A DNA stretch of 64,000 nt from Streptomyces sp. CGMCC 4.7035 (GTDB taxonomy: Bacteria > Actinomycetota > Actinomycetes > Streptomycetales > Streptomycetaceae), in contig NZ_CP134053.1 of NCBI RefSeq assembly GCF_031583065.1, forward strand, positions 3,162,001 to 3,226,000. Reading direction: 5' to 3'. The notes beneath the pieces were generated by a model. It was not told the DNA's origin. It made no database searches and worked only from the letters and a program-made list of their open reading frames with translations. Both the position numbers and the translations under genes were made by a program. This document shows, piece by piece, positions 1-64,000 of the stretch (position 1 is its first letter; each line of letters begins with the position of its first letter).

Positions 1-1271
1 AGGACGAACGCGCCCTCGTAGTCCCAGGCGCCGACCACGATCGAGCCGACGCCGGAGCCCACGAGACCCGAGATGAGCTTCGAGCTGTAGACCATCCCGT
101 AGTTCGTGGCGTTGTTGTTCTCGCCGAAGTAGTCCGCCGTCATGGCCGCGAACAGCGGGAAGATCGCACCGCCGCCGAAGCCGGAGACCATGGAGCAGAA
201 CAGGAAGAACGGCATGCTGCCCATCCGGCCGGAGACCAGCACGCCGAACTGGGCGGTGCCGAGCACGATGCAGACGATGATCAGCGTGTTACGGCGGCCG
301 CAGCGGTCGGATATCCAGCCGATGACGCCGCGTCCGGTGCCGTTGACGATGGCCTTCAGGGACATCGCCGTGGCCACGATCCCGCCCGCGAAACCCATGT
401 CCTTGCCGAACGGCACCTGGAAGGCGATACCGAAGATATTGATGCCGGCCGTGCACAGCAGACAGAACCACATCATCCACAGAACGGGGGTGCGGGCGGC
501 CTCCCCGGGGGTGTACTGCTTGACCGCCGGAGGGTTCTTCTCCAGCGCCCGGCGGATCTTCGGGTCGTCGGTCAACCTGAGCGGGTCGACGTGCGGCGGC
601 CACCAGTTCTTCGGCGGGTCCTTGAAGAACCACCCCGCGAACGCCACGACGGAGCAGCAGATGAGGCCCACCGTCACCAGGACGCCCTTGTAGTTGCCGA
701 GATCCATGTACGAGGTGAACAGGAAGACGAAGGGCACCGAGCCGTAGGCGAAACCGCCGTTGACCATGCCGGTCTTGCCGCCCTTGCGCTCCGGATACCA
801 CTTGCCGACCATGTTCACGCAGGTCGCGTAGACGAGTCCGGCGCCGATGCCGCTGCACACGCCGAAGCCGAGGTAGGCGACGGTCACGTGCGGCGCGTAC
901 GCGAGGGAGAGATAGCCGAGGACCGTGCCCAGCGCGCCGAGCATCATCGCGTGCCGCGCGGGCAGCCTGCCGTTCTCCCGCAGCCGCCCGGCCGGGAAGG
1001 CCACGGCCGCCTGGAAGAACACCCAGACACCCATCAGCCAGAAGATGTGCCCACTGCTCCACAGGTGGGCCTCGTGCAGTGTGTCCTCGGCCGATGTGAA
1101 CGCGTACTCCGAGGAGCTGATGCCCAGCATGCCCATCCACGGGAAGAGCACCATGGTCCAGCGCGGCCGCCCCATGATGTCCCGGTCACTCTCGCCGATC
1201 CGGTACACGCGGCCGTTGCGGTCCGTCACCTCCCTGTAGGGGACGGACATCGAATAGTCGGTCGTTGTCAT
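1..1271 (-). CDS. OxlT-like MFS antiporter (3' end beyond window)
   Basis: Major facilitator superfamily permease resembling oxalate:formate antiporters; predicted to exchange oxalate and formate (or a related anion) across the inner membrane. The reading frame is open from an ATG at 1271-1269 to the window edge, so about 423 residues are seen and the C-terminus is missing. A charged N-terminal tail of about 37 residues ends in GRPRW and is followed by hydrophobic segments. The intracellular loop after helix 4 reads MVGKWYPERKGGKTGMVNGG, typical of OxlT-type proteins. It is the last gene of a minus-strand run oxc-frc-acyl-CoA synthetase-MFS, 227 bp after the synthetase stop, which fits uptake of the substrate handled by those enzymes. 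The substrate is inferred from context; another monocarboxylate is possible. Confidence 0.85.
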   Translation of the reverse strand, partial: MTTTDYSMSVPYREVTDRNGRVYRIGESDRDIMGRPRWTMVLFPWMGMLGISSSEYAFTSAEDTLHEAHLWSSGHIFWLMGVWVFFQAAVAFPAGRLRENGRLPARHAMMLGALGTVLGYLSLAYAPHVTVAYLGFGVCSGIGAGLVYATCVNMVGKWYPERKGGKTGMVNGGFAYGSVPFVFLFTSYMDLGNYKGVLVTVGLICCSVVAFAGWFFKDPPKNWWPPHVDPLRLTDDPKIRRALEKNPPAVKQYTPGEAARTPVLWMMWFCLLCTAGINIFGIAFQVPFGKDMGFAGGIVATAMSLKAIVNGTGRGVIGWISDRCGRRNTLIIVCIVLGTAQFGVLVSGRMGSMPFFLFCSMVSGFGGGAIFPLFAAMTADYFGENNNATNYGMVYSSKLISGLVGSGVGSIVVGAWDYEGAFV

Positions 1272-1498
1272 GTCGCTCAGCACCCCTTGCGTCGAAAGTT
1301 CTGGCCAGCGCCCCCTGTCCAATGCCTTTCGTGCGCGCACGGGTCCCGGGGCCGGCCGACGCGCACCGTCGTCCGGCCCCGTACTCATTCACCTCATGAA
1401 CCACCACCCGGCATCCCCGCCGCACGCGCCCAGCGAGCGGGTTTTCGCCCGGGGGTCAACCCCCGGACCCCCGGCCGGTCCTGTACGTGCCCGGCCCG

Positions 1499-3634
1499 TC
1501 ACAGGAGCCCCGCCGCACGCGCCCAGCGATACTTCGCACCGAGCACGGCCACCGGCTTCTCGGTCGTGTACGGGTACGCCACGACCCCCCGCTCGTACAG
1601 GTACTGGCAGGCCTCCTCGACCTCGACGTCACCCGCGAGCGACGCCACCACCGGCTTCTCGATGCCACGCTCACGGAATTCGGCCACCACGCGCGCGGTG
1701 AGCTCGGCGAACACCATCGGAGGAGTCACGATGGTGTGCCAGTAGCCCAGCACCAGCGCGTGGATGCGCGGGTCCTCAAGGCCCAGCCGGATCGTCGCCT
1801 CGTACGTCGACGGTGGCTCGCCCCCGGTGATGTCCACCGGGTTGCCCGCGGCCCCGAAGGGCGGAATGAACTCCCTGAAGGACGCGTCCAGGTCCGGCGG
1901 GATCTCCATCAGGGACAGGCCGTTGTCGGTCACCGCGTCGGACAGCAGTACGCCACTGCCGCCCGCCCCGGTGATGATCACCACGTTGTCCCCCTTCGGG
2001 GTGGGCAGCACCGGCAACGCGCGCGCGTACTCCAGCATGTCGTTCAGTCCGGGCGCCCTGATGACACCGGCCTGCCGCAGGATGTCGTCGTACACGGCGT
2101 CGTCACCCGCGAGTGCCCCCGTGTGCGAACCGGCCGCCTTCGCTCCCGCCGCCGTACGGCCGGCCTTCAGGACCACGACCGGCTTCTTCGGGACCGTCGC
2201 CCGGGCCGCCTCCACGAAGGCACGCCCGTCCTTGAGGTCCTCCAGGTGCATCGCGATGCACTCGGTGTGCGGGTCCTCGCCGAACCATGTCAGCAGGTCG
2301 TCCTCGTCCAGGTCCGACTTGTTGCCGAGACCGACGATCGCCGACACACCCGTCTTGGTGGTCCGCGCGAAGCCCAGGATGGCCATCCCGATGCCACCGG
2401 ACTGCGAGGTCAGCGCGACCCCGCCCTTGACGTCGTACGGCGTGCAGAACGTGGCGCACAGGTCCTGCCACGTCGAGTAGTAGCCGTAGATGTTCGGCCC
2501 GAGCAGCCGGATGCCGTACCGCTCGGCGATCGCCACGATCTCGGCCTGGAGCTCGTGCTCGCCGGTCTCCGCGAACCCGGAGGGGATCAGGACGGCGTTG
2601 GGGATCTTCTTGCGTCCCACCTCCTCCAGCGCCGCGGCCACGAACTTGGCGGGGATCGCGAAGACCGCCACATCCACCTCACCGGGAACGTCCGTGACAC
2701 TCTTGTACGCCTTGCGGTCCAGAATGTCATCGGCCTTGGGGTTCACCGGATGGATCTCTCCGGGGAAGCCGCCGTCGACGAGGTTGCGCATGACCGAATT
2801 GCCGATCTTGCCCTGCTCGTTGGAGGCGCCGATCACGGCGACCGACGACGGCTGCATCAACCGGCGCATGGAAGTGAGGATCTCGTCGCGCGTGTAGCGA
2901 CGGCGTTCCTTGGCGGGCGCGTCGGTGAGGATCACGCGGATGTCCGCCGCGACCGCGCCCTGAGGGGTGGCGATGACGGGGTTGAGGTCCACCTCGGCGA
3001 TCTCCGGGAACTCCGCGACGAGTTGGGAGACCCGGCGGATCTGCTCGGCGATCGACCACCGGTCCACGCCCGCCCGGCCGCGCACCCCGCGCAGGATCTC
3101 GGCCGAGCGGATCGAGTCCAGCATGGACAGCGCCTCGTCGGCGTCCACGGGCGCGAGGCGGAACGTGACGTCCTTGAGAACCTCGACGAGGACCCCGCCG
3201 AGCCCGAAGGCGACGACCTTCCCGAAGGTCGGATCGGTGACCGCGCCGACGATGACCTCCTGTCCCTGGGGGAGCAGCTCCTGGACCTGTACGCCCTCGA
3301 TGCGGGCGCCCGGGTCGTACGCGCGCGCATTCTCGACGATCTTGTGGAACGCGGCCCGTACGTCCGCCGCGCCCTCCACGCCGACGATCACGCCGCCGGC
3401 GTCGGTCTTGTGCAGGATGTCGGGGGAGACGATCTTCATCACGACGGGCCCGCCGAAGCGCGCCGCGTACGCCACCGCCTCGTCCACGTCCGTCGCCAGC
3501 TCCTCGCCGGGTACGGCGATCCCGTACGCGTCGGCGATCACCTTGCCCTCGGGCGCGGTGAGCGCGGTGCGCCCCTCGGCCCGCACGGCGTCGAGGAGCG
3601 ATCGCACCCTCAGCACCCGGTCTTCGGCCATCAC
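1499..3634 (-). CDS. Acyl-CoA synthetase, NDP-forming (ATP-grasp plus CoA-binding)
   Basis: NDP-forming acyl-CoA synthetase (acetate-CoA ligase/Pat-like architecture), 711 aa. An ATP-grasp region fills about residues 1-235 (GGPVVMKIVSPDILHKTDAG is its nucleotide-binding start). A CoA-binding Rossmann domain follows from about 250 (VAVIGASNEQGKIGNSVM), then two succinyl-CoA-ligase-like domains. The motif SHTGALAG carries the likely phospho-histidine. No acetyltransferase domain is visible. The GTG at 3634 has a GGAG at suitable spacing; an ATG follows at 3631. Only 1 bp separates it from the frc stop, so translation is probably coupled. In this operon it probably makes or salvages a CoA thioester (formyl-, acetyl- or oxalyl-CoA). 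The acyl substrate cannot be read from the sequence. Confidence 0.88.
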   Translation of the reverse strand: MMAEDRVLRVRSLLDAVRAEGRTALTAPEGKVIADAYGIAVPGEELATDVDEAVAYAARFGGPVVMKIVSPDILHKTDAGGVIVGVEGAADVRAAFHKIVENARAYDPGARIEGVQVQELLPQGQEVIVGAVTDPTFGKVVAFGLGGVLVEVLKDVTFRLAPVDADEALSMLDSIRSAEILRGVRGRAGVDRWSIAEQIRRVSQLVAEFPEIAEVDLNPVIATPQGAVAADIRVILTDAPAKERRRYTRDEILTSMRRLMQPSSVAVIGASNEQGKIGNSVMRNLVDGGFPGEIHPVNPKADDILDRKAYKSVTDVPGEVDVAVFAIPAKFVAAALEEVGRKKIPNAVLIPSGFAETGEHELQAEIVAIAERYGIRLLGPNIYGYYSTWQDLCATFCTPYDVKGGVALTSQSGGIGMAILGFARTTKTGVSAIVGLGNKSDLDEDDLLTWFGEDPHTECIAMHLEDLKDGRAFVEAARATVPKKPVVVLKAGRTAAGAKAAGSHTGALAGDDAVYDDILRQAGVIRAPGLNDMLEYARALPVLPTPKGDNVVIITGAGGSGVLLSDAVTDNGLSLMEIPPDLDASFREFIPPFGAAGNPVDITGGEPPSTYEATIRLGLEDPRIHALVLGYWHTIVTPPMVFAELTARVVAEFRERGIEKPVVASLAGDVEVEEACQYLYERGVVAYPYTTEKPVAVLGAKYRWARAAGLL

Positions 3635-3635
3635 G

Positions 3636-4865
3636 TCAGATCACTCCGTTCGACTTGAGCAGGCGCAGCTCCTCGTCCCCGAGGCCCAGCTCGCCGATGT
3701 AGATCTCTTCGTTGTGCTCGCCGAGCAGCGGTGAACCGGTCACCTCGACGGGGGAGTCGGAGAGCTTGAGCGGGCTGCCGACGGTCACGAACTCGCCGCG
3801 CTCCGGGTGCGGTACGCGCACCACCATCTCGTTGGCGACGAGCGAGGCGTCCTCGATGATCTCCTTGGTCGACAGGATCGGCCCGCACGGGATGTTGTGG
3901 GCGTTGAGCCGCTCCAGGACCTCCCACTTGGGGAGCGTCGACGACCACTCCTCGATCAGCTGGAACATCTTGTTCAGCTTCGGCAGCCGGGCCTGCGGCG
4001 TCGCCCACTCGGGGTCGTCCGCGAGTTCGGGCCGGCCGATGAGTTCGCTGATCGGCTTCCAGCCCACGGGCTGCACGATGACGTACACGTAGTCGTTCGG
4101 GCCGCCCGGCGCGCACTTGACCGCCCAGCCGGGCTGACCGCCGCCGGACGCGTTGCCCGAGCGGGGAACTTCATCGCCGAAGTCCTCGTTGGGATATTCA
4201 GCGAGCGGCCCGTGTGCCAGGCGTTGCTGATCGCGCAGCTTCACCCGGCACAGGTTGAGTACAGCGTGCTGCATGGCCACGTTGACCCGCTGCCCACGCC
4301 CGGTTTTCTCCCGCTGGAACAGCGCCGCGAGAATCCCCGCCACGGCGTGCACACCCGTCCCCGAGTCCCCGATCTGGGCCCCCGTCGCCAGCGGCGGCCC
4401 GTCCTCGAAACCCGTGGTCGACATCGACCCGCCCATGGCCTGCGCGACGACCTCGTACGCCTTGAAGTTGGTGTACGGACCGTCGCCGAACCCCTTGATG
4501 GAGGCATAGACGATACGCGGATTGATCTCCTGGATGCGGTCCCAGGTGAAGCCCATGCGGTCGACCGCGCCCGGCCCGAAGTTCTCGACCATGACGTCGC
4601 AGCGCCGGATCAGCTCGGTGAGGATCTCCTTGCCGCGCTCGGTCTTGGTGTTGAGGGTGATGCTCCGCTTGTTGCAGTTGAGCATCGTGAAGTAGAGGGA
4701 GTCGACGTTCGGGAGGTCACGCAGCTGCCCGCGCGTGATGTCACCGGTCGGCGCCTCCAGCTTGATGACGTCCGCGCCGAGCCAGGCGAGCAGCTGGGTC
4801 GCGGAGGGCCCGGACTGGACGTGAGTCATGTCCAGGACGCGGATGCCGTCGAGAGCCTTGGTCAT
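3636..4865 (-). CDS. frc: Formyl-CoA:oxalate CoA-transferase
   Basis: Class III CoA-transferase, 409 aa, the usual length for Frc. It transfers CoA from formyl-CoA to oxalate, giving oxalyl-CoA for the decarboxylase encoded just upstream. Family marks include the start [23 protein letters not shown], the central [15 protein letters not shown], and the segment [18 protein letters not shown], whose Asp is in the position of the catalytic aspartate. The C-terminal glycine-rich region [14 protein letters not shown] is also typical. It lies 12 bp after oxc and 1 bp before the acyl-CoA synthetase, all on the minus strand, so one transcript is likely. Pairing with oxc makes oxalate the most probable substrate rather than carnitine or another acid. 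Confidence 0.93.
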
Positions 4866-4877
4866 GACAAGCGCTCC

Positions 4878-6560
4878 TCACTTGTACATGGTCTGGTTCA
4901 TGGTTCCGGGGGCGTACGCGTCCGGGTCCACCCAGACGTTGATCAGCGAGGGCTTGCCGGACTCACGGGCGCGCCGCAGCGCGGGGCCGATGTCGGCGGG
5001 GTCGCGGACCTCCTCGCCGTAACCGCCCAGCATCTGCGCGAACTTGTCGTAGTGGACGTCGCCGAGCGTGTTGCCGACCCGCTCGCGCTCCAGGCCGTAC
5101 TTCTGGGCCTGGCCGTAACGGATCTGGTTCATCGAGGAGTTGTTGCCGACGATGCCGACGAACGGGAGGTCGTAACGGACGAGGGTCTCGAAGTCCCAGC
5201 CGGTGAGGGAGAACGCGCCGTCACCGAAGAGGGCGACGACCTCCTTGTCGGGCCGCGCCTGTTTGGCCGCGAGCACGAAGGGGATGCCGACGCCGAGGGT
5301 GCCCAGTGGACCCGGGTCCATCCAGTGGCCCGGTGACTTCGGCTGGACGACCTGACCGGAGAAGGTGACGATGTCACCGCCGTCACCGATGTAGATCGAG
5401 TCCTCGGTGAGGAAGTCGTTGATCTCGCTGACCAGGCGGTACGGGTGGATCGGTGAGGCGTCCGACTTGAGGCTGGGCAGCCGCTTCTCGATCGCGGTCT
5501 GCTCGGCGGCGCGCAGCTCGTCGAGCCACTCCTTGCGCTTGGACGCACCGCCATTGACGCGTCCGGAGGCGGCCTCGGTCACCGACTTCAGGACCAGCCC
5601 CGCATCGCCCACGATCCCGAGGCCGATGTCCCGGTTCTTGCCGACGGTCCGGTAGTCGAGGTCGATCTGCACGACGGTCGCGTCCGGTGACAGCCGCTTG
5701 CCGTAGCCCATGCGGAAGTCGAAGGGCGTGCCGACGACGACGATGACGTCGGCGTGGGAGAAGGCGTAGCGGCGGGAGAGCTGGAAGTGGTGCGGGTCGC
5801 CCGGCGGCAGGGTGCCGCGGCCGGCGCCGTTCATGTACGCCGGGATGTTCAGCGTGCGTACGAGATCGACGGCGGCCTCGGTGCCGCGGGTCGTCCACAC
5901 CTGGCTGCCCAGCAGGATCGCGGGCTTCTCGGCGTGGACGAGCAGATCGGCGAGCTTCTCGACGGCCTCGGGGTCGCCGGCCGAGCGGGTCGAGGCGCGG
6001 TAGGCGCCGGGCTTGGGCACGCGCGCCTTGGCCACCGGCACCTTGGCGTCGAGCACGTCGCGCGGGATCTCCAGGAAGGAGGGCCCGGGCGCGCCGTGGT
6101 AGCACTCGCGGAACGCCATCGACACCATGTCGGCCGCGCGGGCCGTGTCCGGCACGGCCGCCGCGAACTTGGTGATGGGCGTCATCATGTCGACGTGCGG
6201 CAGGTCCTGAAGGGACCCCATCTTGTGCTGGGTGAGGGCCCCTTGGCCGCCGATCAGCAGCATCGGCGACTCCGCGCGGAAGGCGTTGGCGACACCGGTC
6301 ACGGCGTCGGTCGTACCGGGACCCGCCGTGACGACCGCGCAGCCGGGCTTTCCGGTGATGCGCGCGTAGCCGTCGGCGGCGTGGGCGGCGACCTGCTCGT
6401 GGCGTACGTCGACGACCTCTATGCCTTCGTCCACGCAGCCGTCGTAGATGTCGATGATGTGGCCGCCGCACAAGGTGTAGATGCGGTCGACCCCCTCGGC
6501 CTTCAGGGCCTTGGCAACGAGATGACCGCCGGAAATGACGTCCTGGGTGTCGTCGGGCAT
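4878..6560 (-). CDS. oxc: Oxalyl-CoA decarboxylase (ThDP enzyme)
   Basis: Thiamine-diphosphate enzyme that decarboxylates oxalyl-CoA to formyl-CoA and CO2. The protein is about 560 aa from the ATG at 6560, which has AGGA seven bases upstream; an ATG at 6581 is an alternative. The longer in-frame start at 6653 would read through a palindromic operator-like site and is unlikely. N-terminal Pyr domain: LCGGHIIDIYDGCVDEGIEVVDVRHE contains the catalytic-type Glu. The C-terminal PP domain has GDGAFSLTGWDFETLVRYDLPFV followed by NN for Mg-ThDP binding. It is the first gene of the oxc-frc-synthetase-MFS operon and is divergent from sucC. Acetolactate synthase-like paralogs are excluded by its pairing with frc. 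Confidence 0.93.
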   Translation of the reverse strand: MPDDTQDVISGGHLVAKALKAEGVDRIYTLCGGHIIDIYDGCVDEGIEVVDVRHEQVAAHAADGYARITGKPGCAVVTAGPGTTDAVTGVANAFRAESPMLLIGGQGALTQHKMGSLQDLPHVDMMTPITKFAAAVPDTARAADMVSMAFRECYHGAPGPSFLEIPRDVLDAKVPVAKARVPKPGAYRASTRSAGDPEAVEKLADLLVHAEKPAILLGSQVWTTRGTEAAVDLVRTLNIPAYMNGAGRGTLPPGDPHHFQLSRRYAFSHADVIVVVGTPFDFRMGYGKRLSPDATVVQIDLDYRTVGKNRDIGLGIVGDAGLVLKSVTEAASGRVNGGASKRKEWLDELRAAEQTAIEKRLPSLKSDASPIHPYRLVSEINDFLTEDSIYIGDGGDIVTFSGQVVQPKSPGHWMDPGPLGTLGVGIPFVLAAKQARPDKEVVALFGDGAFSLTGWDFETLVRYDLPFVGIVGNNSSMNQIRYGQAQKYGLERERVGNTLGDVHYDKFAQMLGGYGEEVRDPADIGPALRRARESGKPSLINVWVDPDAYAPGTMNQTMYK

Positions 6561-6611
6561 GGCGAAGTCCTGTCCCTTCATAGGGGGTTGGAACGCTCTC
6601 GCGGTACATTG

Positions 6612-6635
6612 CATACAGTCGACGAATACTGTATG
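6612..6635. promoter_or_regulatory. Perfect 8+8 bp palindrome upstream of oxc
   Basis: CATACAGT, an 8-base spacer, then ACTGTATG form a perfect inverted repeat. It lies about 52 bp before the chosen oxc start and 125 bp before sucC in the divergent intergenic region. The arm and spacer sizes suit a dimeric repressor of the GntR type, several of which bind TACAGTA-like half sites. The regulator is not encoded in the part of the locus that is visible. It could control the oxc operon alone or both directions. Confidence 0.55.
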
Positions 6636-6759
6636 AAGCTTGTTATCCCGCATCCGGTGGGTGGTGTCCAGGGGGCGTGCGGCACTTTCCAGTCATCGGA
6701 GTTCGGCCTCTCGATGACCTGGCGATGACTTCGCCACGACTTCGCAGACAGGAGCCGAG

Positions 6760-7890
6760 ATGGACCTGTACGAACACCAGGCAAGGGAACTCTTCGAGGA
6801 ACACGGCATCGTGGTGCCGAGGGCCGAGGTCACCGACTCGCCCAAGGAGGCGCGCGAGATCGCCCGCAGGCTCGGTGGCCGGGTCGTCGTCAAAGCGCAG
6901 GTGAAGACAGGCGGCCGCGGCAAGGCGGGCGGGGTCAAGCTCGCCGCGGACCCGGCCGCCGCCGAACTGACCGCGCGCCAGATCCTCGGCATGGACATCA
7001 AGGGGCACACCGTCGGCAAGGTGATGCTCGCCCAACCCGTCGACATCGAGAGCGAGTTCTATGTCTCCTATGTGCTCGACCGTGCGGCCGGCCGTTTCCT
7101 CGCGATCGCCTCCGCGGAGGGCGGCATGGAGATCGAGGAGGTCGCCGCCACCAGGCCCGAGGCGGTCGCGCGCGTGCACATCGACCCCGCCGAGGGCGTC
7201 ACCTCCGCGAAGGCGGCCGGGATCGCCGAGGCCGCCGGCCTGCCCCCACAGACCGTCGACGTCCTAGTCCGCCTGTGGCAGGTGCTCACCCGCGAGGACG
7301 CTGTCCTCGTCGAGGTGAACCCGCTCGTCCGGACGCGACAGGGCCGTATTCTCGCCCTCGACGGCAAGGTCACCCTCGACGACAACTCCCGCTTCAGGCA
7401 GGCCCGTTGGGGTGCGCAGGGCGCGGAACACGACGACCCGCTGGAGGCACGGGCCGCCGCCAAGGGCCTCAACTACGTGAAACTGCACGGCGAGGTCGGC
7501 ATCATCGGCAACGGCGCGGGCCTTGTCATGTCGACCCTCGACGTCGTAGCCGGCTGCGGCGCCCGCCCCGCCAACTTCCTCGACATCGGCGGCGGCGCCT
7601 CCGCCCGGATCATGGCCGACGGGCTGTCCGTCATCCTCTCCGACCCGGCCGTGAAGTCGGTCTTCGTCAACGTTTTCGGCGGGATCACCGCCTGCGACGC
7701 GGTCGCCGACGGCATCGTGCAGGCCCTGGAATCCGTCCAGCTGACCAAGCCGCTCGTCGTCCGCCTCGACGGCAACAACGCGGCCCGGGGGCGCGCGATC
7801 CTCGACGAGCGCCGGCATCCCCTGGTCCAGCAGGCCACCACCATGGACGGCGCCGCGCGCCGGGCCGCCGAACTCGCCAACGCCCTCTGA
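6760..7890 (+). CDS. sucC: Succinyl-CoA ligase (ADP/GDP-forming), beta subunit
   Basis: Beta subunit of succinyl-CoA synthetase, 376 aa. It carries the ATP-grasp domain ([17 protein letters not shown] at the N-terminus; [21 protein letters not shown] for nucleotide binding) and the C-terminal [20 protein letters not shown] ligase segment. It pairs with sucD, which starts 11 bp downstream. The start is set by ACAGGAG seven bases upstream. Its position opposite an oxalate operon suggests an extra copy specialised for this locus, not the citric-acid-cycle gene. It may interconvert CoA esters so that CoA can be passed to oxalate or formate. Substrate specificity for succinate is inferred only from family membership. 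Confidence 0.92.
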
Positions 7891-7901
7891 AGGAGCCCGA
7901 C

Positions 7902-8810
7902 ATGGCCATCTACCTCACCAAGGAGAGCAAGGTTCTCGTCCAGGGCATGACCGGCGGCGAGGGCATGAAGCACACCCGCCGCATGCTCGCGGCCGGCACG
8001 GACGTCGTCGGCGGCGTCAATCCGCGCAAGGCGGGCCGCACCGTCGACTTCGACGACCGTGCCGTCCCCGTCTTCGGCTCGGTACGCGAGGGCATCGGGG
8101 CGACCGGCGCCGACGTCACCGTCGTCTTCGTGCCGCCCGCGTTCGCCAAGGCCGCCGTCATCGAGGCCGCCGACGCCGGCATCGGCCTCGCCGTCGTCAT
8201 CACCGAGGGCATCCCGGTCCACGACTCGGTCGCCTTCACCTCGTACGCCACGTCGAAGGGCACCCGGATCATCGGCCCCAACTGCCCGGGCCTGATCACC
8301 CCCGGTCAGTCGAACGCGGGCATCATCCCCGCCGACATCACCAAGCCGGGCCGCATCGGCCTGGTCTCCAAGTCCGGCACGCTCACCTACCAGCTCATGT
8401 ACGAGCTGCGGGACATCGGCTTCTCGACGTGCGTCGGCATCGGCGGCGACCCGGTCGTCGGCACGACCCACATCGACTGCCTGGCCGCCTTCGAGGCCGA
8501 CCCCGACACCGAACTGATCGTGATGATCGGCGAGATCGGCGGCGACGCGGAGGAGCGGGCGGCCGCATACATCCGCGCACACGTCACCAAGCCGGTGGTC
8601 GGCTACATCGCGGGCTTCACCGCACCCGAGGGAAAGACGATGGGGCACGCGGGCGCCATCGTCTCCGGCTCCTCGGGCACGGCGCGGGCGAAGAAGGAGG
8701 CGCTGGAGGCCGCGGGGGTGAGGGTGGGCCGCACACCCACGGAGACCGCGCGTCTGGCGCTGGCCCTACTGGAAGCGGCGCGCGCTCGCCCTACTGGTAG
8801 CGACACGTGA
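7902..8810 (+). CDS. sucD: Succinyl-CoA ligase, alpha subunit
   Basis: Alpha subunit, 302 aa, with a CoA-binding Rossmann fold at the N-terminus ([18 protein letters not shown]) and the active-site loop [12 protein letters not shown], whose His is phosphorylated during catalysis. [11 protein letters not shown] is a standard SucD segment. The ATG at 7902 follows AAGGAG; the open frame extends far upstream only because it overlaps sucC in another frame. The last ~15 codons contain a duplicated motif (CCCTACTGG twice, at 8766 and 8790), a short C-terminal extension that looks like a local duplication. It forms an operon with sucC. Confidence 0.93.
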
Positions 8811-8889
8811 TGTCACTCATAGTTGACGTAAGGTTACTTTCAGGTGCCTCGGCGTCAGGCTAGCGTCCCTCGTACGACGTCCGCGCCCG

Positions 8890-9060
8890 GCGCATGCGCG
8901 ATTGCGTGCGGACGAGCCACGGACAACCGCGCGAGCGTGCGCGGACGAACCACGGACAACCGCGCGATCGTGCGCGGATGAGCGATGAAAGCCGCGCGAG
9001 CATGCGCGGACGAGCGACGAAAACCGCGTGATCACGCGCGGAAAAGCCATGCACAACCGC
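8890..9060. repeat. Tandem ~33 bp repeats, each with a G/C palindrome
   Basis: Four clear units begin at 8927, 8960, 8992 and 9024, with periods of 32-33 bp; a degenerate unit lies at about 8890-8926. Each unit starts with an 18-base palindrome-like core (CCGCGCGAGCGTGCGCGG and variants) followed by a 14-15 base linker such as ACGAACCACGGACAA. In the last unit the core contains the perfect palindrome CGCGTGATCACGCG. The array fills most of the gap between sucD and the aldehyde dehydrogenase. It is not a CRISPR array because linkers are as conserved as cores. Possible roles are a multi-site protein-binding region or an RNA stem-loop series in the leader of the downstream gene. Confidence 0.75.
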
Positions 9061-9092
9061 CCCCGACTGTGCACCGAGAGCGGAGCAATCGA

Positions 9093-10634
9093 ATGGCACC
9101 CACCCTCACCCTCAAATCCGGAACATCCTGGGCCGACGCCTGGCGGCGCTGCGTCGCCGTCGCCCCCGAGGCCTTCCGCGACGACCGTGTCCTCAACCTC
9201 TGGGACTCCTCCTGGCAGGCGGACGGCCGCGCGCTGCCCGCCACCAGCCCCGTCGACGGCACCCCGATCGCGGGACCGCCGCGCCTCGACCGGGCGACTG
9301 CCCGGCGGGCCGTGCGGGCGGCGCTGGACCGGCACCGCGCCTGGCGCCATGTGCCGCTGGCCGAACGCCGCGCCCGGGTCGCCGCGACCCTCGACGCGCT
9401 CACCGAACACCGCGAACTGCTCGCGCTCCTCCTCGTCTGGGAGATCGGCAAGCCATGGCGGCTGGCGCAGGCCGACGTGGACCGGGCCATCGACGGAGTG
9501 CGCTGGTACGTCGACGGAATCGAACCGATGATCGGCGACCGGGGCCCGCTGGACGGCCCGGTCTCCAACATCGCGAGCTGGAACTACCCCATGAGCGTCC
9601 TGGTCCACGCGATGCTGGTCCAGGCCCTGGCGGGCAACGCGGTCATCGCCAAGACACCGACCGACGGCGGTGTCGCCTGCCTCACCCTGGCCTGCGCGCT
9701 CGCCGCACGCGAGGGGATCCCCGTCACCCTCGTCAGCGGCAGCGGGGGCGAGCTGTCCGAGGCGCTGGTGCGGGCGCCGGAGATCGGCTGCGTCTCCTTC
9801 GTCGGCGGCCGCGACACGGGCGCCGCGGTGGCCACGGCCGTCGCCGACCTCGGCAAGCGACACATCCTCGAACAGGAGGGACTCAACACCTGGGGCATCT
9901 GGAACCACACGGACTGGGACGCGCTCGCGGCCGTCATCCCCAAACTCTTCGACTACGGCAAACAGCGCTGCACGGCGTATCCCCGCTTCGTCGTCCAGCG
10001 GTCCCTGTTCGACGAGTTCCTTGCGGCGTACCTGCCGGCGGTCCGCTCCCTGCGCGTCGGGCATCCGCTCGCCGTGGAGCGGCGTGAGGACCCCTGCCCC
10101 GATCTGGACTTCGGTCCGGTGATCAACGCGGCCAAGGCGAAGGAACTGGCCGACCAGGTCGCCGAGGCGATCGACCGAGGCGCGGTCCCGCTGCACCGCG
10201 GCAGGCCCGCCGACGCGCGCTTCCTGCCCGGCCAGGACACATCGGCGTACGTCCAGCCGGTCACGCTCCTCAACCCGCCCCCCTCCTCGCCCCTCCACCA
10301 CGCGGAGCCGTTCGGCCCGGTCGACACGATCGTCCTGGTCGACACGGAGGCGGAGCTGCTGGCCGCGATGAACGCGTCCAACGGTGCGCTGGTCGCCACG
10401 CTCTCCACGGACGACAGCGCGACGTACGACCGACTGGCCCCGCACATCCGCGCCTTCAAGGTCGGCCACGGCAAGCCGCGCTCGCGCGGAGACCGCGACG
10501 AACTCTTCGGCGGCTTCGGCGCGTCCTGGCGCGGCGCGTTCGTGGGCGGCGAGCTCCTGGTCCGCGCGGTGACTCAGGGGCCGGCGGGGGAGCGGCTGCC
10601 CGGGAACTTCCCGGAGTACCAGCTCATGCCGTGA
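9093..10634 (+). CDS. Aldehyde dehydrogenase family protein
   Basis: NAD(P)-dependent aldehyde dehydrogenase superfamily protein, 513 aa. The NAD-binding half includes PVSNIASWNYPMSVLVHAML and AGNAVIAKTP. The catalytic base motif is LEQEGLN in place of the usual LELGG, and the nucleophile is the Cys of GKQRCTAYP. These departures put it in an atypical branch, so the substrate is uncertain; in an oxalate/glyoxylate context a small oxo-acid or aldehyde is plausible. The ATG at 9093 was chosen because residues upstream come from the repeat array. The stop overlaps the convergent LLM oxidoreductase gene by 11 bp. Its expression may be influenced by the repeat array directly upstream. Confidence 0.85.
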   Translation: MAPTLTLKSGTSWADAWRRCVAVAPEAFRDDRVLNLWDSSWQADGRALPATSPVDGTPIAGPPRLDRATARRAVRAALDRHRAWRHVPLAERRARVAATLDALTEHRELLALLLVWEIGKPWRLAQADVDRAIDGVRWYVDGIEPMIGDRGPLDGPVSNIASWNYPMSVLVHAMLVQALAGNAVIAKTPTDGGVACLTLACALAAREGIPVTLVSGSGGELSEALVRAPEIGCVSFVGGRDTGAAVATAVADLGKRHILEQEGLNTWGIWNHTDWDALAAVIPKLFDYGKQRCTAYPRFVVQRSLFDEFLAAYLPAVRSLRVGHPLAVERREDPCPDLDFGPVINAAKAKELADQVAEAIDRGAVPLHRGRPADARFLPGQDTSAYVQPVTLLNPPPSSPLHHAEPFGPVDTIVLVDTEAELLAAMNASNGALVATLSTDDSATYDRLAPHIRAFKVGHGKPRSRGDRDELFGGFGASWRGAFVGGELLVRAVTQGPAGERLPGNFPEYQLMP

Positions 10635-11568
10635 GGGGCGGCCGGGTGGCGCGCGCGTGCGGCGGGCGCCACCCGGCGATGATCTCGTCGGCCAGCCATC
10701 GGGCGACGCCCCACGGGTAGGGGCGGGGCAGATTGAGCACGATGTGGTTCATCCCCGCGGCGACGAGCTCCTCCACCGTCGCGCGCGTCGCGGCGGGGTC
10801 GTCGTACGACACGACGAGCTGCACCGACCGCCTGATCTCGCGCGGATCACGCCCGAGGTCTGCGCAGTGCGCGTCGAGCACCCGCCCGCGTTCGGCGATG
10901 AACTCCACGCGGTTGTGCGGCGGCCCGGGGATGTTCCAGACGTCGGCGTGCTCGGCGACAAGCCGTAGCAGGCGGGTTCCCCAGCCGCCGATCAGCAGTG
11001 GCGGGCCCGGCCGCTGCACGGGCTTGGGCTCGCATCGCGTGCCCTTCAGCCGGTAGTGGCGCCCCTCGAAGTCGAAGACGTCACGCGTCCACATGCGCTT
11101 GAGGATCTCGACGGTCTCGCCGAGCCGGGCGATCCCCTCACCCGGCGGGACCAGCGTGAGCCCGTACGCCTCGTACTCGGCGATCGCCGGATTCTCCCCG
11201 GCGATCCCGCCCGCGCCGGGCGGCTGATGGGTGCCCCCGACACCGAGCCCCACGACGAGCCGCCCCCCGGAGACCACGTCCAGGGTGGAGGCCATCTTCC
11301 CCAGGACCGCGGGCGGGCGGACGCGGTTGCTGGTGACAAGCACGCCGAGGCGCAGCCGCCGGGTCTGTGCGGCCAGGGCGGCGAGCAGCGTCCAGCTCTC
11401 GAGTGCCTGCCCGTCCTTCGGCCCCGCGATGGGCAGCAGGTGGTCCCAGAGCCAGGCGTCCTCGATCTCGGGCACGGCGTCGGCCTCCAGCCAGACGCGG
11501 CGGATGTCCTCGTAGGAGACGTGCATGGGGGCGGTCTTGATACCGAAGCGCACATCAGTCATGTTCAT
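10624..11568 (-). CDS. LLM-class (luciferase-like) F420/FMN oxidoreductase
   Basis: Luciferase-like TIM-barrel oxidoreductase, 314 aa, of the type that in actinobacteria often uses F420. Landmarks are the start VRFGIKTAPMHVSYEDIRRVW, LRLGVLVTSNRVRPPAVLGKMA, the loop VVGLGVGG, and a substrate-domain segment ending PPLLIGGWGTRLLRLVAEHADVWN. The start is ATG at 11568 or 11562. It is divergent from a marR gene 55 bp away, the common arrangement of a MarR repressor with its target. The 3' end overlaps the aldehyde dehydrogenase tail-to-tail. The cofactor and substrate are not determined by the sequence. Confidence 0.85.
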   Translation of the reverse strand: MNMTDVRFGIKTAPMHVSYEDIRRVWLEADAVPEIEDAWLWDHLLPIAGPKDGQALESWTLLAALAAQTRRLRLGVLVTSNRVRPPAVLGKMASTLDVVSGGRLVVGLGVGGTHQPPGAGGIAGENPAIAEYEAYGLTLVPPGEGIARLGETVEILKRMWTRDVFDFEGRHYRLKGTRCEPKPVQRPGPPLLIGGWGTRLLRLVAEHADVWNIPGPPHNRVEFIAERGRVLDAHCADLGRDPREIRRSVQLVVSYDDPAATRATVEELVAAGMNHIVLNLPRPYPWGVARWLADEIIAGWRPPHARATRPPLTA

Positions 11569-11623
11569 CAGCTTAATAAATCATCAGTCGAGCTGACTAT
11601 CAGGGGTCGGTACAGTTCTCGCC

Positions 11624-12073
11624 ATGGCCCGCCAGCATGCCCCCACGCCCCTCGAGTCCCGGCTCGGCTACCTCCTCAAGCACGCGCAGCTGCGCCTGGC
11701 CCGCGCGTCGGCCGAGACGCTCGCGCCCTTCGGGGTCGACGGACACGAGTTGGCCGTCCTGGTGGTCATCGCCGGCGACGAGCCGCTGTCCCAGATCGAG
11801 GTGGGCGCTCGGCTCGGTGTCGACCGGACCACGATGGTGGCGCTGATCGACGGCCTTGAGGACCGCGGCCTGGTCGAGCGCAGGCGCAGCCCCCGGGACC
11901 GGCGCAAGAACATCGTCGGGCTGACGGCGGCGGGCGAGGACTGCCTGCGCCGGGGCGAGGAGGCGCGCCGCGAGGCGGAGCGCCGCTTCCTGGCTCCGCT
12001 GGACGAGGAAGAGGCGGCCTCGCTCGTACGGGCCTTGCAGGTCCTTGTGGCGACGGAACGGTCCGCAGAGTGA
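11624..12073 (+). CDS. MarR-family transcriptional regulator
   Basis: Winged-helix regulator of 149 aa. The recognition region LSQIEVGARLGVDRTTMVALIDGLEDRGLVERRRSPRDRRKN is the standard MarR helix-turn-helix plus wing; dimerisation helices flank it. It is transcribed divergently from the LLM oxidoreductase. The shared 55 bp intergenic segment is A/T-richer than its surroundings (TTAATAAATCATCAG) and contains AGTC-N5-GACT, a candidate operator for both genes. The likely job is ligand-responsive repression of the neighbouring oxidoreductase and of itself. Confidence 0.9.
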   Translation: MARQHAPTPLESRLGYLLKHAQLRLARASAETLAPFGVDGHELAVLVVIAGDEPLSQIEVGARLGVDRTTMVALIDGLEDRGLVERRRSPRDRRKNIVGLTAAGEDCLRRGEEARREAERRFLAPLDEEEAASLVRALQVLVATERSAE

Positions 12074-12229
12074 TTTTTCCGTCACCGAGTGCGAGCGATC
12101 CGGTCTCGGTGTCCCCCGCCTCCACCTCGGCGTTCACGGCGCGGATACGCAGGTGAAAGGCACTCCGAAACCTTGGTATTGTTGTCCATGTCGCCGCGGG
12201 GAAGACCCCCGCAAGGCGGCAGACACCTA

Positions 12230-12314
12230 GTCCGGGTGGCGGAATGGCAGACGCGCTAGCTTGAGGTGCTAGTGCCCTTTATCGGGCGTGGGGGTTCAAG
12301 TCCCCCCTCGGACA
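12230..12314 (+). tRNA. tRNA-Leu, anticodon GAG
   Basis: A complete type II cloverleaf. Acceptor arms GTCCGGG and CTCGGAC pair with one G-T; the anticodon stem CTAGC/GCTAG closes the loop TTGAGGT, giving GAG (reads CTC). A long variable arm (GTGCCCTTTATCGGGCGT region) precedes the T arm GGGGG TTCAAGT CCCCC. No CCA is encoded. The 3' half is overlapped on the other strand by the end of a serine recombinase remnant, marking this tRNA as the integration target of a mobile element. Confidence 0.95.
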
Positions 12315-12810
12315 CAACGCTTGACGATACGGAATCGAGGGCCTCGACCTTACGGTCGCGGTCCTCGTTGCGTGTTTGTAGCCGATAGTGATTCCCAGGG
12401 CCTCGTAGAGCGGACCTTTCTTCTCGGCGACGGCAGTCTGCATGCGCTGTGCAATGTCTCCGAGACTCTCAGTGATCTGCCGGATCTGTTGCGCGTCGAG
12501 CGGGGATTGCTTCTTCCGAGTGACGGCGGGGTGCGCGTCGAGCTGATTGTGCGCCGCGTCCTTGTCCCGCTGGGCCTCGTTGATCCACTGGGTGACGACG
12601 GCGGGGCCGGCTCCGGCGTCGAGGGCCGCCTGGTAGCGGGTGAGCCGCCGCTAGCAGATCGCCTGGCGTGCTTGGGCCTGCTCGGGTGCCTGGGTCTCTG
12701 CGGTGCTTGCTGCGGTGCTGGCGTGGGTGAGGGCTTCGATGGTGGCGGAGAGCCGCTGGGGGGCAAAGGCGCGGGCGATCCATCGGGACTGGGCGGCGTG
12801 CCGGTGGGCG
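12279..12810 (-). pseudogene. Serine recombinase, C-terminal remnant overlapping tRNA-Leu
   Basis: Minus-strand frame encoding the end of a large serine recombinase/integrase. Reading from about 12810: RWIARAFAPQRLSATIEAL, then an in-frame TAG at 12653-12651, then RRLTRYQAALDAGAGPAVV, WINEAQRDKDAAHNQL, a helical stretch to ITIGYKHATRTATVRSRPS, and CPRGDLNPHAR with a TAA at 12281-12279. The RRLxRYxAALxAGA block is the recognisable zinc-ribbon/coiled-coil tail of streptomycete element recombinases. The N-terminal catalytic and zinc domains are gone, replaced by a transposase fragment. The last codons run through the 3' half of the tRNA gene, as expected when an integrase gene abuts its own attachment site. 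Non-functional. Confidence 0.75.
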
Positions 12811-13085
12811 ATGACGTTGTGGTGCCGGCGGAGCACGGTGTCCGGCCGCACTAGCAGCCGTATCCGGCGCAGTACCTCCCGTGGCACGCCATGGAGGAGC
12901 GATGCCAGGAACGCCCGGTCGCTCGCGTGGAACCGAACCTGCTGTCCGTTCAGCTGCCGCTCCAGAACGCCGATCTGGTGGCGCAGGGCCAGGATCTCGA
13001 CGTCTTTCTCACGGTCGCTCATCGGCAGCAGCCGCAGCATCGTGAACGCGTTCGTCACGCTCAAGTACGCCAGTCTCAACAGCAC
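12811..13085 (-). pseudogene. IS3-like transposase/integrase, N-terminal fragment
   Basis: The N-terminal ~90 residues match the start of a common streptomycete integrase-core transposase: MLLRLAYLSVTNAF, LLPMSDREKDVEILALRHQI, VLERQL, and VPREVLRRIRLLVRPDTVLRRH. The catalytic DDE domain that should follow is absent; the frame instead runs directly into the serine recombinase tail. The junction near 12810 marks an insertion-deletion event. No terminal inverted repeats were found. Confidence 0.7.
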
Positions 13086-13396
13086 GACTGATCATCATGC
13101 CGCGCCGACTGCCGCCGCGCGATAGCCGCGACTCGAGCGGCCTCGATTGGTGCCGAAACTCGTTCCCACCCGCATGGATGAGGTATTCGGCAAGAGCAAG
13201 GCCCGGGCGGAGGCGGTGGTGAAGCTCCTATGCCCACCGCCCGCAGGGAGCGGATCGCTTCCACGATGCCGTTCCTGGCTTTCGACGAGCCGGCGGCCCG
13301 CCCCGGCAGGACGGCGATCCCCGCGATCCCGACGGTGAGAGGACATCGCCGTGAGAGCGCAGTCGGCATGGGTGTCGAAGCCGTCGGCCGAAGACG

Positions 13397-13960
13397 ATGC
13401 TTTCGGGGCTCTCAGCGGTCGCCATCGAAGACGTGACGGATGATGTCGATGCGGTGCCGGTCACGGCGTGGAACCGGAACGATCCGATGTCCTGCCCGAG
13501 GTGTGGGACGCCAACAGCGAAGGTGCACGGGCATCATGGACGGACGGTGGCGGAGGTGCCGGTCGTCGGCCGCCGGGCCGTCGTCCGGCTGGGCGTACGG
13601 CGGCTGGTCTGCCCGGTCCTGGGATGTCGGCGGCAGATCTTCCGCGAGCGGATCCCCGGGCCGCTGGAGCGTCATGCGCGTCGGACGGTGCGGCTGACGG
13701 GCCAGATATCCGGGTGGCAGGGGAGTTGTGCGGTCGTGCGGCCACTCGACTCGCCCGCGTTCTGGTCGCGCCGGAGTCCCGGGGTATGGCTCTGCGCCTG
13801 TTGCGGCGCCTGCGGTACCGCAACGGGCGTTCCACCGGGGTCGTTGTCGGCAAGATCAGCCGTGAGGCCCATGACCGTCTGGCGGATATCCGGGAGAGTC
13901 TGGACATGGAGGCGGCCCGCGACCCGTGGCTGCGACCCGCAACTGGCCGCCCTGGCCCAC
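13397..13960 (+). pseudogene. ISL3-family transposase, frameshifted and truncated
   Basis: The first frame shows the ISL3 N-terminus: LSGLSAVAIEDV, a zinc-finger pair in MSCPRCGTPTAKVHGHHGRT, and VRRLVCPVLGCRRQIFRERI. After about 13700 the homology moves to another frame (ELCGRAATRLARVLVAPESRGMALRLLRR), so at least one frameshift is present. The DDE catalytic region (normally VGVDDFALRR and onward) is missing. Non-functional remnant. Confidence 0.75.
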
Positions 13961-14392
13961 CGCGGGCAGGCCCTCTTCTCCCGCGTGCGTCCGCGTAGTC
14001 GGGGTCGGTGGTGCCGATGATGCGGTTGCCCCAGGGCGCAAGTGTCGGTGCGGCCCGCGGTGCCAAGCCCTTCCTGACCTTGAAGTCTCCCGCCCGGATG
14101 TCGCCGAGACCGCCTACACCTGCTCCGCGTATACCAAGACCCCGGTCACGGTGCGGCTGATCGTGCGCCGCGTCCTCGACCCACCCGCGGCTCCCAACTC
14201 CTCCTGGTCACCGCCTCCGGCCGCCATGCATGCGACACCGATCGCACCGATGACTTCACTGAACGGCCTGGCCCGCACCGGCACTCATGGCCCACAACCT
14301 GGGCCGCGCGGTCGGCATCCTCGCCAGGTCGGCCGTATCGACGCGCATTCAGGCCTGACCGGAAGAGATAATCGGCAGCCGCAATGTCGCAG
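13961..14392. other. Degenerate DNA, probably further transposase debris
   Basis: No intact gene. A plus-strand frame reads VAETAYTCSAYTKTPVTVRLIVRRVLD and a shifted frame continues GSQLLLVTASGRHACDTDRTDDF, which has the look of a transposase C-terminal half with frameshifts, but I cannot name the family. Together with the two fragments to its left, this makes 12.3-14.4 kb a stretch of broken mobile elements between the tRNA and the RiPP-like cassette. Confidence 0.4.
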
Positions 14393-14492
14393 AAATTCGA
14401 TAAGATGGCTTTTTGGTTCAATCCGCGGTCTCGGTCAACCGCCTAGGCTTCTGTGCAAGCCGCCACGGGTACGAATTACTAAGGAGCTGACG

Positions 14493-14651
14493 GTGGGCTA
14501 CAACGCGGACATGGGTTTCCCCTGCAAGAGTGCGACGGCCGACTACGGCGTCGTACTGGCGGACAGTGAGCGCGCCTCGCTCGCCTGCATCCTCAGCACT
14601 GGGCTGCAGGAGGGAGAGGTCGATCTCTCGGATTCCGCTAGCTCCAGCTGA
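14493..14651 (+). CDS. Candidate RiPP precursor peptide, 52 aa
   Basis: A GTG start at 14493 sits six bases after a strong AAGGAG, and the frame runs to TGA at 14649-14651. The product begins VGYNADMGFPCKSATADYG and ends EGEVDLSDSASSS. It has two Cys (11 and 32) and many Ser/Thr, mostly in the C-terminal half. It resembles no protein family I recognise. Its size, its own ribosome site and its position 83 bp before a YcaO gene and a SagB-type dehydrogenase suggest a substrate of those enzymes, with Cys/Ser/Thr cyclised to azolines and oxidised to azoles. No double-Gly cleavage site is seen. The ATG at 14511 is a less likely start. Confidence 0.5.
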   Translation: MGYNADMGFPCKSATADYGVVLADSERASLACILSTGLQEGEVDLSDSASSS

Positions 14652-14671
14652 CGGATGACAGTGAGGAATGT

Positions 14672-14705
14672 TGCCGCAGTCGTGCTCTCTGAGCTGCCTG
14701 CGGCA
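14672..14705 (+). promoter_or_regulatory. Stem-loop between peptide gene and YcaO gene
   Basis: TGCCGCAG (14672-14679) and CTGCGGCA (14698-14705) form a perfect 8 bp stem around an 18-base loop. There is no T-tract, so it is probably not a full terminator. Such hairpins between a precursor gene and its modification enzymes commonly let the short upstream message be more abundant. It ends 14 bases before the AAAGGA of the YcaO gene. Confidence 0.5.
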
Positions 14706-14734
14706 CGTTCCGTTGTCTGAAAGGATCATTGATA

Positions 14735-16003
14735 GTGGGAAACGTCGAGGGAAGAGCTGCGAAGAAAACACAGGCCGGCGAGCGAGAAAAGGATCTTTCC
14801 GATGCGTTCCGACATGGCATGGACGCGGCTCGCGCTCTTGGCTTTGATGTTCATATTCGCGCGGTATTGGAGACCGATCCAGGCGCTTGGGCATGTGAGC
14901 TCTGGAAAGGTGAAGAGCGGGTACCGAACGGATCTGGGCTCGGAAAAGGATCCCGGGAGGCGGCGCGTGTCGGCGCCCTTTTTGAGGCACTTGAGCACTA
15001 TGTGAGTGAAAGCGATTACCTCGGCTCCGAGTTGGTGCAGAATGTGTCGGCTCATGCTGTTGCCGACGCCGACGGTCTGCTATATCGCGACCAGGCCGTC
15101 CGCTTGCTCGGCGAATTCGCCGATGAGCCTATCGGGTGTCTGGAGTATCGGGAACTTTGCTCGGGTTTGAGTGTGCCCGTCCCCATTTTTTTGTCCACTC
15201 CAGGATACGTGGATGCCGATACTTCTTTTCGTGCTTCTCTCGGCGACAACTATGACTACTCCGCAGTATGGCGGTACTCCAGCAACAACGGTTGGGCCGC
15301 GGGAGTCACTACAGCCGAGGCTACGGTGCACGCTCTGAACGAGGTCGTGGAGCGCGACGCCCTCTCCCTGTTGCTGATTGGTCAGTTCCTCCGCCGTCGG
15401 CGTAGACCCCTGCGCGTGGTGGATCGGGAGAGTCTGCCCGGGGAGCTTGCGGATCTAGCGGCTTACGCCGAAAAGCTCACCGGCCGGACCGTTTACCTAC
15501 TCGATATGACAACGGACGTGTCAGTCCCGGCTTTTCTGGCCTTCCTTCCGCCGGAAAATGGAATGCCTGCCCGTGTGCGCGGTTGCGGTGCGTCCTTGTC
15601 GTCCGACCACGCAGCGTACCGGGCGCTTACTGAACTCGTCCAGATCCAAGGAGCCATAGCTGCAGGCGCTCCTCCTGCCTCGAACTTCCACCGTGACGAC
15701 AGCATGCTGCCGTACCCGCCCATGCAAGCCTGTCGAAGAGCGGACTTCACCGCCCGACTGCCCGATGCCCATATTGTTCCCTTCAAGTCGACGAGCCCTC
15801 CGGCCATGCCTCAAGCGCACCTCGAAGAGTTGTTGCGCCGGCTCTCCGATCGTGGATACTCGGTGCTGCGTCGTCAGGCGGCGACTCCGGAGGGCCTGGC
15901 CGTCGTCAGCGTCCTGGTTCCAGGCATGGAACGCTTCATGCTTGTGACTGATGGAATTCTGGTGCTCCCCGGCCCCCGTGGGCAGCATTTCATGGAAAAC
16001 TAG
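14735..16003 (+). CDS. YcaO-domain protein (ATP-dependent peptide cyclodehydratase type)
   Basis: YcaO-superfamily protein, 422 aa from the GTG at 14735 (AAAGGA nine bases upstream; a TTG at 14729 is too close to it). The nucleotide-binding motifs are visible: GKGSREAARVGALFEALEHY, GVTTAEATVHALNEVVERD, and ALTELVQIQGA. YcaO enzymes phosphorylate backbone amides to form azolines, thioamides or amidines. The C-terminus ends LPGPRGQHFMEN and lacks the PxPxP tail of classical cyclodehydratases, and no E1/ocin-ThiF partner or TfuA is encoded nearby. Base composition is visibly lower in G+C than in flanking genes, suggesting transfer. With the SagB-like dehydrogenase, azole formation is the best guess. 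Confidence 0.87.
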   Translation: MGNVEGRAAKKTQAGEREKDLSDAFRHGMDAARALGFDVHIRAVLETDPGAWACELWKGEERVPNGSGLGKGSREAARVGALFEALEHYVSESDYLGSELVQNVSAHAVADADGLLYRDQAVRLLGEFADEPIGCLEYRELCSGLSVPVPIFLSTPGYVDADTSFRASLGDNYDYSAVWRYSSNNGWAAGVTTAEATVHALNEVVERDALSLLLIGQFLRRRRRPLRVVDRESLPGELADLAAYAEKLTGRTVYLLDMTTDVSVPAFLAFLPPENGMPARVRGCGASLSSDHAAYRALTELVQIQGAIAAGAPPASNFHRDDSMLPYPPMQACRRADFTARLPDAHIVPFKSTSPPAMPQAHLEELLRRLSDRGYSVLRRQAATPEGLAVVSVLVPGMERFMLVTDGILVLPGPRGQHFMEN

Positions 16004-16125
16004 ACCTTCGGGTCTCTCGACTCGACGGGTCTTCTCGTACGGGCACAGCAGGCCGACAATATCCCGAGCGTTTCTCGGGGTGCGCTCGCGCTGGGCGGGC
16101 ACGAGTCCTGCGCCGGGAGCAGCCG

Positions 16126-16251
16126 GTGTACTGCGAATACGTCCGCTGGACACAGTTTCTGCAACACATCCAGGTCTACGGCGTCAATCTTCCCGCCGCT
16201 GCGGCTGGACCGCCGAATCGGCCGACGCGGTTTGCCCGGAACCTGGAATGA
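16126..16251 (+). CDS. Small ORF between YcaO and SagB genes
   Basis: GTG at 16126 preceded by GGGAG, 41 codons, ending in FARNLE and TGA. The product VYCEYVRWTQFLQHIQVYG continues to a Pro/Ala-rich tail and looks more protein-like than random high-GC translation, but I recognise no family. It might be a second short peptide gene, a remnant of a lost partner such as a leader-binding protein, or chance. It fills part of the 290 bp gap. Confidence 0.25.
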   Translation: MYCEYVRWTQFLQHIQVYGVNLPAAAAGPPNRPTRFARNLE

Positions 16252-16293
16252 CTGAGTAGCGGCATTCCTGATCTGTAGGTCTCTGGAGACGCT

Positions 16294-17796
16294 ATGACCG
16301 ATGCTGATGCTCCGCACTTCTACCGCAATTTTCCGCGCGCAGACGTTTCTGCTTCGGTCCGCGAATACCTGCGTCTTCACCCGAGCGCCCGGTTCGTCGC
16401 AGACCCCTCCGGCACGACTCGGATCTTTGCCGGATATCGCGGAACGGTCCTCGGCGCTTTGTCACCGGGCCTGACTGCGGCTTTGGAATTGCTTGCTACC
16501 CGATCCGTGGACAGAGATGACCTGCTGGACGTCGTCCGAAACCAGGAGGGCGAACCGGCCCTCCTCAAGGTGTCCGAGATGCTGAATCGGCTGCGCGCAG
16601 GTGGGTGGCTCTCGGTGACGCTGAAGACGAACGGAACTCCTCTGCTGACCTTCCGTCCGCTGGGTCCGGCGATACCGGCCGTCCTTGAGCACACCGGTGA
16701 CACGGCCGAACTACGGCTGTCCCGCTTCGCCCTCCTTCGCGCGGAAGGCTCAGGCATCGTCTTGGAGTCGCCCTTGGCTCATGTCGCAGTGGAAGTGCAT
16801 GACCCGTCGCTCGTAGGCCTGTTGGCCTCCTTGTCAGCGCAGCACTCGTCGGAGGCGGCTCCGCATGGCTCCGTTGGTGCGCGCACCTATCCGGTGGAGT
16901 GGCCGGAAGCAGTTCCCGCGGTGCTGAGCGCCTTGGCTCGGCATGGGTTGCTGGTTCCACGAACCAACAGCGTCGAAGGCGAACTACGCTTTGCTCAGTG
17001 GTCGCCACACGAACTGTGGTTTCACAGCCGCACGCGCATCGGACGCCACGACCTGCCCTACGGCGGCACTTACCCCGGCAGGGGAGCCGGAGATCCACTG
17101 CCCGCGGTGCGGCCACCGTTCGATGGCCCCACGGTGAAACTCCCCCGAGCGGACCTACAAGCTTTGCGTAGGAACGACCGCCCCCTCACCGAAGTGCTGG
17201 AGGACCGCCAGTCGCTGCGACTCCACAATGACGCAGTGCCGCTCACCATCACCCAACTCGGCGAGTTTCTGTACCGCAGCGCCCGCAACCGGGGCCGGTC
17301 CTTCGACGGGCCGCAACAGGTGGGCAACCGCCCCTATCCGTCCGGCGGCGGTACGTACGAACTGGAGATCTATCCACTGATCAACCGAGTGGATGGCCTG
17401 GAGCCCGGTCTGTATCACTATGATCCGGAGGAACACCGGCTTCAGTTGCTCGCTCGGCCTGGCCCGGCACTGACGCGCCTGACAGAGATGTCCCGCGTGA
17501 CGGCGCAAATGCCCTCGCCCCCACAGGTTACGCTGCTCGTCACGGCACGGTTCGGGCGAGTCATGTGGAAGTACTCCGCCATGGGTTACGCCCTGTTGCT
17601 CAAGCACGTGGGTGTGCTTTACCAGGTGATGTACAGCGTGGCTACGGCTATGGGGCTGGCGAGTTGCGGCCTGGGCGGTGGCGATTCCGACGCCTTCGCC
17701 ACGGCTTCAGGGCTGTCGTGGGAGACCGAGTCCACCGTGGGTGAGTTTCTACTCGGAAGCCGAGAAACCGAGCGTGACGACGGGGCCCGAGCGTAG
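16294..17796 (+). CDS. SagB/McbC-type FMN dehydrogenase
   Basis: SagB/ThcOx nitroreductase-fold protein, 500 aa, expected to oxidise azolines to azoles with FMN. Residues 1-250 form an N-terminal region with winged-helix-like segments (LLKVSEMLNRLRAGGWLSV); the catalytic nitroreductase domain occupies about 290-490. NRPYPSGGGTYELEIYPLIN and the FMN-site segment SCGLGGGDSDAFA are typical. WKYSAMGYALLLKHVGVLYQ contains the Lys-Tyr pair known to be essential in McbC/BcerB-type enzymes. The long N-terminal extension resembles trifolitoxin-type SagB proteins rather than short McbC. Start ATG at 16294, GGAGACGCT upstream. Same low-GC style as the YcaO gene; no exporter or protease belonging clearly to this pair is seen. 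Confidence 0.85.
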   Translation: MTDADAPHFYRNFPRADVSASVREYLRLHPSARFVADPSGTTRIFAGYRGTVLGALSPGLTAALELLATRSVDRDDLLDVVRNQEGEPALLKVSEMLNRLRAGGWLSVTLKTNGTPLLTFRPLGPAIPAVLEHTGDTAELRLSRFALLRAEGSGIVLESPLAHVAVEVHDPSLVGLLASLSAQHSSEAAPHGSVGARTYPVEWPEAVPAVLSALARHGLLVPRTNSVEGELRFAQWSPHELWFHSRTRIGRHDLPYGGTYPGRGAGDPLPAVRPPFDGPTVKLPRADLQALRRNDRPLTEVLEDRQSLRLHNDAVPLTITQLGEFLYRSARNRGRSFDGPQQVGNRPYPSGGGTYELEIYPLINRVDGLEPGLYHYDPEEHRLQLLARPGPALTRLTEMSRVTAQMPSPPQVTLLVTARFGRVMWKYSAMGYALLLKHVGVLYQVMYSVATAMGLASCGLGGGDSDAFATASGLSWETESTVGEFLLGSRETERDDGARA

Positions 17797-17819
17797 AGCA
17801 CTGGGCTTTGCGCGCGTTC

Positions 17820-17859
17820 GGCTCTGCCAGTCGCACCACGTCAGCGTGGTGAAAGAGCC
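17820..17859 (+). terminator. Stem-loop after the SagB-type gene
   Basis: Inner stem CACCACG-TCAG-CGTGGTG with outer arms GGCTCT and AGAGCC, 24 bp after the dehydrogenase stop. There is no T-run, as is usual for actinomycete stem-loop terminators. It would close the RiPP-like transcript. Confidence 0.55.
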
Positions 17860-18542
17860 GGATCCGCGGCGGTCAGTAGGCGAAGGCTGGGTGACGCTCC
17901 ACACCGATAGCGGGTTCGTGCCGGCCTTTCACCGGGATCGCGTGAGGTGAGACGGCTTCGCTGATCGCCAAGGGCCTGACGGGTCATGACCGGTCGGTCC
18001 AGCGATGGCAGGCCGAGTGCGGCAGGGAACCAACCAGGCTCCTGTGCCTGTGGGGTTGAGACTTCAAACACCTCTCCCTGACGGCACGACAGTTCAAGAA
18101 AATGGCACTTTTGTACAACCTATCATCGCAAGAAGCGACTATCCTCTTCCGTAGTGGCCTCCACCGGGATGCGGACGGTGAAATCAACTAGACGGCAGGT
18201 TTGCAGTGCACGGCCGCCGTCGGCAATGAGAATGTCTTGCACCCATGTGTCTGAGCGCCAATGCATAGCCCGCGGCCGAGTACTTGACCCGCCCGAACCG
18301 TGCCGTGACAAACAATTCTGCTTCAGAAGGAAAGGGTATCTGCGCTGTCATGTGAAATGTCTGTGACAGGCGACTGTGAGGGCGGACCCGGGTCGGACGA
18401 CGATTCCGCCGGCCACCCCGATTTCTTTCATTCCATCTCCGACGCGGCCGACTTTGCGGCGCGTTCGGCGGATCGCCCGGCAGTCACCTGTACCGGAGAA
18501 CGCGCCCTGGGACGTGCCGCCACCTGCTGGAAGGGATATCCC
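17860..18542. other. Long intergenic region between RiPP-like cassette and NRPS cluster
   Basis: About 680 bp without a convincing gene and with A/T-richer patches (for example around 18100 and 18310). An ATG at 18357 is in frame with the MFS gene and would add 62 residues, but that stretch lacks membrane character and the 18543 start has a better ribosome site. The region probably carries the promoter of the NRPS cluster. No regulator binding site could be identified. Confidence 0.4.
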
Positions 18543-19808
18543 ATGCGGTCAATCGCCGCTTTGCTGCCCGCTCCTGGTGCACTTCGGCCGATGGTGGGCA
18601 ACTACCTTGTCGATTCGCTTGGCACGGGGCTCTTCCTGACTGGAGGCGTCGCGTTCTTCATCAAGGTCGTCGGCCTGACGCCGGTCCAGGTCGGGCTGGG
18701 TTTCTCGCTCGCGAGTCTGCTGACGTTCTTCGCCTCGGTGCCCACCGGGTGGCTCGCGGACCGCATGGACGCCCGCAAGCTGCTCATCGTCGTGCACCTG
18801 GTGGAGGCCGTGCTGTTCTGCCTCTACCCGCTGGCCCACTCGTTCTTGGGCTTTGTGCTGGTGGCCTGCGCGACCTCGGTGGCGATCCGGGCGGCCAGCA
18901 CGGTACGGGCGGCCGTGACCGGCGCGGTGCTGGAACCGGAGCGGCGGGTGGCCGGACGGGCCTACCTGCGCTCGGTGTTCAACGCCGGATTCGCAGGCGG
19001 CTCCGCGATGGCGGCCTGGGCGCTTGCCGATGAATCCAACCTGGCGTGCGAACTGGTCATCCTCGGCAACGCGTTCTCCTACCTGCTGGCCGCGCTCACC
19101 CTCATCCCGGTTCCCCCCGTCCCGCCCAAGCCACGCCCGGCCGGGGCGTCGAAGGCGCCCGCCCTCAAGGACGTCCCGTTCGTCCTGCTGACCCTGGTCA
19201 ACGGCATCCTCAGCATCAACGGCATCGTGCTGACCCTCGCGCTGCCCCTGATGATCGTCTCTGGCCACGGCATCCCCCGGCCGCTTGCCGGGCTCTTCGT
19301 CACCGCCAACACGGTGCTGGTGGTGCTGTTCCAGGTGAGGCTGAGCCGGAACACCGACACCGTGGAGGGCGGGGCGCGGGCCCAGCGCAAGGCGGGCATC
19401 CTGTTTGCGCTCTCCTGCTGCGGCATCGCCGCCGCGGCCACCACACACATGCCCGCGATCGCGATCATCTGCCTGGTAGTCGCCGTACTGGTGCTGACGG
19501 CCGGTGAACTGCTGCAGATGGCGGGCAGTTGGGGCATCTCCTACGGACTGGCCCCGGAACACGCGCGTGGTGAGTATCTGGGGGTGTACGCCCTCGGCGC
19601 CGCCTTCGCCGAAACCGCCGGCCCGGCCGCCACGACCTCGCTCGGGGTCGGGCAGGGCACCGTCGGCTGGCTGATGATCGCCGCCGTCTTCCTGCTGGCC
19701 GGGCTGGCCGTGGGTCCGCTGGCCGGAAAGGCGCTGGCCTCGCTGCGGTCCGCAGCGCCCGGCGACGGCGTGCAAGAAGCCGCCGTGGCCACCGGCGGTG
19801 CCGCATGA
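18543..19808 (+). CDS. MFS exporter of the NRPS cluster
   Basis: MFS permease, 421 aa, with about 12 hydrophobic segments. The cytosolic loop between helices 2 and 3 reads TGWLADRMDARKLLIVVH, matching the MFS signature G-x-L-a-D-r. The start at 18543 follows GAAGGG. The stop overlaps the peptidase gene by ATGA (19805-19808), so the two are translationally coupled. It most likely exports the cluster product or its acylated precursor and gives self-protection. First gene of the plus-strand biosynthetic run. Confidence 0.85.
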   Translation: MRSIAALLPAPGALRPMVGNYLVDSLGTGLFLTGGVAFFIKVVGLTPVQVGLGFSLASLLTFFASVPTGWLADRMDARKLLIVVHLVEAVLFCLYPLAHSFLGFVLVACATSVAIRAASTVRAAVTGAVLEPERRVAGRAYLRSVFNAGFAGGSAMAAWALADESNLACELVILGNAFSYLLAALTLIPVPPVPPKPRPAGASKAPALKDVPFVLLTLVNGILSINGIVLTLALPLMIVSGHGIPRPLAGLFVTANTVLVVLFQVRLSRNTDTVEGGARAQRKAGILFALSCCGIAAAATTHMPAIAIICLVVAVLVLTAGELLQMAGSWGISYGLAPEHARGEYLGVYALGAAFAETAGPAATTSLGVGQGTVGWLMIAAVFLLAGLAVGPLAGKALASLRSAAPGDGVQEAAVATGGAA

Positions 19809-20797
19809 CACGCACCCCGCTGCGCGGACACCTCCCGACCTGGTCCGAGCTCCGTCGCCACGCCGTGGACACCGTCGCTGAGCTACGACCGCGCCCGGCC
19901 CCCGATCCACGGGTCGCGGCGGCCCTGGCCGGCATCACCGCCGCCAGGGTGGGACGGCACGTCGAGGCGCTCACCGCCGCCGGGCCCCGGTGGCGTGGGA
20001 ACGCGGAGGCGGTCCTGCACAGTCTCCGGTACTTGCGGGAGGAACTTGAGGGGTACGGCTACGACGTCCGCGAGCAGCGGTACGGCGAGGCCCCGCATCA
20101 GGTCAACCTCTCCGCGCTGCTTCCGGGGCGGGACAGCACGGCGCCGCTGGTGGAAGCCGGCGCGCACTGGGACTCAGTCGAGGGCAGCCCAGGAGCGGAC
20201 GACAACGCCAGCGGTGTCGCCGGCGTGCTGGAGATCGCCCGCGCTCTGTGGGAGGCGCCGCGGCCGCGGCGCGGCATCCGGTTCTGTCTCTTCGGCGAGG
20301 AGGAGGAGTGGATGACCGGCAGCACTGAGCACGTCGCCAGGGTGGACGCCGCGGGCGCGGCGGTGGAGGGGGTGATCGTCCTGGAGATGATCGGCTACCG
20401 CGACCCGCTGCCGGGTTCGCAGAGGACACCGCTGCGCGTTCCCGGGGTGTTCTCGCCACCGCGGACGGGCGACTTCGTAGCCGTCATCGCCGACCTACGC
20501 TCGCTCAGGTTCGTCAGCGCGATGCAGCGGGGGAGCCGGCACTACGTTCCCGGGCTGCGGATCTACCCGGTGAAGCGGATCGGGTGGCTGCTGCGGGACG
20601 CCGCCCGCAGCGACCACCTGCCGTACTGGCGCAGTGGACGGCAGGGGGTGCTCGTCACCGACACGGCCAATCTGCGGAATCCGCACTACCACAAGGCCAC
20701 CGACACGCTTGCCACGCTCGACCTGGCGTTCGCCGCAGACGTCAGTCGGGCGGTGGCCGGGGCGCTGGCCGAACTGGCGGGCCGGTCCGGCGAATGA
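19805..20797 (+). CDS. M28-family zinc peptidase
   Basis: M28 (aminopeptidase/carboxypeptidase-type) metallopeptidase, 330 aa. Metal and catalytic motifs are all present: GAHWDSVEGSPGADDNASGV (first His-x-Asp and bridging Asp), FGEEEEW (general-base Glu and metal Glu), and NPHYHKATDTL (final His). RSDHLPYWRSG supplies the usual substrate-side segment. No signal peptide or membrane helix is visible, so it looks cytoplasmic. In a cluster whose assembly line begins with a fatty acyl group and an Ala-like residue, it may remove an N-acyl leader from the finished product. A housekeeping or resistance role is possible but less economical given its coupling to the exporter. Confidence 0.85.
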   Translation: MTRTPLRGHLPTWSELRRHAVDTVAELRPRPAPDPRVAAALAGITAARVGRHVEALTAAGPRWRGNAEAVLHSLRYLREELEGYGYDVREQRYGEAPHQVNLSALLPGRDSTAPLVEAGAHWDSVEGSPGADDNASGVAGVLEIARALWEAPRPRRGIRFCLFGEEEEWMTGSTEHVARVDAAGAAVEGVIVLEMIGYRDPLPGSQRTPLRVPGVFSPPRTGDFVAVIADLRSLRFVSAMQRGSRHYVPGLRIYPVKRIGWLLRDAARSDHLPYWRSGRQGVLVTDTANLRNPHYHKATDTLATLDLAFAADVSRAVAGALAELAGRSGE

Positions 20798-20851
20798 GTC
20801 CGGACGACCCATCAAGGTTTCCCTGTTTCCACCCCGTTAAAAGGACCCACC

Positions 20852-21043
20852 ATGTTCGACACCGATGCCCACACCGAATTCCGGACCGTCGTGAACCACG
20901 AGGAGCAGTACTCGATCTGGCCTGTGGAACTGGAACTGCCCGCCGGATGGACGGAGACCGGTTTCCGGGGCACCCGCGAGGAGTGCCTGGAGCACGTGGG
21001 GCGGATCTGGACGGACATGCGGCCGCTGAGCCTGCGGGACTGA
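20852..21043 (+). CDS. MbtH-like protein
   Basis: MbtH-family adenylation-domain partner, 63 aa, full length. The family core is clear: NHEEQYSIWP, LPAGWTETGF, a Cys in EECLEHV and IWTDMRPLSLRD near the end. MbtH proteins bind A domains and are often needed for their solubility and activity. It lies between the peptidase and the thioesterase, upstream of five canonical A domains. AAAAGGA precedes the ATG. Confidence 0.95.
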   Translation: MFDTDAHTEFRTVVNHEEQYSIWPVELELPAGWTETGFRGTREECLEHVGRIWTDMRPLSLRD

Positions 21044-21081
21044 GGGCGGGGAACAAGGACCAGACGGCTGTATCGCGCACC

Positions 21082-21819
21082 ATGAACACCTCCTCGTCCC
21101 CCTGGTGGATCCGGCGGCCCCTCCCGCACGTCGAGCGGTCGCTGGTCTGCCTCCCCTATGCAGGCGGCGGTCCACAGACCTACGAAGGATGGGAGGAGTT
21201 GCTGCCACCCGCGACCGAGGTGCTCGCGGTGACGCCGCCCGGGCGCGGTCGGCGCTTCGGCGAGCCGCCGTGCTCCGACATCCCTTCGCTGGTAGGCCCG
21301 TTGGCGCAAGCGCTGGCCGACGGCGTGGAAGGCCCGTACGCGGTCTTCGGCCACAGCCTCGGCGCCACGGTGGCCTTCGAGCTGTGCCGGGAGATCCGCC
21401 GACGCGGGCTGAAGATGCCCGAGGCGCTGGTGGTGTCCGGGCGGCAGGCGCCCCAACTGCCATGGTCGCAAAAGCCGATCAGCGGCCTTCCGGACCCGGA
21501 GTTCACGCAGGCGCTGCGCGACCTCGGCGGTACCCCCGAAGCGGTGCTGGAGCATCCGGAGCTGATGGGCCTTCTCATGCCCTCGCTGCGCGCCGACTTC
21601 GCCGTCCTGGAGTCCTACCGCCTGGTGCGCGAGCTGCCACTCGACGTGCCCGTCCTCGCGCTGGCGGGCGCCGCCGACCCGCGGGCCTGCGCGGAGCGGA
21701 TGTCCGGATGGGCGGAGCACACGAGCGGTCCGTTCACGCTGTGCACGGTGCCGGGCGAGCACTTCTTCGTGGACACCGATCCCGCCGTCGTGGCCTCCCT
21801 CGTCTCGACGATTCTCTGA
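21082..21819 (+). CDS. Type II thioesterase
   Basis: External alpha/beta-hydrolase thioesterase, 245 aa, that clears misprimed carrier proteins. CLPYAGGG near the start, the nucleophile motif GHSLGA (Ser), an Asp in AGAADPRA and the His in PGEHFFVDTD give the full triad. The length and lack of other domains match type II editing enzymes. The ATG at 21082 was chosen; the upstream in-frame stretch overlaps the MbtH gene in another frame. Confidence 0.92.
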   Translation: MNTSSSPWWIRRPLPHVERSLVCLPYAGGGPQTYEGWEELLPPATEVLAVTPPGRGRRFGEPPCSDIPSLVGPLAQALADGVEGPYAVFGHSLGATVAFELCREIRRRGLKMPEALVVSGRQAPQLPWSQKPISGLPDPEFTQALRDLGGTPEAVLEHPELMGLLMPSLRADFAVLESYRLVRELPLDVPVLALAGAADPRACAERMSGWAEHTSGPFTLCTVPGEHFFVDTDPAVVASLVSTIL

Positions 21820-21931
21820 CGGAGCCGGGCGCGAGTCCGGTCGGTGGCGGACACCGGCCCGGCAGGCGCCTCCTGCTCCGCCAACAGCGGCCTGCCGCTT
21901 TCAAACCCCTTTCATTTCCCTGGAGAAGTCC

Positions 21932-24900
21932 GTGAACAAGGCCACCGACACGACAGCGGCGGCAATCACGCTGGTCGACGTGCTGCGCCACCGTGCCGCC
22001 GACCAGACGCAGCGCCGGGCGTTCGGTTTCCTCCCGGCCGCGGGCGGTCCGGTCCGGGAGCTGACCTACGCCGAACTCGACCGTCGAGCAAGGGAGTTGG
22101 CGGCACGGCTGCAGGCCGACCACCCGGCGGGCAGCCGGATGCTGCTGCTTTACCCGCCGGGCCTCGACTTCCCCGTCGCCTTCTTCGCGTGCCTGTACGC
22201 CGGCATGGTCGCCGTGCCGATGCCACTGCCGACCAGCCGGAAGCGGGCGCAGCGGCAGCTGGCGGCCGCGGCGAACGCGCGTGCGACCGCCTGGCTGACG
22301 GTCGGGGCATCCCGCCGGATGTTGCTCGACCACGCGGGGGGTGCCGAAGCCGGCCCCGTCGCCGTGCTGGCCACCGACGAAGCGCCGACGCACCGCGCCG
22401 AGGACTGGTCGGGGCACTGTCCGGACCCGGCCGACCTGGCGTTCCTGCAGTACACATCAGGGTCGACCGGCAGCCCCCGGGGCGTGATGGTCACCCACCG
22501 CAACGTGATGGCGAACTCCCGTGCCATCCAGGAGAAGTTCGCGCTGACCGCGCGGGACTCGTCGGTGATCTGGCTGCCGCCGTTCCACGACATGGGCCTG
22601 ATCGGCGGCGTCCTCCAGCCGGTGTACACCGGATTCCCCGCCCTGCTGATGCCTCCACAGGCGTTCCTGCGCGACCCCGGGGTCTGGCTGGAGGCGGTCT
22701 CCGAGCACCGGGCCACGGTCAGTGGCGGCCCCAACTTCGCCTATGCGCACGCCGTGCAGCATGTCGACAGGCAGCGAGCCGCGGGTCTGGACCTCAGCAG
22801 CTGGCGGGTGGCGTTCAACGGCGCGGAGCCGATCCGGGCGGAGACCCAGGAGGACTTCGCGAGCGCCTTCGCGGCGGCGGGCTTCGACCCCGGGGCGTTT
22901 TTCGCCTGCTACGGAATCGCGGAGGCCACCCTGCTGGTCACCGGTGCCGTTCGCGGGGCGGGTGCCCGGGTCCTGTCGGTGGACGCCGATCATCTCGCCT
23001 TGCACGGGCGAGCGGTGCCCGTCGTGGAGGGCGGCCGTCGGCTCGTCGGCTGCGGTACGCCGGCCGAGGGCCACCAGGTGCTGATCGCCGACGCCGACGG
23101 CGGCCGCGCGGCCGCCGACGGCACGGTCGGCGAGATCTGGGTCAACGGGCCGAGCGTGGCCGACGGCTACCTGGACGCCCCGGAGGCGACGGGGGCGACC
23201 TTCGGCGGCCGGGCCGACGGGGTGGACGGCGCCTTCCTGCGCACGGGCGACCTCGGGTTCCTGCACGAGGGTGAGCTGTTTGTCACCGGGCGGGTCAAGG
23301 ACCTGGTCATCGTGCGCGGCCGCAACCTCCATCCGCAGGACGCCGAGCGGATCGCCGCAGCCACCCATCCGGGCCTCGACCCGGACGCCGCCGCCGCGTT
23401 CGGCTACGAGGAGAACGCCGCGGAGTCCCTCGCGATCGTGCTGGAGGTGGACCGGTACACCGCCGCCGACACGTTGGCCGGCCTCGCGGACGGCGTACGG
23501 GCCGCGGTGGCCGCGGAACTCGGCGTCGCCGTTGGCTCGGTGGCGTTCACCCGGCGCGGCGGCATCCCGCGCACCACCAGTGGCAAGATCCGTCGGCAGG
23601 CCTGTCGCGAGCAGTGGCTGCACGGTGAGCTGCCGCCGGTCGGCACGGCCGCCGGCGGTGCCGCTGCGGCCCGCTCGGTCGTGGCGGACGGCACCCGCGT
23701 TCCGGACGCTCCCGTCGCCGTGCGGTCCGTGCTGGCATCCGTCGCGCGGCTGTCGGACGGGGCCCTGGAGGATTCGGCAAGCATTTTCGACCTGGGCCTG
23801 GACTCGCTGGGCATGGTGGAGCTGCGGCTGCGGATCCTGGGCGAGCTCGGCGCAGACGTCTCGCTCGCCGACCTGCTGGCCGGTCCCACCGTCGCGGAGC
23901 TGGAGGACTTGGTCGCCGCCGCGCCGCGGACTGCCGCCGGGCAGGCGCCGGACGTGCCGTCCGACCCACGGGCCTCGACGGGCCAGGAGGCGCTGCTGCT
24001 CGCCGACGACCTGGCCAGGGACGACGCCCCGTACGTGGTGGGCCGCGCAGTGGCCTTCACCGGAGAGTTCCGCACGGAGGACTTCCTCGAAGCCGTGCGG
24101 TCGACCGTGGCGCGGCACCCGGCGCTGCGCACGGCTTTCGTGCGGGGGGACGATGCGCCGCTGCGGACGGTGCATGACGCGCTGCCGCCGGAGCTGGCGG
24201 TGGTCGACGCACGGGATCTGGACGAGGCCGAGCTGACCTCGCTGCTGGAGGACGCGGCGTGCCGTCGGATGGACACCGCCGTAGGTCCGCTGGTGCGGGT
24301 CACGGTGGTGCGCACCGGCGAGTCCGAGACGATCGTGGTCTTCGCCGTCCACCACGCGGTGTGCGACCTGCGGTCGCTCGGCCTGCTCCTGGGCGAGGTC
24401 GCCGAGGCATACCGGACGGGTGCCCAGCCGGAGGGCGGAACCGGGGCCCATCAAGATGCGTACGGCGTGTTCGCCGGCCGGCAGCGGCGGCTGGCCGCGG
24501 CCGACGAGGACGACGACCTGCGGCGCTACTGGAGGACGGCGCTGGACGGCGTGCCTCTGGAGCTCCGGCTGCCCATGGCACACGCCCCGCAGGGCACGGG
24601 CCGGGGAGCGGTGGAGCGCTTCACGGTGCCGGCGGAGCTGTCGGCGCGGGTGCGCGCGTTCGCCCAGGCCCACCGGCTCACCGTCAACGCCGTGCTGCAG
24701 GCGGCTCTGCACGCGCTGCTGCACCGCCTCACCGGCGAGGAGCGTGTCGCGGTCGGCACGCCGTTCGCCAACCGCGGCCGAAGGGAATTGCGTGACGTGG
24801 TGGGCTACTTCGTCAACGTGCTGCCGCTGTCCAGCTCCTTCGGTCCGGAGACCACCTTCGTCGCGGCGGCCTCCGCGCTGCAGGCGACGCTCGCCGCCGC

Positions 24901-27900
24901 GCTGCACCATGGCGAACTGCCGTACGCGGCGATCCTGCAGGCCGGCGGCCGGAGCGGCGACCGGTGCAACGTGCTGGTCGCCTACCAGAGCATGCAGTCC
25001 GAATACGCGGCGGACATCGCCCGGATCGCGCTGGAGGACGGCGGACGGCCGGTGGAGGTCGGCGGGCTCTCCATGGTCCCGGTGCCGCTGCCGCGCCGCG
25101 ACAACGCCTTCGACCTCACCATGAACCTGGCCGACGCCGGGGCGGAGTTGCTGGGCAACATCGAATACCGGACGGAGCTGTTTGCCGCGGCGGACGTGCG
25201 GCAGTTCGTCGACCGCTACCTCGGTCTGCTGGCGTCGGCGGTGGCGGAGCCGGACCGCCCGATCGCGGACCTGGGCCTGCTGTCGGGGCCGCAGGAGACC
25301 ACGTCGGTGCTGGTCGGGCCGGCCGCTTCCGGGGCGTTCGACGACATGGTGCTGCCGGAGCTGGTGGCGCGGTGGGCGGAGCGCACCCCGGAGGCCGTGG
25401 CCGCGACCGACGGCGAGCGGACCGTGACCTACCGGGAGCTGGACCAGGCGGCCGGGCGGCTGGCGGGGGAACTGGCCCGGCGCGGTGCCGGTCCCGAGTC
25501 GGTGGTGGGCGTGCTCACCGGCCGGGACGTGCGCACCGTCACGGCGCTGCTGGGCGTGCTGAAGGCGGGGGCGGCCTACCTGCCGCTGGACCCGTCCCTG
25601 CCGCGCGAGCGGCTGGAGTGGATCCTCGGCCGGGCCGGGGTCTCCACGGTGGTCCTGGCCGGCGAGCCGCGCGAGCTGCCGGACGGCGTGTCGACGGTAC
25701 CCGCCGAGTGCGCCGGGCCGGGGGCAGCGCCCACGGTGCGGATCAGACAGGACCACCTGGCTTACGTGCTGTTCACCTCCGGCTCCACGGGCCGGCCCAA
25801 GGGCGTCGCACTCACCCACCGCAACGCGGTCTCCTTCCTGGCCTGGGCACGTGAGCGGTTCGGCGGGGACCTGTCGTCGGTGCTGGCCGCCACGTCCTTC
25901 TCCTTCGACCTGAGCATCTTCGAGGTATTCGGCCCGTTGACGTGCGGCGGCACCGTGGCCGTCACCCGGGATGTCCTGGCGCTCGCCGAACAGGCACCGC
26001 CGGTGCCGGTTGCGCTGGTCAACACCGTGCCCTCGCCGCTGGCGGAACTGCTGCGCTCCGGCGGGCTCCCGGACGGGGTCAGAACGGTCAATCTGGCCGG
26101 CGAGCCGCTGCCGCGGCCACTCGCCGAGGCCGTGCTGCGGCAGCCGTCGGTCGTGCGACTGATGAACCTCTACGGGCCCACCGAGGCGACCACCTACGCC
26201 TGCGAGGCCGAGATCCTGGCAATGGAGGCGGGCGAGCCTCCGATCGGCGGCCCGATCGCCGGCACCCACGCCTACGTGCTGGACACGCGGCTGCGGCCGG
26301 TGGCGCCGGGCATTCCGGGCGAGCTGTACCTGGGCGGTCCCGGGCTGGCCCGCGGCTATCTGGCCGACCCGGCGCTGACCGCGGACCGGTTCGTCCCCGA
26401 CATCAACCGCCAGGGCGAGCGAATGTACCGCACGGGTGACCTCGTACGGCTCGACGGAGAGGGGCGGCTGCGCTACCTGGGACGGTCCGACGACCAGGTG
26501 AAGATCCGCGGCTTCCGCATCGAGCCAGGCGAGTGCTCGGCCGCGCTGCGGCGCCACCCGGACGTGGCCGACGCCGTGGTGCTGCCGCGCGACCTGCCGG
26601 GAGCCGAGACCATGCTGTGCGCCTGGGTCGTCCCGGTCGCGGGCGCGGACGTCGACCCCGACGCCGTGCGGGCCTTCGCCCGCACTCAGTTGCCGCCCTA
26701 CATGGTGCCGTCGGCGGTCGCCGTGCTGGAGCGGCTGCCGCAGACGCCGAACGGCAAGCTCGACAAGCGCGCGCTGGCCACCCCCCTGCCGCCCTCCGCC
26801 GCCGGCGGTGCCGTACCGCGGGGGCCGGTCGAGGAACGGCTGCTGAGCCTCTTCGGCGAGCTGCTGGCGCGCGACGGCCTCGGCACCGACGACAGCTTCT
26901 TCGAACTCGGCGGCCACTCGCTGCTGGCGGCCCGGCTGGTCACCGAGATCCGCCGGTCGTTCGGCGTCGCTCTGCCGCTGCGCTCCGTCTTCGAGCGCCC
27001 GCGGGTGCGCGATCTGGCGCGGCTGGTCGAGGGGGTGGCCGAGCGGGACGCCCCGGCGGTGCCGCTGGCGCGGGTGCCGCGGGATCCGGCGCCCGCCGCC
27101 TCGTCCGCGCAGGAGCGGATGTGGCTCATGCAGCAGATGATGCCCGACGGCACCGCCTACGGCGTGGCCGGCGCGGTCCGGGCGCGGGGCGCGCTGGACA
27201 CCGGGCTGCTGCGCCGGGCCGCAGTGGAGGTCGGTCGGCACCACGAGGTGCTGCGGACCCGGCTGCTGCCCGGCGGGACCGGGGTGCGGCAAGCCATCGA
27301 CACGGAGCCGGAGTTCGACTGGGTCGAGGAGTCGGTCGAGGCGCTGCCGGCGGACGGGCGCGCTGCGGCCGCGACGCGGCGGATGGCCGAGCTGGCCGCG
27401 GTGCCGGTTCCCCTGGACCGGGGCGGGCAGGTGCGGCTCGTGGTGATCCGGCTGGCCGCCGACGACCACCTGATCGGCTTGGTGAGCCATCTCGCGGTGA
27501 TGGACGGCTGGTCGAGCGGGGTGTTCTTTCGGCATCTCGCGCTCGCCTACCGCACGCTGCCCGCGCAAGGCGTCTGCGGTCTGCCCGCACTGCGCGCGCA
27601 GTACGCCGACTTCGTGGCGTGGCAGCGTGCGTCGCTGGCCCCGGTCCGGGAAGAGCTGGTGGGCTGGTGGACCCGGCGACTGGCGAACCTGCCGGCCCTC
27701 GCATTGCCGGCCGACAGACCACGTCCGGCAGTAATGGGTCACCGCGGCGGCAGCGTCCCGGTCCACCTCGACCGCGAACTGCGTGATGAGCTGGCCGCGT
27801 TGGGCGCAGGACAGGACGCCACCATCTTCATGGTGCTGCTGACGGCGTTCGCCACCGTGCTGGCCCGGCACAGCGGACAGAGCGACTTCGCGGTCGGCAC

Positions 27901-30319
27901 GCCGATCGCCGAACGCCGACTGCCAGAACTGGCCGAGGTGCTGGGCCCGTTCACCAACACGGTGCCGATCAGGCTGGACCTGTCCGGTGACCCGTCCTTC
28001 GCGGCGATGCTGGACCGCGCGCGAGAGCGGGCCCTGGAGGCCTACGCGCACGGCACGCTGCCGTTCGAAACCCTGGTCAACGAGCTCGCGCCGGCCCGCG
28101 ACCTGAGCCGCACGCCGGTCTTCCAGACCATGTTGTCGCTGCAGGACGACCCGCTGGGCGGGCTGGACCTGCCGGGCGTACGCACCGAGCGGGTCGAGGT
28201 GCCGCGGGACACCGCCCGCTTCGACCTGCTGCTCGCGCTCTCCGACGGGCCGGCCGGACTGCACGGCTCACTGGAGTTCAACAGCGAGATCTTCGAGCGG
28301 GAGACCGTACTGCGGCTGGTCGGCCACCTGGAGGCGGTGCTGCGCGAGGCCGTGCGGGACGCGGGGACGCCGCTGTCGCGGATCCCGCTGCTCGACGCCC
28401 GCGACACCGAGCGGATCCTGTACGGGTGGAACGACACGGCGGCACCGCAGCAACCGGTCGCACTGCACGAGCTGTTCGACGAGCAGGAGGCGCGCGACCC
28501 GGAGGCCACGGCGGTCGAGGACCTGACGCGCAGCTGGAGCTACAGGGAGCTGCGGGTGCGAGCCGAACGGCTCGCCCTGGACCTGCTGACGCTGCCGGAC
28601 GGCGACGCCGCCGTGCTGATGGGCCGGTCGGCGGCGGTGGTCGCCGCGGTGCTGGGCGTGCTGAAGTCGGGCCGGGCGTACGTTCCGGTGGACCCGGAGT
28701 TCCCGGCCGGCCGGATCACCGGGATCCTGGACGTCTGCGGCGCGCGCTGCCTCATCACCGATCCGGCACACCTCGCTCAGGCCCGGGAGCTGGCGGCGGA
28801 ACGACCCGGGACGACCCTGCTCGTGGTCGACCCGGACGCCGAAGCGCCGCTGGTCGTAGAGGCGCCCCGACTGCCTGCGGTGGCCCCGGAGTCGGTGGCC
28901 TACACGATCTTCACCTCAGGTTCCACCGGGACGCCGCAGGGCGTGGTGCTCCAGCACGCAGCGGTAGTCAACACGCTGCGCTGGGTGATCGAGACGCTGG
29001 ACTTCGGCCCGTCGGACCGGCTGCTGTGGGTCACCTCGCTCTGCTTCGACCTGTCGGTCTTCGACATCTTCGGCACCCTCGCGTCCGGCGGGCGTATCCG
29101 GGTGGCACAGGAGGAGGAGCTGGCGGAGCCCTCGCGCCTGGCCGACCTGCTGCTCGACGGGGGGATCACGGTCTGGGACTCGGCCCCCGCGGCGCTCCAG
29201 AGGCTGCTTCCGGCCCTGGAGCGGCGGGCCGCTCGGGCGTGCGCCCCAGCCGTGCGGTTGGTGATGCTCAGCGGCGACTGGATACCCGTGACCATGCCGG
29301 AGCGGCTGCACGGCCTGCTGCCCGGCTGTCACGTGCGGGCGTTGGGCGGGGCGACCGAGGCGGCGATCTGGTCCAACCACTTCCCTGTCGAGCGGGTGGA
29401 TCCGACCTGGACGAGCATCCCGTACGGCCGGCCGATCCGGAACGCGCGCTACCACGTGCTCGACCGGTGGATGCAGCCCTGCCCGGTCGGCGTGCCGGGC
29501 GACCTCTACATCGGGGGCGCGTGCCTGGCACTCGGATACGCCACCCCGGAGCTGACGGCTCAGCGGTTCGTGCCCGACCCGCACGGGGACCTGCCGGGCG
29601 GGCGCCTGTACCGCACCGGTGACCTGGCGCGGTACTGGACGGACGGGACGCTGGAGTTCCTGGGCCGGTCGGACCACCAGGTGAAGATCCGCGGCTTCCG
29701 CGTGGAGCCCGGAGAGGTGGAGGCGGTGTTGCGACGCTGCCCGGATGTCCGCGAGGCGACCGTCGCCGTGCGCGACGACCTGCCGGGCGGCCGCTGCCTC
29801 GTGGCCTACGCGGTGCCGGCGCCGGGGACGAGCCTCGACGAGGAGCTGCTACGCAAACAGCTGCGGGCCCAACTGCCCCAGTACATGGTGCCCGCGCATC
29901 TTGTGTGGCTGGAGCGGCTGCCGGTCACGGCCAACGGCAAGCTGGACCGCCGGGCGCTGCCCGCGCCGGTGCTCGGTTCCAGCGGCACCGCCTTCGTCGC
30001 CCCGCGTACGGACACCGAGCGGCTGATCGCCGGGATCTGGAGCGAGGTGCTCGGCGTGGAGCGGCCTGCCGCCCGCGACAACGTCTTCGACCTGGGCGGG
30101 AACTCACTGCTGCTGGCGGAGATGCACGTGCGCTTCCAGGAGCGCTTCGGGGAGCGAATCCAGCTGGTGCACCTGTTCGAGCATCCCACGATCGAGGCGC
30201 TGGCCCGGCTGGTGGACGGCACCGCGGAGACCGGTTCGACGGCCGATCGGACCAAGGACCGCGCCGAACGCCAGAAGCAAGCCATGCGGAGCCGACGCAC
30301 GTCGCGGCACTCCGACTGA
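21932..30319 (+). CDS. NRPS 1: FAAL-ACP-C-A-PCP-C-A-PCP
   Basis: Loading plus two-module synthetase, 2795 aa. Approximate residues: fatty acyl-AMP ligase 14-555 (YTSGSTGSPRGVMV; ends TTSGKIRRQ), ACP 600-670 (GLDSLG), C1 686-1113 (HHAVCDLRS), A1 1137-1620, PCP1 1634-1700 (GGHSLL), C2 1717-2153, A2 2173-2676, PCP2 2693-2763 (GGNSLL). C2 has SHLAVMDGWS: the first His is Ser, but the catalytic second His is kept. By eye the A1 pocket is DLFNNALTYK, which I recall as an alanine code. A2 is DLFDMSLIWK with the ALGGATEAAIW variant typical of cysteine activators (DLYNLSLIWK). No epimerase or heterocyclisation domain. Expected product: fatty acyl-Ala-Cys thioester passed to the next protein. Substrate calls are inference. 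Confidence 0.95.
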   Translation: MNKATDTTAAAITLVDVLRHRAADQTQRRAFGFLPAAGGPVRELTYAELDRRARELAARLQADHPAGSRMLLLYPPGLDFPVAFFACLYAGMVAVPMPLPTSRKRAQRQLAAAANARATAWLTVGASRRMLLDHAGGAEAGPVAVLATDEAPTHRAEDWSGHCPDPADLAFLQYTSGSTGSPRGVMVTHRNVMANSRAIQEKFALTARDSSVIWLPPFHDMGLIGGVLQPVYTGFPALLMPPQAFLRDPGVWLEAVSEHRATVSGGPNFAYAHAVQHVDRQRAAGLDLSSWRVAFNGAEPIRAETQEDFASAFAAAGFDPGAFFACYGIAEATLLVTGAVRGAGARVLSVDADHLALHGRAVPVVEGGRRLVGCGTPAEGHQVLIADADGGRAAADGTVGEIWVNGPSVADGYLDAPEATGATFGGRADGVDGAFLRTGDLGFLHEGELFVTGRVKDLVIVRGRNLHPQDAERIAAATHPGLDPDAAAAFGYEENAAESLAIVLEVDRYTAADTLAGLADGVRAAVAAELGVAVGSVAFTRRGGIPRTTSGKIRRQACREQWLHGELPPVGTAAGGAAAARSVVADGTRVPDAPVAVRSVLASVARLSDGALEDSASIFDLGLDSLGMVELRLRILGELGADVSLADLLAGPTVAELEDLVAAAPRTAAGQAPDVPSDPRASTGQEALLLADDLARDDAPYVVGRAVAFTGEFRTEDFLEAVRSTVARHPALRTAFVRGDDAPLRTVHDALPPELAVVDARDLDEAELTSLLEDAACRRMDTAVGPLVRVTVVRTGESETIVVFAVHHAVCDLRSLGLLLGEVAEAYRTGAQPEGGTGAHQDAYGVFAGRQRRLAAADEDDDLRRYWRTALDGVPLELRLPMAHAPQGTGRGAVERFTVPAELSARVRAFAQAHRLTVNAVLQAALHALLHRLTGEERVAVGTPFANRGRRELRDVVGYFVNVLPLSSSFGPETTFVAAASALQATLAAALHHGELPYAAILQAGGRSGDRCNVLVAYQSMQSEYAADIARIALEDGGRPVEVGGLSMVPVPLPRRDNAFDLTMNLADAGAELLGNIEYRTELFAAADVRQFVDRYLGLLASAVAEPDRPIADLGLLSGPQETTSVLVGPAASGAFDDMVLPELVARWAERTPEAVAATDGERTVTYRELDQAAGRLAGELARRGAGPESVVGVLTGRDVRTVTALLGVLKAGAAYLPLDPSLPRERLEWILGRAGVSTVVLAGEPRELPDGVSTVPAECAGPGAAPTVRIRQDHLAYVLFTSGSTGRPKGVALTHRNAVSFLAWARERFGGDLSSVLAATSFSFDLSIFEVFGPLTCGGTVAVTRDVLALAEQAPPVPVALVNTVPSPLAELLRSGGLPDGVRTVNLAGEPLPRPLAEAVLRQPSVVRLMNLYGPTEATTYACEAEILAMEAGEPPIGGPIAGTHAYVLDTRLRPVAPGIPGELYLGGPGLARGYLADPALTADRFVPDINRQGERMYRTGDLVRLDGEGRLRYLGRSDDQVKIRGFRIEPGECSAALRRHPDVADAVVLPRDLPGAETMLCAWVVPVAGADVDPDAVRAFARTQLPPYMVPSAVAVLERLPQTPNGKLDKRALATPLPPSAAGGAVPRGPVEERLLSLFGELLARDGLGTDDSFFELGGHSLLAARLVTEIRRSFGVALPLRSVFERPRVRDLARLVEGVAERDAPAVPLARVPRDPAPAASSAQERMWLMQQMMPDGTAYGVAGAVRARGALDTGLLRRAAVEVGRHHEVLRTRLLPGGTGVRQAIDTEPEFDWVEESVEALPADGRAAAATRRMAELAAVPVPLDRGGQVRLVVIRLAADDHLIGLVSHLAVMDGWSSGVFFRHLALAYRTLPAQGVCGLPALRAQYADFVAWQRASLAPVREELVGWWTRRLANLPALALPADRPRPAVMGHRGGSVPVHLDRELRDELAALGAGQDATIFMVLLTAFATVLARHSGQSDFAVGTPIAERRLPELAEVLGPFTNTVPIRLDLSGDPSFAAMLDRARERALEAYAHGTLPFETLVNELAPARDLSRTPVFQTMLSLQDDPLGGLDLPGVRTERVEVPRDTARFDLLLALSDGPAGLHGSLEFNSEIFERETVLRLVGHLEAVLREAVRDAGTPLSRIPLLDARDTERILYGWNDTAAPQQPVALHELFDEQEARDPEATAVEDLTRSWSYRELRVRAERLALDLLTLPDGDAAVLMGRSAAVVAAVLGVLKSGRAYVPVDPEFPAGRITGILDVCGARCLITDPAHLAQARELAAERPGTTLLVVDPDAEAPLVVEAPRLPAVAPESVAYTIFTSGSTGTPQGVVLQHAAVVNTLRWVIETLDFGPSDRLLWVTSLCFDLSVFDIFGTLASGGRIRVAQEEELAEPSRLADLLLDGGITVWDSAPAALQRLLPALERRAARACAPAVRLVMLSGDWIPVTMPERLHGLLPGCHVRALGGATEAAIWSNHFPVERVDPTWTSIPYGRPIRNARYHVLDRWMQPCPVGVPGDLYIGGACLALGYATPELTAQRFVPDPHGDLPGGRLYRTGDLARYWTDGTLEFLGRSDHQVKIRGFRVEPGEVEAVLRRCPDVREATVAVRDDLPGGRCLVAYAVPAPGTSLDEELLRKQLRAQLPQYMVPAHLVWLERLPVTANGKLDRRALPAPVLGSSGTAFVAPRTDTERLIAGIWSEVLGVERPAARDNVFDLGGNSLLLAEMHVRFQERFGERIQLVHLFEHPTIEALARLVDGTAETGSTADRTKDRAERQKQAMRSRRTSRHSD

Positions 30320-30335
30320 GGACAGGAGCGAGGAC

Positions 30336-33300
30336 ATGGACAACACCATCGCCATCGTCGGGATGTCCGGGCGCTTCCCCGGCTCCCCGGATGTCAGGGC
30401 CTTCTGGGCGGACCTGTTGGCCGGGCGCAGCGGGATCCGCGAGCCGTCGGATCAGGATCTCGCGGCGGCCGGCGTGCCTGCGTGGGTCCGGGAAGACCCG
30501 GCGTACGTGCGGGCTGCCGGCGCGCTGGAGGGGGTCGAGGAGTTCGACGCGGAGTTCTTCGGCTTGACGCCCCGTGAGGCGCAGCTGATGGACCCGCAGC
30601 AGCGACTCTTCCTGGAGTGCGCGTGGCACGCCCTGGAGGATTCCGGCCACCGGGCCGGCGCGGGGCTGCCTGCGGCTGTCTTCGGCGGCACCGGGGCCAA
30701 TGGCTATCTGCTGTACAACCTGGCGCCGCAGCCATGGCTGCGCGATCCGGCACACGAGTACTCCGTACTGCTCGGCAACGACAAGGACTACCTGGCGACC
30801 CGGACGTCTTACCGGCTGGGGCTGGCCGGCCCCAGCGTGACGGTGCAGACGGCGTGCTCCACCTCGCTGGTGGCGGTCGCGATGGCCTGCCAGAGTCTGC
30901 TGGACTTCCAGTGCGACCTGGCCCTGGCCGGCGGCTCTTCCGTGGTGGTGCCGCACCACGTGGGCTACCTGCACCAGGAGAGCGGCATCGCCTCGCCCGA
31001 CGGCGTCTGCCGGCCGTTCGACGCGGGTGCCAACGGCACGGTGCGCGGCAGCGGGGCGGCGGTCGTGGTCCTCAAGCGCCTGGAAGATGCCATGGCGGAT
31101 GGCGACAACGTGCACGCGGTGATCCGCGGCTGGGCGGTGAACAACGACGGTGCGGCCAAAACCGGTTTCACCGCGCCGTCGGTGGGACGGCAGGCCGAGG
31201 TCATCGCCCTGGCGCATCAGCTCGCCGAGGTCGGGCCGGAGAGCATCGGCTTCGTTGAGGCGCACGGCACCGGCACGCCGCTCGGCGACCTGATCGAGGT
31301 GGAGGCGCTGCGCCAGGTCTTCGACGGCGCCGGCGGACGGTGCGCGCTGGGCTCGGTGAAGGCCGGCGTGGGGCACCTGGACGCCGCGTCGGGCGTGACG
31401 GGCCTGATCAAGGCTGCACTCGCGGTGAAGCACGGCGTAGTGCCGCCGACCCTCAACTTCCGGCGGGCGAACCCGGCGCTGGGGCTGGAGAGAAGCCGGT
31501 TCTTCGTCAACACCGAGGCGGTGGACTGGCCGGTGCCGGGCGGTCCGCGGCGGGCTGGGGTCTCGTCGCTGGGCATCGGCGGGACCAATGCCCACGTGGT
31601 GGTGGAACAGCCGCCGGCGCCGCAGGAGCGGGCCGGGGCCGTGGCGGACGAGGTGCCGGTGCTGCTGCCGCTGTCGGCCCGCACCCCGCAGGCTCTGCGG
31701 CACGCCGCCGACCGGCTGGCCGACCGGCTGGAGGCGGACGGGGGCCTGCTGGCCGACGTGGCGCACACCCTGGTGACGGGTCGCGTCCAGTTCGACGCGC
31801 GGACCCACGTGGTGGCCGCGTCCGCGAAGGAGGCCGTGGTCGCGCTGGCCACCGCTGGTGACCCGCCGGCCGACGGGGCCTCGTCCCGGCCGTTGGTGAT
31901 GATGTTCCCCGGCCAGGGCGCCCAGCACCCGGGCATGGCGGCGTCGCTCTACCGCTCCCAGCCGGTGGTGCGGCAGGTGGTCGATGAGTGCGCGGAGCAG
32001 CTGCGGCCGGAACTGGGCCTGGATCTGAGGGAGATGATGTTCGCCGCGCCGGACGGCCCCGAAGCGGGTCGGGAGGGCGGGGCGGCGACGCTGCTGGAGC
32101 GCACCGAGTACACCCAGCCGGCCCTGTTCACCGTCGGCTACGCGCTGGCCCGGCTGTGGGAGAGCTGGGGGGTGCTGCCGGACGTGATGGCCGGCCACAG
32201 CGTGGGCGAGTTCGTCGCCGCATGCCTGAGCGGGGTACTGGAGCCGGGTGACGCTCTGCGGCTGGTCGCCCTGCGCGGCCGACTGCTGGCGGCGCAACCC
32301 GCGGGGGGCATGCTGTCGGTTGCGCTGGCCGACGGCGAGCTGCGCCGGCGGCTGCCTCGGGGCGTGGTGGTCGCCGCGGTCAACGCGCCCCGGCAGTGCA
32401 CGGTCGCCGGAACGGCCGCGGAGGTGGAGGCCCTGGCCACCGCGCTCGCGGCGGACGGGGTACACGTGAGCAGGGTACGGACCTCACACGCCTTCCACTC
32501 GCCGCTGGTCGAGGGCGCGGTGGAGCCGTTCCGGCGGGCGGTGGCCCAGGTGCGGCTCTTGCCGCCGAGCCGTCCGTTCGTCTCGTCGGTCACCGGCGCC
32601 CCGATCACCGACGCGCAGGCCACCGACCCCGGTTACTGGGCCAGGCAGCTGGTGGCGCCGGTGCGCTGGCACCGGGCGCTGCGCACCGCGGCCGGCTCGC
32701 GGGCGGTACTGCTGGAGGCCGGGCCCGGCCAGTCCCTTGGCGCGCTGGCCCGGCTCGGTCTGGATCCGGAGGCCGGCCACGTGGTGGCCAGTACGCTGCC
32801 ACGGCCCGGCGGAGACGAGCGGCGAGCCGTGCTGGAGGCGGCGGGCCTGTTGTGGGGCGCGGGCGTCACGGTGGATCTGGCCGCGGTGAACGGGACGGCC
32901 GGGCGGCGGGTGTCGCTGCCGGGCTACCCGTTCCAGCGGAAACGACACTGGATCGACGCGCCCGCTCAGGGGCGGGAAGGCGCCGTGGCCGGCGCGCCCC
33001 GGGAGGAGCCGGCCGAGGCGGCAGGCCCCGGCGGGGAGCTGGATCCGGCCGCGGTGCGCTCGGCGGTGGACCGCGCATGGGCGGAGGTACTGCTCGGCGT
33101 CGAGCCGGCGGCGGACGACAACTTCTTCGCGCAGGGCGGCCAGTCGCTGGTAGCGGTCCAATTGCTGTCGCGTATCTCCCAATCGGTGAAGGCCCGGCTA
33201 CCGCTGCGGCTGATCTTCGACCATCCCACGCCGCGTGGGCTGGCGACGGCGGTGACCGCCGAGGCGCTGCGCGGCGCGTCCCGGCCGGACCTGCCGATCG

Positions 33301-36300
33301 CCCCGGTCGACCGGGGCGGCCCGCTGGTGCTGTCCCCCGCGCAGGAGCGGCTGTGGATCATCGAGCAGCTGGAACCGGGCGGCAGCGCGTACAACGTGCC
33401 GCAGACCCTGATGCTGGACGGCGTCCTTGACCACGCGGCACTGGAGCGGTGCTTCACGGCGCTGGTGGCCCGGCACGAGGCGCTGCGCACCCGCCTGGCG
33501 GCGCACGGCGACGCGGTGGTGCAGGTCGTCGGCGAGCCGTACCAGGTATCGGTGCCGGTGTTCGAGGCGGACGGCGGCGCGGCAGACGCGGAGGCCGCGG
33601 TGCGGGAGCTGGCACTGACCGAGATCGGACGGCCGTTCGACCTGCTGGAGGGCCCGCTGCTGCGGGCAGCGCTGATTCGCCTGGCGCCGGAGCGGCATCT
33701 GCTGGTGGTGACGGTGCACCATTTGGTCACCGATGGCTGGTCATTCCTGGTGCTGACGCGCGAACTGATCGAGCTGTACGACGCGTTCGGATCGGGCCGG
33801 GAGCCCGATCTGCCACCCGTCCCGCTACAGGCGGCCGATCACGCCGCGTGGCAGAGGGAGTTGGTCGAGGGTGACCACCTGGCGGAGCAGTCCGCGTTCT
33901 GGAGCGAGTACCTGCAGGGAGCCACGACCGTCCTGGAGTTGCCGGTCGACCGCCCGCGCCCGCCGATCCAGCGGCACCGTGGCCGGCGCCACCGGATCCA
34001 CGTGCCGGCGGACCTGGCCCGGGAGCTGTCGGCGCTGAGCGGCAAGCGCGGGACCACGTTGTTCGCCACCCTGCTGGCGCTGTTCGCCGGGCTGCTGCAC
34101 GTTCACACCGGCAGCCGCGACTTCCTGGTCGCCACGCCGGTCGCCGGGCGCGACCGCGCCGAGTTGGAGGAGATCGTCGGCTACCTGGTGAACACCGTCG
34201 TCGTGCGCGCCGACCTGGAGGGGGTGGAGTCGGCCGCCGAGCTGGTGGACCGGGTAAGCGGCAGCGCCCTGAAGGCGCTCAGCAACCCGGATGTCCCCTT
34301 CGATCGGGTCGTGCGCTCGGCCGCCGTGGACCGGCCGCTGGATCGCAATCCGCTGGCCCAGGTGATGTTCACCCTGGAGAACCGGGTCAACGAGGAAGTG
34401 CGGCTGGCCGGCCTGGAGCTGACACCGTTCGAACTCGACCCGGGTACCGCCCAGTTCGACCTGTCCTTGACCGTCCAGGAGCAGGAGGACGGCCTGGGAG
34501 GCTGGTTCGAGTACGACGAGGAGCTGTTCGCGGCGGACACCGTGGAGCGGCTGGCGGAGCACTACCTGGAGGTGCTGCGCCGGGCGGCGGCCGATCCGGA
34601 GCAGCGGCTGGCCGAGTTGGTGCGGGTGCCCGACGCCGTGCGCCGGCTGTTGACCGAGGTGTGGAACACCGGTGCCGAACGCCCGGTGCCGAACACCTCG
34701 CTGGTCGACCTGTTCGCCGCCGCAGCCGCCGAGCACGCGGACCGGCCGGCCGTCGTCGACGGTGAAAACACCTGGAGCTACCGGGAATTGAATGCGGCCG
34801 CAGCCCGGATCGCCGGGGCCCTGGCCGCCCGCGGCACGGTGCCCGGCGACCGGGTCGGCGTCCTGCTCGAACGCGGCGCCGACCTGATCGCCACCGTGCT
34901 CGGCGTACTGAGAACCGGCGCCGCCTACGTACCGCTCGACCCGACACACCCTGCCGAACGGCTCGGGCACGCGCTCTCGGACAGCGGTGCGCGTCTGGTG
35001 GTCACCCAGCGGTCCCTGCTCGAGTCCCGGCCGCTGGGCGGGGCCACCGCAGTGCTCGTCGACTCGCCGGAAGTCACCGACCGTGCGACGGACTTCACAC
35101 CGCCCGAGGTGCCGGCCGGCGCTCCCGCGTACGTCATCTACACCTCCGGCTCGACCGGCCGCCCCAAGGGCGTCGAGGTCTCGCACCACAGTGTGGTGCG
35201 ACTGCTGACGGGCACCCGGCGCCACTTCGACTTCGGCCCGCAGGACGTCTTCGCGCAGTTCTTCTCGCACGCCTTCGACGTGTCGGTGTGGGAGATCTTC
35301 GGCGCGCTCTGCCACGGTGCCCGTCTGGTGACCGTCCCGTACTGGACCACCCGTGATCCACGGGCGCTGGTCAGGTTGCTGTCCGAGCAGGGCGTGACGG
35401 TGCTGAACCAGACGCCGTCGGCGTTCCAGTCGCTGATCGAGGCCGCCACCGGCCCGGCCCGCGATCCGCTGGCGCTGCGCGCGGTCGTGCTGGCCGGCGA
35501 GAACCTGGACGTCGCCACCCTGTCGCCCTGGTTCCGGCTGCACGGCGACCAGCTGCCGGAGATCGTCAACATGTACGGGATCACCGAGACCACCGTGCAC
35601 ACCACCTACCGCAGGATCACCTTGGCGGATCTTCGCGCCGCCGTCGGCAGCCCGATCGGCGTCGCACTGCCTGACCTGCGTATCCGGCTGCTGGACCCGG
35701 ACGGCGCGCTTGTGCCGGTCGGCGCGACCGGCGAGATCTGCGTCGGCGGGCCCGGCCTGGCGGAGCAATACGTCAACCTGCCCGAACTGACCGCTCAGCG
35801 CTTCGTGCCGGACCCGTACGACGACCGGCCTGACGCGCGGCTCTATCGTTCGGGCGACCTGGCCCGCTACGACGGCGCCGGGGAGCTGTACTACCTGGGC
35901 CGGGCCGACCACCAGGTGCAGATCCGCGGCTTCCGCGTGGAGCCCGGGGAGGTCCAGACGGTGCTGGCCCGGCACCCGGGCTTGAGCGGGGCGTTGGTGG
36001 TCGCGGCCGAGGCGCCGAACGGCGGCGCCGAGCTGATCGGCTACCCGGTGCCGCTGCCTGGAGGGCGGGTGCCGGACGGAGACGAGTTGCGCGGCTTCCT
36101 GCGCGCCCGCCTTCCCGAGTACATGGTCCCCCGGCACTTCGTGGCGATCGAGCGGATCCCGCTGACGGCGAACGGCAAGGTCGACCGGCGCGCGCTCCCG
36201 GCACCGAGCCGGGAGCCGGGAGCCGTCCGCCGGGCCGGCACGCCGGTGGAGGCGGAGGTCTGTGCGGTGTGGCGCGAGGTGCTGGGTCTCGAGACGGTCG

Positions 36301-37904
36301 GCGCCGACGAGGGCTTCTTCGACATCGGCGGCGACTCGCTCTCGGCCGTGCGGGTCAACAACCGCGTCGAGCAGCGCTTCGGCGTCCGGCTCCCCCTGCG
36401 AGAGCTGTTCACCGAGCCGACGCCGGCCGCGGTCGCCCGGCGCGTCACCGATGCCCTGACCACCGCCGGCCGGGCGGGCGACGGCGACGGACCACTGACC
36501 GACCCGGTGGCGCCGTCACCGCTCTCGCCGGAGCAGGAGGGGATCTACCTGGCCGAACAGGTGGCGCCGGGCACTGCGGCCTTCCACATCGGCGCCGCGC
36601 TGCTGCTGCGCGGCCCGCTGGACCCGGCGCTGCTGGCGCGCGCGCTCGATCGCGTGGTGGAACGCCAGGAAGCCCTGCGCGTCGGTTTCGTCGAGACCGA
36701 CGAGGGCGTGTGGATGCGCCTGTCCAACCCCGGGCCGGGCCTGCTGCGCGTGCTGCCGGTACCCGAGGAGACGGACTGGGAGACGTTCGCCGCCGAGTTG
36801 TTCCAGGGGGAAATGGCCCGTCCGTTCGACCTGGAGGAGCCGCCGCTGCTGCGTGCGGTGCTGGCTCCGGTCGGCGAGCGGGAGCATGTGCTGGTGCTGG
36901 TCGTGCACCATCTGGTCTGCGACGGCTGGTCCCTGGGCGTGCTGCTGCGGGAGATCTCGGCCGCCTACGCGCTCGACGGCCCGCTGCCCGCTCCCGTGTC
37001 CGGCTATCGCGAGGCGGCGGCCCGATCGCGCGCCCGGCTGGAGGACGGGCGGGCGGCGGGCGACCTGGAATGGTGGCGCGGGGTACGGGAGCGGCACCCC
37101 GTCGGTGAGCCGCTGCCGACCCTGCCCGGCGCTCCGGCCCAGGGCCCCTACCGCCTGGGGCGGCGCACGGTTCGGCTGCCTGCGGACGTGCGCGCCGCGC
37201 TGCTGGAGGCGTGCCCGCGGCTGGGTGTGACCCCGTTCACCCTGCTGGCCACCGTCTTCCAGCTGTCGCTGGCGGCGGCCGGAGTCGACGCGCCGGTGCT
37301 CGGCTTCCCGATGGCCGGGCGCGGCGCACAGGACGAGGACCTGATCGGCTGTTTCGTGCGTACCGGCCTGTTGCCGTCGGCCGTCGGCGCGCCGAGCTTC
37401 GCGGAGGCGGTCGGCGCGGTGCGCGACCACCTGGTGGCCGCGCTGGAGCACGGTGAGGTGTCCGCGGACGCAGCCGGGCGCGGGCCAGAGCCGTACCACG
37501 CCTGGTTCGTGCTGCAGAACACGCCGATGGGGTCCTCCGGTCCCGGCGCCACCACGGTCGAGCCGGTCCCTCAGCTGCCGCCGACCACCAAATTCCGGCT
37601 GTCGCTGGACGTGACCGACACCGGCACGGAGCTGGTGTGCTGGTGGGACTTCGCGCCAGATGTGCTGGGCGAGGAGTTTCCGTACCGCGTGGCCGACGGC
37701 TTCAGCGCGGTGCTGGCAGCGGCTCTGGCAGACCCGGAGGCGGCGCCGGAGGCGCTGCGGGAGGCGGCGGCCGTCCGGCTGGCGCCGGGGGCGCGGCAGC
37801 CGTCCGGACCGCGGTCGGTGTCGCGGCGGCGCCCCTCCCCGGCGACCGGCGGCGCCGGTTGGTACGGCACGCAAGGCCACGATGAGCAAGGAGATGGTTG
37901 TTGA
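30336..37904 (+). CDS. PKS-NRPS 2: KS-AT-ACP-C-A-PCP-C
   Basis: Hybrid protein, 2522 aa, 16 bp after NRPS 1. KS 1-425 with TACSTSLVA (Cys) and EAHGTGTPLGD (His). AT 510-830 with GHSVGE and HAFHS, a malonyl-CoA type. ACP 905-975 carries a PCP-like GGQSL. There is no KR, DH or ER, so the beta-keto group made here should persist. C3 988-1430 (HHLVTDGWS), A3 1452-1955, PCP3 1968-2038 (GGDSLS), and a terminal C4 2058-2480 (HHLVCDGWS). The A3 pocket by eye is DVWNVAMVHK, closest to threonine-type codes (DFWNIGMVHK). The protein ends with a complete C domain, so its acceptor PCP must be on the next protein. Last bases overlap the dioxygenase start. Confidence 0.95.
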   Translation: MDNTIAIVGMSGRFPGSPDVRAFWADLLAGRSGIREPSDQDLAAAGVPAWVREDPAYVRAAGALEGVEEFDAEFFGLTPREAQLMDPQQRLFLECAWHALEDSGHRAGAGLPAAVFGGTGANGYLLYNLAPQPWLRDPAHEYSVLLGNDKDYLATRTSYRLGLAGPSVTVQTACSTSLVAVAMACQSLLDFQCDLALAGGSSVVVPHHVGYLHQESGIASPDGVCRPFDAGANGTVRGSGAAVVVLKRLEDAMADGDNVHAVIRGWAVNNDGAAKTGFTAPSVGRQAEVIALAHQLAEVGPESIGFVEAHGTGTPLGDLIEVEALRQVFDGAGGRCALGSVKAGVGHLDAASGVTGLIKAALAVKHGVVPPTLNFRRANPALGLERSRFFVNTEAVDWPVPGGPRRAGVSSLGIGGTNAHVVVEQPPAPQERAGAVADEVPVLLPLSARTPQALRHAADRLADRLEADGGLLADVAHTLVTGRVQFDARTHVVAASAKEAVVALATAGDPPADGASSRPLVMMFPGQGAQHPGMAASLYRSQPVVRQVVDECAEQLRPELGLDLREMMFAAPDGPEAGREGGAATLLERTEYTQPALFTVGYALARLWESWGVLPDVMAGHSVGEFVAACLSGVLEPGDALRLVALRGRLLAAQPAGGMLSVALADGELRRRLPRGVVVAAVNAPRQCTVAGTAAEVEALATALAADGVHVSRVRTSHAFHSPLVEGAVEPFRRAVAQVRLLPPSRPFVSSVTGAPITDAQATDPGYWARQLVAPVRWHRALRTAAGSRAVLLEAGPGQSLGALARLGLDPEAGHVVASTLPRPGGDERRAVLEAAGLLWGAGVTVDLAAVNGTAGRRVSLPGYPFQRKRHWIDAPAQGREGAVAGAPREEPAEAAGPGGELDPAAVRSAVDRAWAEVLLGVEPAADDNFFAQGGQSLVAVQLLSRISQSVKARLPLRLIFDHPTPRGLATAVTAEALRGASRPDLPIAPVDRGGPLVLSPAQERLWIIEQLEPGGSAYNVPQTLMLDGVLDHAALERCFTALVARHEALRTRLAAHGDAVVQVVGEPYQVSVPVFEADGGAADAEAAVRELALTEIGRPFDLLEGPLLRAALIRLAPERHLLVVTVHHLVTDGWSFLVLTRELIELYDAFGSGREPDLPPVPLQAADHAAWQRELVEGDHLAEQSAFWSEYLQGATTVLELPVDRPRPPIQRHRGRRHRIHVPADLARELSALSGKRGTTLFATLLALFAGLLHVHTGSRDFLVATPVAGRDRAELEEIVGYLVNTVVVRADLEGVESAAELVDRVSGSALKALSNPDVPFDRVVRSAAVDRPLDRNPLAQVMFTLENRVNEEVRLAGLELTPFELDPGTAQFDLSLTVQEQEDGLGGWFEYDEELFAADTVERLAEHYLEVLRRAAADPEQRLAELVRVPDAVRRLLTEVWNTGAERPVPNTSLVDLFAAAAAEHADRPAVVDGENTWSYRELNAAAARIAGALAARGTVPGDRVGVLLERGADLIATVLGVLRTGAAYVPLDPTHPAERLGHALSDSGARLVVTQRSLLESRPLGGATAVLVDSPEVTDRATDFTPPEVPAGAPAYVIYTSGSTGRPKGVEVSHHSVVRLLTGTRRHFDFGPQDVFAQFFSHAFDVSVWEIFGALCHGARLVTVPYWTTRDPRALVRLLSEQGVTVLNQTPSAFQSLIEAATGPARDPLALRAVVLAGENLDVATLSPWFRLHGDQLPEIVNMYGITETTVHTTYRRITLADLRAAVGSPIGVALPDLRIRLLDPDGALVPVGATGEICVGGPGLAEQYVNLPELTAQRFVPDPYDDRPDARLYRSGDLARYDGAGELYYLGRADHQVQIRGFRVEPGEVQTVLARHPGLSGALVVAAEAPNGGAELIGYPVPLPGGRVPDGDELRGFLRARLPEYMVPRHFVAIERIPLTANGKVDRRALPAPSREPGAVRRAGTPVEAEVCAVWREVLGLETVGADEGFFDIGGDSLSAVRVNNRVEQRFGVRLPLRELFTEPTPAAVARRVTDALTTAGRAGDGDGPLTDPVAPSPLSPEQEGIYLAEQVAPGTAAFHIGAALLLRGPLDPALLARALDRVVERQEALRVGFVETDEGVWMRLSNPGPGLLRVLPVPEETDWETFAAELFQGEMARPFDLEEPPLLRAVLAPVGEREHVLVLVVHHLVCDGWSLGVLLREISAAYALDGPLPAPVSGYREAAARSRARLEDGRAAGDLEWWRGVRERHPVGEPLPTLPGAPAQGPYRLGRRTVRLPADVRAALLEACPRLGVTPFTLLATVFQLSLAAAGVDAPVLGFPMAGRGAQDEDLIGCFVRTGLLPSAVGAPSFAEAVGAVRDHLVAALEHGEVSADAAGRGPEPYHAWFVLQNTPMGSSGPGATTVEPVPQLPPTTKFRLSLDVTDTGTELVCWWDFAPDVLGEEFPYRVADGFSAVLAAALADPEAAPEALREAAAVRLAPGARQPSGPRSVSRRRPSPATGGAGWYGTQGHDEQGDGC

Positions 37905-38974
37905 TGAGCCCGCAGTTCTCTCGTTCCGGAACGGTGCGCCAGGTCGTACGGTCGGCCACCGGTCCCGACGCCGTTACGGTGGAACCGCTGTTCGCGGAGG
38001 GCGGCCTGCCGATGGTGGTACGGCCCAAGGAGGCCGGCGCCGACCTGGTGTCCCTGGCCACTGTGCAGAAGAAGTGGCTCGCGGACCTGCTGCTGGAGCA
38101 TCGCGCGTTGCTGTTCCGGGACTGGCAGATCTCGGAGGCGGCCGCGTTCCACCGCTTCGTGGAGGCGGTCTCCGACGGCGAGCCGCTCCAGTACCGGGAT
38201 CGGTCCACGCCCCGGGAGGAGGTGGGCGACAACGTCTATCTCTCGACGACGTACCCGGCGGCCGAGCGGATCGAGCTGCATAACGAGGGTACGTACTGGA
38301 CGGCGTGGCCGCAGAAGCTGTTCTTTTGCTGCGTGACCGCCCCGACGGTCGGCGGTGAGACGCCGATCGCGGACAACCGCCGGATCAAGGAACGCATACC
38401 GGCCCCCCTGCGCGAACGGCTGGAGCGGTCCGGAGTGCGCTACGTGCGCAACTACAACAGCGGATTCGGGCTCACCTGGCAGGAGGCGTACCAGACGTCC
38501 TCGCGCGAGGAGGTGGACCGCTACGCAGCGGAGAACGACACCGTCACCGAATGGCTGGACGAGGACCACCTGCGCACCGTCCAGATCCGCCCGGCGGTGC
38601 GCCCGCACCCGGTGACCGGCGAGCGGATGTGGTTCAACCACGCCGCGTTCTTCCACGTCTCCAGCCGCGACCCGCAGACGCGAGAGGCGCTGGTGGAGGC
38701 GCTGGGCGAGGACGGGCTTCCCTTCACCACCGCCCACGGCGACGGATCCCCGCTGGCGGACGAGGACGTGCGGATCATCAACGAGGCCTACCTCGCGGAG
38801 GAGGTTGCCTTCCGTTGGGAGGCAGGTGACGTGCTGCTGCTGGACAACATGTCGGTGGCGCACGCCCGCCGGCCCTACGAAGGCGATCGCAAGATCCTGG
38901 TCGCGATGACCGACCCTGTCCACGGCGAGGCCTTCGAGCCGACCGCCCCCGTCAGCGATGTGGAGGAGCGGTGA
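37904..38974 (+). CDS. TauD/SyrP-like Fe(II)/2-oxoglutarate dioxygenase
   Basis: Non-haem iron oxygenase, 356 aa. The metal motif is HNEGTYW (His-x-Glu, as in SyrP-type NRPS hydroxylases rather than His-x-Asp), with the distal His in VAHARRPYEG and the 2-oxoglutarate-binding Arg in the same segment. LFFCCVTAPTVGGETPIADN is the typical central stretch. SyrP-type enzymes beta-hydroxylate amino acids bound to carrier proteins. The start codon ATG at 37904 shares one base with the previous stop and has AAGGAG ten bases before; the stop overlaps the next GTG by four bases. Its place between the two NRPS genes suggests action on the residue loaded by the first module of NRPS 3. Confidence 0.9.
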   Translation: MSPQFSRSGTVRQVVRSATGPDAVTVEPLFAEGGLPMVVRPKEAGADLVSLATVQKKWLADLLLEHRALLFRDWQISEAAAFHRFVEAVSDGEPLQYRDRSTPREEVGDNVYLSTTYPAAERIELHNEGTYWTAWPQKLFFCCVTAPTVGGETPIADNRRIKERIPAPLRERLERSGVRYVRNYNSGFGLTWQEAYQTSSREEVDRYAAENDTVTEWLDEDHLRTVQIRPAVRPHPVTGERMWFNHAAFFHVSSRDPQTREALVEALGEDGLPFTTAHGDGSPLADEDVRIINEAYLAEEVAFRWEAGDVLLLDNMSVAHARRPYEGDRKILVAMTDPVHGEAFEPTAPVSDVEER

Positions 38975-41900
38975 GCGAGGACATCGCGGGGTACCGGACC
39001 TCGCCGGCCCAGCGGCACCTGCACCGGCTGCGGTCGGCGCTGCGGGGCGCCGACCCGTTCACCGTCCGGATCGCCGCCACGCTGCCGGCCGGGCACGAAC
39101 CGGACCAGCTACGGAAGGCGCTGCTGGAGCAGGCGGCCGTGCACGAGGCCCTCCGCACCCGGGTACGCGCGGCGGGCGGTGCAGGAGTTCCGGTACAGGT
39201 CATCGCGGACGAGCCGGAGCTCGACGCGCCGAGCGCGGCGGGCGGGACAGCGGCGCTGTCGCTTGCCGCAACCGGGCTTCCCGGCGGCAGTTGGCGGGTG
39301 GAGCTGGCGGCAGACCCTGCGGTCGCCGACGCGGCCACCCTGGTGGGGCTGCTCGGTGCGGCACTCGGCGCGGGGGCCGGTCCGGAGGAGGACCCGGTCC
39401 AGTACGCGGACGTGGCGGAGTGGTTCCAGCAGTTGCTGGAGGACCCGGAGAGCGCGGCGGCGCGGGACCGCTGGCGCCGCCTGACGGCCGCCGCGGGGGC
39501 GGAGCCGGAGCTGCCGCTCGGCGCGGGCGAGGCGTCGGGATTCCGGCCCGAGGACGTCTGCGTGGTGCTCGACCCGGCCGCCTCCCGGCTCGTCGCGGAG
39601 CGTGCGGACGAACTGGGCTGCACGGAGGCGGCGTTGATCACCGCGGCCTGGGCCGTGGTGGTGGCCGGCGGCGCGCAGGAGCTGCCGGTGCGGTTGGGTG
39701 TGGCCGTCTCGGGCCGGTGCTCGGCGGAGCTGCGCGACGCTGTCGGACCGTACGACCGCACCGTACCGGTCACTGTCGCGGTGCGGTGCGAGGAGGACGC
39801 CGGCACCATGGTGCGGGCTGTGGACGCGGCGCTGCGGCAGGCGGCCGAGGATGTCGACCTCTTCCACTGGGAGGCTGTGTCATCAGCCGGTGCGGAGGCG
39901 TACTGCCGTTACGCGGCCGGATACCTGGACGTCTCGGCACTGTCCGTGGACGGCACGGCCGCCGACGTGGCCGTGACTGACGTCTCCGACCGGTACGACC
40001 TGCGCCTACTCGCGGTGCGGCACGCCTCCGATCGGCTCGAACTACGCCTCGGCCACGACACGTTGCGGTGCGAGCCGTATGTCGCCGCCCTGCTGGCGGC
40101 CCGCGCCGCCTCCGTCCTCGCGGCGCTCTGCGCGAAGGACGGCACCGCGGTCCGGGACCTGCCGCGCAGCACCGCGCACGACGCGGAGCTTCTCGCCCTG
40201 CACGGGACGGGCCCGGAACAGCCCGACAGTGAGGAGACCGTGCTCGATCTGATCCGGCAGCACGTCCTCGCCACCCCGGTGGCCCCGGCGGTGGTCCACC
40301 GCGACGGGATCCTGGACTACGCGGAGCTGGACGCGGCCGCCGACGCCCTGGCCGGGGCCCTGCGCTCGGCCGGCTGCGTTCCGGGCAGCCGGGTGGCGCT
40401 CTGCGTGGACCGCGGCCCACTGCTGCCGGTGGCGGTACTTGCTGTGCTGCGCTGCGGCGCAGCGTACATACCGCTGGACCGGCGCAACCCGGCGGAGCGG
40501 CTGGCGGAATCGGCGGCCGACGCCGGCGCAGCCGTGCTGCTGGCCGACGACAACGGCCGCACGGTGCTGGCGGATCTGCTCCCCGGCCTGCCCGTGGTCG
40601 CCCCCGAGGCGGCCCTGGCCGGCGGTCTCGGGGAGGCGGTCGCGATCGCTCCCGACAGCACCGCCTACGTGATCTTCACCTCCGGTTCCACCGGGCGCCC
40701 CAAGGGCGTCGAGGTCACGCACCGCAACCTGGCCCACTCCACCCGGGCCCGTCTGGAGGTCTACGGGTCCGACGGCGACCGCACCGCGCTGCTGATCCCT
40801 ACCGTCGCCTTCGACAGCTCGGTCGCGGTGCTCTTCGGCACCCTGTGCGCGGGCGGCTGCCTGGTGGTACCGGCAGACGACGAGGCCGGCGACCCGACCG
40901 CGCTGGCTCGGCTGGCCGTCGAACACCGGGTGACGGACCTGCTGTGCGTCCCGTCGCTGTACCGCGCGTTGCTGGAGGAGTTCGCCGCGGGCGACAGCCC
41001 GGAGCTGCGCCGCGCGGTCGTCGCCGGCGAGGAGTGCACTGCGACGCTGGTCGAGCGGCACCATGAACTGCTGCCTGGGGCAGCCCTGTTCAATGAGTAC
41101 GGGCCCACCGAGGCCACCGTCTGGTGCACCGTGCAGCGGGTCGCTCCCAGCGCCGGCCGGGTACCGATCGGCCGCCCCACGCCGGGCACCCGGCTGTACG
41201 TCCTGGACGCCGGAGGCACGCAGGTGCCCTTCGGCGCCCGGGGTGAGCTGTACGTCGGCGGTCCCGGTGTCGCGGCCGGCTACACCGGCCGTCCCGACCT
41301 GAGCGCGGAGCGCTTCCTGCCCGACCCGTTCAGCCCCGCCCCCGGGGCGCGGGTCTACCGCACCGGCGACCTGGTGCGCCACCGGGCCGACGGCGCCCTG
41401 GAGTTCCTGGGCCGCACCGACCGCCAGGTCAAGATCCGCGGCTTCCGGGTGGAGCTGGAGGAGATCGAGAGCCGGCTCGCGGCGCAGCCCGGCGTGGTCG
41501 CGGCGGCTGTGGTGGACCGCGCCGACGCGTCCGGCTCCGTGAAGCTGGCGGCCTACGCCGTGCTCACGGCGCCGGCCACCGGCGAGTCGGTGGGTGCCGC
41601 ACTTTCCCGGGCGCTTCCGTCCCACATGGTGCCCTCCGTCACCGCGCTGCCCGAACTGCCGTCCCTGCCCAACGGGAAGGTGGACCTGGCTGCGTTGCGG
41701 CGGCTCGCCCCTGCCCTCGCGGCCACCGAGTACGTCGCTCCGCGCGACCCGGTCGAGCAGGCGCTGGCCGAGGTCTGGCAGCAGGTGCTGGACACCGAAC
41801 GCGTGGGCGTGCAGGACAACTTCTTCGACCTCGGCGGCGACTCCATCCGCGTCGTCCAGGTGCGGACGAGGGCCCGACAGCGCGGCCTGCTCGTCCAGGT

Positions 41901-44900
41901 CACCGACCTGCTGCGGTATCCGACGATCGAGGCTCTCGCGCCGTTGGCCGCCACCGTGCCGGCGGAATCCGGCGAACGGCCCGGCGACACGCGACCGCGG
42001 CTGCTGCCCGAGAGCGTCCTGCAGGAGCTGCCCGAGGAGGTGGAGGAGGCCCTGCCGCTCTCCGCCCTCCAGGCGGGCATGCTCTTCCACACCGCCTACG
42101 AGCACGGCGAAAAACTGCTGTACCACGACGTAACGACGCTGCGCCTGCGGTCCGACCTCGATCCGGCGGCCTTCGAGGCGGCCGTCGGCGAGGTCTGCCG
42201 GCGGCACGCGATGCTGCGGGTGGGCTTCGACCTGGCGCACCCCGCCGGGCCGCTGCAACTGGTGCACCATGAGGTTCCCACCCCATTGCGCGTGGCCGAC
42301 CTGCGGTCGGAGACACCGGCACGGCAGCGCGAGCTGGTGGACGCCGACGTCGAGCGGGAGCGCACGACACCCTTTGTCCTGGAGCGGGCGCCGCTGGTGC
42401 GTTTCACCGTGCACCTGCTCGCCGAGGGCGAGTTCCAGCTGACCCTCGCCGTGCACCACGCGGTGCTGGACGGCTGGAGCGTCACTGTCCTGCTGGCGGA
42501 CCTGATGGACTGCTACGAGCACGCCCTCGACCCGTCCCGCCCCGGCCCGGACGCCGCCCCCGCGGCCTCCTACGCCCGGTTCCTCGAACTGGAGCTGGCG
42601 GCACTGAGCGGTCCGGACGCCGATTGGTGGGAGCGCAGGACCGAGGATCTGCCCGCCGCCCGGCTCGGCGGCAGCGGCCTGTCGGACGGCGCGGGTGAAC
42701 GGCGGACCGGCGCCGAGCTCCCTGCGGAGACGTGCGACGCACTGCGCCGGGTCGCGGCGCGGGCGGGCGTTCCGCTCAAGAGCGCGCTGCTCGCCGTCCA
42801 CCTGAAGGTGCTGGCGGCCATGACCGGACGCGATGACGTCGTCACGGGCATGGTCACCAACTGCCGCCCGGAAGACGAGGACGGCTCCGACGCGATGCTG
42901 GGTCTGTTCCTCAACACCCTTCCGCTGCGCACCGTGTTGCCGCGCGGAAACTGGTTGGAGCTGCTGGGCCACGTCTTCGCCGAGGAGCGGGAGATGCTCC
43001 CGCACCGCTGGTACCCGATGAGCCGGATCCGGCGGGCCGGGGAGTCCGGCACACTTTTCGAGGCCGCGTTCAACTACGTGCACTTCCATCGCTACGGCGA
43101 ACTGGCCACCCGCCGGGGGCTCGAGGTGGTGGAGGCCCGCTTCCACGGCGACACCAACCTGCCGCTCATGACGGACTTCATCCAGGACCCGGCGAGCGGG
43201 CGGATCGAGCTGTCGATCGCCTTCGACCCGTCCCGCTACAGCCTGTCGTTCGCCGAGGCGATGGTCGCCCGCTACCTGACCGCCCTTGCCGCGCTCACCA
43301 CCGCGCCCGACCTCCCGCACACTGCCGGCGACCTGCTCTCCGCGGCCGAACATGCGCGGCTCGCCGACGCCGGACGCGGCTCCCGGCCGGACATGCCGGT
43401 GCAGGCCCTGGTGCCGCGGCTGGCGGCCGCCCTGGCCGAACACCGCAACCGCACGGCCGTCGAGACGGCCGGGGAACGGCTGAGCTACCGCGAACTGGCA
43501 CACGCCGCACGGGACTTCGGCGCGGGGGCACGCAGGGCCCTGACCGGTTCCCGTCCCGGTTGCGGGGACGAGCCGACCGTGGCTCTGCTGCTGCCGCGCG
43601 GCACCGGTCTTGTCACCGCCGCCGTCGGCTGTCTGCTGGCGGGCGTGCCCTTCGTGGTGTGCGACCCGGCCCAGGGGCCGGAGAGGCTGCGGGACATGCT
43701 GGCCGACGCCCGCGCCGGGCTGGTGGTCGCCGCCGAGCCGCAGCGGCAGGCGGCAGCACTCCCGCCTGGAGTGCCGTGCCGCACGCCGCAGGAACTGGGC
43801 GTCGACGGTGGGACCGGGCCGGACGCCGAGCCGCGCCCCGGAGATCTCGCCTACCTGGTCTTCACCTCTGGCAGCAGCGGCCGCCCGAAGCCGGTGGCGG
43901 TGCCGCACGGCGCGCTGGCCAACCGGCTCGACTGGTCGCAGCGCGCCTACCCGCTCCGCCCGGACGACCGGGTCCTGGCGCTGGCCGCTCCGGTGTTCGA
44001 CTTCGCGGTCTGGGAGATGCTCGCACCGCTGCTGTCAGGGGCCAGCGTGATCACGGCGCCCGACCTCAAGGAGAGCACCGCCGGCCTCGGCGCGCTGCTG
44101 CGGGAGACCGGGGCGACGGTAGCCCACCTCGTCCCGTCACTGATCGGCGGACTGCTCGACGAGCCCGGGCCCGCCGACGGCAGTGCGCTGCGACTGCTGC
44201 TGGTGGGCGGCGAGGCTTTCCCGGCCCGCTTGCTGGAGGAGCTGCGTGCGGCACTGCCGTGCGAGGTGATCCATCAGTACGGCCCCGCGGAGGCCGCGAT
44301 CGACGCCACCTTCCACCGAGCGACGGCCTCGTCCGCGCCGGCCGGCGGCTCGGGCACGGTGCCGATCGGCCGTCCGATCGACAACGTGGTGGTGCACCTG
44401 CTCGGGGACAACCTGCTGCCGGTGCCTCCCGGCTGCGCGGGCGAGCTGTTCATCGGCGGCGAGGCCACCGCCCGCGGTTACCACAGCCAACCGGGCCGTA
44501 CCGCCGGAGCGTTCCTGCCCGACCCGTACGCCGGGATGCCGGGCGCCCGCATGTACCGCACCGGCGACCTGGCACGGCTGCTGCCGGACGGCTCGCTGGA
44601 GTTCCTGGGCCGCACCGACGACCAGATCCAGGTCAACGGTGTACGGGTGGAGCCGGGCGAGATCGAGGCGGCGCTGCTGGCCGGCGGGCTCCTCGCGGAG
44701 GCGGCAGTCGTCGCCCGGGCGACGGATCACGGCGGGACGCGGCTGGTCGCGCACGTCGTTCCGCGGGACGGCGTGCCGTTCTCGGCCGACGAGGTGCTGG
44801 CCGGCCTCGCCGGCCTGCCCGACGCGCTGCGCCCGGCACTGGCCGTCGCACACGCGGAGCTGCCCCGCACGTCGAGCGGGAAGGTCGACCGGCTGTCCCT

Positions 44901-46041
44901 GCGCACGGCCGAGCTGCCCGAACAGCCGCGCGGGCCCCGGGCCGCGGCGGCCACGGAGTTGGAGGAACGCCTCGGCGCGCTGTGGTCGCAGGTCCTCGGC
45001 GATCCCGGCCTTGGAGTGGAGGACGACTTCTTCGCCCTCGGGGGCGACTCCATCGCCGCGCTCCAACTGGTGGCCCGGGCGCGACGGGACGGCATCGCGA
45101 TGACCGCCCGGTCGTTGTACGCGAACCGCACCGTCCGGTCGCTGGCCCGGTCGCTGGCCCCGGCTCGGTCCTCGGCGGACGGTCCGCGCGAGCGGTCGCG
45201 GGGGCCGGCACTGGTGGCGCTGCGCGGCGACGGCGGCGGAGCGCCGTTCTTCTGCGTCCACGCCAGCAACGGCTCGGCCACGCCGTACGTGCCGCTGGCC
45301 GGTGCCCTGTCGCGCCCGCGGCCGTTCTTCGGCCTCGATGCGGAAGGGCTGTCGCCGGACGGTCCGGAGCTCGCCTCGGTGCCGGCCCTCGCCGCCCACT
45401 ACCTGGCCCAGGTGCGGGCCGAGCAGCCGCAGGGACGGCCCTACCTGCTGGGCGGGTGGTCGACGGGTGCCGCCGTCGCGTTCGAGATGGCCGCGCAACT
45501 GCGGGCGGGCGGAGAGCGGGTGGCCGCGCTCGTGCTGTTCGATCCGGCGGCTCCGCCTGCGCTGGACGCGCCGCCGGAGTCGGCGGAGCTGCTGTGGCTG
45601 TTCCTGCGCGACCTGGCAGGTCTGGCCGGCCGACCCGTGCCGCCCCTCGCGGTGGAGGACTTGCGGGGGCTCGGTCCGGACACGCAGCGGGAGGCCGTGC
45701 TGAGGACGGTGCGGACGGCCGGCCTGGTGCCGGACGACGTGCTGGAGGAGGTGGCCACGCGTCTGGGCCTCTTCCGCTCGCTGGTCTCCGCCGCTGCGGT
45801 CTGGCGGCCCGGGGCCTACGACGGTCCGCTGACCGTGCTCACGGCGGGCGCCGGGGACCCGGCCGAACGGATCGCCGCCTGGCGCTGCCTGACCACCGGC
45901 GCCTTCGAGGCACGGCCGGTGGACGGCGACCACCACGGCATGCTGAGACGACCCGCCGTCGACGGTCTGGCCGCCCTGCTGGACCGCTGCCTGGAAGGGC
46001 TGCCCCTCGGCACGGGGGAGGGCGGGGGTTCGGCAGGGTAG
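38971..46041 (+). CDS. NRPS 3: C*-A-PCP-C-A-PCP-TE
   Basis: Terminal synthetase, 2356 aa. Residues 1-410 fold like a condensation domain ([14 protein letters not shown] start; WFQQLLED and [11 protein letters not shown] mid-domain) but the HHxxxDG motif is replaced by ADPAVADAA, so it should be inactive. A4 420-917, PCP4 920-990 (GGDSIR), C5 1010-1450 (HHAVLDGWS), A5 1474-1985, PCP5 1993-2063 (GGDSIA), TE 2077-2350 with GWSTG and a C-terminal GDHHGML His. A4 pocket by eye is DSALVAEVWK, which I cannot assign. A5 is DFWHLGQIDK, nearest to serine (DVWHLSLIDK), with the A5 motif changed to YGPAE. The previous protein ends in an active C4, which probably condenses onto PCP4. The TE releases the chain by hydrolysis or cyclisation. 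Confidence 0.95.
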
Positions 46042-46058
46042 CGCGAGGATGCCCGTAC

Positions 46059-46101
46059 GGGGCCCGCCAACCTGAGCGGTCGGGCGGGCCCCTGCAGTTT
46101 T
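46059..46101 (+). terminator. Strong intrinsic terminator closing the NRPS cluster
   Basis: GGGGCCCGCC (46059-46068) and GGCGGGCCCC (46083-46092) form a perfect 10 bp stem with a 14-base loop, followed by TGCAGTTTTAT. It begins 17 bp after the NRPS 3 stop and gives a firm right edge to the cluster transcript. Confidence 0.88.
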
Positions 46102-46103
46102 AT

Positions 46104-46901
46104 CGGCAGGCGACCCCGGTAGCGGTGCGAACGTGCTGTCCGAACAAGCGCGCCCGCGCCTGGAACGCGGACGGGCGATCTTTCTTGTACCGCCGGCGGC
46201 GCAGCGCCCCCGGGCAGTCCCTGCCGCTGACCCGCTATGGCGCGGGCCTACAGCCGTGCGGGCAGCGGAGGGGGGGTGGGGCGTTGTCCACGGGTCGACC
46301 TGATCAGCAGGAACGAGCGGGCTCCGGGCCTCCCGGCACTTCAAAGATCCATCCTGCGTGACGGCCATCAACATTCACTTGTAGGTTTCCCGATCAGGAG
46401 TTCTGAAATTAGTCGGGGCAGACTTTCGCGGCAACTCTGACGCGCCCAGTGCGCTCCGTCAGATTATGGACCTCGGGCCTCGGGCCGTGCGGAAACGGAT
46501 TGTTCTGGCTACGGCTGCATAAGCGCATGAGTCGGCCGACTGGTTTGCCATAGCTGGGTGGACCAGCCCCGCGAGGGACCAGGCCTTCATGGATGGCCCG
46601 GGTAAGTTTTTGAGATCAGGAGCGCTTAGATACAGAATTTTGGCACTTGAATTCAATTCCGGACAGATTGAGTTTCTCTGAGTTGCTAGTAGTAGTTTGC
46701 GGGCTCAGACTGGTTCTTGGGCCGGAGACGCGCTTGCCGCGCGCCTTCGGATCGAGGTCGCCATTGCGTGTGACGGGCAGCTTCGAAGGTCGGTCGCAGT
46801 CACCCCGCACAGACTCAGCTCTTGCTTCGAGCCGCCGTGCATCGGCCCATGTGAGTCCATCGATGACTGTGGGACAAGGAACCTGAAAGGAAACCCTCGA
46901 C
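46104..46901. other. About 800 bp without a convincing gene
   Basis: Lower G+C than the NRPS genes, especially 46360-46720, with no codon bias in any frame. TTGAATTCAA at 46647-46656 is a perfect 10 bp palindrome. GAAAGGAAA just before 46902 is the ribosome site of the next gene. It looks like a junction between the biosynthetic cluster and the following metabolic genes; no transposase could be recognised. Confidence 0.4.
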
Positions 46902-47762
46902 ATGGCGCGTGCAGCACTGAAGAAGGTCCTTATCACAGGAGCGGGCACTGGCTTCGGGTTCGAAGCCGCCATGCGCCTCGCCGAGAAGGGCTTTGACGTG
47001 ATCGCCGGGGTGGAGATCTACGCCCAGGTGCAGACGCTGAAATGGCAGGCGGCTGAGCGCGGGGTCAGGCTTCGGGTCGAGAAGCTCGACGTGACCAACG
47101 ACGGAGACCGCCGCAAGGCCCTCGACTGGGGTGTGGAGATTCTGGTGAACAATGCCGGCGTCGGTGAGGGAGGCTCCACGGTCGACATTCCCGAGTCGAA
47201 CATTCGGCACCAGTTCGAGGTCAACGTCACGGGGCCGCTCGTCCTCACCCAGGGAATCGCCAAGCAGATGATCAACCGCGGGGCCGGCCGCATCGTCTGG
47301 GTGTCCTCACGGGAAGGCTTGAACGTCAACCCGTTCACCGGCATCTACTCTGCCTCGAAGCACGCGATTGAGGCGATCGCCGAGACCATGGCCTACGAGC
47401 TGCAGGAATACAACATCGAAGTCGCCACGGTCAACCCGGGGCCCTTCCTGACAGGCTTCAACGACCGCATGTTCCAGACCTGGGAAAGCTGGGAGGACGA
47501 CCCGTCGCAGAGGCTCTTCGACTATTCCAAGCTCGCCTTCCCCCGCCCGCAATTCGACCCTGAAGCGGTCTTCGCCACGCTGACGGCTGTCGCCGCCGGA
47601 GAAGTCGACAGCTACCGCAACCTGGAGCCCAAGTCGATGCTTGAGGAGACCAAGCGCCTCCAGGCGGTTCCGTGGGAGCGCAAGGTCACGGACGGCCTCG
47701 GGACCCGCCACCCGGCCATCCAGCACTCCTACGAGATGCAGCCCGAGACTCCCGTCGGGTGA
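46902..47762 (+). CDS. Short-chain dehydrogenase/reductase
   Basis: Classical SDR, 286 aa. NAD(P)-binding motif ITGAGTGFGFEAA, the structural NNAG in LVNNAGVGEGG, catalytic Ser in VWVSSREG and the YSASK Tyr-Lys pair. The Thr-Gly-Phe-Gly variant (usual T-G-x-x-x-G-x-G spacing is kept) and a C-terminal extension after the catalytic region point to an oxidoreductase acting on a small alcohol or ketone; the substrate is unknown. It stands 200 bp before the malic enzyme gene and may start the plus-strand metabolic group. Confidence 0.88.
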   Translation: MARAALKKVLITGAGTGFGFEAAMRLAEKGFDVIAGVEIYAQVQTLKWQAAERGVRLRVEKLDVTNDGDRRKALDWGVEILVNNAGVGEGGSTVDIPESNIRHQFEVNVTGPLVLTQGIAKQMINRGAGRIVWVSSREGLNVNPFTGIYSASKHAIEAIAETMAYELQEYNIEVATVNPGPFLTGFNDRMFQTWESWEDDPSQRLFDYSKLAFPRPQFDPEAVFATLTAVAAGEVDSYRNLEPKSMLEETKRLQAVPWERKVTDGLGTRHPAIQHSYEMQPETPVG

Positions 47763-47976
47763 TCGCCTCCCGGGGGACTGCGAGTGGCAAGGCCGCCTGG
47801 GACGCGCTGCGGGCAGAACCCGAGTGTCAAAGCGGCCATGTGCGGCACGGGAAGGCCGTCAACGTGACAGCAATGGTTTGGTGAGAGCCGTCCGTGGGCC
47901 TGGTGACGGGAAGTGCGCCGGCGTAGCCACGCTCGCCCATGAGCGCACGGCGCTCACGACAGCTGGAGGTACATCA

Positions 47977-49632
47977 ATGCCTGTCAGGCCTACTGTGCTG
48001 CAGGATCGCTACCGTAACCGCGGCACGGCTTTCACGCTGGAGGAGCGGGCGAAACTCGGGATCACCGGGCGGCTGCCGGCAGCCGTCGAGACTCTCGACG
48101 AGCAGGCCTCCCGGGCTTACTCGCAGCTGCAGCAGCAGCCCTCCAACCTGCAGAAGTACATCTACCTCAACGAGGTCCACGACCGCAATCAGGTGCTGTA
48201 CTTCAAGCTGCTCGCCGACCACCTCGATGAGTTGCTCCCTGTGGTCTACGACCCCACAGTCGGCGAGGCGATCGAGAAGTGGTCCGTCGACTACCGTGAC
48301 TCGCGCGCGGTATACCTGTCGATCGACCGTCCCGAGGACGTGAAGGCCTCGTTCGAGTCGCTGGGTCTTGGCGCAGATGACGTCGATCTGATCGTCGTAT
48401 CCGATGCCCAGGAGATTCTGGGCATCGGGGACTGGGGCGTCAACGGGACCGACATCTCCATCGGGAAACTCGCCGTCTACTCCGCCGCCGCCGGCATCGA
48501 TCCCAACCGTGTCATAGCTGTGAACCTTGACGTGGGGACAGACAACGAGCAGCTCCTCAACAATCCGTCGTACCTGGGTAACCGGCACGCACGGGTCACC
48601 GGAAAGCGGTACGACGACTTCATCGCTCTCTACCTCGAGACCGCGTCCGAACTGTTCCCGAGTGCGCTTCTGCACTTCGAGGACTTCGGACCGTCGAACG
48701 CCCGGCGGATCCTGGTGGAGAACTCCGACAGATATCGGATCTTCAACGACGACATGCAAGGCACCGGTGCCATCGTCATGGCCTCAGTGTTTTCGGCTCT
48801 GAAGGTGACCCGGGGACGCTGGTCCGAGCAACGGCTCGTCGTCTTCGGCGCGGGAACCGCCGGCACCGGCATGGCCGACCAGATCCACGCGGCGATGCTG
48901 CGTGACGGTGCGACCCCCGACGAGGCGAAGAAGAACATCTGGCTCGTCGACGTCCACGGCCTGGTCACCGATGACATGCGAGACCTGCCCGACTACCAGC
49001 GGGTCTATGCACGGCCGAAGTCGGAGGTGAGCGACTGGTCTGACGGTGAGATCGATCTGCTCACCACCGTCGAACACGTCAAGCCCACCATCCTCATCGG
49101 CACCTCCACCGCACACAACGCGTTCACCGAGGACGTCGTGCGCGCGCTGGCCGAGGGCGTCGAGCGTCCGATCCTCCTGCCGCTGTCGAACCCGACGAGC
49201 CGTATCGAAGTCATGCCGTCGGATGCAGTGCCGTGGTCCGAGGGCAGAGCACTGATGGCGGTCGGTATTCCGGTCGACCCGGTCCGGTACAACGGGGTCT
49301 CCTACGAGATCGGGCAGGCCAACAACGCCCTCCTCTACCCGGGGCTCGGCCTCGGAACGATCGTCTCGGGTGCCCGGCATGTAACGGACAACATGCTGCT
49401 TGCCGCCGCCGAGGCGGTGGCAGGCCAGGTCGACGTGTCGCTGCCAGGAGCATCACTCCTGCCACCGGTCGCGAACCTGAGGGCGTCGTCCGCGACGGTC
49501 GCGGTCGCCGTCGCCCGTGCCGCGGCAGAGGACGGTGTCGCAACCAAGTCCCACGACGACCTCATTCAGGCTGTCCAAGACGCGATGTGGCAGCCGACCT
49601 ACCCCACGGGCGACCTGGAGGGCGGGCAATGA
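47977..49632 (+). CDS. NAD-dependent malic enzyme
   Basis: Large-subunit type malic enzyme, 551 aa, converting malate to pyruvate and CO2. YIYLNEVHDRNQVLYFKLL near the N-terminus, VVSDAQEILGIGDWGVNG and FEDFGPSNARRIL form the active site; RIFNDDMQGTGAIVMASV contains the metal-binding Asp pair. The NAD-binding fold starts at LVVFGAGTAGTGMADQ. LSNPTSRIEVMPSDAV is the conserved late segment. The ATG at 47977 follows CTGGAGG. The stop overlaps fumC by ATGA, so the pair would take fumarate through malate to pyruvate. Confidence 0.93.
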   Translation: MPVRPTVLQDRYRNRGTAFTLEERAKLGITGRLPAAVETLDEQASRAYSQLQQQPSNLQKYIYLNEVHDRNQVLYFKLLADHLDELLPVVYDPTVGEAIEKWSVDYRDSRAVYLSIDRPEDVKASFESLGLGADDVDLIVVSDAQEILGIGDWGVNGTDISIGKLAVYSAAAGIDPNRVIAVNLDVGTDNEQLLNNPSYLGNRHARVTGKRYDDFIALYLETASELFPSALLHFEDFGPSNARRILVENSDRYRIFNDDMQGTGAIVMASVFSALKVTRGRWSEQRLVVFGAGTAGTGMADQIHAAMLRDGATPDEAKKNIWLVDVHGLVTDDMRDLPDYQRVYARPKSEVSDWSDGEIDLLTTVEHVKPTILIGTSTAHNAFTEDVVRALAEGVERPILLPLSNPTSRIEVMPSDAVPWSEGRALMAVGIPVDPVRYNGVSYEIGQANNALLYPGLGLGTIVSGARHVTDNMLLAAAEAVAGQVDVSLPGASLLPPVANLRASSATVAVAVARAAAEDGVATKSHDDLIQAVQDAMWQPTYPTGDLEGGQ

Positions 49633-51086
49633 GCGACAACCAGTTGCCCCCCAAGATGCAGAACACGGCGATCGGAATCCAAGCCAGTGGAACCCGGCAG
49701 GAATTCGACAGCATGGGCACCGTCGAGGTGCCGGCAGACCGGTATTGGGGTGCGCAGACGCAGCGCTCGCTCCTCCACTTCTCCATCGGCGACGACCGGA
49801 TGCCGAAGGAGGTCTACCACGCCTACGGCTACGTGAAGAAGGCGGCAGCGTTGGTGAACGCTGCGGCCGGGCGGCTGCCCGAGTGGAAGAAGCAGGCCAT
49901 CGTACGGGCAGCTGAGGAGACGATCGCGGGGGAGCTCGACGACCACTTTCCGCTCTTCGTCTGGCAGACGGGGTCGGGCACCCAGAGCAACATGAACGTC
50001 AACGAGGTCATATCCAACCGTGCGTCACAGCTGCTCGGCGGCAGGCTCGGGACGCAGCAGCCGATCGCCCCGAACGACGACGTCAACATGGGGCAGTCCA
50101 GCAACGACAGCTTCCCGACCGCGATGCACATCGCCTCCGTGCAACAGATCGACGAGCATCTCTTGCCTCAGGCCCGGGAACTCGCCGCATCCATCGAGGC
50201 AAAGGCCACGGAATGGGCCGAGGTCGTCAAGATCGGCCGCACGCACCTCGAGGACGCCGTACCGCTCACCGTCGGACAGGAGTGGTCCGGCTATGCAGCG
50301 CAACTGCACGCCTGCATCCAGGAAATCGAGCACAGCCGCCGCTGCCTGCTCGAACTCGCCCTGGGTGGCACCGCCGTCGGCACGGGGCTGAACGCGCCAA
50401 AGGGCTTCAGCCGGGACGTCGCGAGCAAGATCGCCGAATTGACCGGCAAGCCCTTCGCCACGGCCGAGAACAAGTTCATGGCACAGGGGTCCCTGGACCC
50501 CATGGTGCGGGCGCACGGGGCGCTGCGCGGACTGGCCGTGGCCTTGATGAAGATCGCCAACGACATGCGGTGGCTGGCCTCGGGCCCGCGCACCGGATTC
50601 GCCGAGCTGCTGCTTCCACAGAATGAACCCGGCTCCTCGATCATGCCCGGCAAAGTCAATCCGACCCAGTGCGAAGCCATCGTCATGATCGCAATTCAGG
50701 TGCTCGGCAACGACTCAGCAGTTGCCTTCGCCGGCAGTCAGGGCAACTTCGAACTGAACGCTATGCGCCCGGTCATTATTAACAACTTCATTCACTCCGC
50801 GCGTATCCTCGCCGACGGGATGGAGAAGTTCCGGAAATTCTCCGTCAGCGGCACGGAGCTCAACCGGGAAAGGATTTCCCAGTACGTTGACGAGAGCCTG
50901 ATGCTGGTCACGGCGCTGAGCCCCGTCATCGGGTATCAGAACGCTGCACACATCGCGGAATCCGCGCTGGCCAATGGTCAGACGCTCAAAGAGGCGGCCC
51001 TGGCCAGCGGTCACGTCGACGAGAAGACATTCGACTCCGTTGTCGATCCGCTCTCCATGGTCGGCCACGGCTTTTCCGGAGCCTGA
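49629..51086 (+). CDS. fumC: Class II fumarate hydratase
   Basis: Class II fumarase, 485 aa, full length, hydrating fumarate to malate without an iron-sulphur cluster. Signature GSSIMPGKVNPTQCEA, QTGSGTQSNMNVNEVISNRA, the substrate loop NMGQSSNDSFPTAM and IGRTHLEDAVPLTVGQE are intact. The ATG is inside the malic enzyme stop (ATGA), so translation is coupled. Many streptomycetes rely on a class I fumarase as well, so this is probably an accessory copy dedicated to the malic enzyme partner. Confidence 0.95.
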   Translation: MSDNQLPPKMQNTAIGIQASGTRQEFDSMGTVEVPADRYWGAQTQRSLLHFSIGDDRMPKEVYHAYGYVKKAAALVNAAAGRLPEWKKQAIVRAAEETIAGELDDHFPLFVWQTGSGTQSNMNVNEVISNRASQLLGGRLGTQQPIAPNDDVNMGQSSNDSFPTAMHIASVQQIDEHLLPQARELAASIEAKATEWAEVVKIGRTHLEDAVPLTVGQEWSGYAAQLHACIQEIEHSRRCLLELALGGTAVGTGLNAPKGFSRDVASKIAELTGKPFATAENKFMAQGSLDPMVRAHGALRGLAVALMKIANDMRWLASGPRTGFAELLLPQNEPGSSIMPGKVNPTQCEAIVMIAIQVLGNDSAVAFAGSQGNFELNAMRPVIINNFIHSARILADGMEKFRKFSVSGTELNRERISQYVDESLMLVTALSPVIGYQNAAHIAESALANGQTLKEAALASGHVDEKTFDSVVDPLSMVGHGFSGA

Positions 51087-51440
51087 CGCAGAGGCTCTGG
51101 ACGGCTTCGAGGACTACCCCGAGGCTGGAGAGGGAGGTCGCACCGAGCCGCGCCTTTTCAGCTGTGCCGTGTCAGGGTGCGTATGTATGGGGGCGTGAGA
51201 TGGACAGGAAGCCACCAGACCAGTACCGGCTACCATGGATGCATGTACGCCAGGAATGGCATCCACGCGCCACCCACGACCTGGATCGCTCGCCCTCGGT
51301 GCGAAACCTTGCACTGAGTCCCTGCACGACCTTGTTCTCTGAAATTCTCTCTCAGCACCCGGAAGCGACGCTTTCCGATGGAAAGGGGCCTGTCTGCGGC
51401 CGTGATCGCCCACATGGCAGGCGTCTCTCTGCGGGCGTAG
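51087..51440. other. Convergent intergenic region, no gene seen
   Basis: About 350 bp between the tail-to-tail fumC and alcohol dehydrogenase genes. Short frames exist in both directions but show neither ribosome sites nor recognisable motifs. No clear terminator hairpin with a T-run was found. Confidence 0.4.
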
Positions 51441-52517
51441 TCATCCGAAGACGATGACCTGGCGTCCGATGACATCGCCACGGCCCAGGGCGTCCAGGTT
51501 CTCGTTGATGTCCTCCAGAGCGACCTTGGTCACGTTGTGTTTGACGAGGCCGGCTTCGGCGAGCGAGAGCACCTCGACGAGGTCCAGGTGGTTGCCCCAG
51601 AAGGAACCGATGTAGGACAACTCGGTGCCCACGAAGGGGAACTGCCGGTGCTCGACGCGCTGGCTCATCAGGCCGACGGCCGCCAGCGCGCCCTCGGGCC
51701 CCAGCAGGTCGAACCCCATGGAGATGGACGACTCGCTGCCGACGCAGTCCAGGATGGCGTGGATCGTCCTGCGGCCGGTCAGCCTCTCCAGTTCGTCCTG
51801 GATGGCCTCCGTGGACTTGTCCCTGACGTTGATCCCGTGGTCCGCGCCGTTCTCCTTCGCCACGTCCAGCTTGCTGTCCGTACGCGCGAGAGCCACCACG
51901 GTCGCGCCGCCGCCGAGCAGCTTCGCGTACTGGACCGCGTAGCTGCCCAGCCCGCCGATGCCCGTGACCGCGACGGTCCGGCCGGGGCCGAGCTTGCCCG
52001 CGTCCCGGAGCTTGCGCATCCCTCGGTACGGGGTCATGCCCGCGTCGGTCATGGGGGCGAGGAGTTCGGGTGCTTTCGCGGCCTCCTCGGAGACCGGGAT
52101 CGCGTGGCGGCACTCCACGGCCATGTACTCGGCGAAGCCGCCCGGTGGGCCGAAGCCCACCCAGCGGCCGTTGCCGCTGCACAGCTGTTCGTTGCCTTCG
52201 CGGCACTGCCGGCATGTGCCGTCTCCCCAGCTGGGGTTGACCACGACCATGTCGCCCTCCGAGTAGCCCACCGTCGTGGGCACTTCGCTGCCCAGTCCCG
52301 CCACCCGGCCCGTGACCTCGTGACCGGGGATGTAGGGCAGATCCACCGGGAACGGACCCTCGAAGTAGCCGGTGAGAAGCTGGTAGTCGCTTCGGCACAT
52401 ACCGGTCGCGGCGACCTTGAGGAGTATCTCGTCCGGCCCGGGCTCGGGCACCGGGACCTCTTCGATCCGAAGGGGTTCCTTGTATCCGTACATCCGGGCT
52501 GCCTGCATGTTCGCCAT
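51441..52517 (-). CDS. Zinc-dependent alcohol dehydrogenase
   Basis: Medium-chain Zn alcohol dehydrogenase, 358 aa. Catalytic zinc ligands are in ATGMCRSDYQLL and IPGHEVTGRVAGLG. The structural-zinc region CRQCREGNEQLC shows three closely spaced Cys. The NAD-binding motif is TGIGGLGSYAVQYAKLLG. The ATG at 52517 is preceded on its strand by GCGAGGTTC; the open frame upstream is non-coding. It is divergent from an aldehyde dehydrogenase 261 bp away, suggesting alcohol to aldehyde to acid oxidation. The substrate is unknown. Confidence 0.92.
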   Translation of the reverse strand: MANMQAARMYGYKEPLRIEEVPVPEPGPDEILLKVAATGMCRSDYQLLTGYFEGPFPVDLPYIPGHEVTGRVAGLGSEVPTTVGYSEGDMVVVNPSWGDGTCRQCREGNEQLCSGNGRWVGFGPPGGFAEYMAVECRHAIPVSEEAAKAPELLAPMTDAGMTPYRGMRKLRDAGKLGPGRTVAVTGIGGLGSYAVQYAKLLGGGATVVALARTDSKLDVAKENGADHGINVRDKSTEAIQDELERLTGRRTIHAILDCVGSESSISMGFDLLGPEGALAAVGLMSQRVEHRQFPFVGTELSYIGSFWGNHLDLVEVLSLAEAGLVKHNVTKVALEDINENLDALGRGDVIGRQVIVFG

Positions 52518-52778
52518 GAGAACCTCGCTTTCGTGGGCAGGCGGAAAGCGGCCCGGGCCGGAGGGCGCGAGCACGCAGTCCCGGTGTCGGTCACCGCGGC
52601 CGCCGCTTCGGACCCCACCATGGTCGCGCGCCTGCGCTTGCGGTGCATCCCGTGTCGTGCTGGGTGAGTCGGTGCCGAGCAGGTGGTGTCTGGTTGGACG
52701 ATGAGCACTGCCTCCGGAGGCAATAAAGGGGCAAATAGGTGAATTGCCGACCCTGTGGGGTGGCCATACCGTGGATCC

Positions 52779-54161
52779 ATGGCTATCGCAACGACGAGTC
52801 CTGTGACAGGTGAGGTCCTCAGGAGTTTCGACGAGCTGACCCCCGAGGAACTCGAAGACAAGCTCGCCAGGGCGGCGGCAGCGGCCGCCTCGTACCGGCT
52901 GACGGGCGTCGAGCAGCGGGCGGAGTGGCTCCAGCATGCCGCCGACCGTCTGGAGAAGGAGGTCGAGAGCGTCAGCGGGATGATCACCACCGAGATGGGC
53001 AAGACCTTCCGGGCGGCGGAGCAGGAAGTGGCCAAGTGCATTCATGGGCTGCGCTTCTACGCCGCCGAGGGCCCCGCGTTCCTGCGGGACCTGGAGGGCG
53101 ACGGCGAACGCGTGGGTGCGAAGCAGACGTTCGTCACGTACCAGCCGATCGGTGTCGTCCTCGCGGTGATGCCGTGGAATCTGCCGCTGTGGCAGGCCAT
53201 GCGGTTCGCCGCGCCCGCGCTGATGGCGGGGAACGTGGGTCTGCTCAAGCACGCCTCGAACGTGCCGCAGTGCGCCCTGTACCTGGAGGAGCTCTTCCGT
53301 GACGCGGGCTTCCCGGACGACGTGTTCCAGACCCTGCTGATCTCCGCGAGGAGGGTGGAGCAGGTGCTGCGCGACCCGCGGGTGGCGGCCGCGACGCTCA
53401 CGGGCAGCGAACCGGCCGGACGGTCGGTGGCCGCCATCGCCGGTGACGAGATCAAGAAGGTGGTCCTCGAACTCGGCGGCTCCGACCCGTTCATCGTCAT
53501 GCCCTCCACGAACCTGGAGCGGGCCACCGATGTCGCGGTCAAGGCGCGGACCCTGAACAACGGGCAGTCCTGCATCAACGGCAAGCGCTTCTTCGTGCAC
53601 GAGGACATCGGTGACGCGTTCATCGAGATGTTCGTGGCGAAGATGGGCGCGCTGGTGATGGGCGACCCGATGGACGAGGGCACCGATGTCGGACCGCTGG
53701 CCACCGAGTCCGGCCGGCGGGACGTGGCGTCCTACGTCGACGACGCCGTCGCCAAGGGCGCGACGGTGCTGCTGGGCGGCGAACTCCCGGACGGGCCAGG
53801 CTGGTTCTACCCGCCCACGGTCCTGACCGACATCACCCCGGAAATGCGGATGTACCACGAGGAGGTCTTCGGCCCGGTGGCGCAGGTGTGGACCGTCTCC
53901 TCCCTGGAGGAGGCCCTGCAGGAAGCCAACGGCCACCCCTACGGCCTCGGGTCGAATCTGTGGAGCGAGGACGAGGCCGAACGCGAACTCTTCGTCCGCG
54001 ACGTCCAGTCGGGCATGGCGTTCATCAACGGCAACACGACCAGCTACCCCGAGATCCCCTTCGGTGGCGTCAAACGGAGCGGCTACGGACGTGAGTTGTC
54101 CGACCTCGGCATGCGGGAGTTCATGAACGCCAAGACCGTCTGGATCGGCCAGGACGCCTGA
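52779..54161 (+). CDS. Aldehyde dehydrogenase (succinate-semialdehyde type)
   Basis: NAD(P)-dependent aldehyde dehydrogenase, 460 aa. YQPIGVVLAVMPWNLPLWQ, the catalytic-base motif LELGGSDPFIV, the nucleophile Cys in NNGQSCINGKRF, and EIPFGGVKRSGYGRELS at the C-terminus are all present. The short N-terminus starting SPVTGEVLRSFDELT and overall length resemble the short GabD2-like branch of succinate-semialdehyde dehydrogenases. It may oxidise the aldehyde made by the divergent alcohol dehydrogenase. Start at ATG 52779; a GTG eight codons earlier is weaker. Confidence 0.92.
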   Translation: MAIATTSPVTGEVLRSFDELTPEELEDKLARAAAAAASYRLTGVEQRAEWLQHAADRLEKEVESVSGMITTEMGKTFRAAEQEVAKCIHGLRFYAAEGPAFLRDLEGDGERVGAKQTFVTYQPIGVVLAVMPWNLPLWQAMRFAAPALMAGNVGLLKHASNVPQCALYLEELFRDAGFPDDVFQTLLISARRVEQVLRDPRVAAATLTGSEPAGRSVAAIAGDEIKKVVLELGGSDPFIVMPSTNLERATDVAVKARTLNNGQSCINGKRFFVHEDIGDAFIEMFVAKMGALVMGDPMDEGTDVGPLATESGRRDVASYVDDAVAKGATVLLGGELPDGPGWFYPPTVLTDITPEMRMYHEEVFGPVAQVWTVSSLEEALQEANGHPYGLGSNLWSEDEAERELFVRDVQSGMAFINGNTTSYPEIPFGGVKRSGYGRELSDLGMREFMNAKTVWIGQDA

Positions 54162-54262
54162 ACCGGACAGGGAACGGGCGGCCTGTCGAGAACGGGGGCC
54201 TGCGCACCGCCCGCCGTTTGTCGCCGCGCGCGTCTCCGCCGAGCGTATGGAGGTCCCCCCCG

Positions 54263-55183
54263 ATGAGTGGTATGAACCGGACGGCGCCGTCTGATCAGGA
54301 AAGGGATCAGGGAGGGCCCGTGGTCGCGGTGCTCGGCACCGGCACCATGGGGGATGCCATGGCGCGGAACATCGCGGCGGCGGGACTGGGCCTGCGCGCG
54401 TGGAACCGCAACCGCGCCGCCGTCGAACCACTGGCCGCCGTCGGAGCCGCCGTGTGCGACACGCAGGCCGAGGCCTGCCGCGGCGCCGACGTCGTAGTGA
54501 CCGCGCTCGCGAACGAGAAAGTGGTCGCCGACGTGATGGACCAGGCCCACGAGGGCCTGGGCGGCCACACGGTGTGGGTGCAGACGTGCACGGTCTCCCC
54601 GGACGGGTCTCGCCGTCTCGCGGAACAGGCGACCCGCCTGAACGTCGCGTACGTCGAAGCCCCCCTCCTCGGCACCAAGGAACCGGCCGTGGCCGGCACT
54701 CTGACCATCCTGGCTGCCTCCCCCCAGCAGGAGGCACGGCAGGAGGTGCGACCGGTCCTGGAGGCGGTCGGCACACGCACCGTGTGGCTCGACGAGGTCG
54801 GCCGACCCAGCAGCCTCAAACTTGCCTACAACGCCTGGGTACTTGCTACGGTCGAGGGCATCGCGGAGTCCCTCACCCTCGCCGACGCCCTGGGGGTGGA
54901 TCCACGCTTGGTCATCGACGTCCTCGACGGCAGCGGCCTCAACAGCTCGTACGTGCAGAGCAAGGGCCCGAAGATGATCGACGACGACCTCGACACACCC
55001 TCCTTCCCCCTCGAAGCGGCGGCCAAGGACGCCGGCCTGATCACCGACACCGCCCGCGCCGCCGGCCTGCACCTGGGCATCGCCGAAGTCGTACGCGAAC
55101 GCCTCCGCCGCGCGGCCGACGACGGACTCGGCCGCGCGGACGTCGCCGCGACCTACCGCGTGTCCCGCCTGGCCACATCCTGA
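54263..55183 (+). CDS. NAD(P)-dependent dehydrogenase, 3-hydroxyisobutyrate/6PGDH-like
   Basis: Beta-hydroxyacid dehydrogenase family, 306 aa. Rossmann motif VAVLGTGTMGDAMARNIAAAG at the N-terminus. VTALANEKVV and EAPLLGTKEPAVAGTLTILA (the second normally G-x-x-x-A-x-x-G) mark the family; KLAYNAW carries the catalytic Lys. Typical substrates are 3-hydroxyisobutyrate, tartronate semialdehyde or succinate semialdehyde. The latter would fit the upstream aldehyde dehydrogenase. Start ATG 54263 with GGAGG ten bases upstream; the earlier in-frame ATG at 54218 lacks one. Confidence 0.88.
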   Translation: MSGMNRTAPSDQERDQGGPVVAVLGTGTMGDAMARNIAAAGLGLRAWNRNRAAVEPLAAVGAAVCDTQAEACRGADVVVTALANEKVVADVMDQAHEGLGGHTVWVQTCTVSPDGSRRLAEQATRLNVAYVEAPLLGTKEPAVAGTLTILAASPQQEARQEVRPVLEAVGTRTVWLDEVGRPSSLKLAYNAWVLATVEGIAESLTLADALGVDPRLVIDVLDGSGLNSSYVQSKGPKMIDDDLDTPSFPLEAAAKDAGLITDTARAAGLHLGIAEVVRERLRRAADDGLGRADVAATYRVSRLATS

Positions 55184-55219
55184 CCGGGCCGTCCCTTCGA
55201 CAGAGGTGAGGGAGGAACG

Positions 55220-56020
55220 ATGACCCGTGCCGGTATCGCCGCCGCGCGTTCGAGCACGGCGCAACTGGCGGAGATCATTCCCCAGATGGACGACGAGCGA
55301 TGGGACCTGCCGTCAGCGTGCGACGGCTGGCGCGTGATCGACGTGGTGGCCCACCTCGCGGCCCTCGCCTCTGAGGCGGTGGACCCGCCACCGCCCGACC
55401 CCTCACTGCCGAAGAACCGCGAGCGCTACCACGACCTGCGCGTCGACGAACGCCGTGGCTGGAGCCATGCCGAAGTCATCGAGGAGTGGCGGCGCAGCAC
55501 CCCTCTGCAGTTGGACCTCCTGGAAGCGGCCCAGGAACCGCCCGGGGCCGACGAGGCCGTCGAGGTGCCCGGGCTCGGGACGTATCCGCGCCATCTCCTG
55601 GCGAACACCATGGCGTTCAACGTCTTCTGCCACCTGCGCAACGACATGCTCGCCCCGGACGGCCCGCTCCCGTTCACCCTGCCGGAACCGACCGACGGCC
55701 TGGTCGCCCCCGCCGTCGACTTCATGCTCGCCGGCCTCCCCCAGATGCAAGGGCCCGAACTCACCGCCACCGTCCGCAGGCCTCTCGTTCTCGACCTGAC
55801 CGGGCCGGGCGCCACCACCGTCACCATCCTCCCCGCGACCGGGCCGGACGGGCAGCTGACCGTGGTACCCGGCGCGGACGCCGCCGCCACCCGCGTCCAC
55901 AGCACGGCACTCGACTTCATCGCCTGGGCCACCACCCGCAAACCCTGGCGCGACCACTGCCGCATCACGGGAGACGCATCCACCGCGACACCGTTCCTCG
56001 ACTGTCTCAACATCATTTAG
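55220..56020 (+). CDS. Maleylpyruvate isomerase-family, mycothiol-dependent-type protein
   Basis: DinB/MDMPI fold protein, 266 aa. The N-terminal metal-binding helix pair is recognisable from WDLPSACDGWRVIDVVAHLA, the PSxCDGWxVxDVVAHL pattern of actinobacterial mycothiol-dependent isomerases, with the third His expected in FNVFCHLRND. The C-terminal half (ATVRRPLVLDL, then ALDFIAWATTRKPW) matches the SCP2-like MDMPI C domain. The function may be a thiol-dependent transferase or isomerase; no substrate can be given. GGGAGGA precedes the ATG, 36 bp after the dehydrogenase stop. Confidence 0.85.
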   Translation: MTRAGIAAARSSTAQLAEIIPQMDDERWDLPSACDGWRVIDVVAHLAALASEAVDPPPPDPSLPKNRERYHDLRVDERRGWSHAEVIEEWRRSTPLQLDLLEAAQEPPGADEAVEVPGLGTYPRHLLANTMAFNVFCHLRNDMLAPDGPLPFTLPEPTDGLVAPAVDFMLAGLPQMQGPELTATVRRPLVLDLTGPGATTVTILPATGPDGQLTVVPGADAAATRVHSTALDFIAWATTRKPWRDHCRITGDASTATPFLDCLNII

Positions 56021-56033
56021 CAGAGGACGCGTC

Positions 56034-56426
56034 ATGGCCGAGGAAGCCCAGGCGGGAATTCCGCTCGTATCGGTGGTCGAGGCGGCATCGACTTCCGCTC
56101 CCCGGCCTGAAGAAGGGGCGAAGGTTTCCCACAACGGCCGGCTGACCGTCCCGGTGGGTTCCTGCTTCACCGCGCTGCGCCGAAACGCGTTCCGGTCGAT
56201 CACCGGACTCTACGAGACTCGGGGCAGCTCAGGCGTCGCTCAACGTGGCCAACGCACTCGGCGCGCGGGCCGGCGGCATCACGATCACGGCAAGGCATGG
56301 GTTGCTTTCAACCGCGTGAGCCGGGTTCGCACTGACCTCGTGGGGTCTCCTTGTCCTCGGTCTCACCCAGGCACGCCCGCTCGAAGACCCGGCTTGGCGG
56401 ACGTCCCTACGGCCGAACGGCCCTGA
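56034..56426 (+). CDS. Hypothetical ORF, probably a broken gene start
   Basis: ATG at 56034 begins a 130-codon frame. The first ~65 residues (MAEEAQAGIPLVSVVEAAS, then VPVGSCFTALRRNAFRS) look protein-like but match no family I know. After about 56220 the frame runs out of phase through an MFS permease remnant, so the second half is not meaningful. Probably a gene truncated by deletion and joined to other DNA. Confidence 0.3.
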   Translation: MAEEAQAGIPLVSVVEAASTSAPRPEEGAKVSHNGRLTVPVGSCFTALRRNAFRSITGLYETRGSSGVAQRGQRTRRAGRRHHDHGKAWVAFNRVSRVRTDLVGSPCPRSHPGTPARRPGLADVPTAERP

Positions 56427-56451
56427 ATCAACCGGGCGGCCTCAATCATGA
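56224..56451 (+). pseudogene. MFS permease C-terminal remnant
   Basis: In this frame the translation is AAQASLNVANALGARAGGIT, then an in-frame TGA at 56317-56319, then AGFALTSWGLLVLGLTQARP. The NVANALGARAGG element is the helix-11 motif of sugar-efflux type MFS permeases, followed by a last transmembrane segment. Only the C-terminal fifth of a permease is present and it is interrupted. It lies directly before the aldo/keto reductase gene. Confidence 0.6.
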
Positions 56452-56480
56452 CCACGGAACAGCTTTGGAAGGTCACCGCC

Positions 56481-57491
56481 GTGAAACTCCGAGAGATTAT
56501 TCCTGACCGGATCGGCTTTGGCACCGCACCGCTGGGCAACATGTTCCGCGCGGTCGCGGACGACGAGGCACGCGCAACTGTGCAGGCAGCCTGGGACGAG
56601 GGCATCCGGTACTTCGACACTGCCCCCCTCTACGGTGCCGGGCTGGCCGAGCTGCGACTGGGCGAGGTGATCTCCCAGCAGCCCCGAGATGCGTATGTGG
56701 TGTCCAGCAAGGTGGGCCGCGTCATCCTCGACGAGGAGGAGACTGGCGCCCGGAACCTGGGCGAGAAGGGAACCCTCTTCGAGCACGGCCGCAAGAACAA
56801 GATCGTGCACGAGTGGACGGCAGAGGCCACCGAGCGCTCTATCGAGGGCAGCCTGAAACGGCTCGGCGTCGACCGGCTCGACATCGTCTGGGTCCATGAC
56901 ATTGCGCAGGACTTCCACGGCGACGTGTGGCTGCAGAAGTTCGAGGAGGCACGTACCGGGGCGTTCCGGGTGCTGTCCCGGCTGCGGGACGAGGGTGTCA
57001 TCAAAGCCTGGGGCCTCGGTGTCAACCGCACCGAGCCCATCGAGCTGACCCTCGCCCTGGAAGAGCCACAGCCCGACGGATTCCTGCTGGCGGGACGCTA
57101 CAGCCTGCTCGACCACGCACACGCGCTGCAGCGCCTGCTGCCTATGGCTGCCGAGCAGGGGGTCGGCATGGTCGTCGGTGGCCCCTACAGCTCTGGGGTA
57201 CTCGCCGGTGGCGCCCACTTCGAGTACGCGGACGCCTCTTCCGAGATCCTTGAGAAGGTGCGGCGTCTCAGGGGGATCGCCGACCGGCACGGGGTGAGCA
57301 TCAAGGCCGCTGCCCTGCAGTTCTCGCTCGCCCACCCGGTCGCTGTCGCCGCCGTCCCCGGTGCTACGAAGCCAAGTCGCATCGCCGAGGACATCGCTGC
57401 TGCGCAGGAAAAGGTCCCTGCCGGTTTCTGGGTCGATCTGCGCCAGTCCGGCTTGGTCAGTCCTCAGGCGCCGCTGCCAGGAGGCGCCTGA
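56481..57491 (+). CDS. Aldo/keto reductase
   Basis: NADPH-dependent (beta/alpha)8 barrel reductase, about 336 aa from the GTG at 56481, which has GGAAGG eight bases upstream; an in-frame ATG at 56448 is possible but has a poor ribosome site. Catalytic Asp and Tyr are in YFDTAPLYGAGLAELRLG; the Lys is in VVSSKVGR; the His in DIVWVHDI. The GTAPLGNMFR start and lengthened loop after Lys resemble pyridoxal- or D-threo-aldose-dehydrogenase type members. It is followed 46 bp later by a small SRPBCC gene, probably in the same transcript. Confidence 0.9.
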   Translation: MKLREIIPDRIGFGTAPLGNMFRAVADDEARATVQAAWDEGIRYFDTAPLYGAGLAELRLGEVISQQPRDAYVVSSKVGRVILDEEETGARNLGEKGTLFEHGRKNKIVHEWTAEATERSIEGSLKRLGVDRLDIVWVHDIAQDFHGDVWLQKFEEARTGAFRVLSRLRDEGVIKAWGLGVNRTEPIELTLALEEPQPDGFLLAGRYSLLDHAHALQRLLPMAAEQGVGMVVGGPYSSGVLAGGAHFEYADASSEILEKVRRLRGIADRHGVSIKAAALQFSLAHPVAVAAVPGATKPSRIAEDIAAAQEKVPAGFWVDLRQSGLVSPQAPLPGGA

Positions 57492-57537
57492 GCACACCCG
57501 ACACATATCTCAGACCGACAAGCTCAAAAGGAACGTC

Positions 57538-57954
57538 ATGGCATCCACATCAGTGAGCCGGCTCGTACCGGCTTCCCCCGAACGCGTATGGAAGCTGATC
57601 GGTGGCTTCGGTTCGCTGCCGGACTGGCTCCCCTTCATCCCGGAGAGCACTCTCCTGGAGGGAGGCCGCGTCCGGCAACTGAAGAACCCTGACGGCGATG
57701 TCATCATCGAACGTCTGGTGGACTTCGACGAGACCGAACGTCGCTACAGCTACGCCATCGTGCAAGCACCCTTCCCTGTGGTCGACTACATCTCCACCCT
57801 CCGGGTGCATTCGGTAACCGGCCGGGAGGACACATCCGAAGTGCAATGGTCGGGACGCTTCGTCCCCAAGGGCGTGACCGACGAAGAAGTCGTCGCCCTC
57901 TTCACCGGCATCTACCGCGACGGCCTCGACGCCCTGCACAAGGCACTCGGCTGA
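57538..57954 (+). CDS. SRPBCC-family protein
   Basis: START/Bet v1-like hydrophobic-pocket protein, 138 aa. SRLVPASPERVWKLIGGFG at the N-terminus and a C-terminal amphipathic helix (FTGIYRDGLDALHKALG) are the standard edges of this fold; the strand ERLVDFDETERRYSYAI lies between. Such proteins bind small lipophilic molecules or act as cyclases or hydrolases. AAAAGGAAC precedes the ATG. The ligand is unknown; it may serve the adjoining reductases. Confidence 0.87.
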   Translation: MASTSVSRLVPASPERVWKLIGGFGSLPDWLPFIPESTLLEGGRVRQLKNPDGDVIIERLVDFDETERRYSYAIVQAPFPVVDYISTLRVHSVTGREDTSEVQWSGRFVPKGVTDEEVVALFTGIYRDGLDALHKALG

Positions 57955-58338
57955 AGCCCATCCTCAGGTTGCCGGTGCTGGCTGACACCGCGCACGTACC
58001 GTCACTCAGCCCCGGAGCTCCTTTGCCGGAAAGCATCATGGCGTTGACTATTACCGTGCCGCTCGGCCGCACCTGCGCCCAACCGGGGACTCCGGCAGAC
58101 TGGCCTGTATGAGGTCGGGTGACGCAACCACCGCTCAGGACGCGATCCCGCCCTGTGGCGGCGGAGGTGCACCATCACTGGGGAGCCAGTGACGTTGCCG
58201 AAGGCACCCATCGCCCGAAGATTGTCAGTCTGGCTTCACTCGAGTCATTACGGCTCATTACGGCCTCGCGGGGCCGCTCGGAACAGGTGAGCACGGTCCC
58301 GGCGTGATGCCCATGCAATACAGTGCAGAGGAATCATC
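57955..58338. other. Intergenic region upstream of second aldo/keto reductase
   Basis: About 380 bp with no gene recognised. A 10-base direct repeat, TCATTACGGC twice in a row, occurs near 58245. The reductase downstream has a weak GAGGAA ribosome site. Confidence 0.35.
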
Positions 58339-59385
58339 ATGGAATTCAGGCAACTGGGCCGGTCCGGTTTGCGGGTGTCGGTACTCGCCATGGGAACCAT
58401 GACCTTCGGCGGCAGTGACGTCTTCGGAAACGTAGGCCACACCGACGTGGCCGGTGCCAAGCGCCAGGTCGATATGTGTCTCGATGCAGGCGTGAACCTC
58501 ATCGATACCGCCAACATGTACTCGGCGGGAGCCGCAGAGGAGATCCTCGGCCAGGCGATCGCGGGTCGGCGCGACCGCCTGCTGATCTCCTCGAAGGTGC
58601 GCCTGCCGATGGGTGAGGGGCCCAATGACGAGGGGCTGTCCCGCTACCACATCCTCGAGCAGATCGAGGCAAGCCTGCGCCGCCTGAAAACCGACCACCT
58701 GGACATCTACCACGTGCACCAGTGGGACGGGCTGACGCCGCTCGAGGAGACGTTGGAGACTCTCGACTCCCTGGTGCATTCCGGAAAGGTCCGCTACCTC
58801 GGAGTCTCGAACTACTCCGGCTGGCAGCTCATGAAAGCGCTCTGCGTCGCCGACGCACACGGCTACCAGCGCTACGTGAGCAACCAGATCTACTACTCGT
58901 TGGAGTCACGCGACGCCGAATACGAGCTGGTGCCGCTCTCCCTCGACGAGGGCCTGGGCATAATGGTGTGGAGCCCGCTGGCCGGCGGACTGCTCTCGGG
59001 CAAGTACCGCCGCGGGCAGGAAGCCTCCGACGGCCGGCACCTCACCGAGTGGTCCGAGCCTCCCGTACGCGACGAGGACAAGCTCTACGACACCATCGAG
59101 ACCGCCGTCGACATCGCCTCTGCGCATCAGGCCTCACCCGCCCAGGTCTCCCTCGCCTACCTGCTCGCCAAGCCCGGCGTCACCTCCGTGATCGTGGGCG
59201 CACGCAAGGACGAGCAACTGGCAGACAACCTCGGCGCCATCAACCTGCAGTTGACCAACGAGGACATCGACCGGCTCGACAAGGTCAGCGCACCCGACCT
59301 GATCTATCCCCACTGGCACCAGGCCAATCTGGTCTCGAACCGATTCAGCGAGGCCGACCTGGCCCTCCACCGCCCGGCCAGGTGA
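58339..59385 (+). CDS. Aldo/keto reductase
   Basis: Aldo/keto reductase, 348 aa, of the YajO/Tas-like branch. FRQLGRSGLRVSVLAMGTMTFG start, catalytic Asp and Tyr in NLIDTANMYSAGAAEEILG, Lys in LLISSKVR, His in DIYHVHQWD; the C-terminal NADP clamp region VTSVIVGARKDEQLADNLGA is present. It is a different subfamily from the reductase at 56.5 kb, so the two are not a recent duplication. Function probably reduction of a small carbonyl compound. Confidence 0.92.
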   Translation: MEFRQLGRSGLRVSVLAMGTMTFGGSDVFGNVGHTDVAGAKRQVDMCLDAGVNLIDTANMYSAGAAEEILGQAIAGRRDRLLISSKVRLPMGEGPNDEGLSRYHILEQIEASLRRLKTDHLDIYHVHQWDGLTPLEETLETLDSLVHSGKVRYLGVSNYSGWQLMKALCVADAHGYQRYVSNQIYYSLESRDAEYELVPLSLDEGLGIMVWSPLAGGLLSGKYRRGQEASDGRHLTEWSEPPVRDEDKLYDTIETAVDIASAHQASPAQVSLAYLLAKPGVTSVIVGARKDEQLADNLGAINLQLTNEDIDRLDKVSAPDLIYPHWHQANLVSNRFSEADLALHRPAR

Positions 59386-59473
59386 CCAGTCGGCAACGCC
59401 GCCCCACGGCACACCACTTGGCAGTCGTGACACCCCCGAAATGGGTGCGGTTCGTTTCGAGTGAAGGTCGCGG

Positions 59474-59650
59474 TCAAGCGGTGAGGGTGTAAGTCCGTTG
59501 CTTGGGGGCGGGATAGGGGCGCTCGTGCTCGCGGGCGAGATGGAACCGCCAGTAGGCGTCGAAGTCGCCGTCGGAGACGAGAGCGCGGAGTCGCAGGATG
59601 GCTTCGGCTCCGGGCAGACCCCAGCGGGCTGTGCCAAGGACCCGGCCGCC
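59474..59650 (-). pseudogene. ISKra4-like transposase, C-terminal remnant
   Basis: Minus-strand translation [37 protein letters not shown] and YTLTA-stop is the characteristic end of ISKra4-type transposases (ARWGLxGAEAxLxLRAL, NGDFxxYWxxHLxxEHxR). Only about 55 codons remain. It lies immediately next to the start of a truncated SDR gene, consistent with an IS-driven rearrangement here. Confidence 0.65.
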
Positions 59651-59671
59651 ACCGAAGGGAAAGTCCGGCTG

Positions 59672-60065
59672 ATGAAGATCGATCTGAGCGGACGCATCGC
59701 ACTGGTCACCGGCTCCACCGCCGGCATCGGCGAGGCCGCCGCACAAGCACTGGCATCTGCAGGCGCCAATGTCGTGGTCAACGGTCGAAATGCCGACCAC
59801 GTCAGCGCAACTGCCAAACGACTCGGAGGCCGTGGGATCGCTGCGGACGTGAGCACCAGCGAAGGCGCCGCAGCTGTGATTGAGCAACTGCCCGATGTCG
59901 ACATCCTCGTCAACAACACAGGCATCTTCGCCACTCAACCTGTGTTCGAAATCCCCGACGAGAAATGGCTGCGATTCTTCCAGATCAACGTGCTGTCCGG
60001 AGTGCGTCTGGCGCGACACTACGCACCGAGGATGACGGATCGCGGCAGGGGCCGAGTGATCTTCG
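59672..60065 (+). pseudogene. SDR gene, N-terminal half only
   Basis: ATG at 59672 starts an [23 protein letters not shown], the VNNTG form of NNAG, and [12 protein letters not shown], the beta-5 strand. Just after that strand, before the catalytic Ser, homology stops and the frame runs into the opposite strand of another SDR. The Ser-Tyr-Lys residues are absent, so no active enzyme is expected. Confidence 0.7.
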
Positions 60066-60307
60066 TCAGGAGTTCAGGGCTGAGGTTGAGTGCGATGGAT
60101 TCGACGGCGGCTTTACTCGACGCATAAAGGGCGTGGTAGAAGACCGCTTTGTGGGCACTGGCCGATGATGTCAGGACGATCCGTCCGCCTTCGCTCATTG
60201 ATCGCAACGTCGGCCCCGTCAGCGGCGAGCCTGTGGGCCACTGCTGCGCCGATCCCTCGTGCGCCACCGGTGACCCAGGCCTTCCTGCCCGTTAGTTTTC
60301 CACGCAT
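60066..60307 (-). pseudogene. Second SDR gene fragment, internally deleted
   Basis: Starts at ATG 60307 with MRGKLTGRKAWVTGGARGIG and LAADGADVAI, then loses about a third of the domain and resumes in another frame at SMSEGGRIVLTSSASAHKA, YHALYASSKAAVESIALNL (catalytic Ser, Tyr, Lys). It ends against the plus-strand SDR fragment. The deletion and the missing C-terminus make it non-functional. The two genes are tail-to-tail at about 60066. Confidence 0.65.
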
Positions 60308-60688
60308 CGTTCTCCTCCGTGGCAGGGGTTCGGCGGTCACGCCCGATGCGGGAGTGTCGTGTACGGGCCAGAACCCACGGCAGCGGCCGGCTGTTTCTCC
60401 TCGCCTAGGGAGGAAGGCGGAGGGCTGCACCGGGTTTCCCCGTTGCGGTAGGCACGTCTCCATTCACCACCGGGGCCATCAGCACCAGCATCGCCTGGCC
60501 CGGACATGGGTGCCGCTCGGAGATCGATCATTGAGTTCCACCCGCCGGGTCAGGCGTTGGGCCCCTCGGTGGGCTTTTCGGAACCGTGCGGGGCTCACAC
60601 GGTGTCCTGGCCAAGTCCTCTTCGGTGCCGCCGGCGCCGATCGCCGCATGGGCGAGCTACGCGGTGGCAGAGGCCATGGGCATCGGGC

Positions 60689-60817
60689 CACCCGGTGGAT
60701 CCTGCAGCTCGAGTCGTACTTGTGCGACCACGACCGTATCGTCAGTGGTCGACTCGCCCCTCGGACACTCGCTATAACGATGCGGAAGCGAGGGCCTCGA
60801 CCTTACGGTCGCGGTCC
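60689..60817. repeat. Hybrid junction: tRNA-Leu/recombinase end joined to 62.13 kb homolog
   Basis: Bases 60757-60768 equal the tRNA-Leu 3' end (12304-12315), and 60789-60817 equal 12336-12364 exactly over 29 bases; the 32-base offset is the same in both copies. The right part, read on the minus strand, encodes RTATVRSRPSLPHR, the recombinase C-terminus seen at the tRNA. The left part, 60689-60768, aligns without gaps to 62134-62213 at 60 of 80 bases. The two homologies meet at the GGACAC box. This is what a site-specific recombination junction (att site) would look like. The rest of 60.31-61.13 kb shows no gene. Confidence 0.6.
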
Positions 60818-61127
60818 GTTGTGTTGTCGTTCGGCTCTCACCGACGCGTTGCGGGGGCATGGCTGGCCGCCTCGACCGCGAGACCGGCCGCCGAGGCGGG
60901 GATCGCCGTGTTCAGGGCCGCCTTCGAGCGCTGGATCAATGATGCGGGTGAGTGGGTCCTGTCGGATCCGCGCAGTTCCGCGGGCGAGTGCAGCGGCCCG
61001 GAGCCCGGCCCGCGGTCGCCGAAGGGCTGGCCCATACGAATGATTCACCGGCGCCGCAGGGTGAACGATGGCACTGTGTGCCCCGAGTCGACGGCCGGCA
61101 GCCGCTCGCGACCATACGTTGACTCGT

Positions 61128-61763
61128 GTGTCGCTGAGCTACGCCTTTGTGAACCTGAAGCCCGGGGTGGGAAAGACGACCAGCGCAGTCTGGTTGGCCC
61201 ACGCACTTCACGAGTCGGGTATCCCACCGCTACTGGTCGACAGTGACCCCGCTTCCTCCGCGCTGCGCTGGAGCGAATTGGCAGGTGGCTTCCCGTTTCC
61301 CGTGGTCGCTCTTCCGGTGGGCGATGTGCACCGGCGTGTGAATGACTTCTTGGGCGACCGGCAGGCCGTCGTATTCGACGCTCCGCAGCTGGAAGACCAC
61401 GCGCACATCGCCCGCAGCATCATGAGGTACGCAAGCGAATGGATCGTGCCGGTGACTCCAGCTCCCATCGAGCTGGATCGCATGGCGCCCATCGGCGGCG
61501 AGATGGGCGACGTACAGTCCTTGCGCGTCCAGCCGGCCCACGCCGCCGTTCTGCTGAACCGAACGAATCGTGCCGACGCTACGCGTACCGGTCCCGACGC
61601 CGACGCCCGCGAAGCTCTCACCGAGCGGGGATTCGACGTGTTGTCCACCCACATTCCGCGGCTCGACCTGTACGCCCAGTCATTCGGAAGTCCGGTCGAG
61701 GCCAAAGGCTCGGCGTACATGGACCTCGCAGACGAACTCATCAAGCGACAGGACAAGCCATGA
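61128..61763 (+). CDS. ParA-like partitioning ATPase
   Basis: ParA/MinD-type P-loop ATPase, about 211 aa from the GTG at 61128 (an upstream ATG at 61068 is in frame but poorly placed). The deviant Walker A reads NLKPGVGKTTSA, with Pro in place of the usual first Gly; the signature Lys is kept. LLVDSDPASSALRWSEL is the A' region and FDAPQ the Walker B. Short and single-domain, as in plasmid and integrative-element ParA proteins. It overlaps the next small gene by ATGA. It fits an element-borne stability module next to the recombination junction. Confidence 0.85.
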   Translation: MSLSYAFVNLKPGVGKTTSAVWLAHALHESGIPPLLVDSDPASSALRWSELAGGFPFPVVALPVGDVHRRVNDFLGDRQAVVFDAPQLEDHAHIARSIMRYASEWIVPVTPAPIELDRMAPIGGEMGDVQSLRVQPAHAAVLLNRTNRADATRTGPDADAREALTERGFDVLSTHIPRLDLYAQSFGSPVEAKGSAYMDLADELIKRQDKP

Positions 61764-61984
61764 ATCAGCGCAAGGACAGCTACCGAGCCGCATTGCAGCG
61801 CGGACCGGACGCCGCCGTACCGCGTCCCGTCAAAGTCACTCAGCTGCACACCCGATACGTGCGCGTGACCATCGAGCTCGACACCGGCTTGCCGCGTGAC
61901 CTCGTGCAATGGGCAAGCTCACCGGTGTCCGCGATGGTGCGGGCCGGTGCCGCTGCCCTGCGACCCCTGAGGAGTGCCCCGTAA
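61760..61984 (+). CDS. Small basic protein coupled to ParA
   Basis: 74 aa, start ATG at 61760 inside the parA stop. Basic N-terminus (MNQRKDSYRAALQRG), a central beta-like stretch VRVTIELDTGLPRDLVQWA and a helical end. The position and size are those of small centromere-binding or accessory proteins that partner ParA, possibly ribbon-helix-helix. I do not recognise the family with certainty. Confidence 0.7.
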   Translation: MNQRKDSYRAALQRGPDAAVPRPVKVTQLHTRYVRVTIELDTGLPRDLVQWASSPVSAMVRAGAAALRPLRSAP

Positions 61985-62133
61985 GCCGGGTGACGCAGTC
62001 GTGCGTGAACCGGCCTCCGCTCGCCCAGTGCCTCCACTGCGCTGGTGATCTCGTTGGAGGGCGAAGGTCAGCAGAGAAGGTCAGCAGATATGCGCCCGCT
62101 GGATGCCGGTTCTCATGGGGAGGCAGGTGGGGG

Positions 62134-62213
62134 CACCCGGCGGATCTTGGAGCTTGAGCCGCCCCTGCGCCGGCACGAGCGTGTGGTCAATGATCAACTC
62201 GCCTCTTGGACAC
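62134..62213. repeat. Homolog of the left half of the 60.69 kb junction
   Basis: Eighty bases that align gap-free to 60689-60768 (75 per cent by my count), ending in the same GGACAC box. On the plus strand both copies translate similarly (TRRILELEPPLRRHERVV here; TRWILQLESYLCDHDRIV there), so they may be fragments of one small gene family. It lies in the 61985-62414 gap, where I see no other gene. Confidence 0.5.
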
Positions 62214-62301
62214 GTTCGCTGAACGCATTGATGGTGCTGGTCGGTTCCCCGCCGGCACCATCCGCGTTTTGCGAGCCGGCATTCCTGGCCCGCTCGCTCA
62301 C

Positions 62302-62423
62302 CCCTGTGAAATCCGTCCCTGTGAAATCCGTCGGATAACGGACATAGCATGATTGCGCCATAATTTTCGCAGGCAGCCACATCTCCACGGACCGGATGAG
62401 GCACAACGGACCGGATGAGGCAC
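62302..62423. repeat. Two perfect tandem duplications upstream of the histidine kinase
   Basis: A 15-base unit (CCCTGTGAAATCCGT) occurs twice back to back at 62302-62331. A 19-base period unit starting ACGGACCGGATGAGGCAC occurs twice at 62387-62423. The second duplication contains the candidate start codon, so the ATG at 62396 and its copy at 62415 are in different frames. Both look like recent slippage events in the kinase leader. Confidence 0.75.
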
Positions 62424-64000
62424 ATGGGCAAGGCGCGGACCGGTGACGGTGAGCGGTTGCTCTCGGTGGGCGGCGGCATCGACGAGGCGGCCCGGGCCTT
62501 CGCCGAGGGCGGGCCGTTCGGCGAAGTGCTGGCCGGAATCGACTGGGCGGCGACCGCGCTCGGACCCACCGCGAACTGGCCCCACCGGCTGGTGGAGAAC
62601 CTGCGCGTCGTGCTGACCTCCGAGCTGCCCCTGGCCCTGTTCTGGGGTCCCCGGTTCGTCATGCTCTACAACGCGGACTACGCCGAGATCATCGGCTCCA
62701 AGCACCCGCGGGCGCTCGGGGCCCCGGGCGGGGAGCTGTTTCCGGAGAACTGGGACTACTCCGGTCCCATGTTCCAGTCCGTCGTCGACCGGCGCCGGGC
62801 CCTGCTCATACGTGACCGGCCCTTCCGTCTCATCCGCCACGGCTTTCTGGAACAGGGTTACTTCGACGTCTCCTTCCAGCCCGTGTTCATGGACGACGGC
62901 ACCGTCGGCGGGGTGCTGCACATCGTGTCGGAGACCACCGGCCGGGTGCTCGGCGAGCGACGGCTGCGGCTGCTGGCCGAGGTCGGCGCGCACACCTCCG
63001 CACTGTCCGGTCCGGCCGAGGTGGCGCGCCGGATCACCGAGGTACTGGCCCGCTGTCCCGACGACCTGCCGTTCGCACACCTGTACCTGGCCTCCGATGC
63101 GGAGGAACTCGACCCGGCCGCGTCCACCTGCACTCCGCCGCCCACCGGGGCCCGGCTGCCGGCGGGCGTCGTCGCGGAGGTCGCCCGGGGCACTGCCGTC
63201 ACCCTGCCGGCCGAGCCGTTCCTGCGCGGAGTGGGCCCGCTGCCCGGCGTGACCCCCGCCGAGGCGCTCGCCCTCCCGCTGGGCAACGCCGACCGGATCC
63301 AGGGCGTACTCGTCGCCGGGCTCAATCCGCTGCTCCCCGAGGCCGGCGGCTACCGGGAATTCCTCGGCATCCTCGCGCGTGCCGCAACCGCCGCGCTGTC
63401 GGCCGCGCTCGCGCACGAGGAACAGCGCAGACGCGCCGAGGCGCTGGCGGAGCTGGACCGGGCCAAGACGGCGTTCTTCTCCAACGTCAGCCACGAGCTG
63501 CGCACGCCGCTCACCCTCTTCCTGGGCCCCGTCCAGGACGCGCTGGCCCAGGAGGACCGGCCCCGGGCGCGCAAGCGACTGGAGATGGCCGAACGCAACG
63601 CCCTGCGACTGCTGAAACTGGTCAACACACTGCTCGACGTCACACGCGCCGAGGCCGGGTCCCTGGAGGGCGACTTCGAACCGGTCGACCTGTCGGCCAC
63701 CACCGCCGAGCTGACGGGCATGTTCCGCTCCGTCTTCGAGACGGCGGGCCTGTCGCTGGACGTCGACTGCCCGCCGCTCCCGGCGCCGGTCTGCGTCGAC
63801 CGGGAGATGTACGAGAAGGTCATCCTCAACCTGCTCAGCAACGCGCTGAAGTTCACGCCGTCAGGGGGAGTCCGGGTCGCCACGTCGGCCGTCGGCGACC
63901 GCGCCCGACTGACGGTGGCGGACACGGGCGTCGGCGTCCCGGAGGAGGAGCTGCCCCGGCTCTTCGAACGGTTCCACCAGGTACACGGGACACAGTCCCG
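62415..64000 (+). CDS. PAS/GAF sensor histidine kinase (3' end beyond window)
   Basis: Soluble-looking sensor kinase, 528 residues visible. An N-terminal PAS-like region contains LPLALFWGPRFVMLYNADYA and FDVSFQPVFMDDGTVGGVLH. A GAF-like domain spans about 185-330 (ALPLGNADRIQGVLVAGLNP). The HisKA box FFSNVSHELRTPLT contains the phospho-acceptor His. The HATPase N box is LNLLSNALKFTPSGG, and the G1 box VADTGVGVPEEELPRLFERF is present before the edge. Such proteins often continue into receiver domains, which cannot be seen here. Starts at ATG 62415 or 62424 in the same frame. No membrane segment was found. Confidence 0.9.
   Translation, partial: MRHMGKARTGDGERLLSVGGGIDEAARAFAEGGPFGEVLAGIDWAATALGPTANWPHRLVENLRVVLTSELPLALFWGPRFVMLYNADYAEIIGSKHPRALGAPGGELFPENWDYSGPMFQSVVDRRRALLIRDRPFRLIRHGFLEQGYFDVSFQPVFMDDGTVGGVLHIVSETTGRVLGERRLRLLAEVGAHTSALSGPAEVARRITEVLARCPDDLPFAHLYLASDAEELDPAASTCTPPPTGARLPAGVVAEVARGTAVTLPAEPFLRGVGPLPGVTPAEALALPLGNADRIQGVLVAGLNPLLPEAGGYREFLGILARAATAALSAALAHEEQRRRAEALAELDRAKTAFFSNVSHELRTPLTLFLGPVQDALAQEDRPRARKRLEMAERNALRLLKLVNTLLDVTRAEAGSLEGDFEPVDLSATTAELTGMFRSVFETAGLSLDVDCPPLPAPVCVDREMYEKVILNLLSNALKFTPSGGVRVATSAVGDRARLTVADTGVGVPEEELPRLFERFHQVHGTQS

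Follow-up and report, generated by a model that had tools for sequence, protein, structure and literature searches.

A putative three-gene RiPP cassette of bottromycin-like logic with a ThcOx-type dehydrogenase in Streptomyces

Bottromycin is the main well-studied YcaO-dependent RiPP whose core lies at the front end of the precursor. In the bottromycin (btm/bot) cluster, a precursor with a Met-Gly start, an N-terminal core with a Cys near its end and a C-terminal follower is encoded together with radical SAM methyltransferases, a P450 and two standalone YcaOs that lack a PxPxP tail. Flavin dehydrogenases of the ThcOx/CyaGox type act in cyanobactin pathways, where the precursor is of the leader type. 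The bottromycin YcaOs are described in PMC7136475 as working without partner proteins, although BtmF was earlier reported to cooperate with the amidohydrolase BtmI and to need it for efficient cyclisation (PMC5103208). Streptamidine (ami), as set out in PMC8442711, combines an actinobacterial standalone YcaO with a flavin dehydrogenase gene and a small precursor without a Cys/Ser/Thr-rich core; in that system the C-terminus of AmiD is rich in proline, AmiB serves it as an E1-like partner, the core of AmiA is central, and ALV-bearing motifs occur in most precursors of the family, being absent from 22 of 237.

The window (the whole 64-kb stretch of DNA that we analysed) carries on its forward strand a small gene with its own ribosome-binding site, a stem-loop, a gene for a standalone YcaO (14735..16003) and a gene for a ThcOx-type dehydrogenase (16294..17796), and on balance we think that these three genes, apparently imported, probably form a RiPP cassette that works along the lines of bottromycin. 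The ribosome-binding site AAGGAG (14481..14486) lies 6 nt 5' of the GTG at 14493 that starts the 52-aa follower-type precursor gene, the stop codon of which ends at 14651, and both hexamer and spacing are identical in a second Streptomyces, G172. There, a peptide with 73% identity across the full 52 residues (E about 1e-22) is encoded directly 5' of a ycaO whose product is 81% identical to that of the window, while on a plasmid of Streptomyces sp. NBC_01707 a 53-aa homologue, annotated as a hypothetical gene, is followed by YcaO and SagB. Since these homologues precede YcaO, and since the peptide gene, ycaO and sagB compared with their G172 counterparts give dN/dS values of 0.42, 0.15 and 0.25, the 52-aa frame is not a chance one; its residues 1-16 give 0.11, from few sites. 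A fourth Streptomyces, G121, has a more distant trio, with peptide and YcaO on one contig and sagB apparently split over that contig and a second. An earlier note, made from the window's sequence, had proposed a compact RiPP-type cassette with a small peptide that has its own ribosome site, belongs to no known precursor class and should be kept in related YcaO-SagB loci; the trio is indeed real and conserved, the small frame is kept in G172 and NBC_01707, and the peptide matched no curated family, with no NCBIfam hit even at E 10 and no phage-family match in PHROGs. The bottromycin precursor model NF033414, which finds the precursor of the control genome G228 at 1.4e-33, does not match it either. 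We found no description of such a cassette in the main texts of an open-access library; its peptides may sit unlabelled in published RiPPER networks.

The YcaO is a bare domain (PF02624, E 2.5e-45), with alignment to G172 and NBC_01707 making the GTG at 14735 a likelier start than the TTG at 14729. Its C-terminus, read directly as ...LPGPRGQHFMEN, has no PxPxP, as the earlier note had said. In a YcaO tree the enzyme falls together with BtmF and BtmE in a clade of 19 rows from 18 loci (support 100/100), 21 of the 22 rows outside this clade being frames of at least 650 aa. Loci of the clade were found in actinobacteria and, carried by plasmids, in Pantoea and Vibrio; for the YcaOs of 12 further Streptomyces loci, compared by BLAST alone, no member of the window's clade was among the three best matches. 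The YcaO matches BtmF at 1.5e-32 and BtmE at 2.8e-7. We dropped the idea of reading a BtmF-type reaction from these scores, because BtmF outscores BtmE, which is divergent, for all 20 YcaOs compared, including three fused controls. The earlier note's other observation, that the YcaO has no E1 or TfuA partner, also held: the E1-type model TIGR03882 has no match in the window and three elsewhere in the genome, one of which lies about 446 kb away in a frame that also gives the one further YcaO match of this genome, and TfuA (PF07812), found in one control genome, has no match in this genome, so that thioamidation was set aside. The ocin-ThiF model TIGR03693 matched neither this genome nor the control genomes.

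What the YcaO acts on is suggested by its relatives. At all 18 loci of the clade, a short peptide beginning Met-Gly (14) or Met-Ala (4), its start picked by eye, lies just 5' of the YcaO and is preceded by a Shine-Dalgarno match of 4-7 nt; Gly or Ala is the second residue in 19% of 982 Shine-Dalgarno-preceded small ORFs from 40 loci. The motif L[TSA]xxE occurs in the C-terminal half of 13 of the 18 peptides, as in the bottromycin follower. The peptides of the window, G172 and NBC_01707 match the other clade peptides as a profile, not as single sequences, with the follower recognition segment (residues 19-35, GVVLADSERASLACILS, 14547..14597, presumed helical) aligning to the 15 others at an hhalign E of 0.001, a score that none of 200 column shuffles reached. 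A model of all 18 peptides, run on 22 control YcaO loci, found nothing under E 0.018, this best stray match lying far from the YcaO in L052. The top-scoring peptide of L107 (E 0.53) adjoins the YcaO and starts Met-Gln. With profiles built leaving one group out, the candidate peptide headed the ranking at 8 of 18 loci, including that of the bottromycin precursor itself (rank 1 of 43, E 0.019), whereas the peptides of the window and its two close relatives ranked only 11 of 70, 2 of 69 and 8 of 76, and seven further loci also fell below first (Vibrio 24 of 63, G652 without a score). From the clade of the YcaO, the Met-Gly/Ala starts, the L[TSA]xxE motif and the profile match, we infer that the N-terminus, GYNADMGFPC (residues 2-11, with Met removed and ending at Cys11; 14496..14525, the boundary drawn by analogy with bottromycin), is probably the core, and the remainder the follower. 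The order leader, then core, which the earlier note had assumed, would thus be turned round.

Downstream, the third gene encodes a SagB/ThcOx-type FMN dehydrogenase (TIGR03605, E 1.3e-48, residues 319-489), in which HTH_57 and ThcOx domains precede the nitroreductase domain: PF18679 scores 32.1 bits (cut-off 29.1), PF22767 71.5 (27.7) and PF00881 41.7 (23.5), and PDB 5lq4 matches residues 54-493 at E 5e-70. The long N-terminal extension seen by the earlier note is therefore present, but it is the normal ThcOx architecture (PF22767, HTH_57, 5lq4) and not unusual; the pathways of the ThcOx/CyaGox cyanobactin oxidases (PDB 5lq4, 8pz5), with their leader-type precursor, differ from the cassette. 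This N-terminal part may bind the precursor, a putative role that precedent does not require, since the bottromycin YcaOs are described as partnerless; in PMC8816728, in regard to trifolitoxin, the term YcaO is absent. The SagB proteins of G359 and G326, about 72% identical, form one clade with those of the window, G172 and NBC_01707 (100/100), and a tree that sets the latter three apart as a clade of their own is not rejected (p-AU 0.325). In G359 and G326 the SagB gene follows a YcaO of 779-885 aa fused to an E1 domain (TIGR03882 above cut-off; the SagD model scores slightly under its own), in contrast to the bare YcaO and 52-aa follower peptide of the cassette, and a G326 peptide reaches 48.1 of 50.9 bits, slightly under cut-off, against the NHLP leader model. 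Fourteen SagB neighbourhoods were compared besides those of the window, G172 and NBC_01707; ten have a YcaO ORF of 650-885 aa, with the E1 domain model-checked in two, and the other four are G121 and three (L060-L062) without a YcaO match. By these comparisons the SagB appears to be shared with an NHLP-like azole cluster, and because the nearest SagB outside the trios adjoins E1-YcaO fusions and NHLP-like leaders, the cassette mixes two pathway types.

In the mechanism that we favour, methionine aminopeptidase would free Gly1, the follower would be bound either by the YcaO or by SagB through its N-terminal part, and the YcaO with ATP would activate a backbone amide in the core to give a thiazoline at Cys11 and/or an amidine with the Gly1 amine. 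Oxidation of this thiazoline by SagB would then yield the thiazole, which in bottromycin is the work of a P450, and a host peptidase would cut off the follower. The reported reliance of BtmF on BtmI counts against this reading. The likely product, as predicted from sequence, is the N-terminal core bearing a Cys11 thiazole and, perhaps, an amidine at its N-terminus; for GYNADMGFPC the calculated [M+H]+ is 1074.402 without modification, 1054.376 once the thiazole is formed and 1036.365 if an amidine is present as well. More tentatively, and with the odds against it, the locus could belong to an undescribed minimal follower-type RiPP family, defined by a Met-Gly or Met-Ala peptide and one bottromycin-clade YcaO and having an N-terminal amidine on the Gly/Ala amine as its common chemistry, to which the window's lineage would add a Cys11 thiazoline made by the same YcaO and oxidised by the NHLP-shared dehydrogenase, with the N-terminal domains of the latter binding the follower.

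The alternative that survives best, although we hold it unlikely, is that the YcaO makes only the N-terminal amidine, as BtmF does, and that SagB is cryptic or structural, like AmiE. The Gly or Ala that follows Met in all 18 clade peptides is consistent with this, as is the finding of no SagB homologue among the ORFs of the compared stretch at 13 of the 18 loci, and AmiE offers a precedent, being essential for streptamidine although the product, according to PMC8442711, is unoxidised. Against it, a Cys stands at position 10-11 in all four loci with a ThcOx-like SagB (the window, G172, NBC_01707 and G121), bottromycin having its Cys at 9, and SagB is under purifying selection and retains the K426-Y427 pair, part of a W425-K426-Y427 stretch invariant across 11 aligned proteins. 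No more than two independent lineages underlie the link between Cys and SagB; in G352 a remote SagB-like protein occurs without a Cys, and G629 has a Cys at position 9 and no SagB match.

Distinctly less probable is a classical precursor, with residues 1-40 as leader and the Ser-rich tail VDLSDSASSS as a core in which YcaO and SagB would form oxazoles. Variation between the window and G172 is highest in the last ten residues of the peptide (dN/dS 2.3, from few sites), which hold five Ser in the window, yet these are not kept: the tail has two Ser in G172 and three Ser/Thr in NBC_01707. Relatives also stop soon past the shared segment: G097 ends ...LGLQQG, and the Rhodococcus peptide (...SLIDQL) ends two residues beyond it and thus has no room for a C-terminal core. 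The profile homology to a bottromycin-type follower likewise counts against a classical precursor. That the cassette is decaying and productless is very improbable: its lower GC content (61-66%, where most of the flanks have about 70-75%), an ISL3 transposase remnant beside it (13397-14020), the opposite-strand, convergent sagB of G172 and the lack of a transporter or protease of its own would fit, but all three genes are free of internal stops in three genomes and have the dN/dS against G172 given above (0.15-0.42).

No peptidase or exporter was seen conserved with the cassette. An MFS gene (18357-19808) was rejected as a member, with only weak MFS matches about 6 kb off in the G172 stretch and none in that of NBC_01707, as was an M28 peptidase (19805-20797) that at E 1e-50 matched only its own genome of 121; at both genes GC is near 70% again. 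Ten selected ORFs (7275-21819) include no radical SAM methyltransferase or P450, and an NRPS and two other ORFs were also scanned. A further small gene between ycaO and sagB was discarded (16004-16264 is unaligned in G172, and the ORF at 15951-16256 has no NCBIfam match), as were a defence system, none of the three proteins having a PADLOC match, and a streptamidine-type assignment, the peptide having no ALV and the YcaO no proline-rich tail.

Bottromycin requires two YcaOs and many tailoring enzymes. A simpler relative that made do with a single YcaO and a single oxidase would offer a tractable system, and could show how a partnerless YcaO locates its substrate via a C-terminal follower and whether one YcaO makes both amidine and azoline. 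The Met-Gly/Ala start, the Shine-Dalgarno match and the place before a YcaO together amount to a rule for finding precursors of the sort often overlooked by small-ORF annotation. Here, the oxidase appears beside a bottromycin-type YcaO, having otherwise been found mostly in a different type of peptide pathway, which suggests an exchange of oxidases between pathways guided by a leader and pathways guided by a follower.

A sigma-70 promoter search found none, against 0.5 expected in shuffles. Between precursor and ycaO, the stem-loop (14665..14711) could be an attenuator or a processing hairpin; the fold of 14640-14760 has a z of -1.85, with 8 of 200 shuffles equally stable, and the region gives -1.29 in the clade-wide comparison, in which the precursor-ycaO folds of 13 of 18 loci reach z of -1.5 or lower, some of the tested stretches including the start of ycaO.

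To judge from its conservation, the 52-aa precursor peptide (GTG at 14493, stop ending at 14651, forward strand, with AAGGAG 6 bases before the start) is the product of a real gene. It is followed on the same strand by a YcaO (14735-16003; the mechanical ORF begins with TTG at 14729) and a SagB-type dehydrogenase (16294-17796). In G172, a genome carrying a homologous trio, a peptide 73% identical to it lies directly upstream of an 81%-identical YcaO, with a SagB 84% identical to the window's now on the opposite strand, and Streptomyces sp. NBC_01707 has the window's gene order on a linear plasmid, where the 53-aa peptide gene is annotated as hypothetical. Between the window's genome and G172, ycaO has a dN/dS of 0.15, sagB of 0.25 and the peptide gene of 0.42; inside the peptide, residues 1-16 give 0.11 and the ten at the C-terminus 2.3, both from small numbers. 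The small ORF singled out in the earlier note is upheld by its conservation in related loci with YcaO and SagB. In G172, sagB and pep-ycaO now face each other across a transposase-like stretch, judged by eye (L009 8203-9948).

Since GC content is 61-66% at 14-19 kb, versus at least 70% in most flanking kilobases of the window, and an ISL3 transposase remnant with a zinc ribbon (13397-14020) lies just upstream of the low-GC cassette, the three genes look imported. Close relatives of the YcaO are rare. At E <=1e-30 they turned up in 5 of 295 genomes of the genus, own counted. At E <=1e-35 a further 80 from the genus gave 1, and 394 genomes of the class gave 7, the window's genome included. A YcaO profile at E <=1e-60 matched the window's genome alone among 198 from the phylum.

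The YcaO falls in a clade of 18 loci that takes in the bottromycin enzymes BtmF and BtmE: the window, G172, NBC_01707, G121 (a more distant trio), G352, G097, G074, Nonomuraea, Rhodococcus, G505, G760, G652, G699, G605, G629, Pantoea, Vibrio and the bottromycin locus itself (G228). All 18 have a short ORF upstream of YcaO, beginning Met-Gly (14) or Met-Ala (4) and preceded by an SD match of 4-7 bases. Gly or Ala is the second residue in 19% of 982 small ORFs (SD match >=5, 40 loci), a comparison that is not blind, because the clade starts were picked by eye and several ORFs have in-frame upstream starts, mostly with weaker SD matches (stronger than that of the chosen start in G629). L[TSA]xxE occurs in 13 of the 18 peptides, the exceptions being Vibrio and the four members of the G760 group. 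A stretch of 113 bases, counted from the peptide stop codon, folds with z <=-1.5 at 13 of the 18 loci; for the window z was -1.29, and a 121-base fold modestly beat shuffles (8/200 as stable).

The earlier note had reasoned in terms of a leader on the 52-aa peptide. Follower homology among the clade peptides points instead to an N-terminal core, and the precursor is probably built back to front, with a C-terminal follower. A profile of the window, G172 and NBC_01707 peptides aligned with the other 15 at residues 19-35 (E 0.001). Its score was 17.57; shuffles averaged 7.4 (sd 1.6), and 0/200 reached it. The Rhodococcus peptide ends two residues after the shared segment, which excludes a C-terminal core there. 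With leave-one-group-out profiles the candidate ranked first at 8 of 18 loci, the bottromycin precursor among them; the window trio ranked 11/70, 2/69 and 8/76, Vibrio 24/63, and G652 was without a score. When the 18 peptides were combined in one model and run on 22 control YcaO loci, nothing fell below E 0.018, and the match with that value lay far from YcaO; at control locus L107 the best match (E 0.53, Met-Gln start) was beside YcaO.

In bottromycin, according to PMC7136475 and PMC5103208, the core is likewise N-terminal and the machinery binds the follower. The window cassette resembles bottromycin in precursor orientation and YcaO type. It is nevertheless not a bottromycin, because the bottromycin precursor model does not match its peptide, it has one YcaO, and neither a methyltransferase nor a P450 was found among ten window proteins scanned. 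We favour, with some reserve, a RiPP pathway of bottromycin-like logic. The sequence shows gene content, conservation, clade and follower homology, and every chemical step is inferred: Met would be removed from the N-terminus, the follower would guide YcaO to activate an amide in the core, a thiazoline would form at Cys11, possibly with an amidine involving Gly1, SagB would then oxidise the thiazoline, and a host enzyme would remove the follower. According to PMC5103208 a P450 carries out the bottromycin oxidation, so in the window a flavin dehydrogenase would be taking its place. Cys stands at position 10-11 in all four loci with a ThcOx-like SagB, which fits thiazoline oxidation, but the four amount to no more than two independent cases; in G629 there is a Cys at 9 and no SagB match, and in G352 a remote SagB-like protein and a peptide lacking any Cys. 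Searches of an open-access library yielded no description of the combination seen in this cassette, unlabelled RiPPER networks and non-open papers lying outside that scope.

The absence of a partner protein, also claimed in the earlier note, holds for TfuA, which had no match anywhere in the genome, and, within the window, for E1 (TIGR03882); the genome's single further YcaO match, about 446 kb off, shares its frame with an E1 domain. An ocin-ThiF search gave no match, its controls being equally silent. Bottromycin YcaOs are termed partnerless in the review PMC7136475, whereas the earlier PMC5103208 describes BtmF cooperating with the amidohydrolase BtmI.

Elsewhere in the clade, Met-Gly peptides directly precede YcaO on a Pantoea plasmid (L016 7661-7792, annotated hypothetical, a hairpin following) and a Vibrio plasmid (L017 7702 onward). 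In G629 (L077 7160 onward) Met is followed by GNSNSNGC, whose Cys occupies the position that it has in bottromycin; the adjoining YcaO groups with BtmF (97/86) and is followed by an ORF resembling, by eye, an MFS transporter. In G605 the YcaO (L075 6658-7998) is split over two reading frames in its match to that of the window, possibly through assembly frameshift or decay. Several loci of one other actinobacterial family (L073, L074, L076) appear to consist of peptide and YcaO alone, with no SagB match nearby. Downstream in the window lies an NRPS (21932-30319) matching AMP-binding (3 stretches), condensation (2) and carrier (3) domains, beyond which large ORFs run on to 46041. The genes ahead of it, for an MFS transporter, an M28 peptidase and a thioesterase (20584-21819), probably belong to it.
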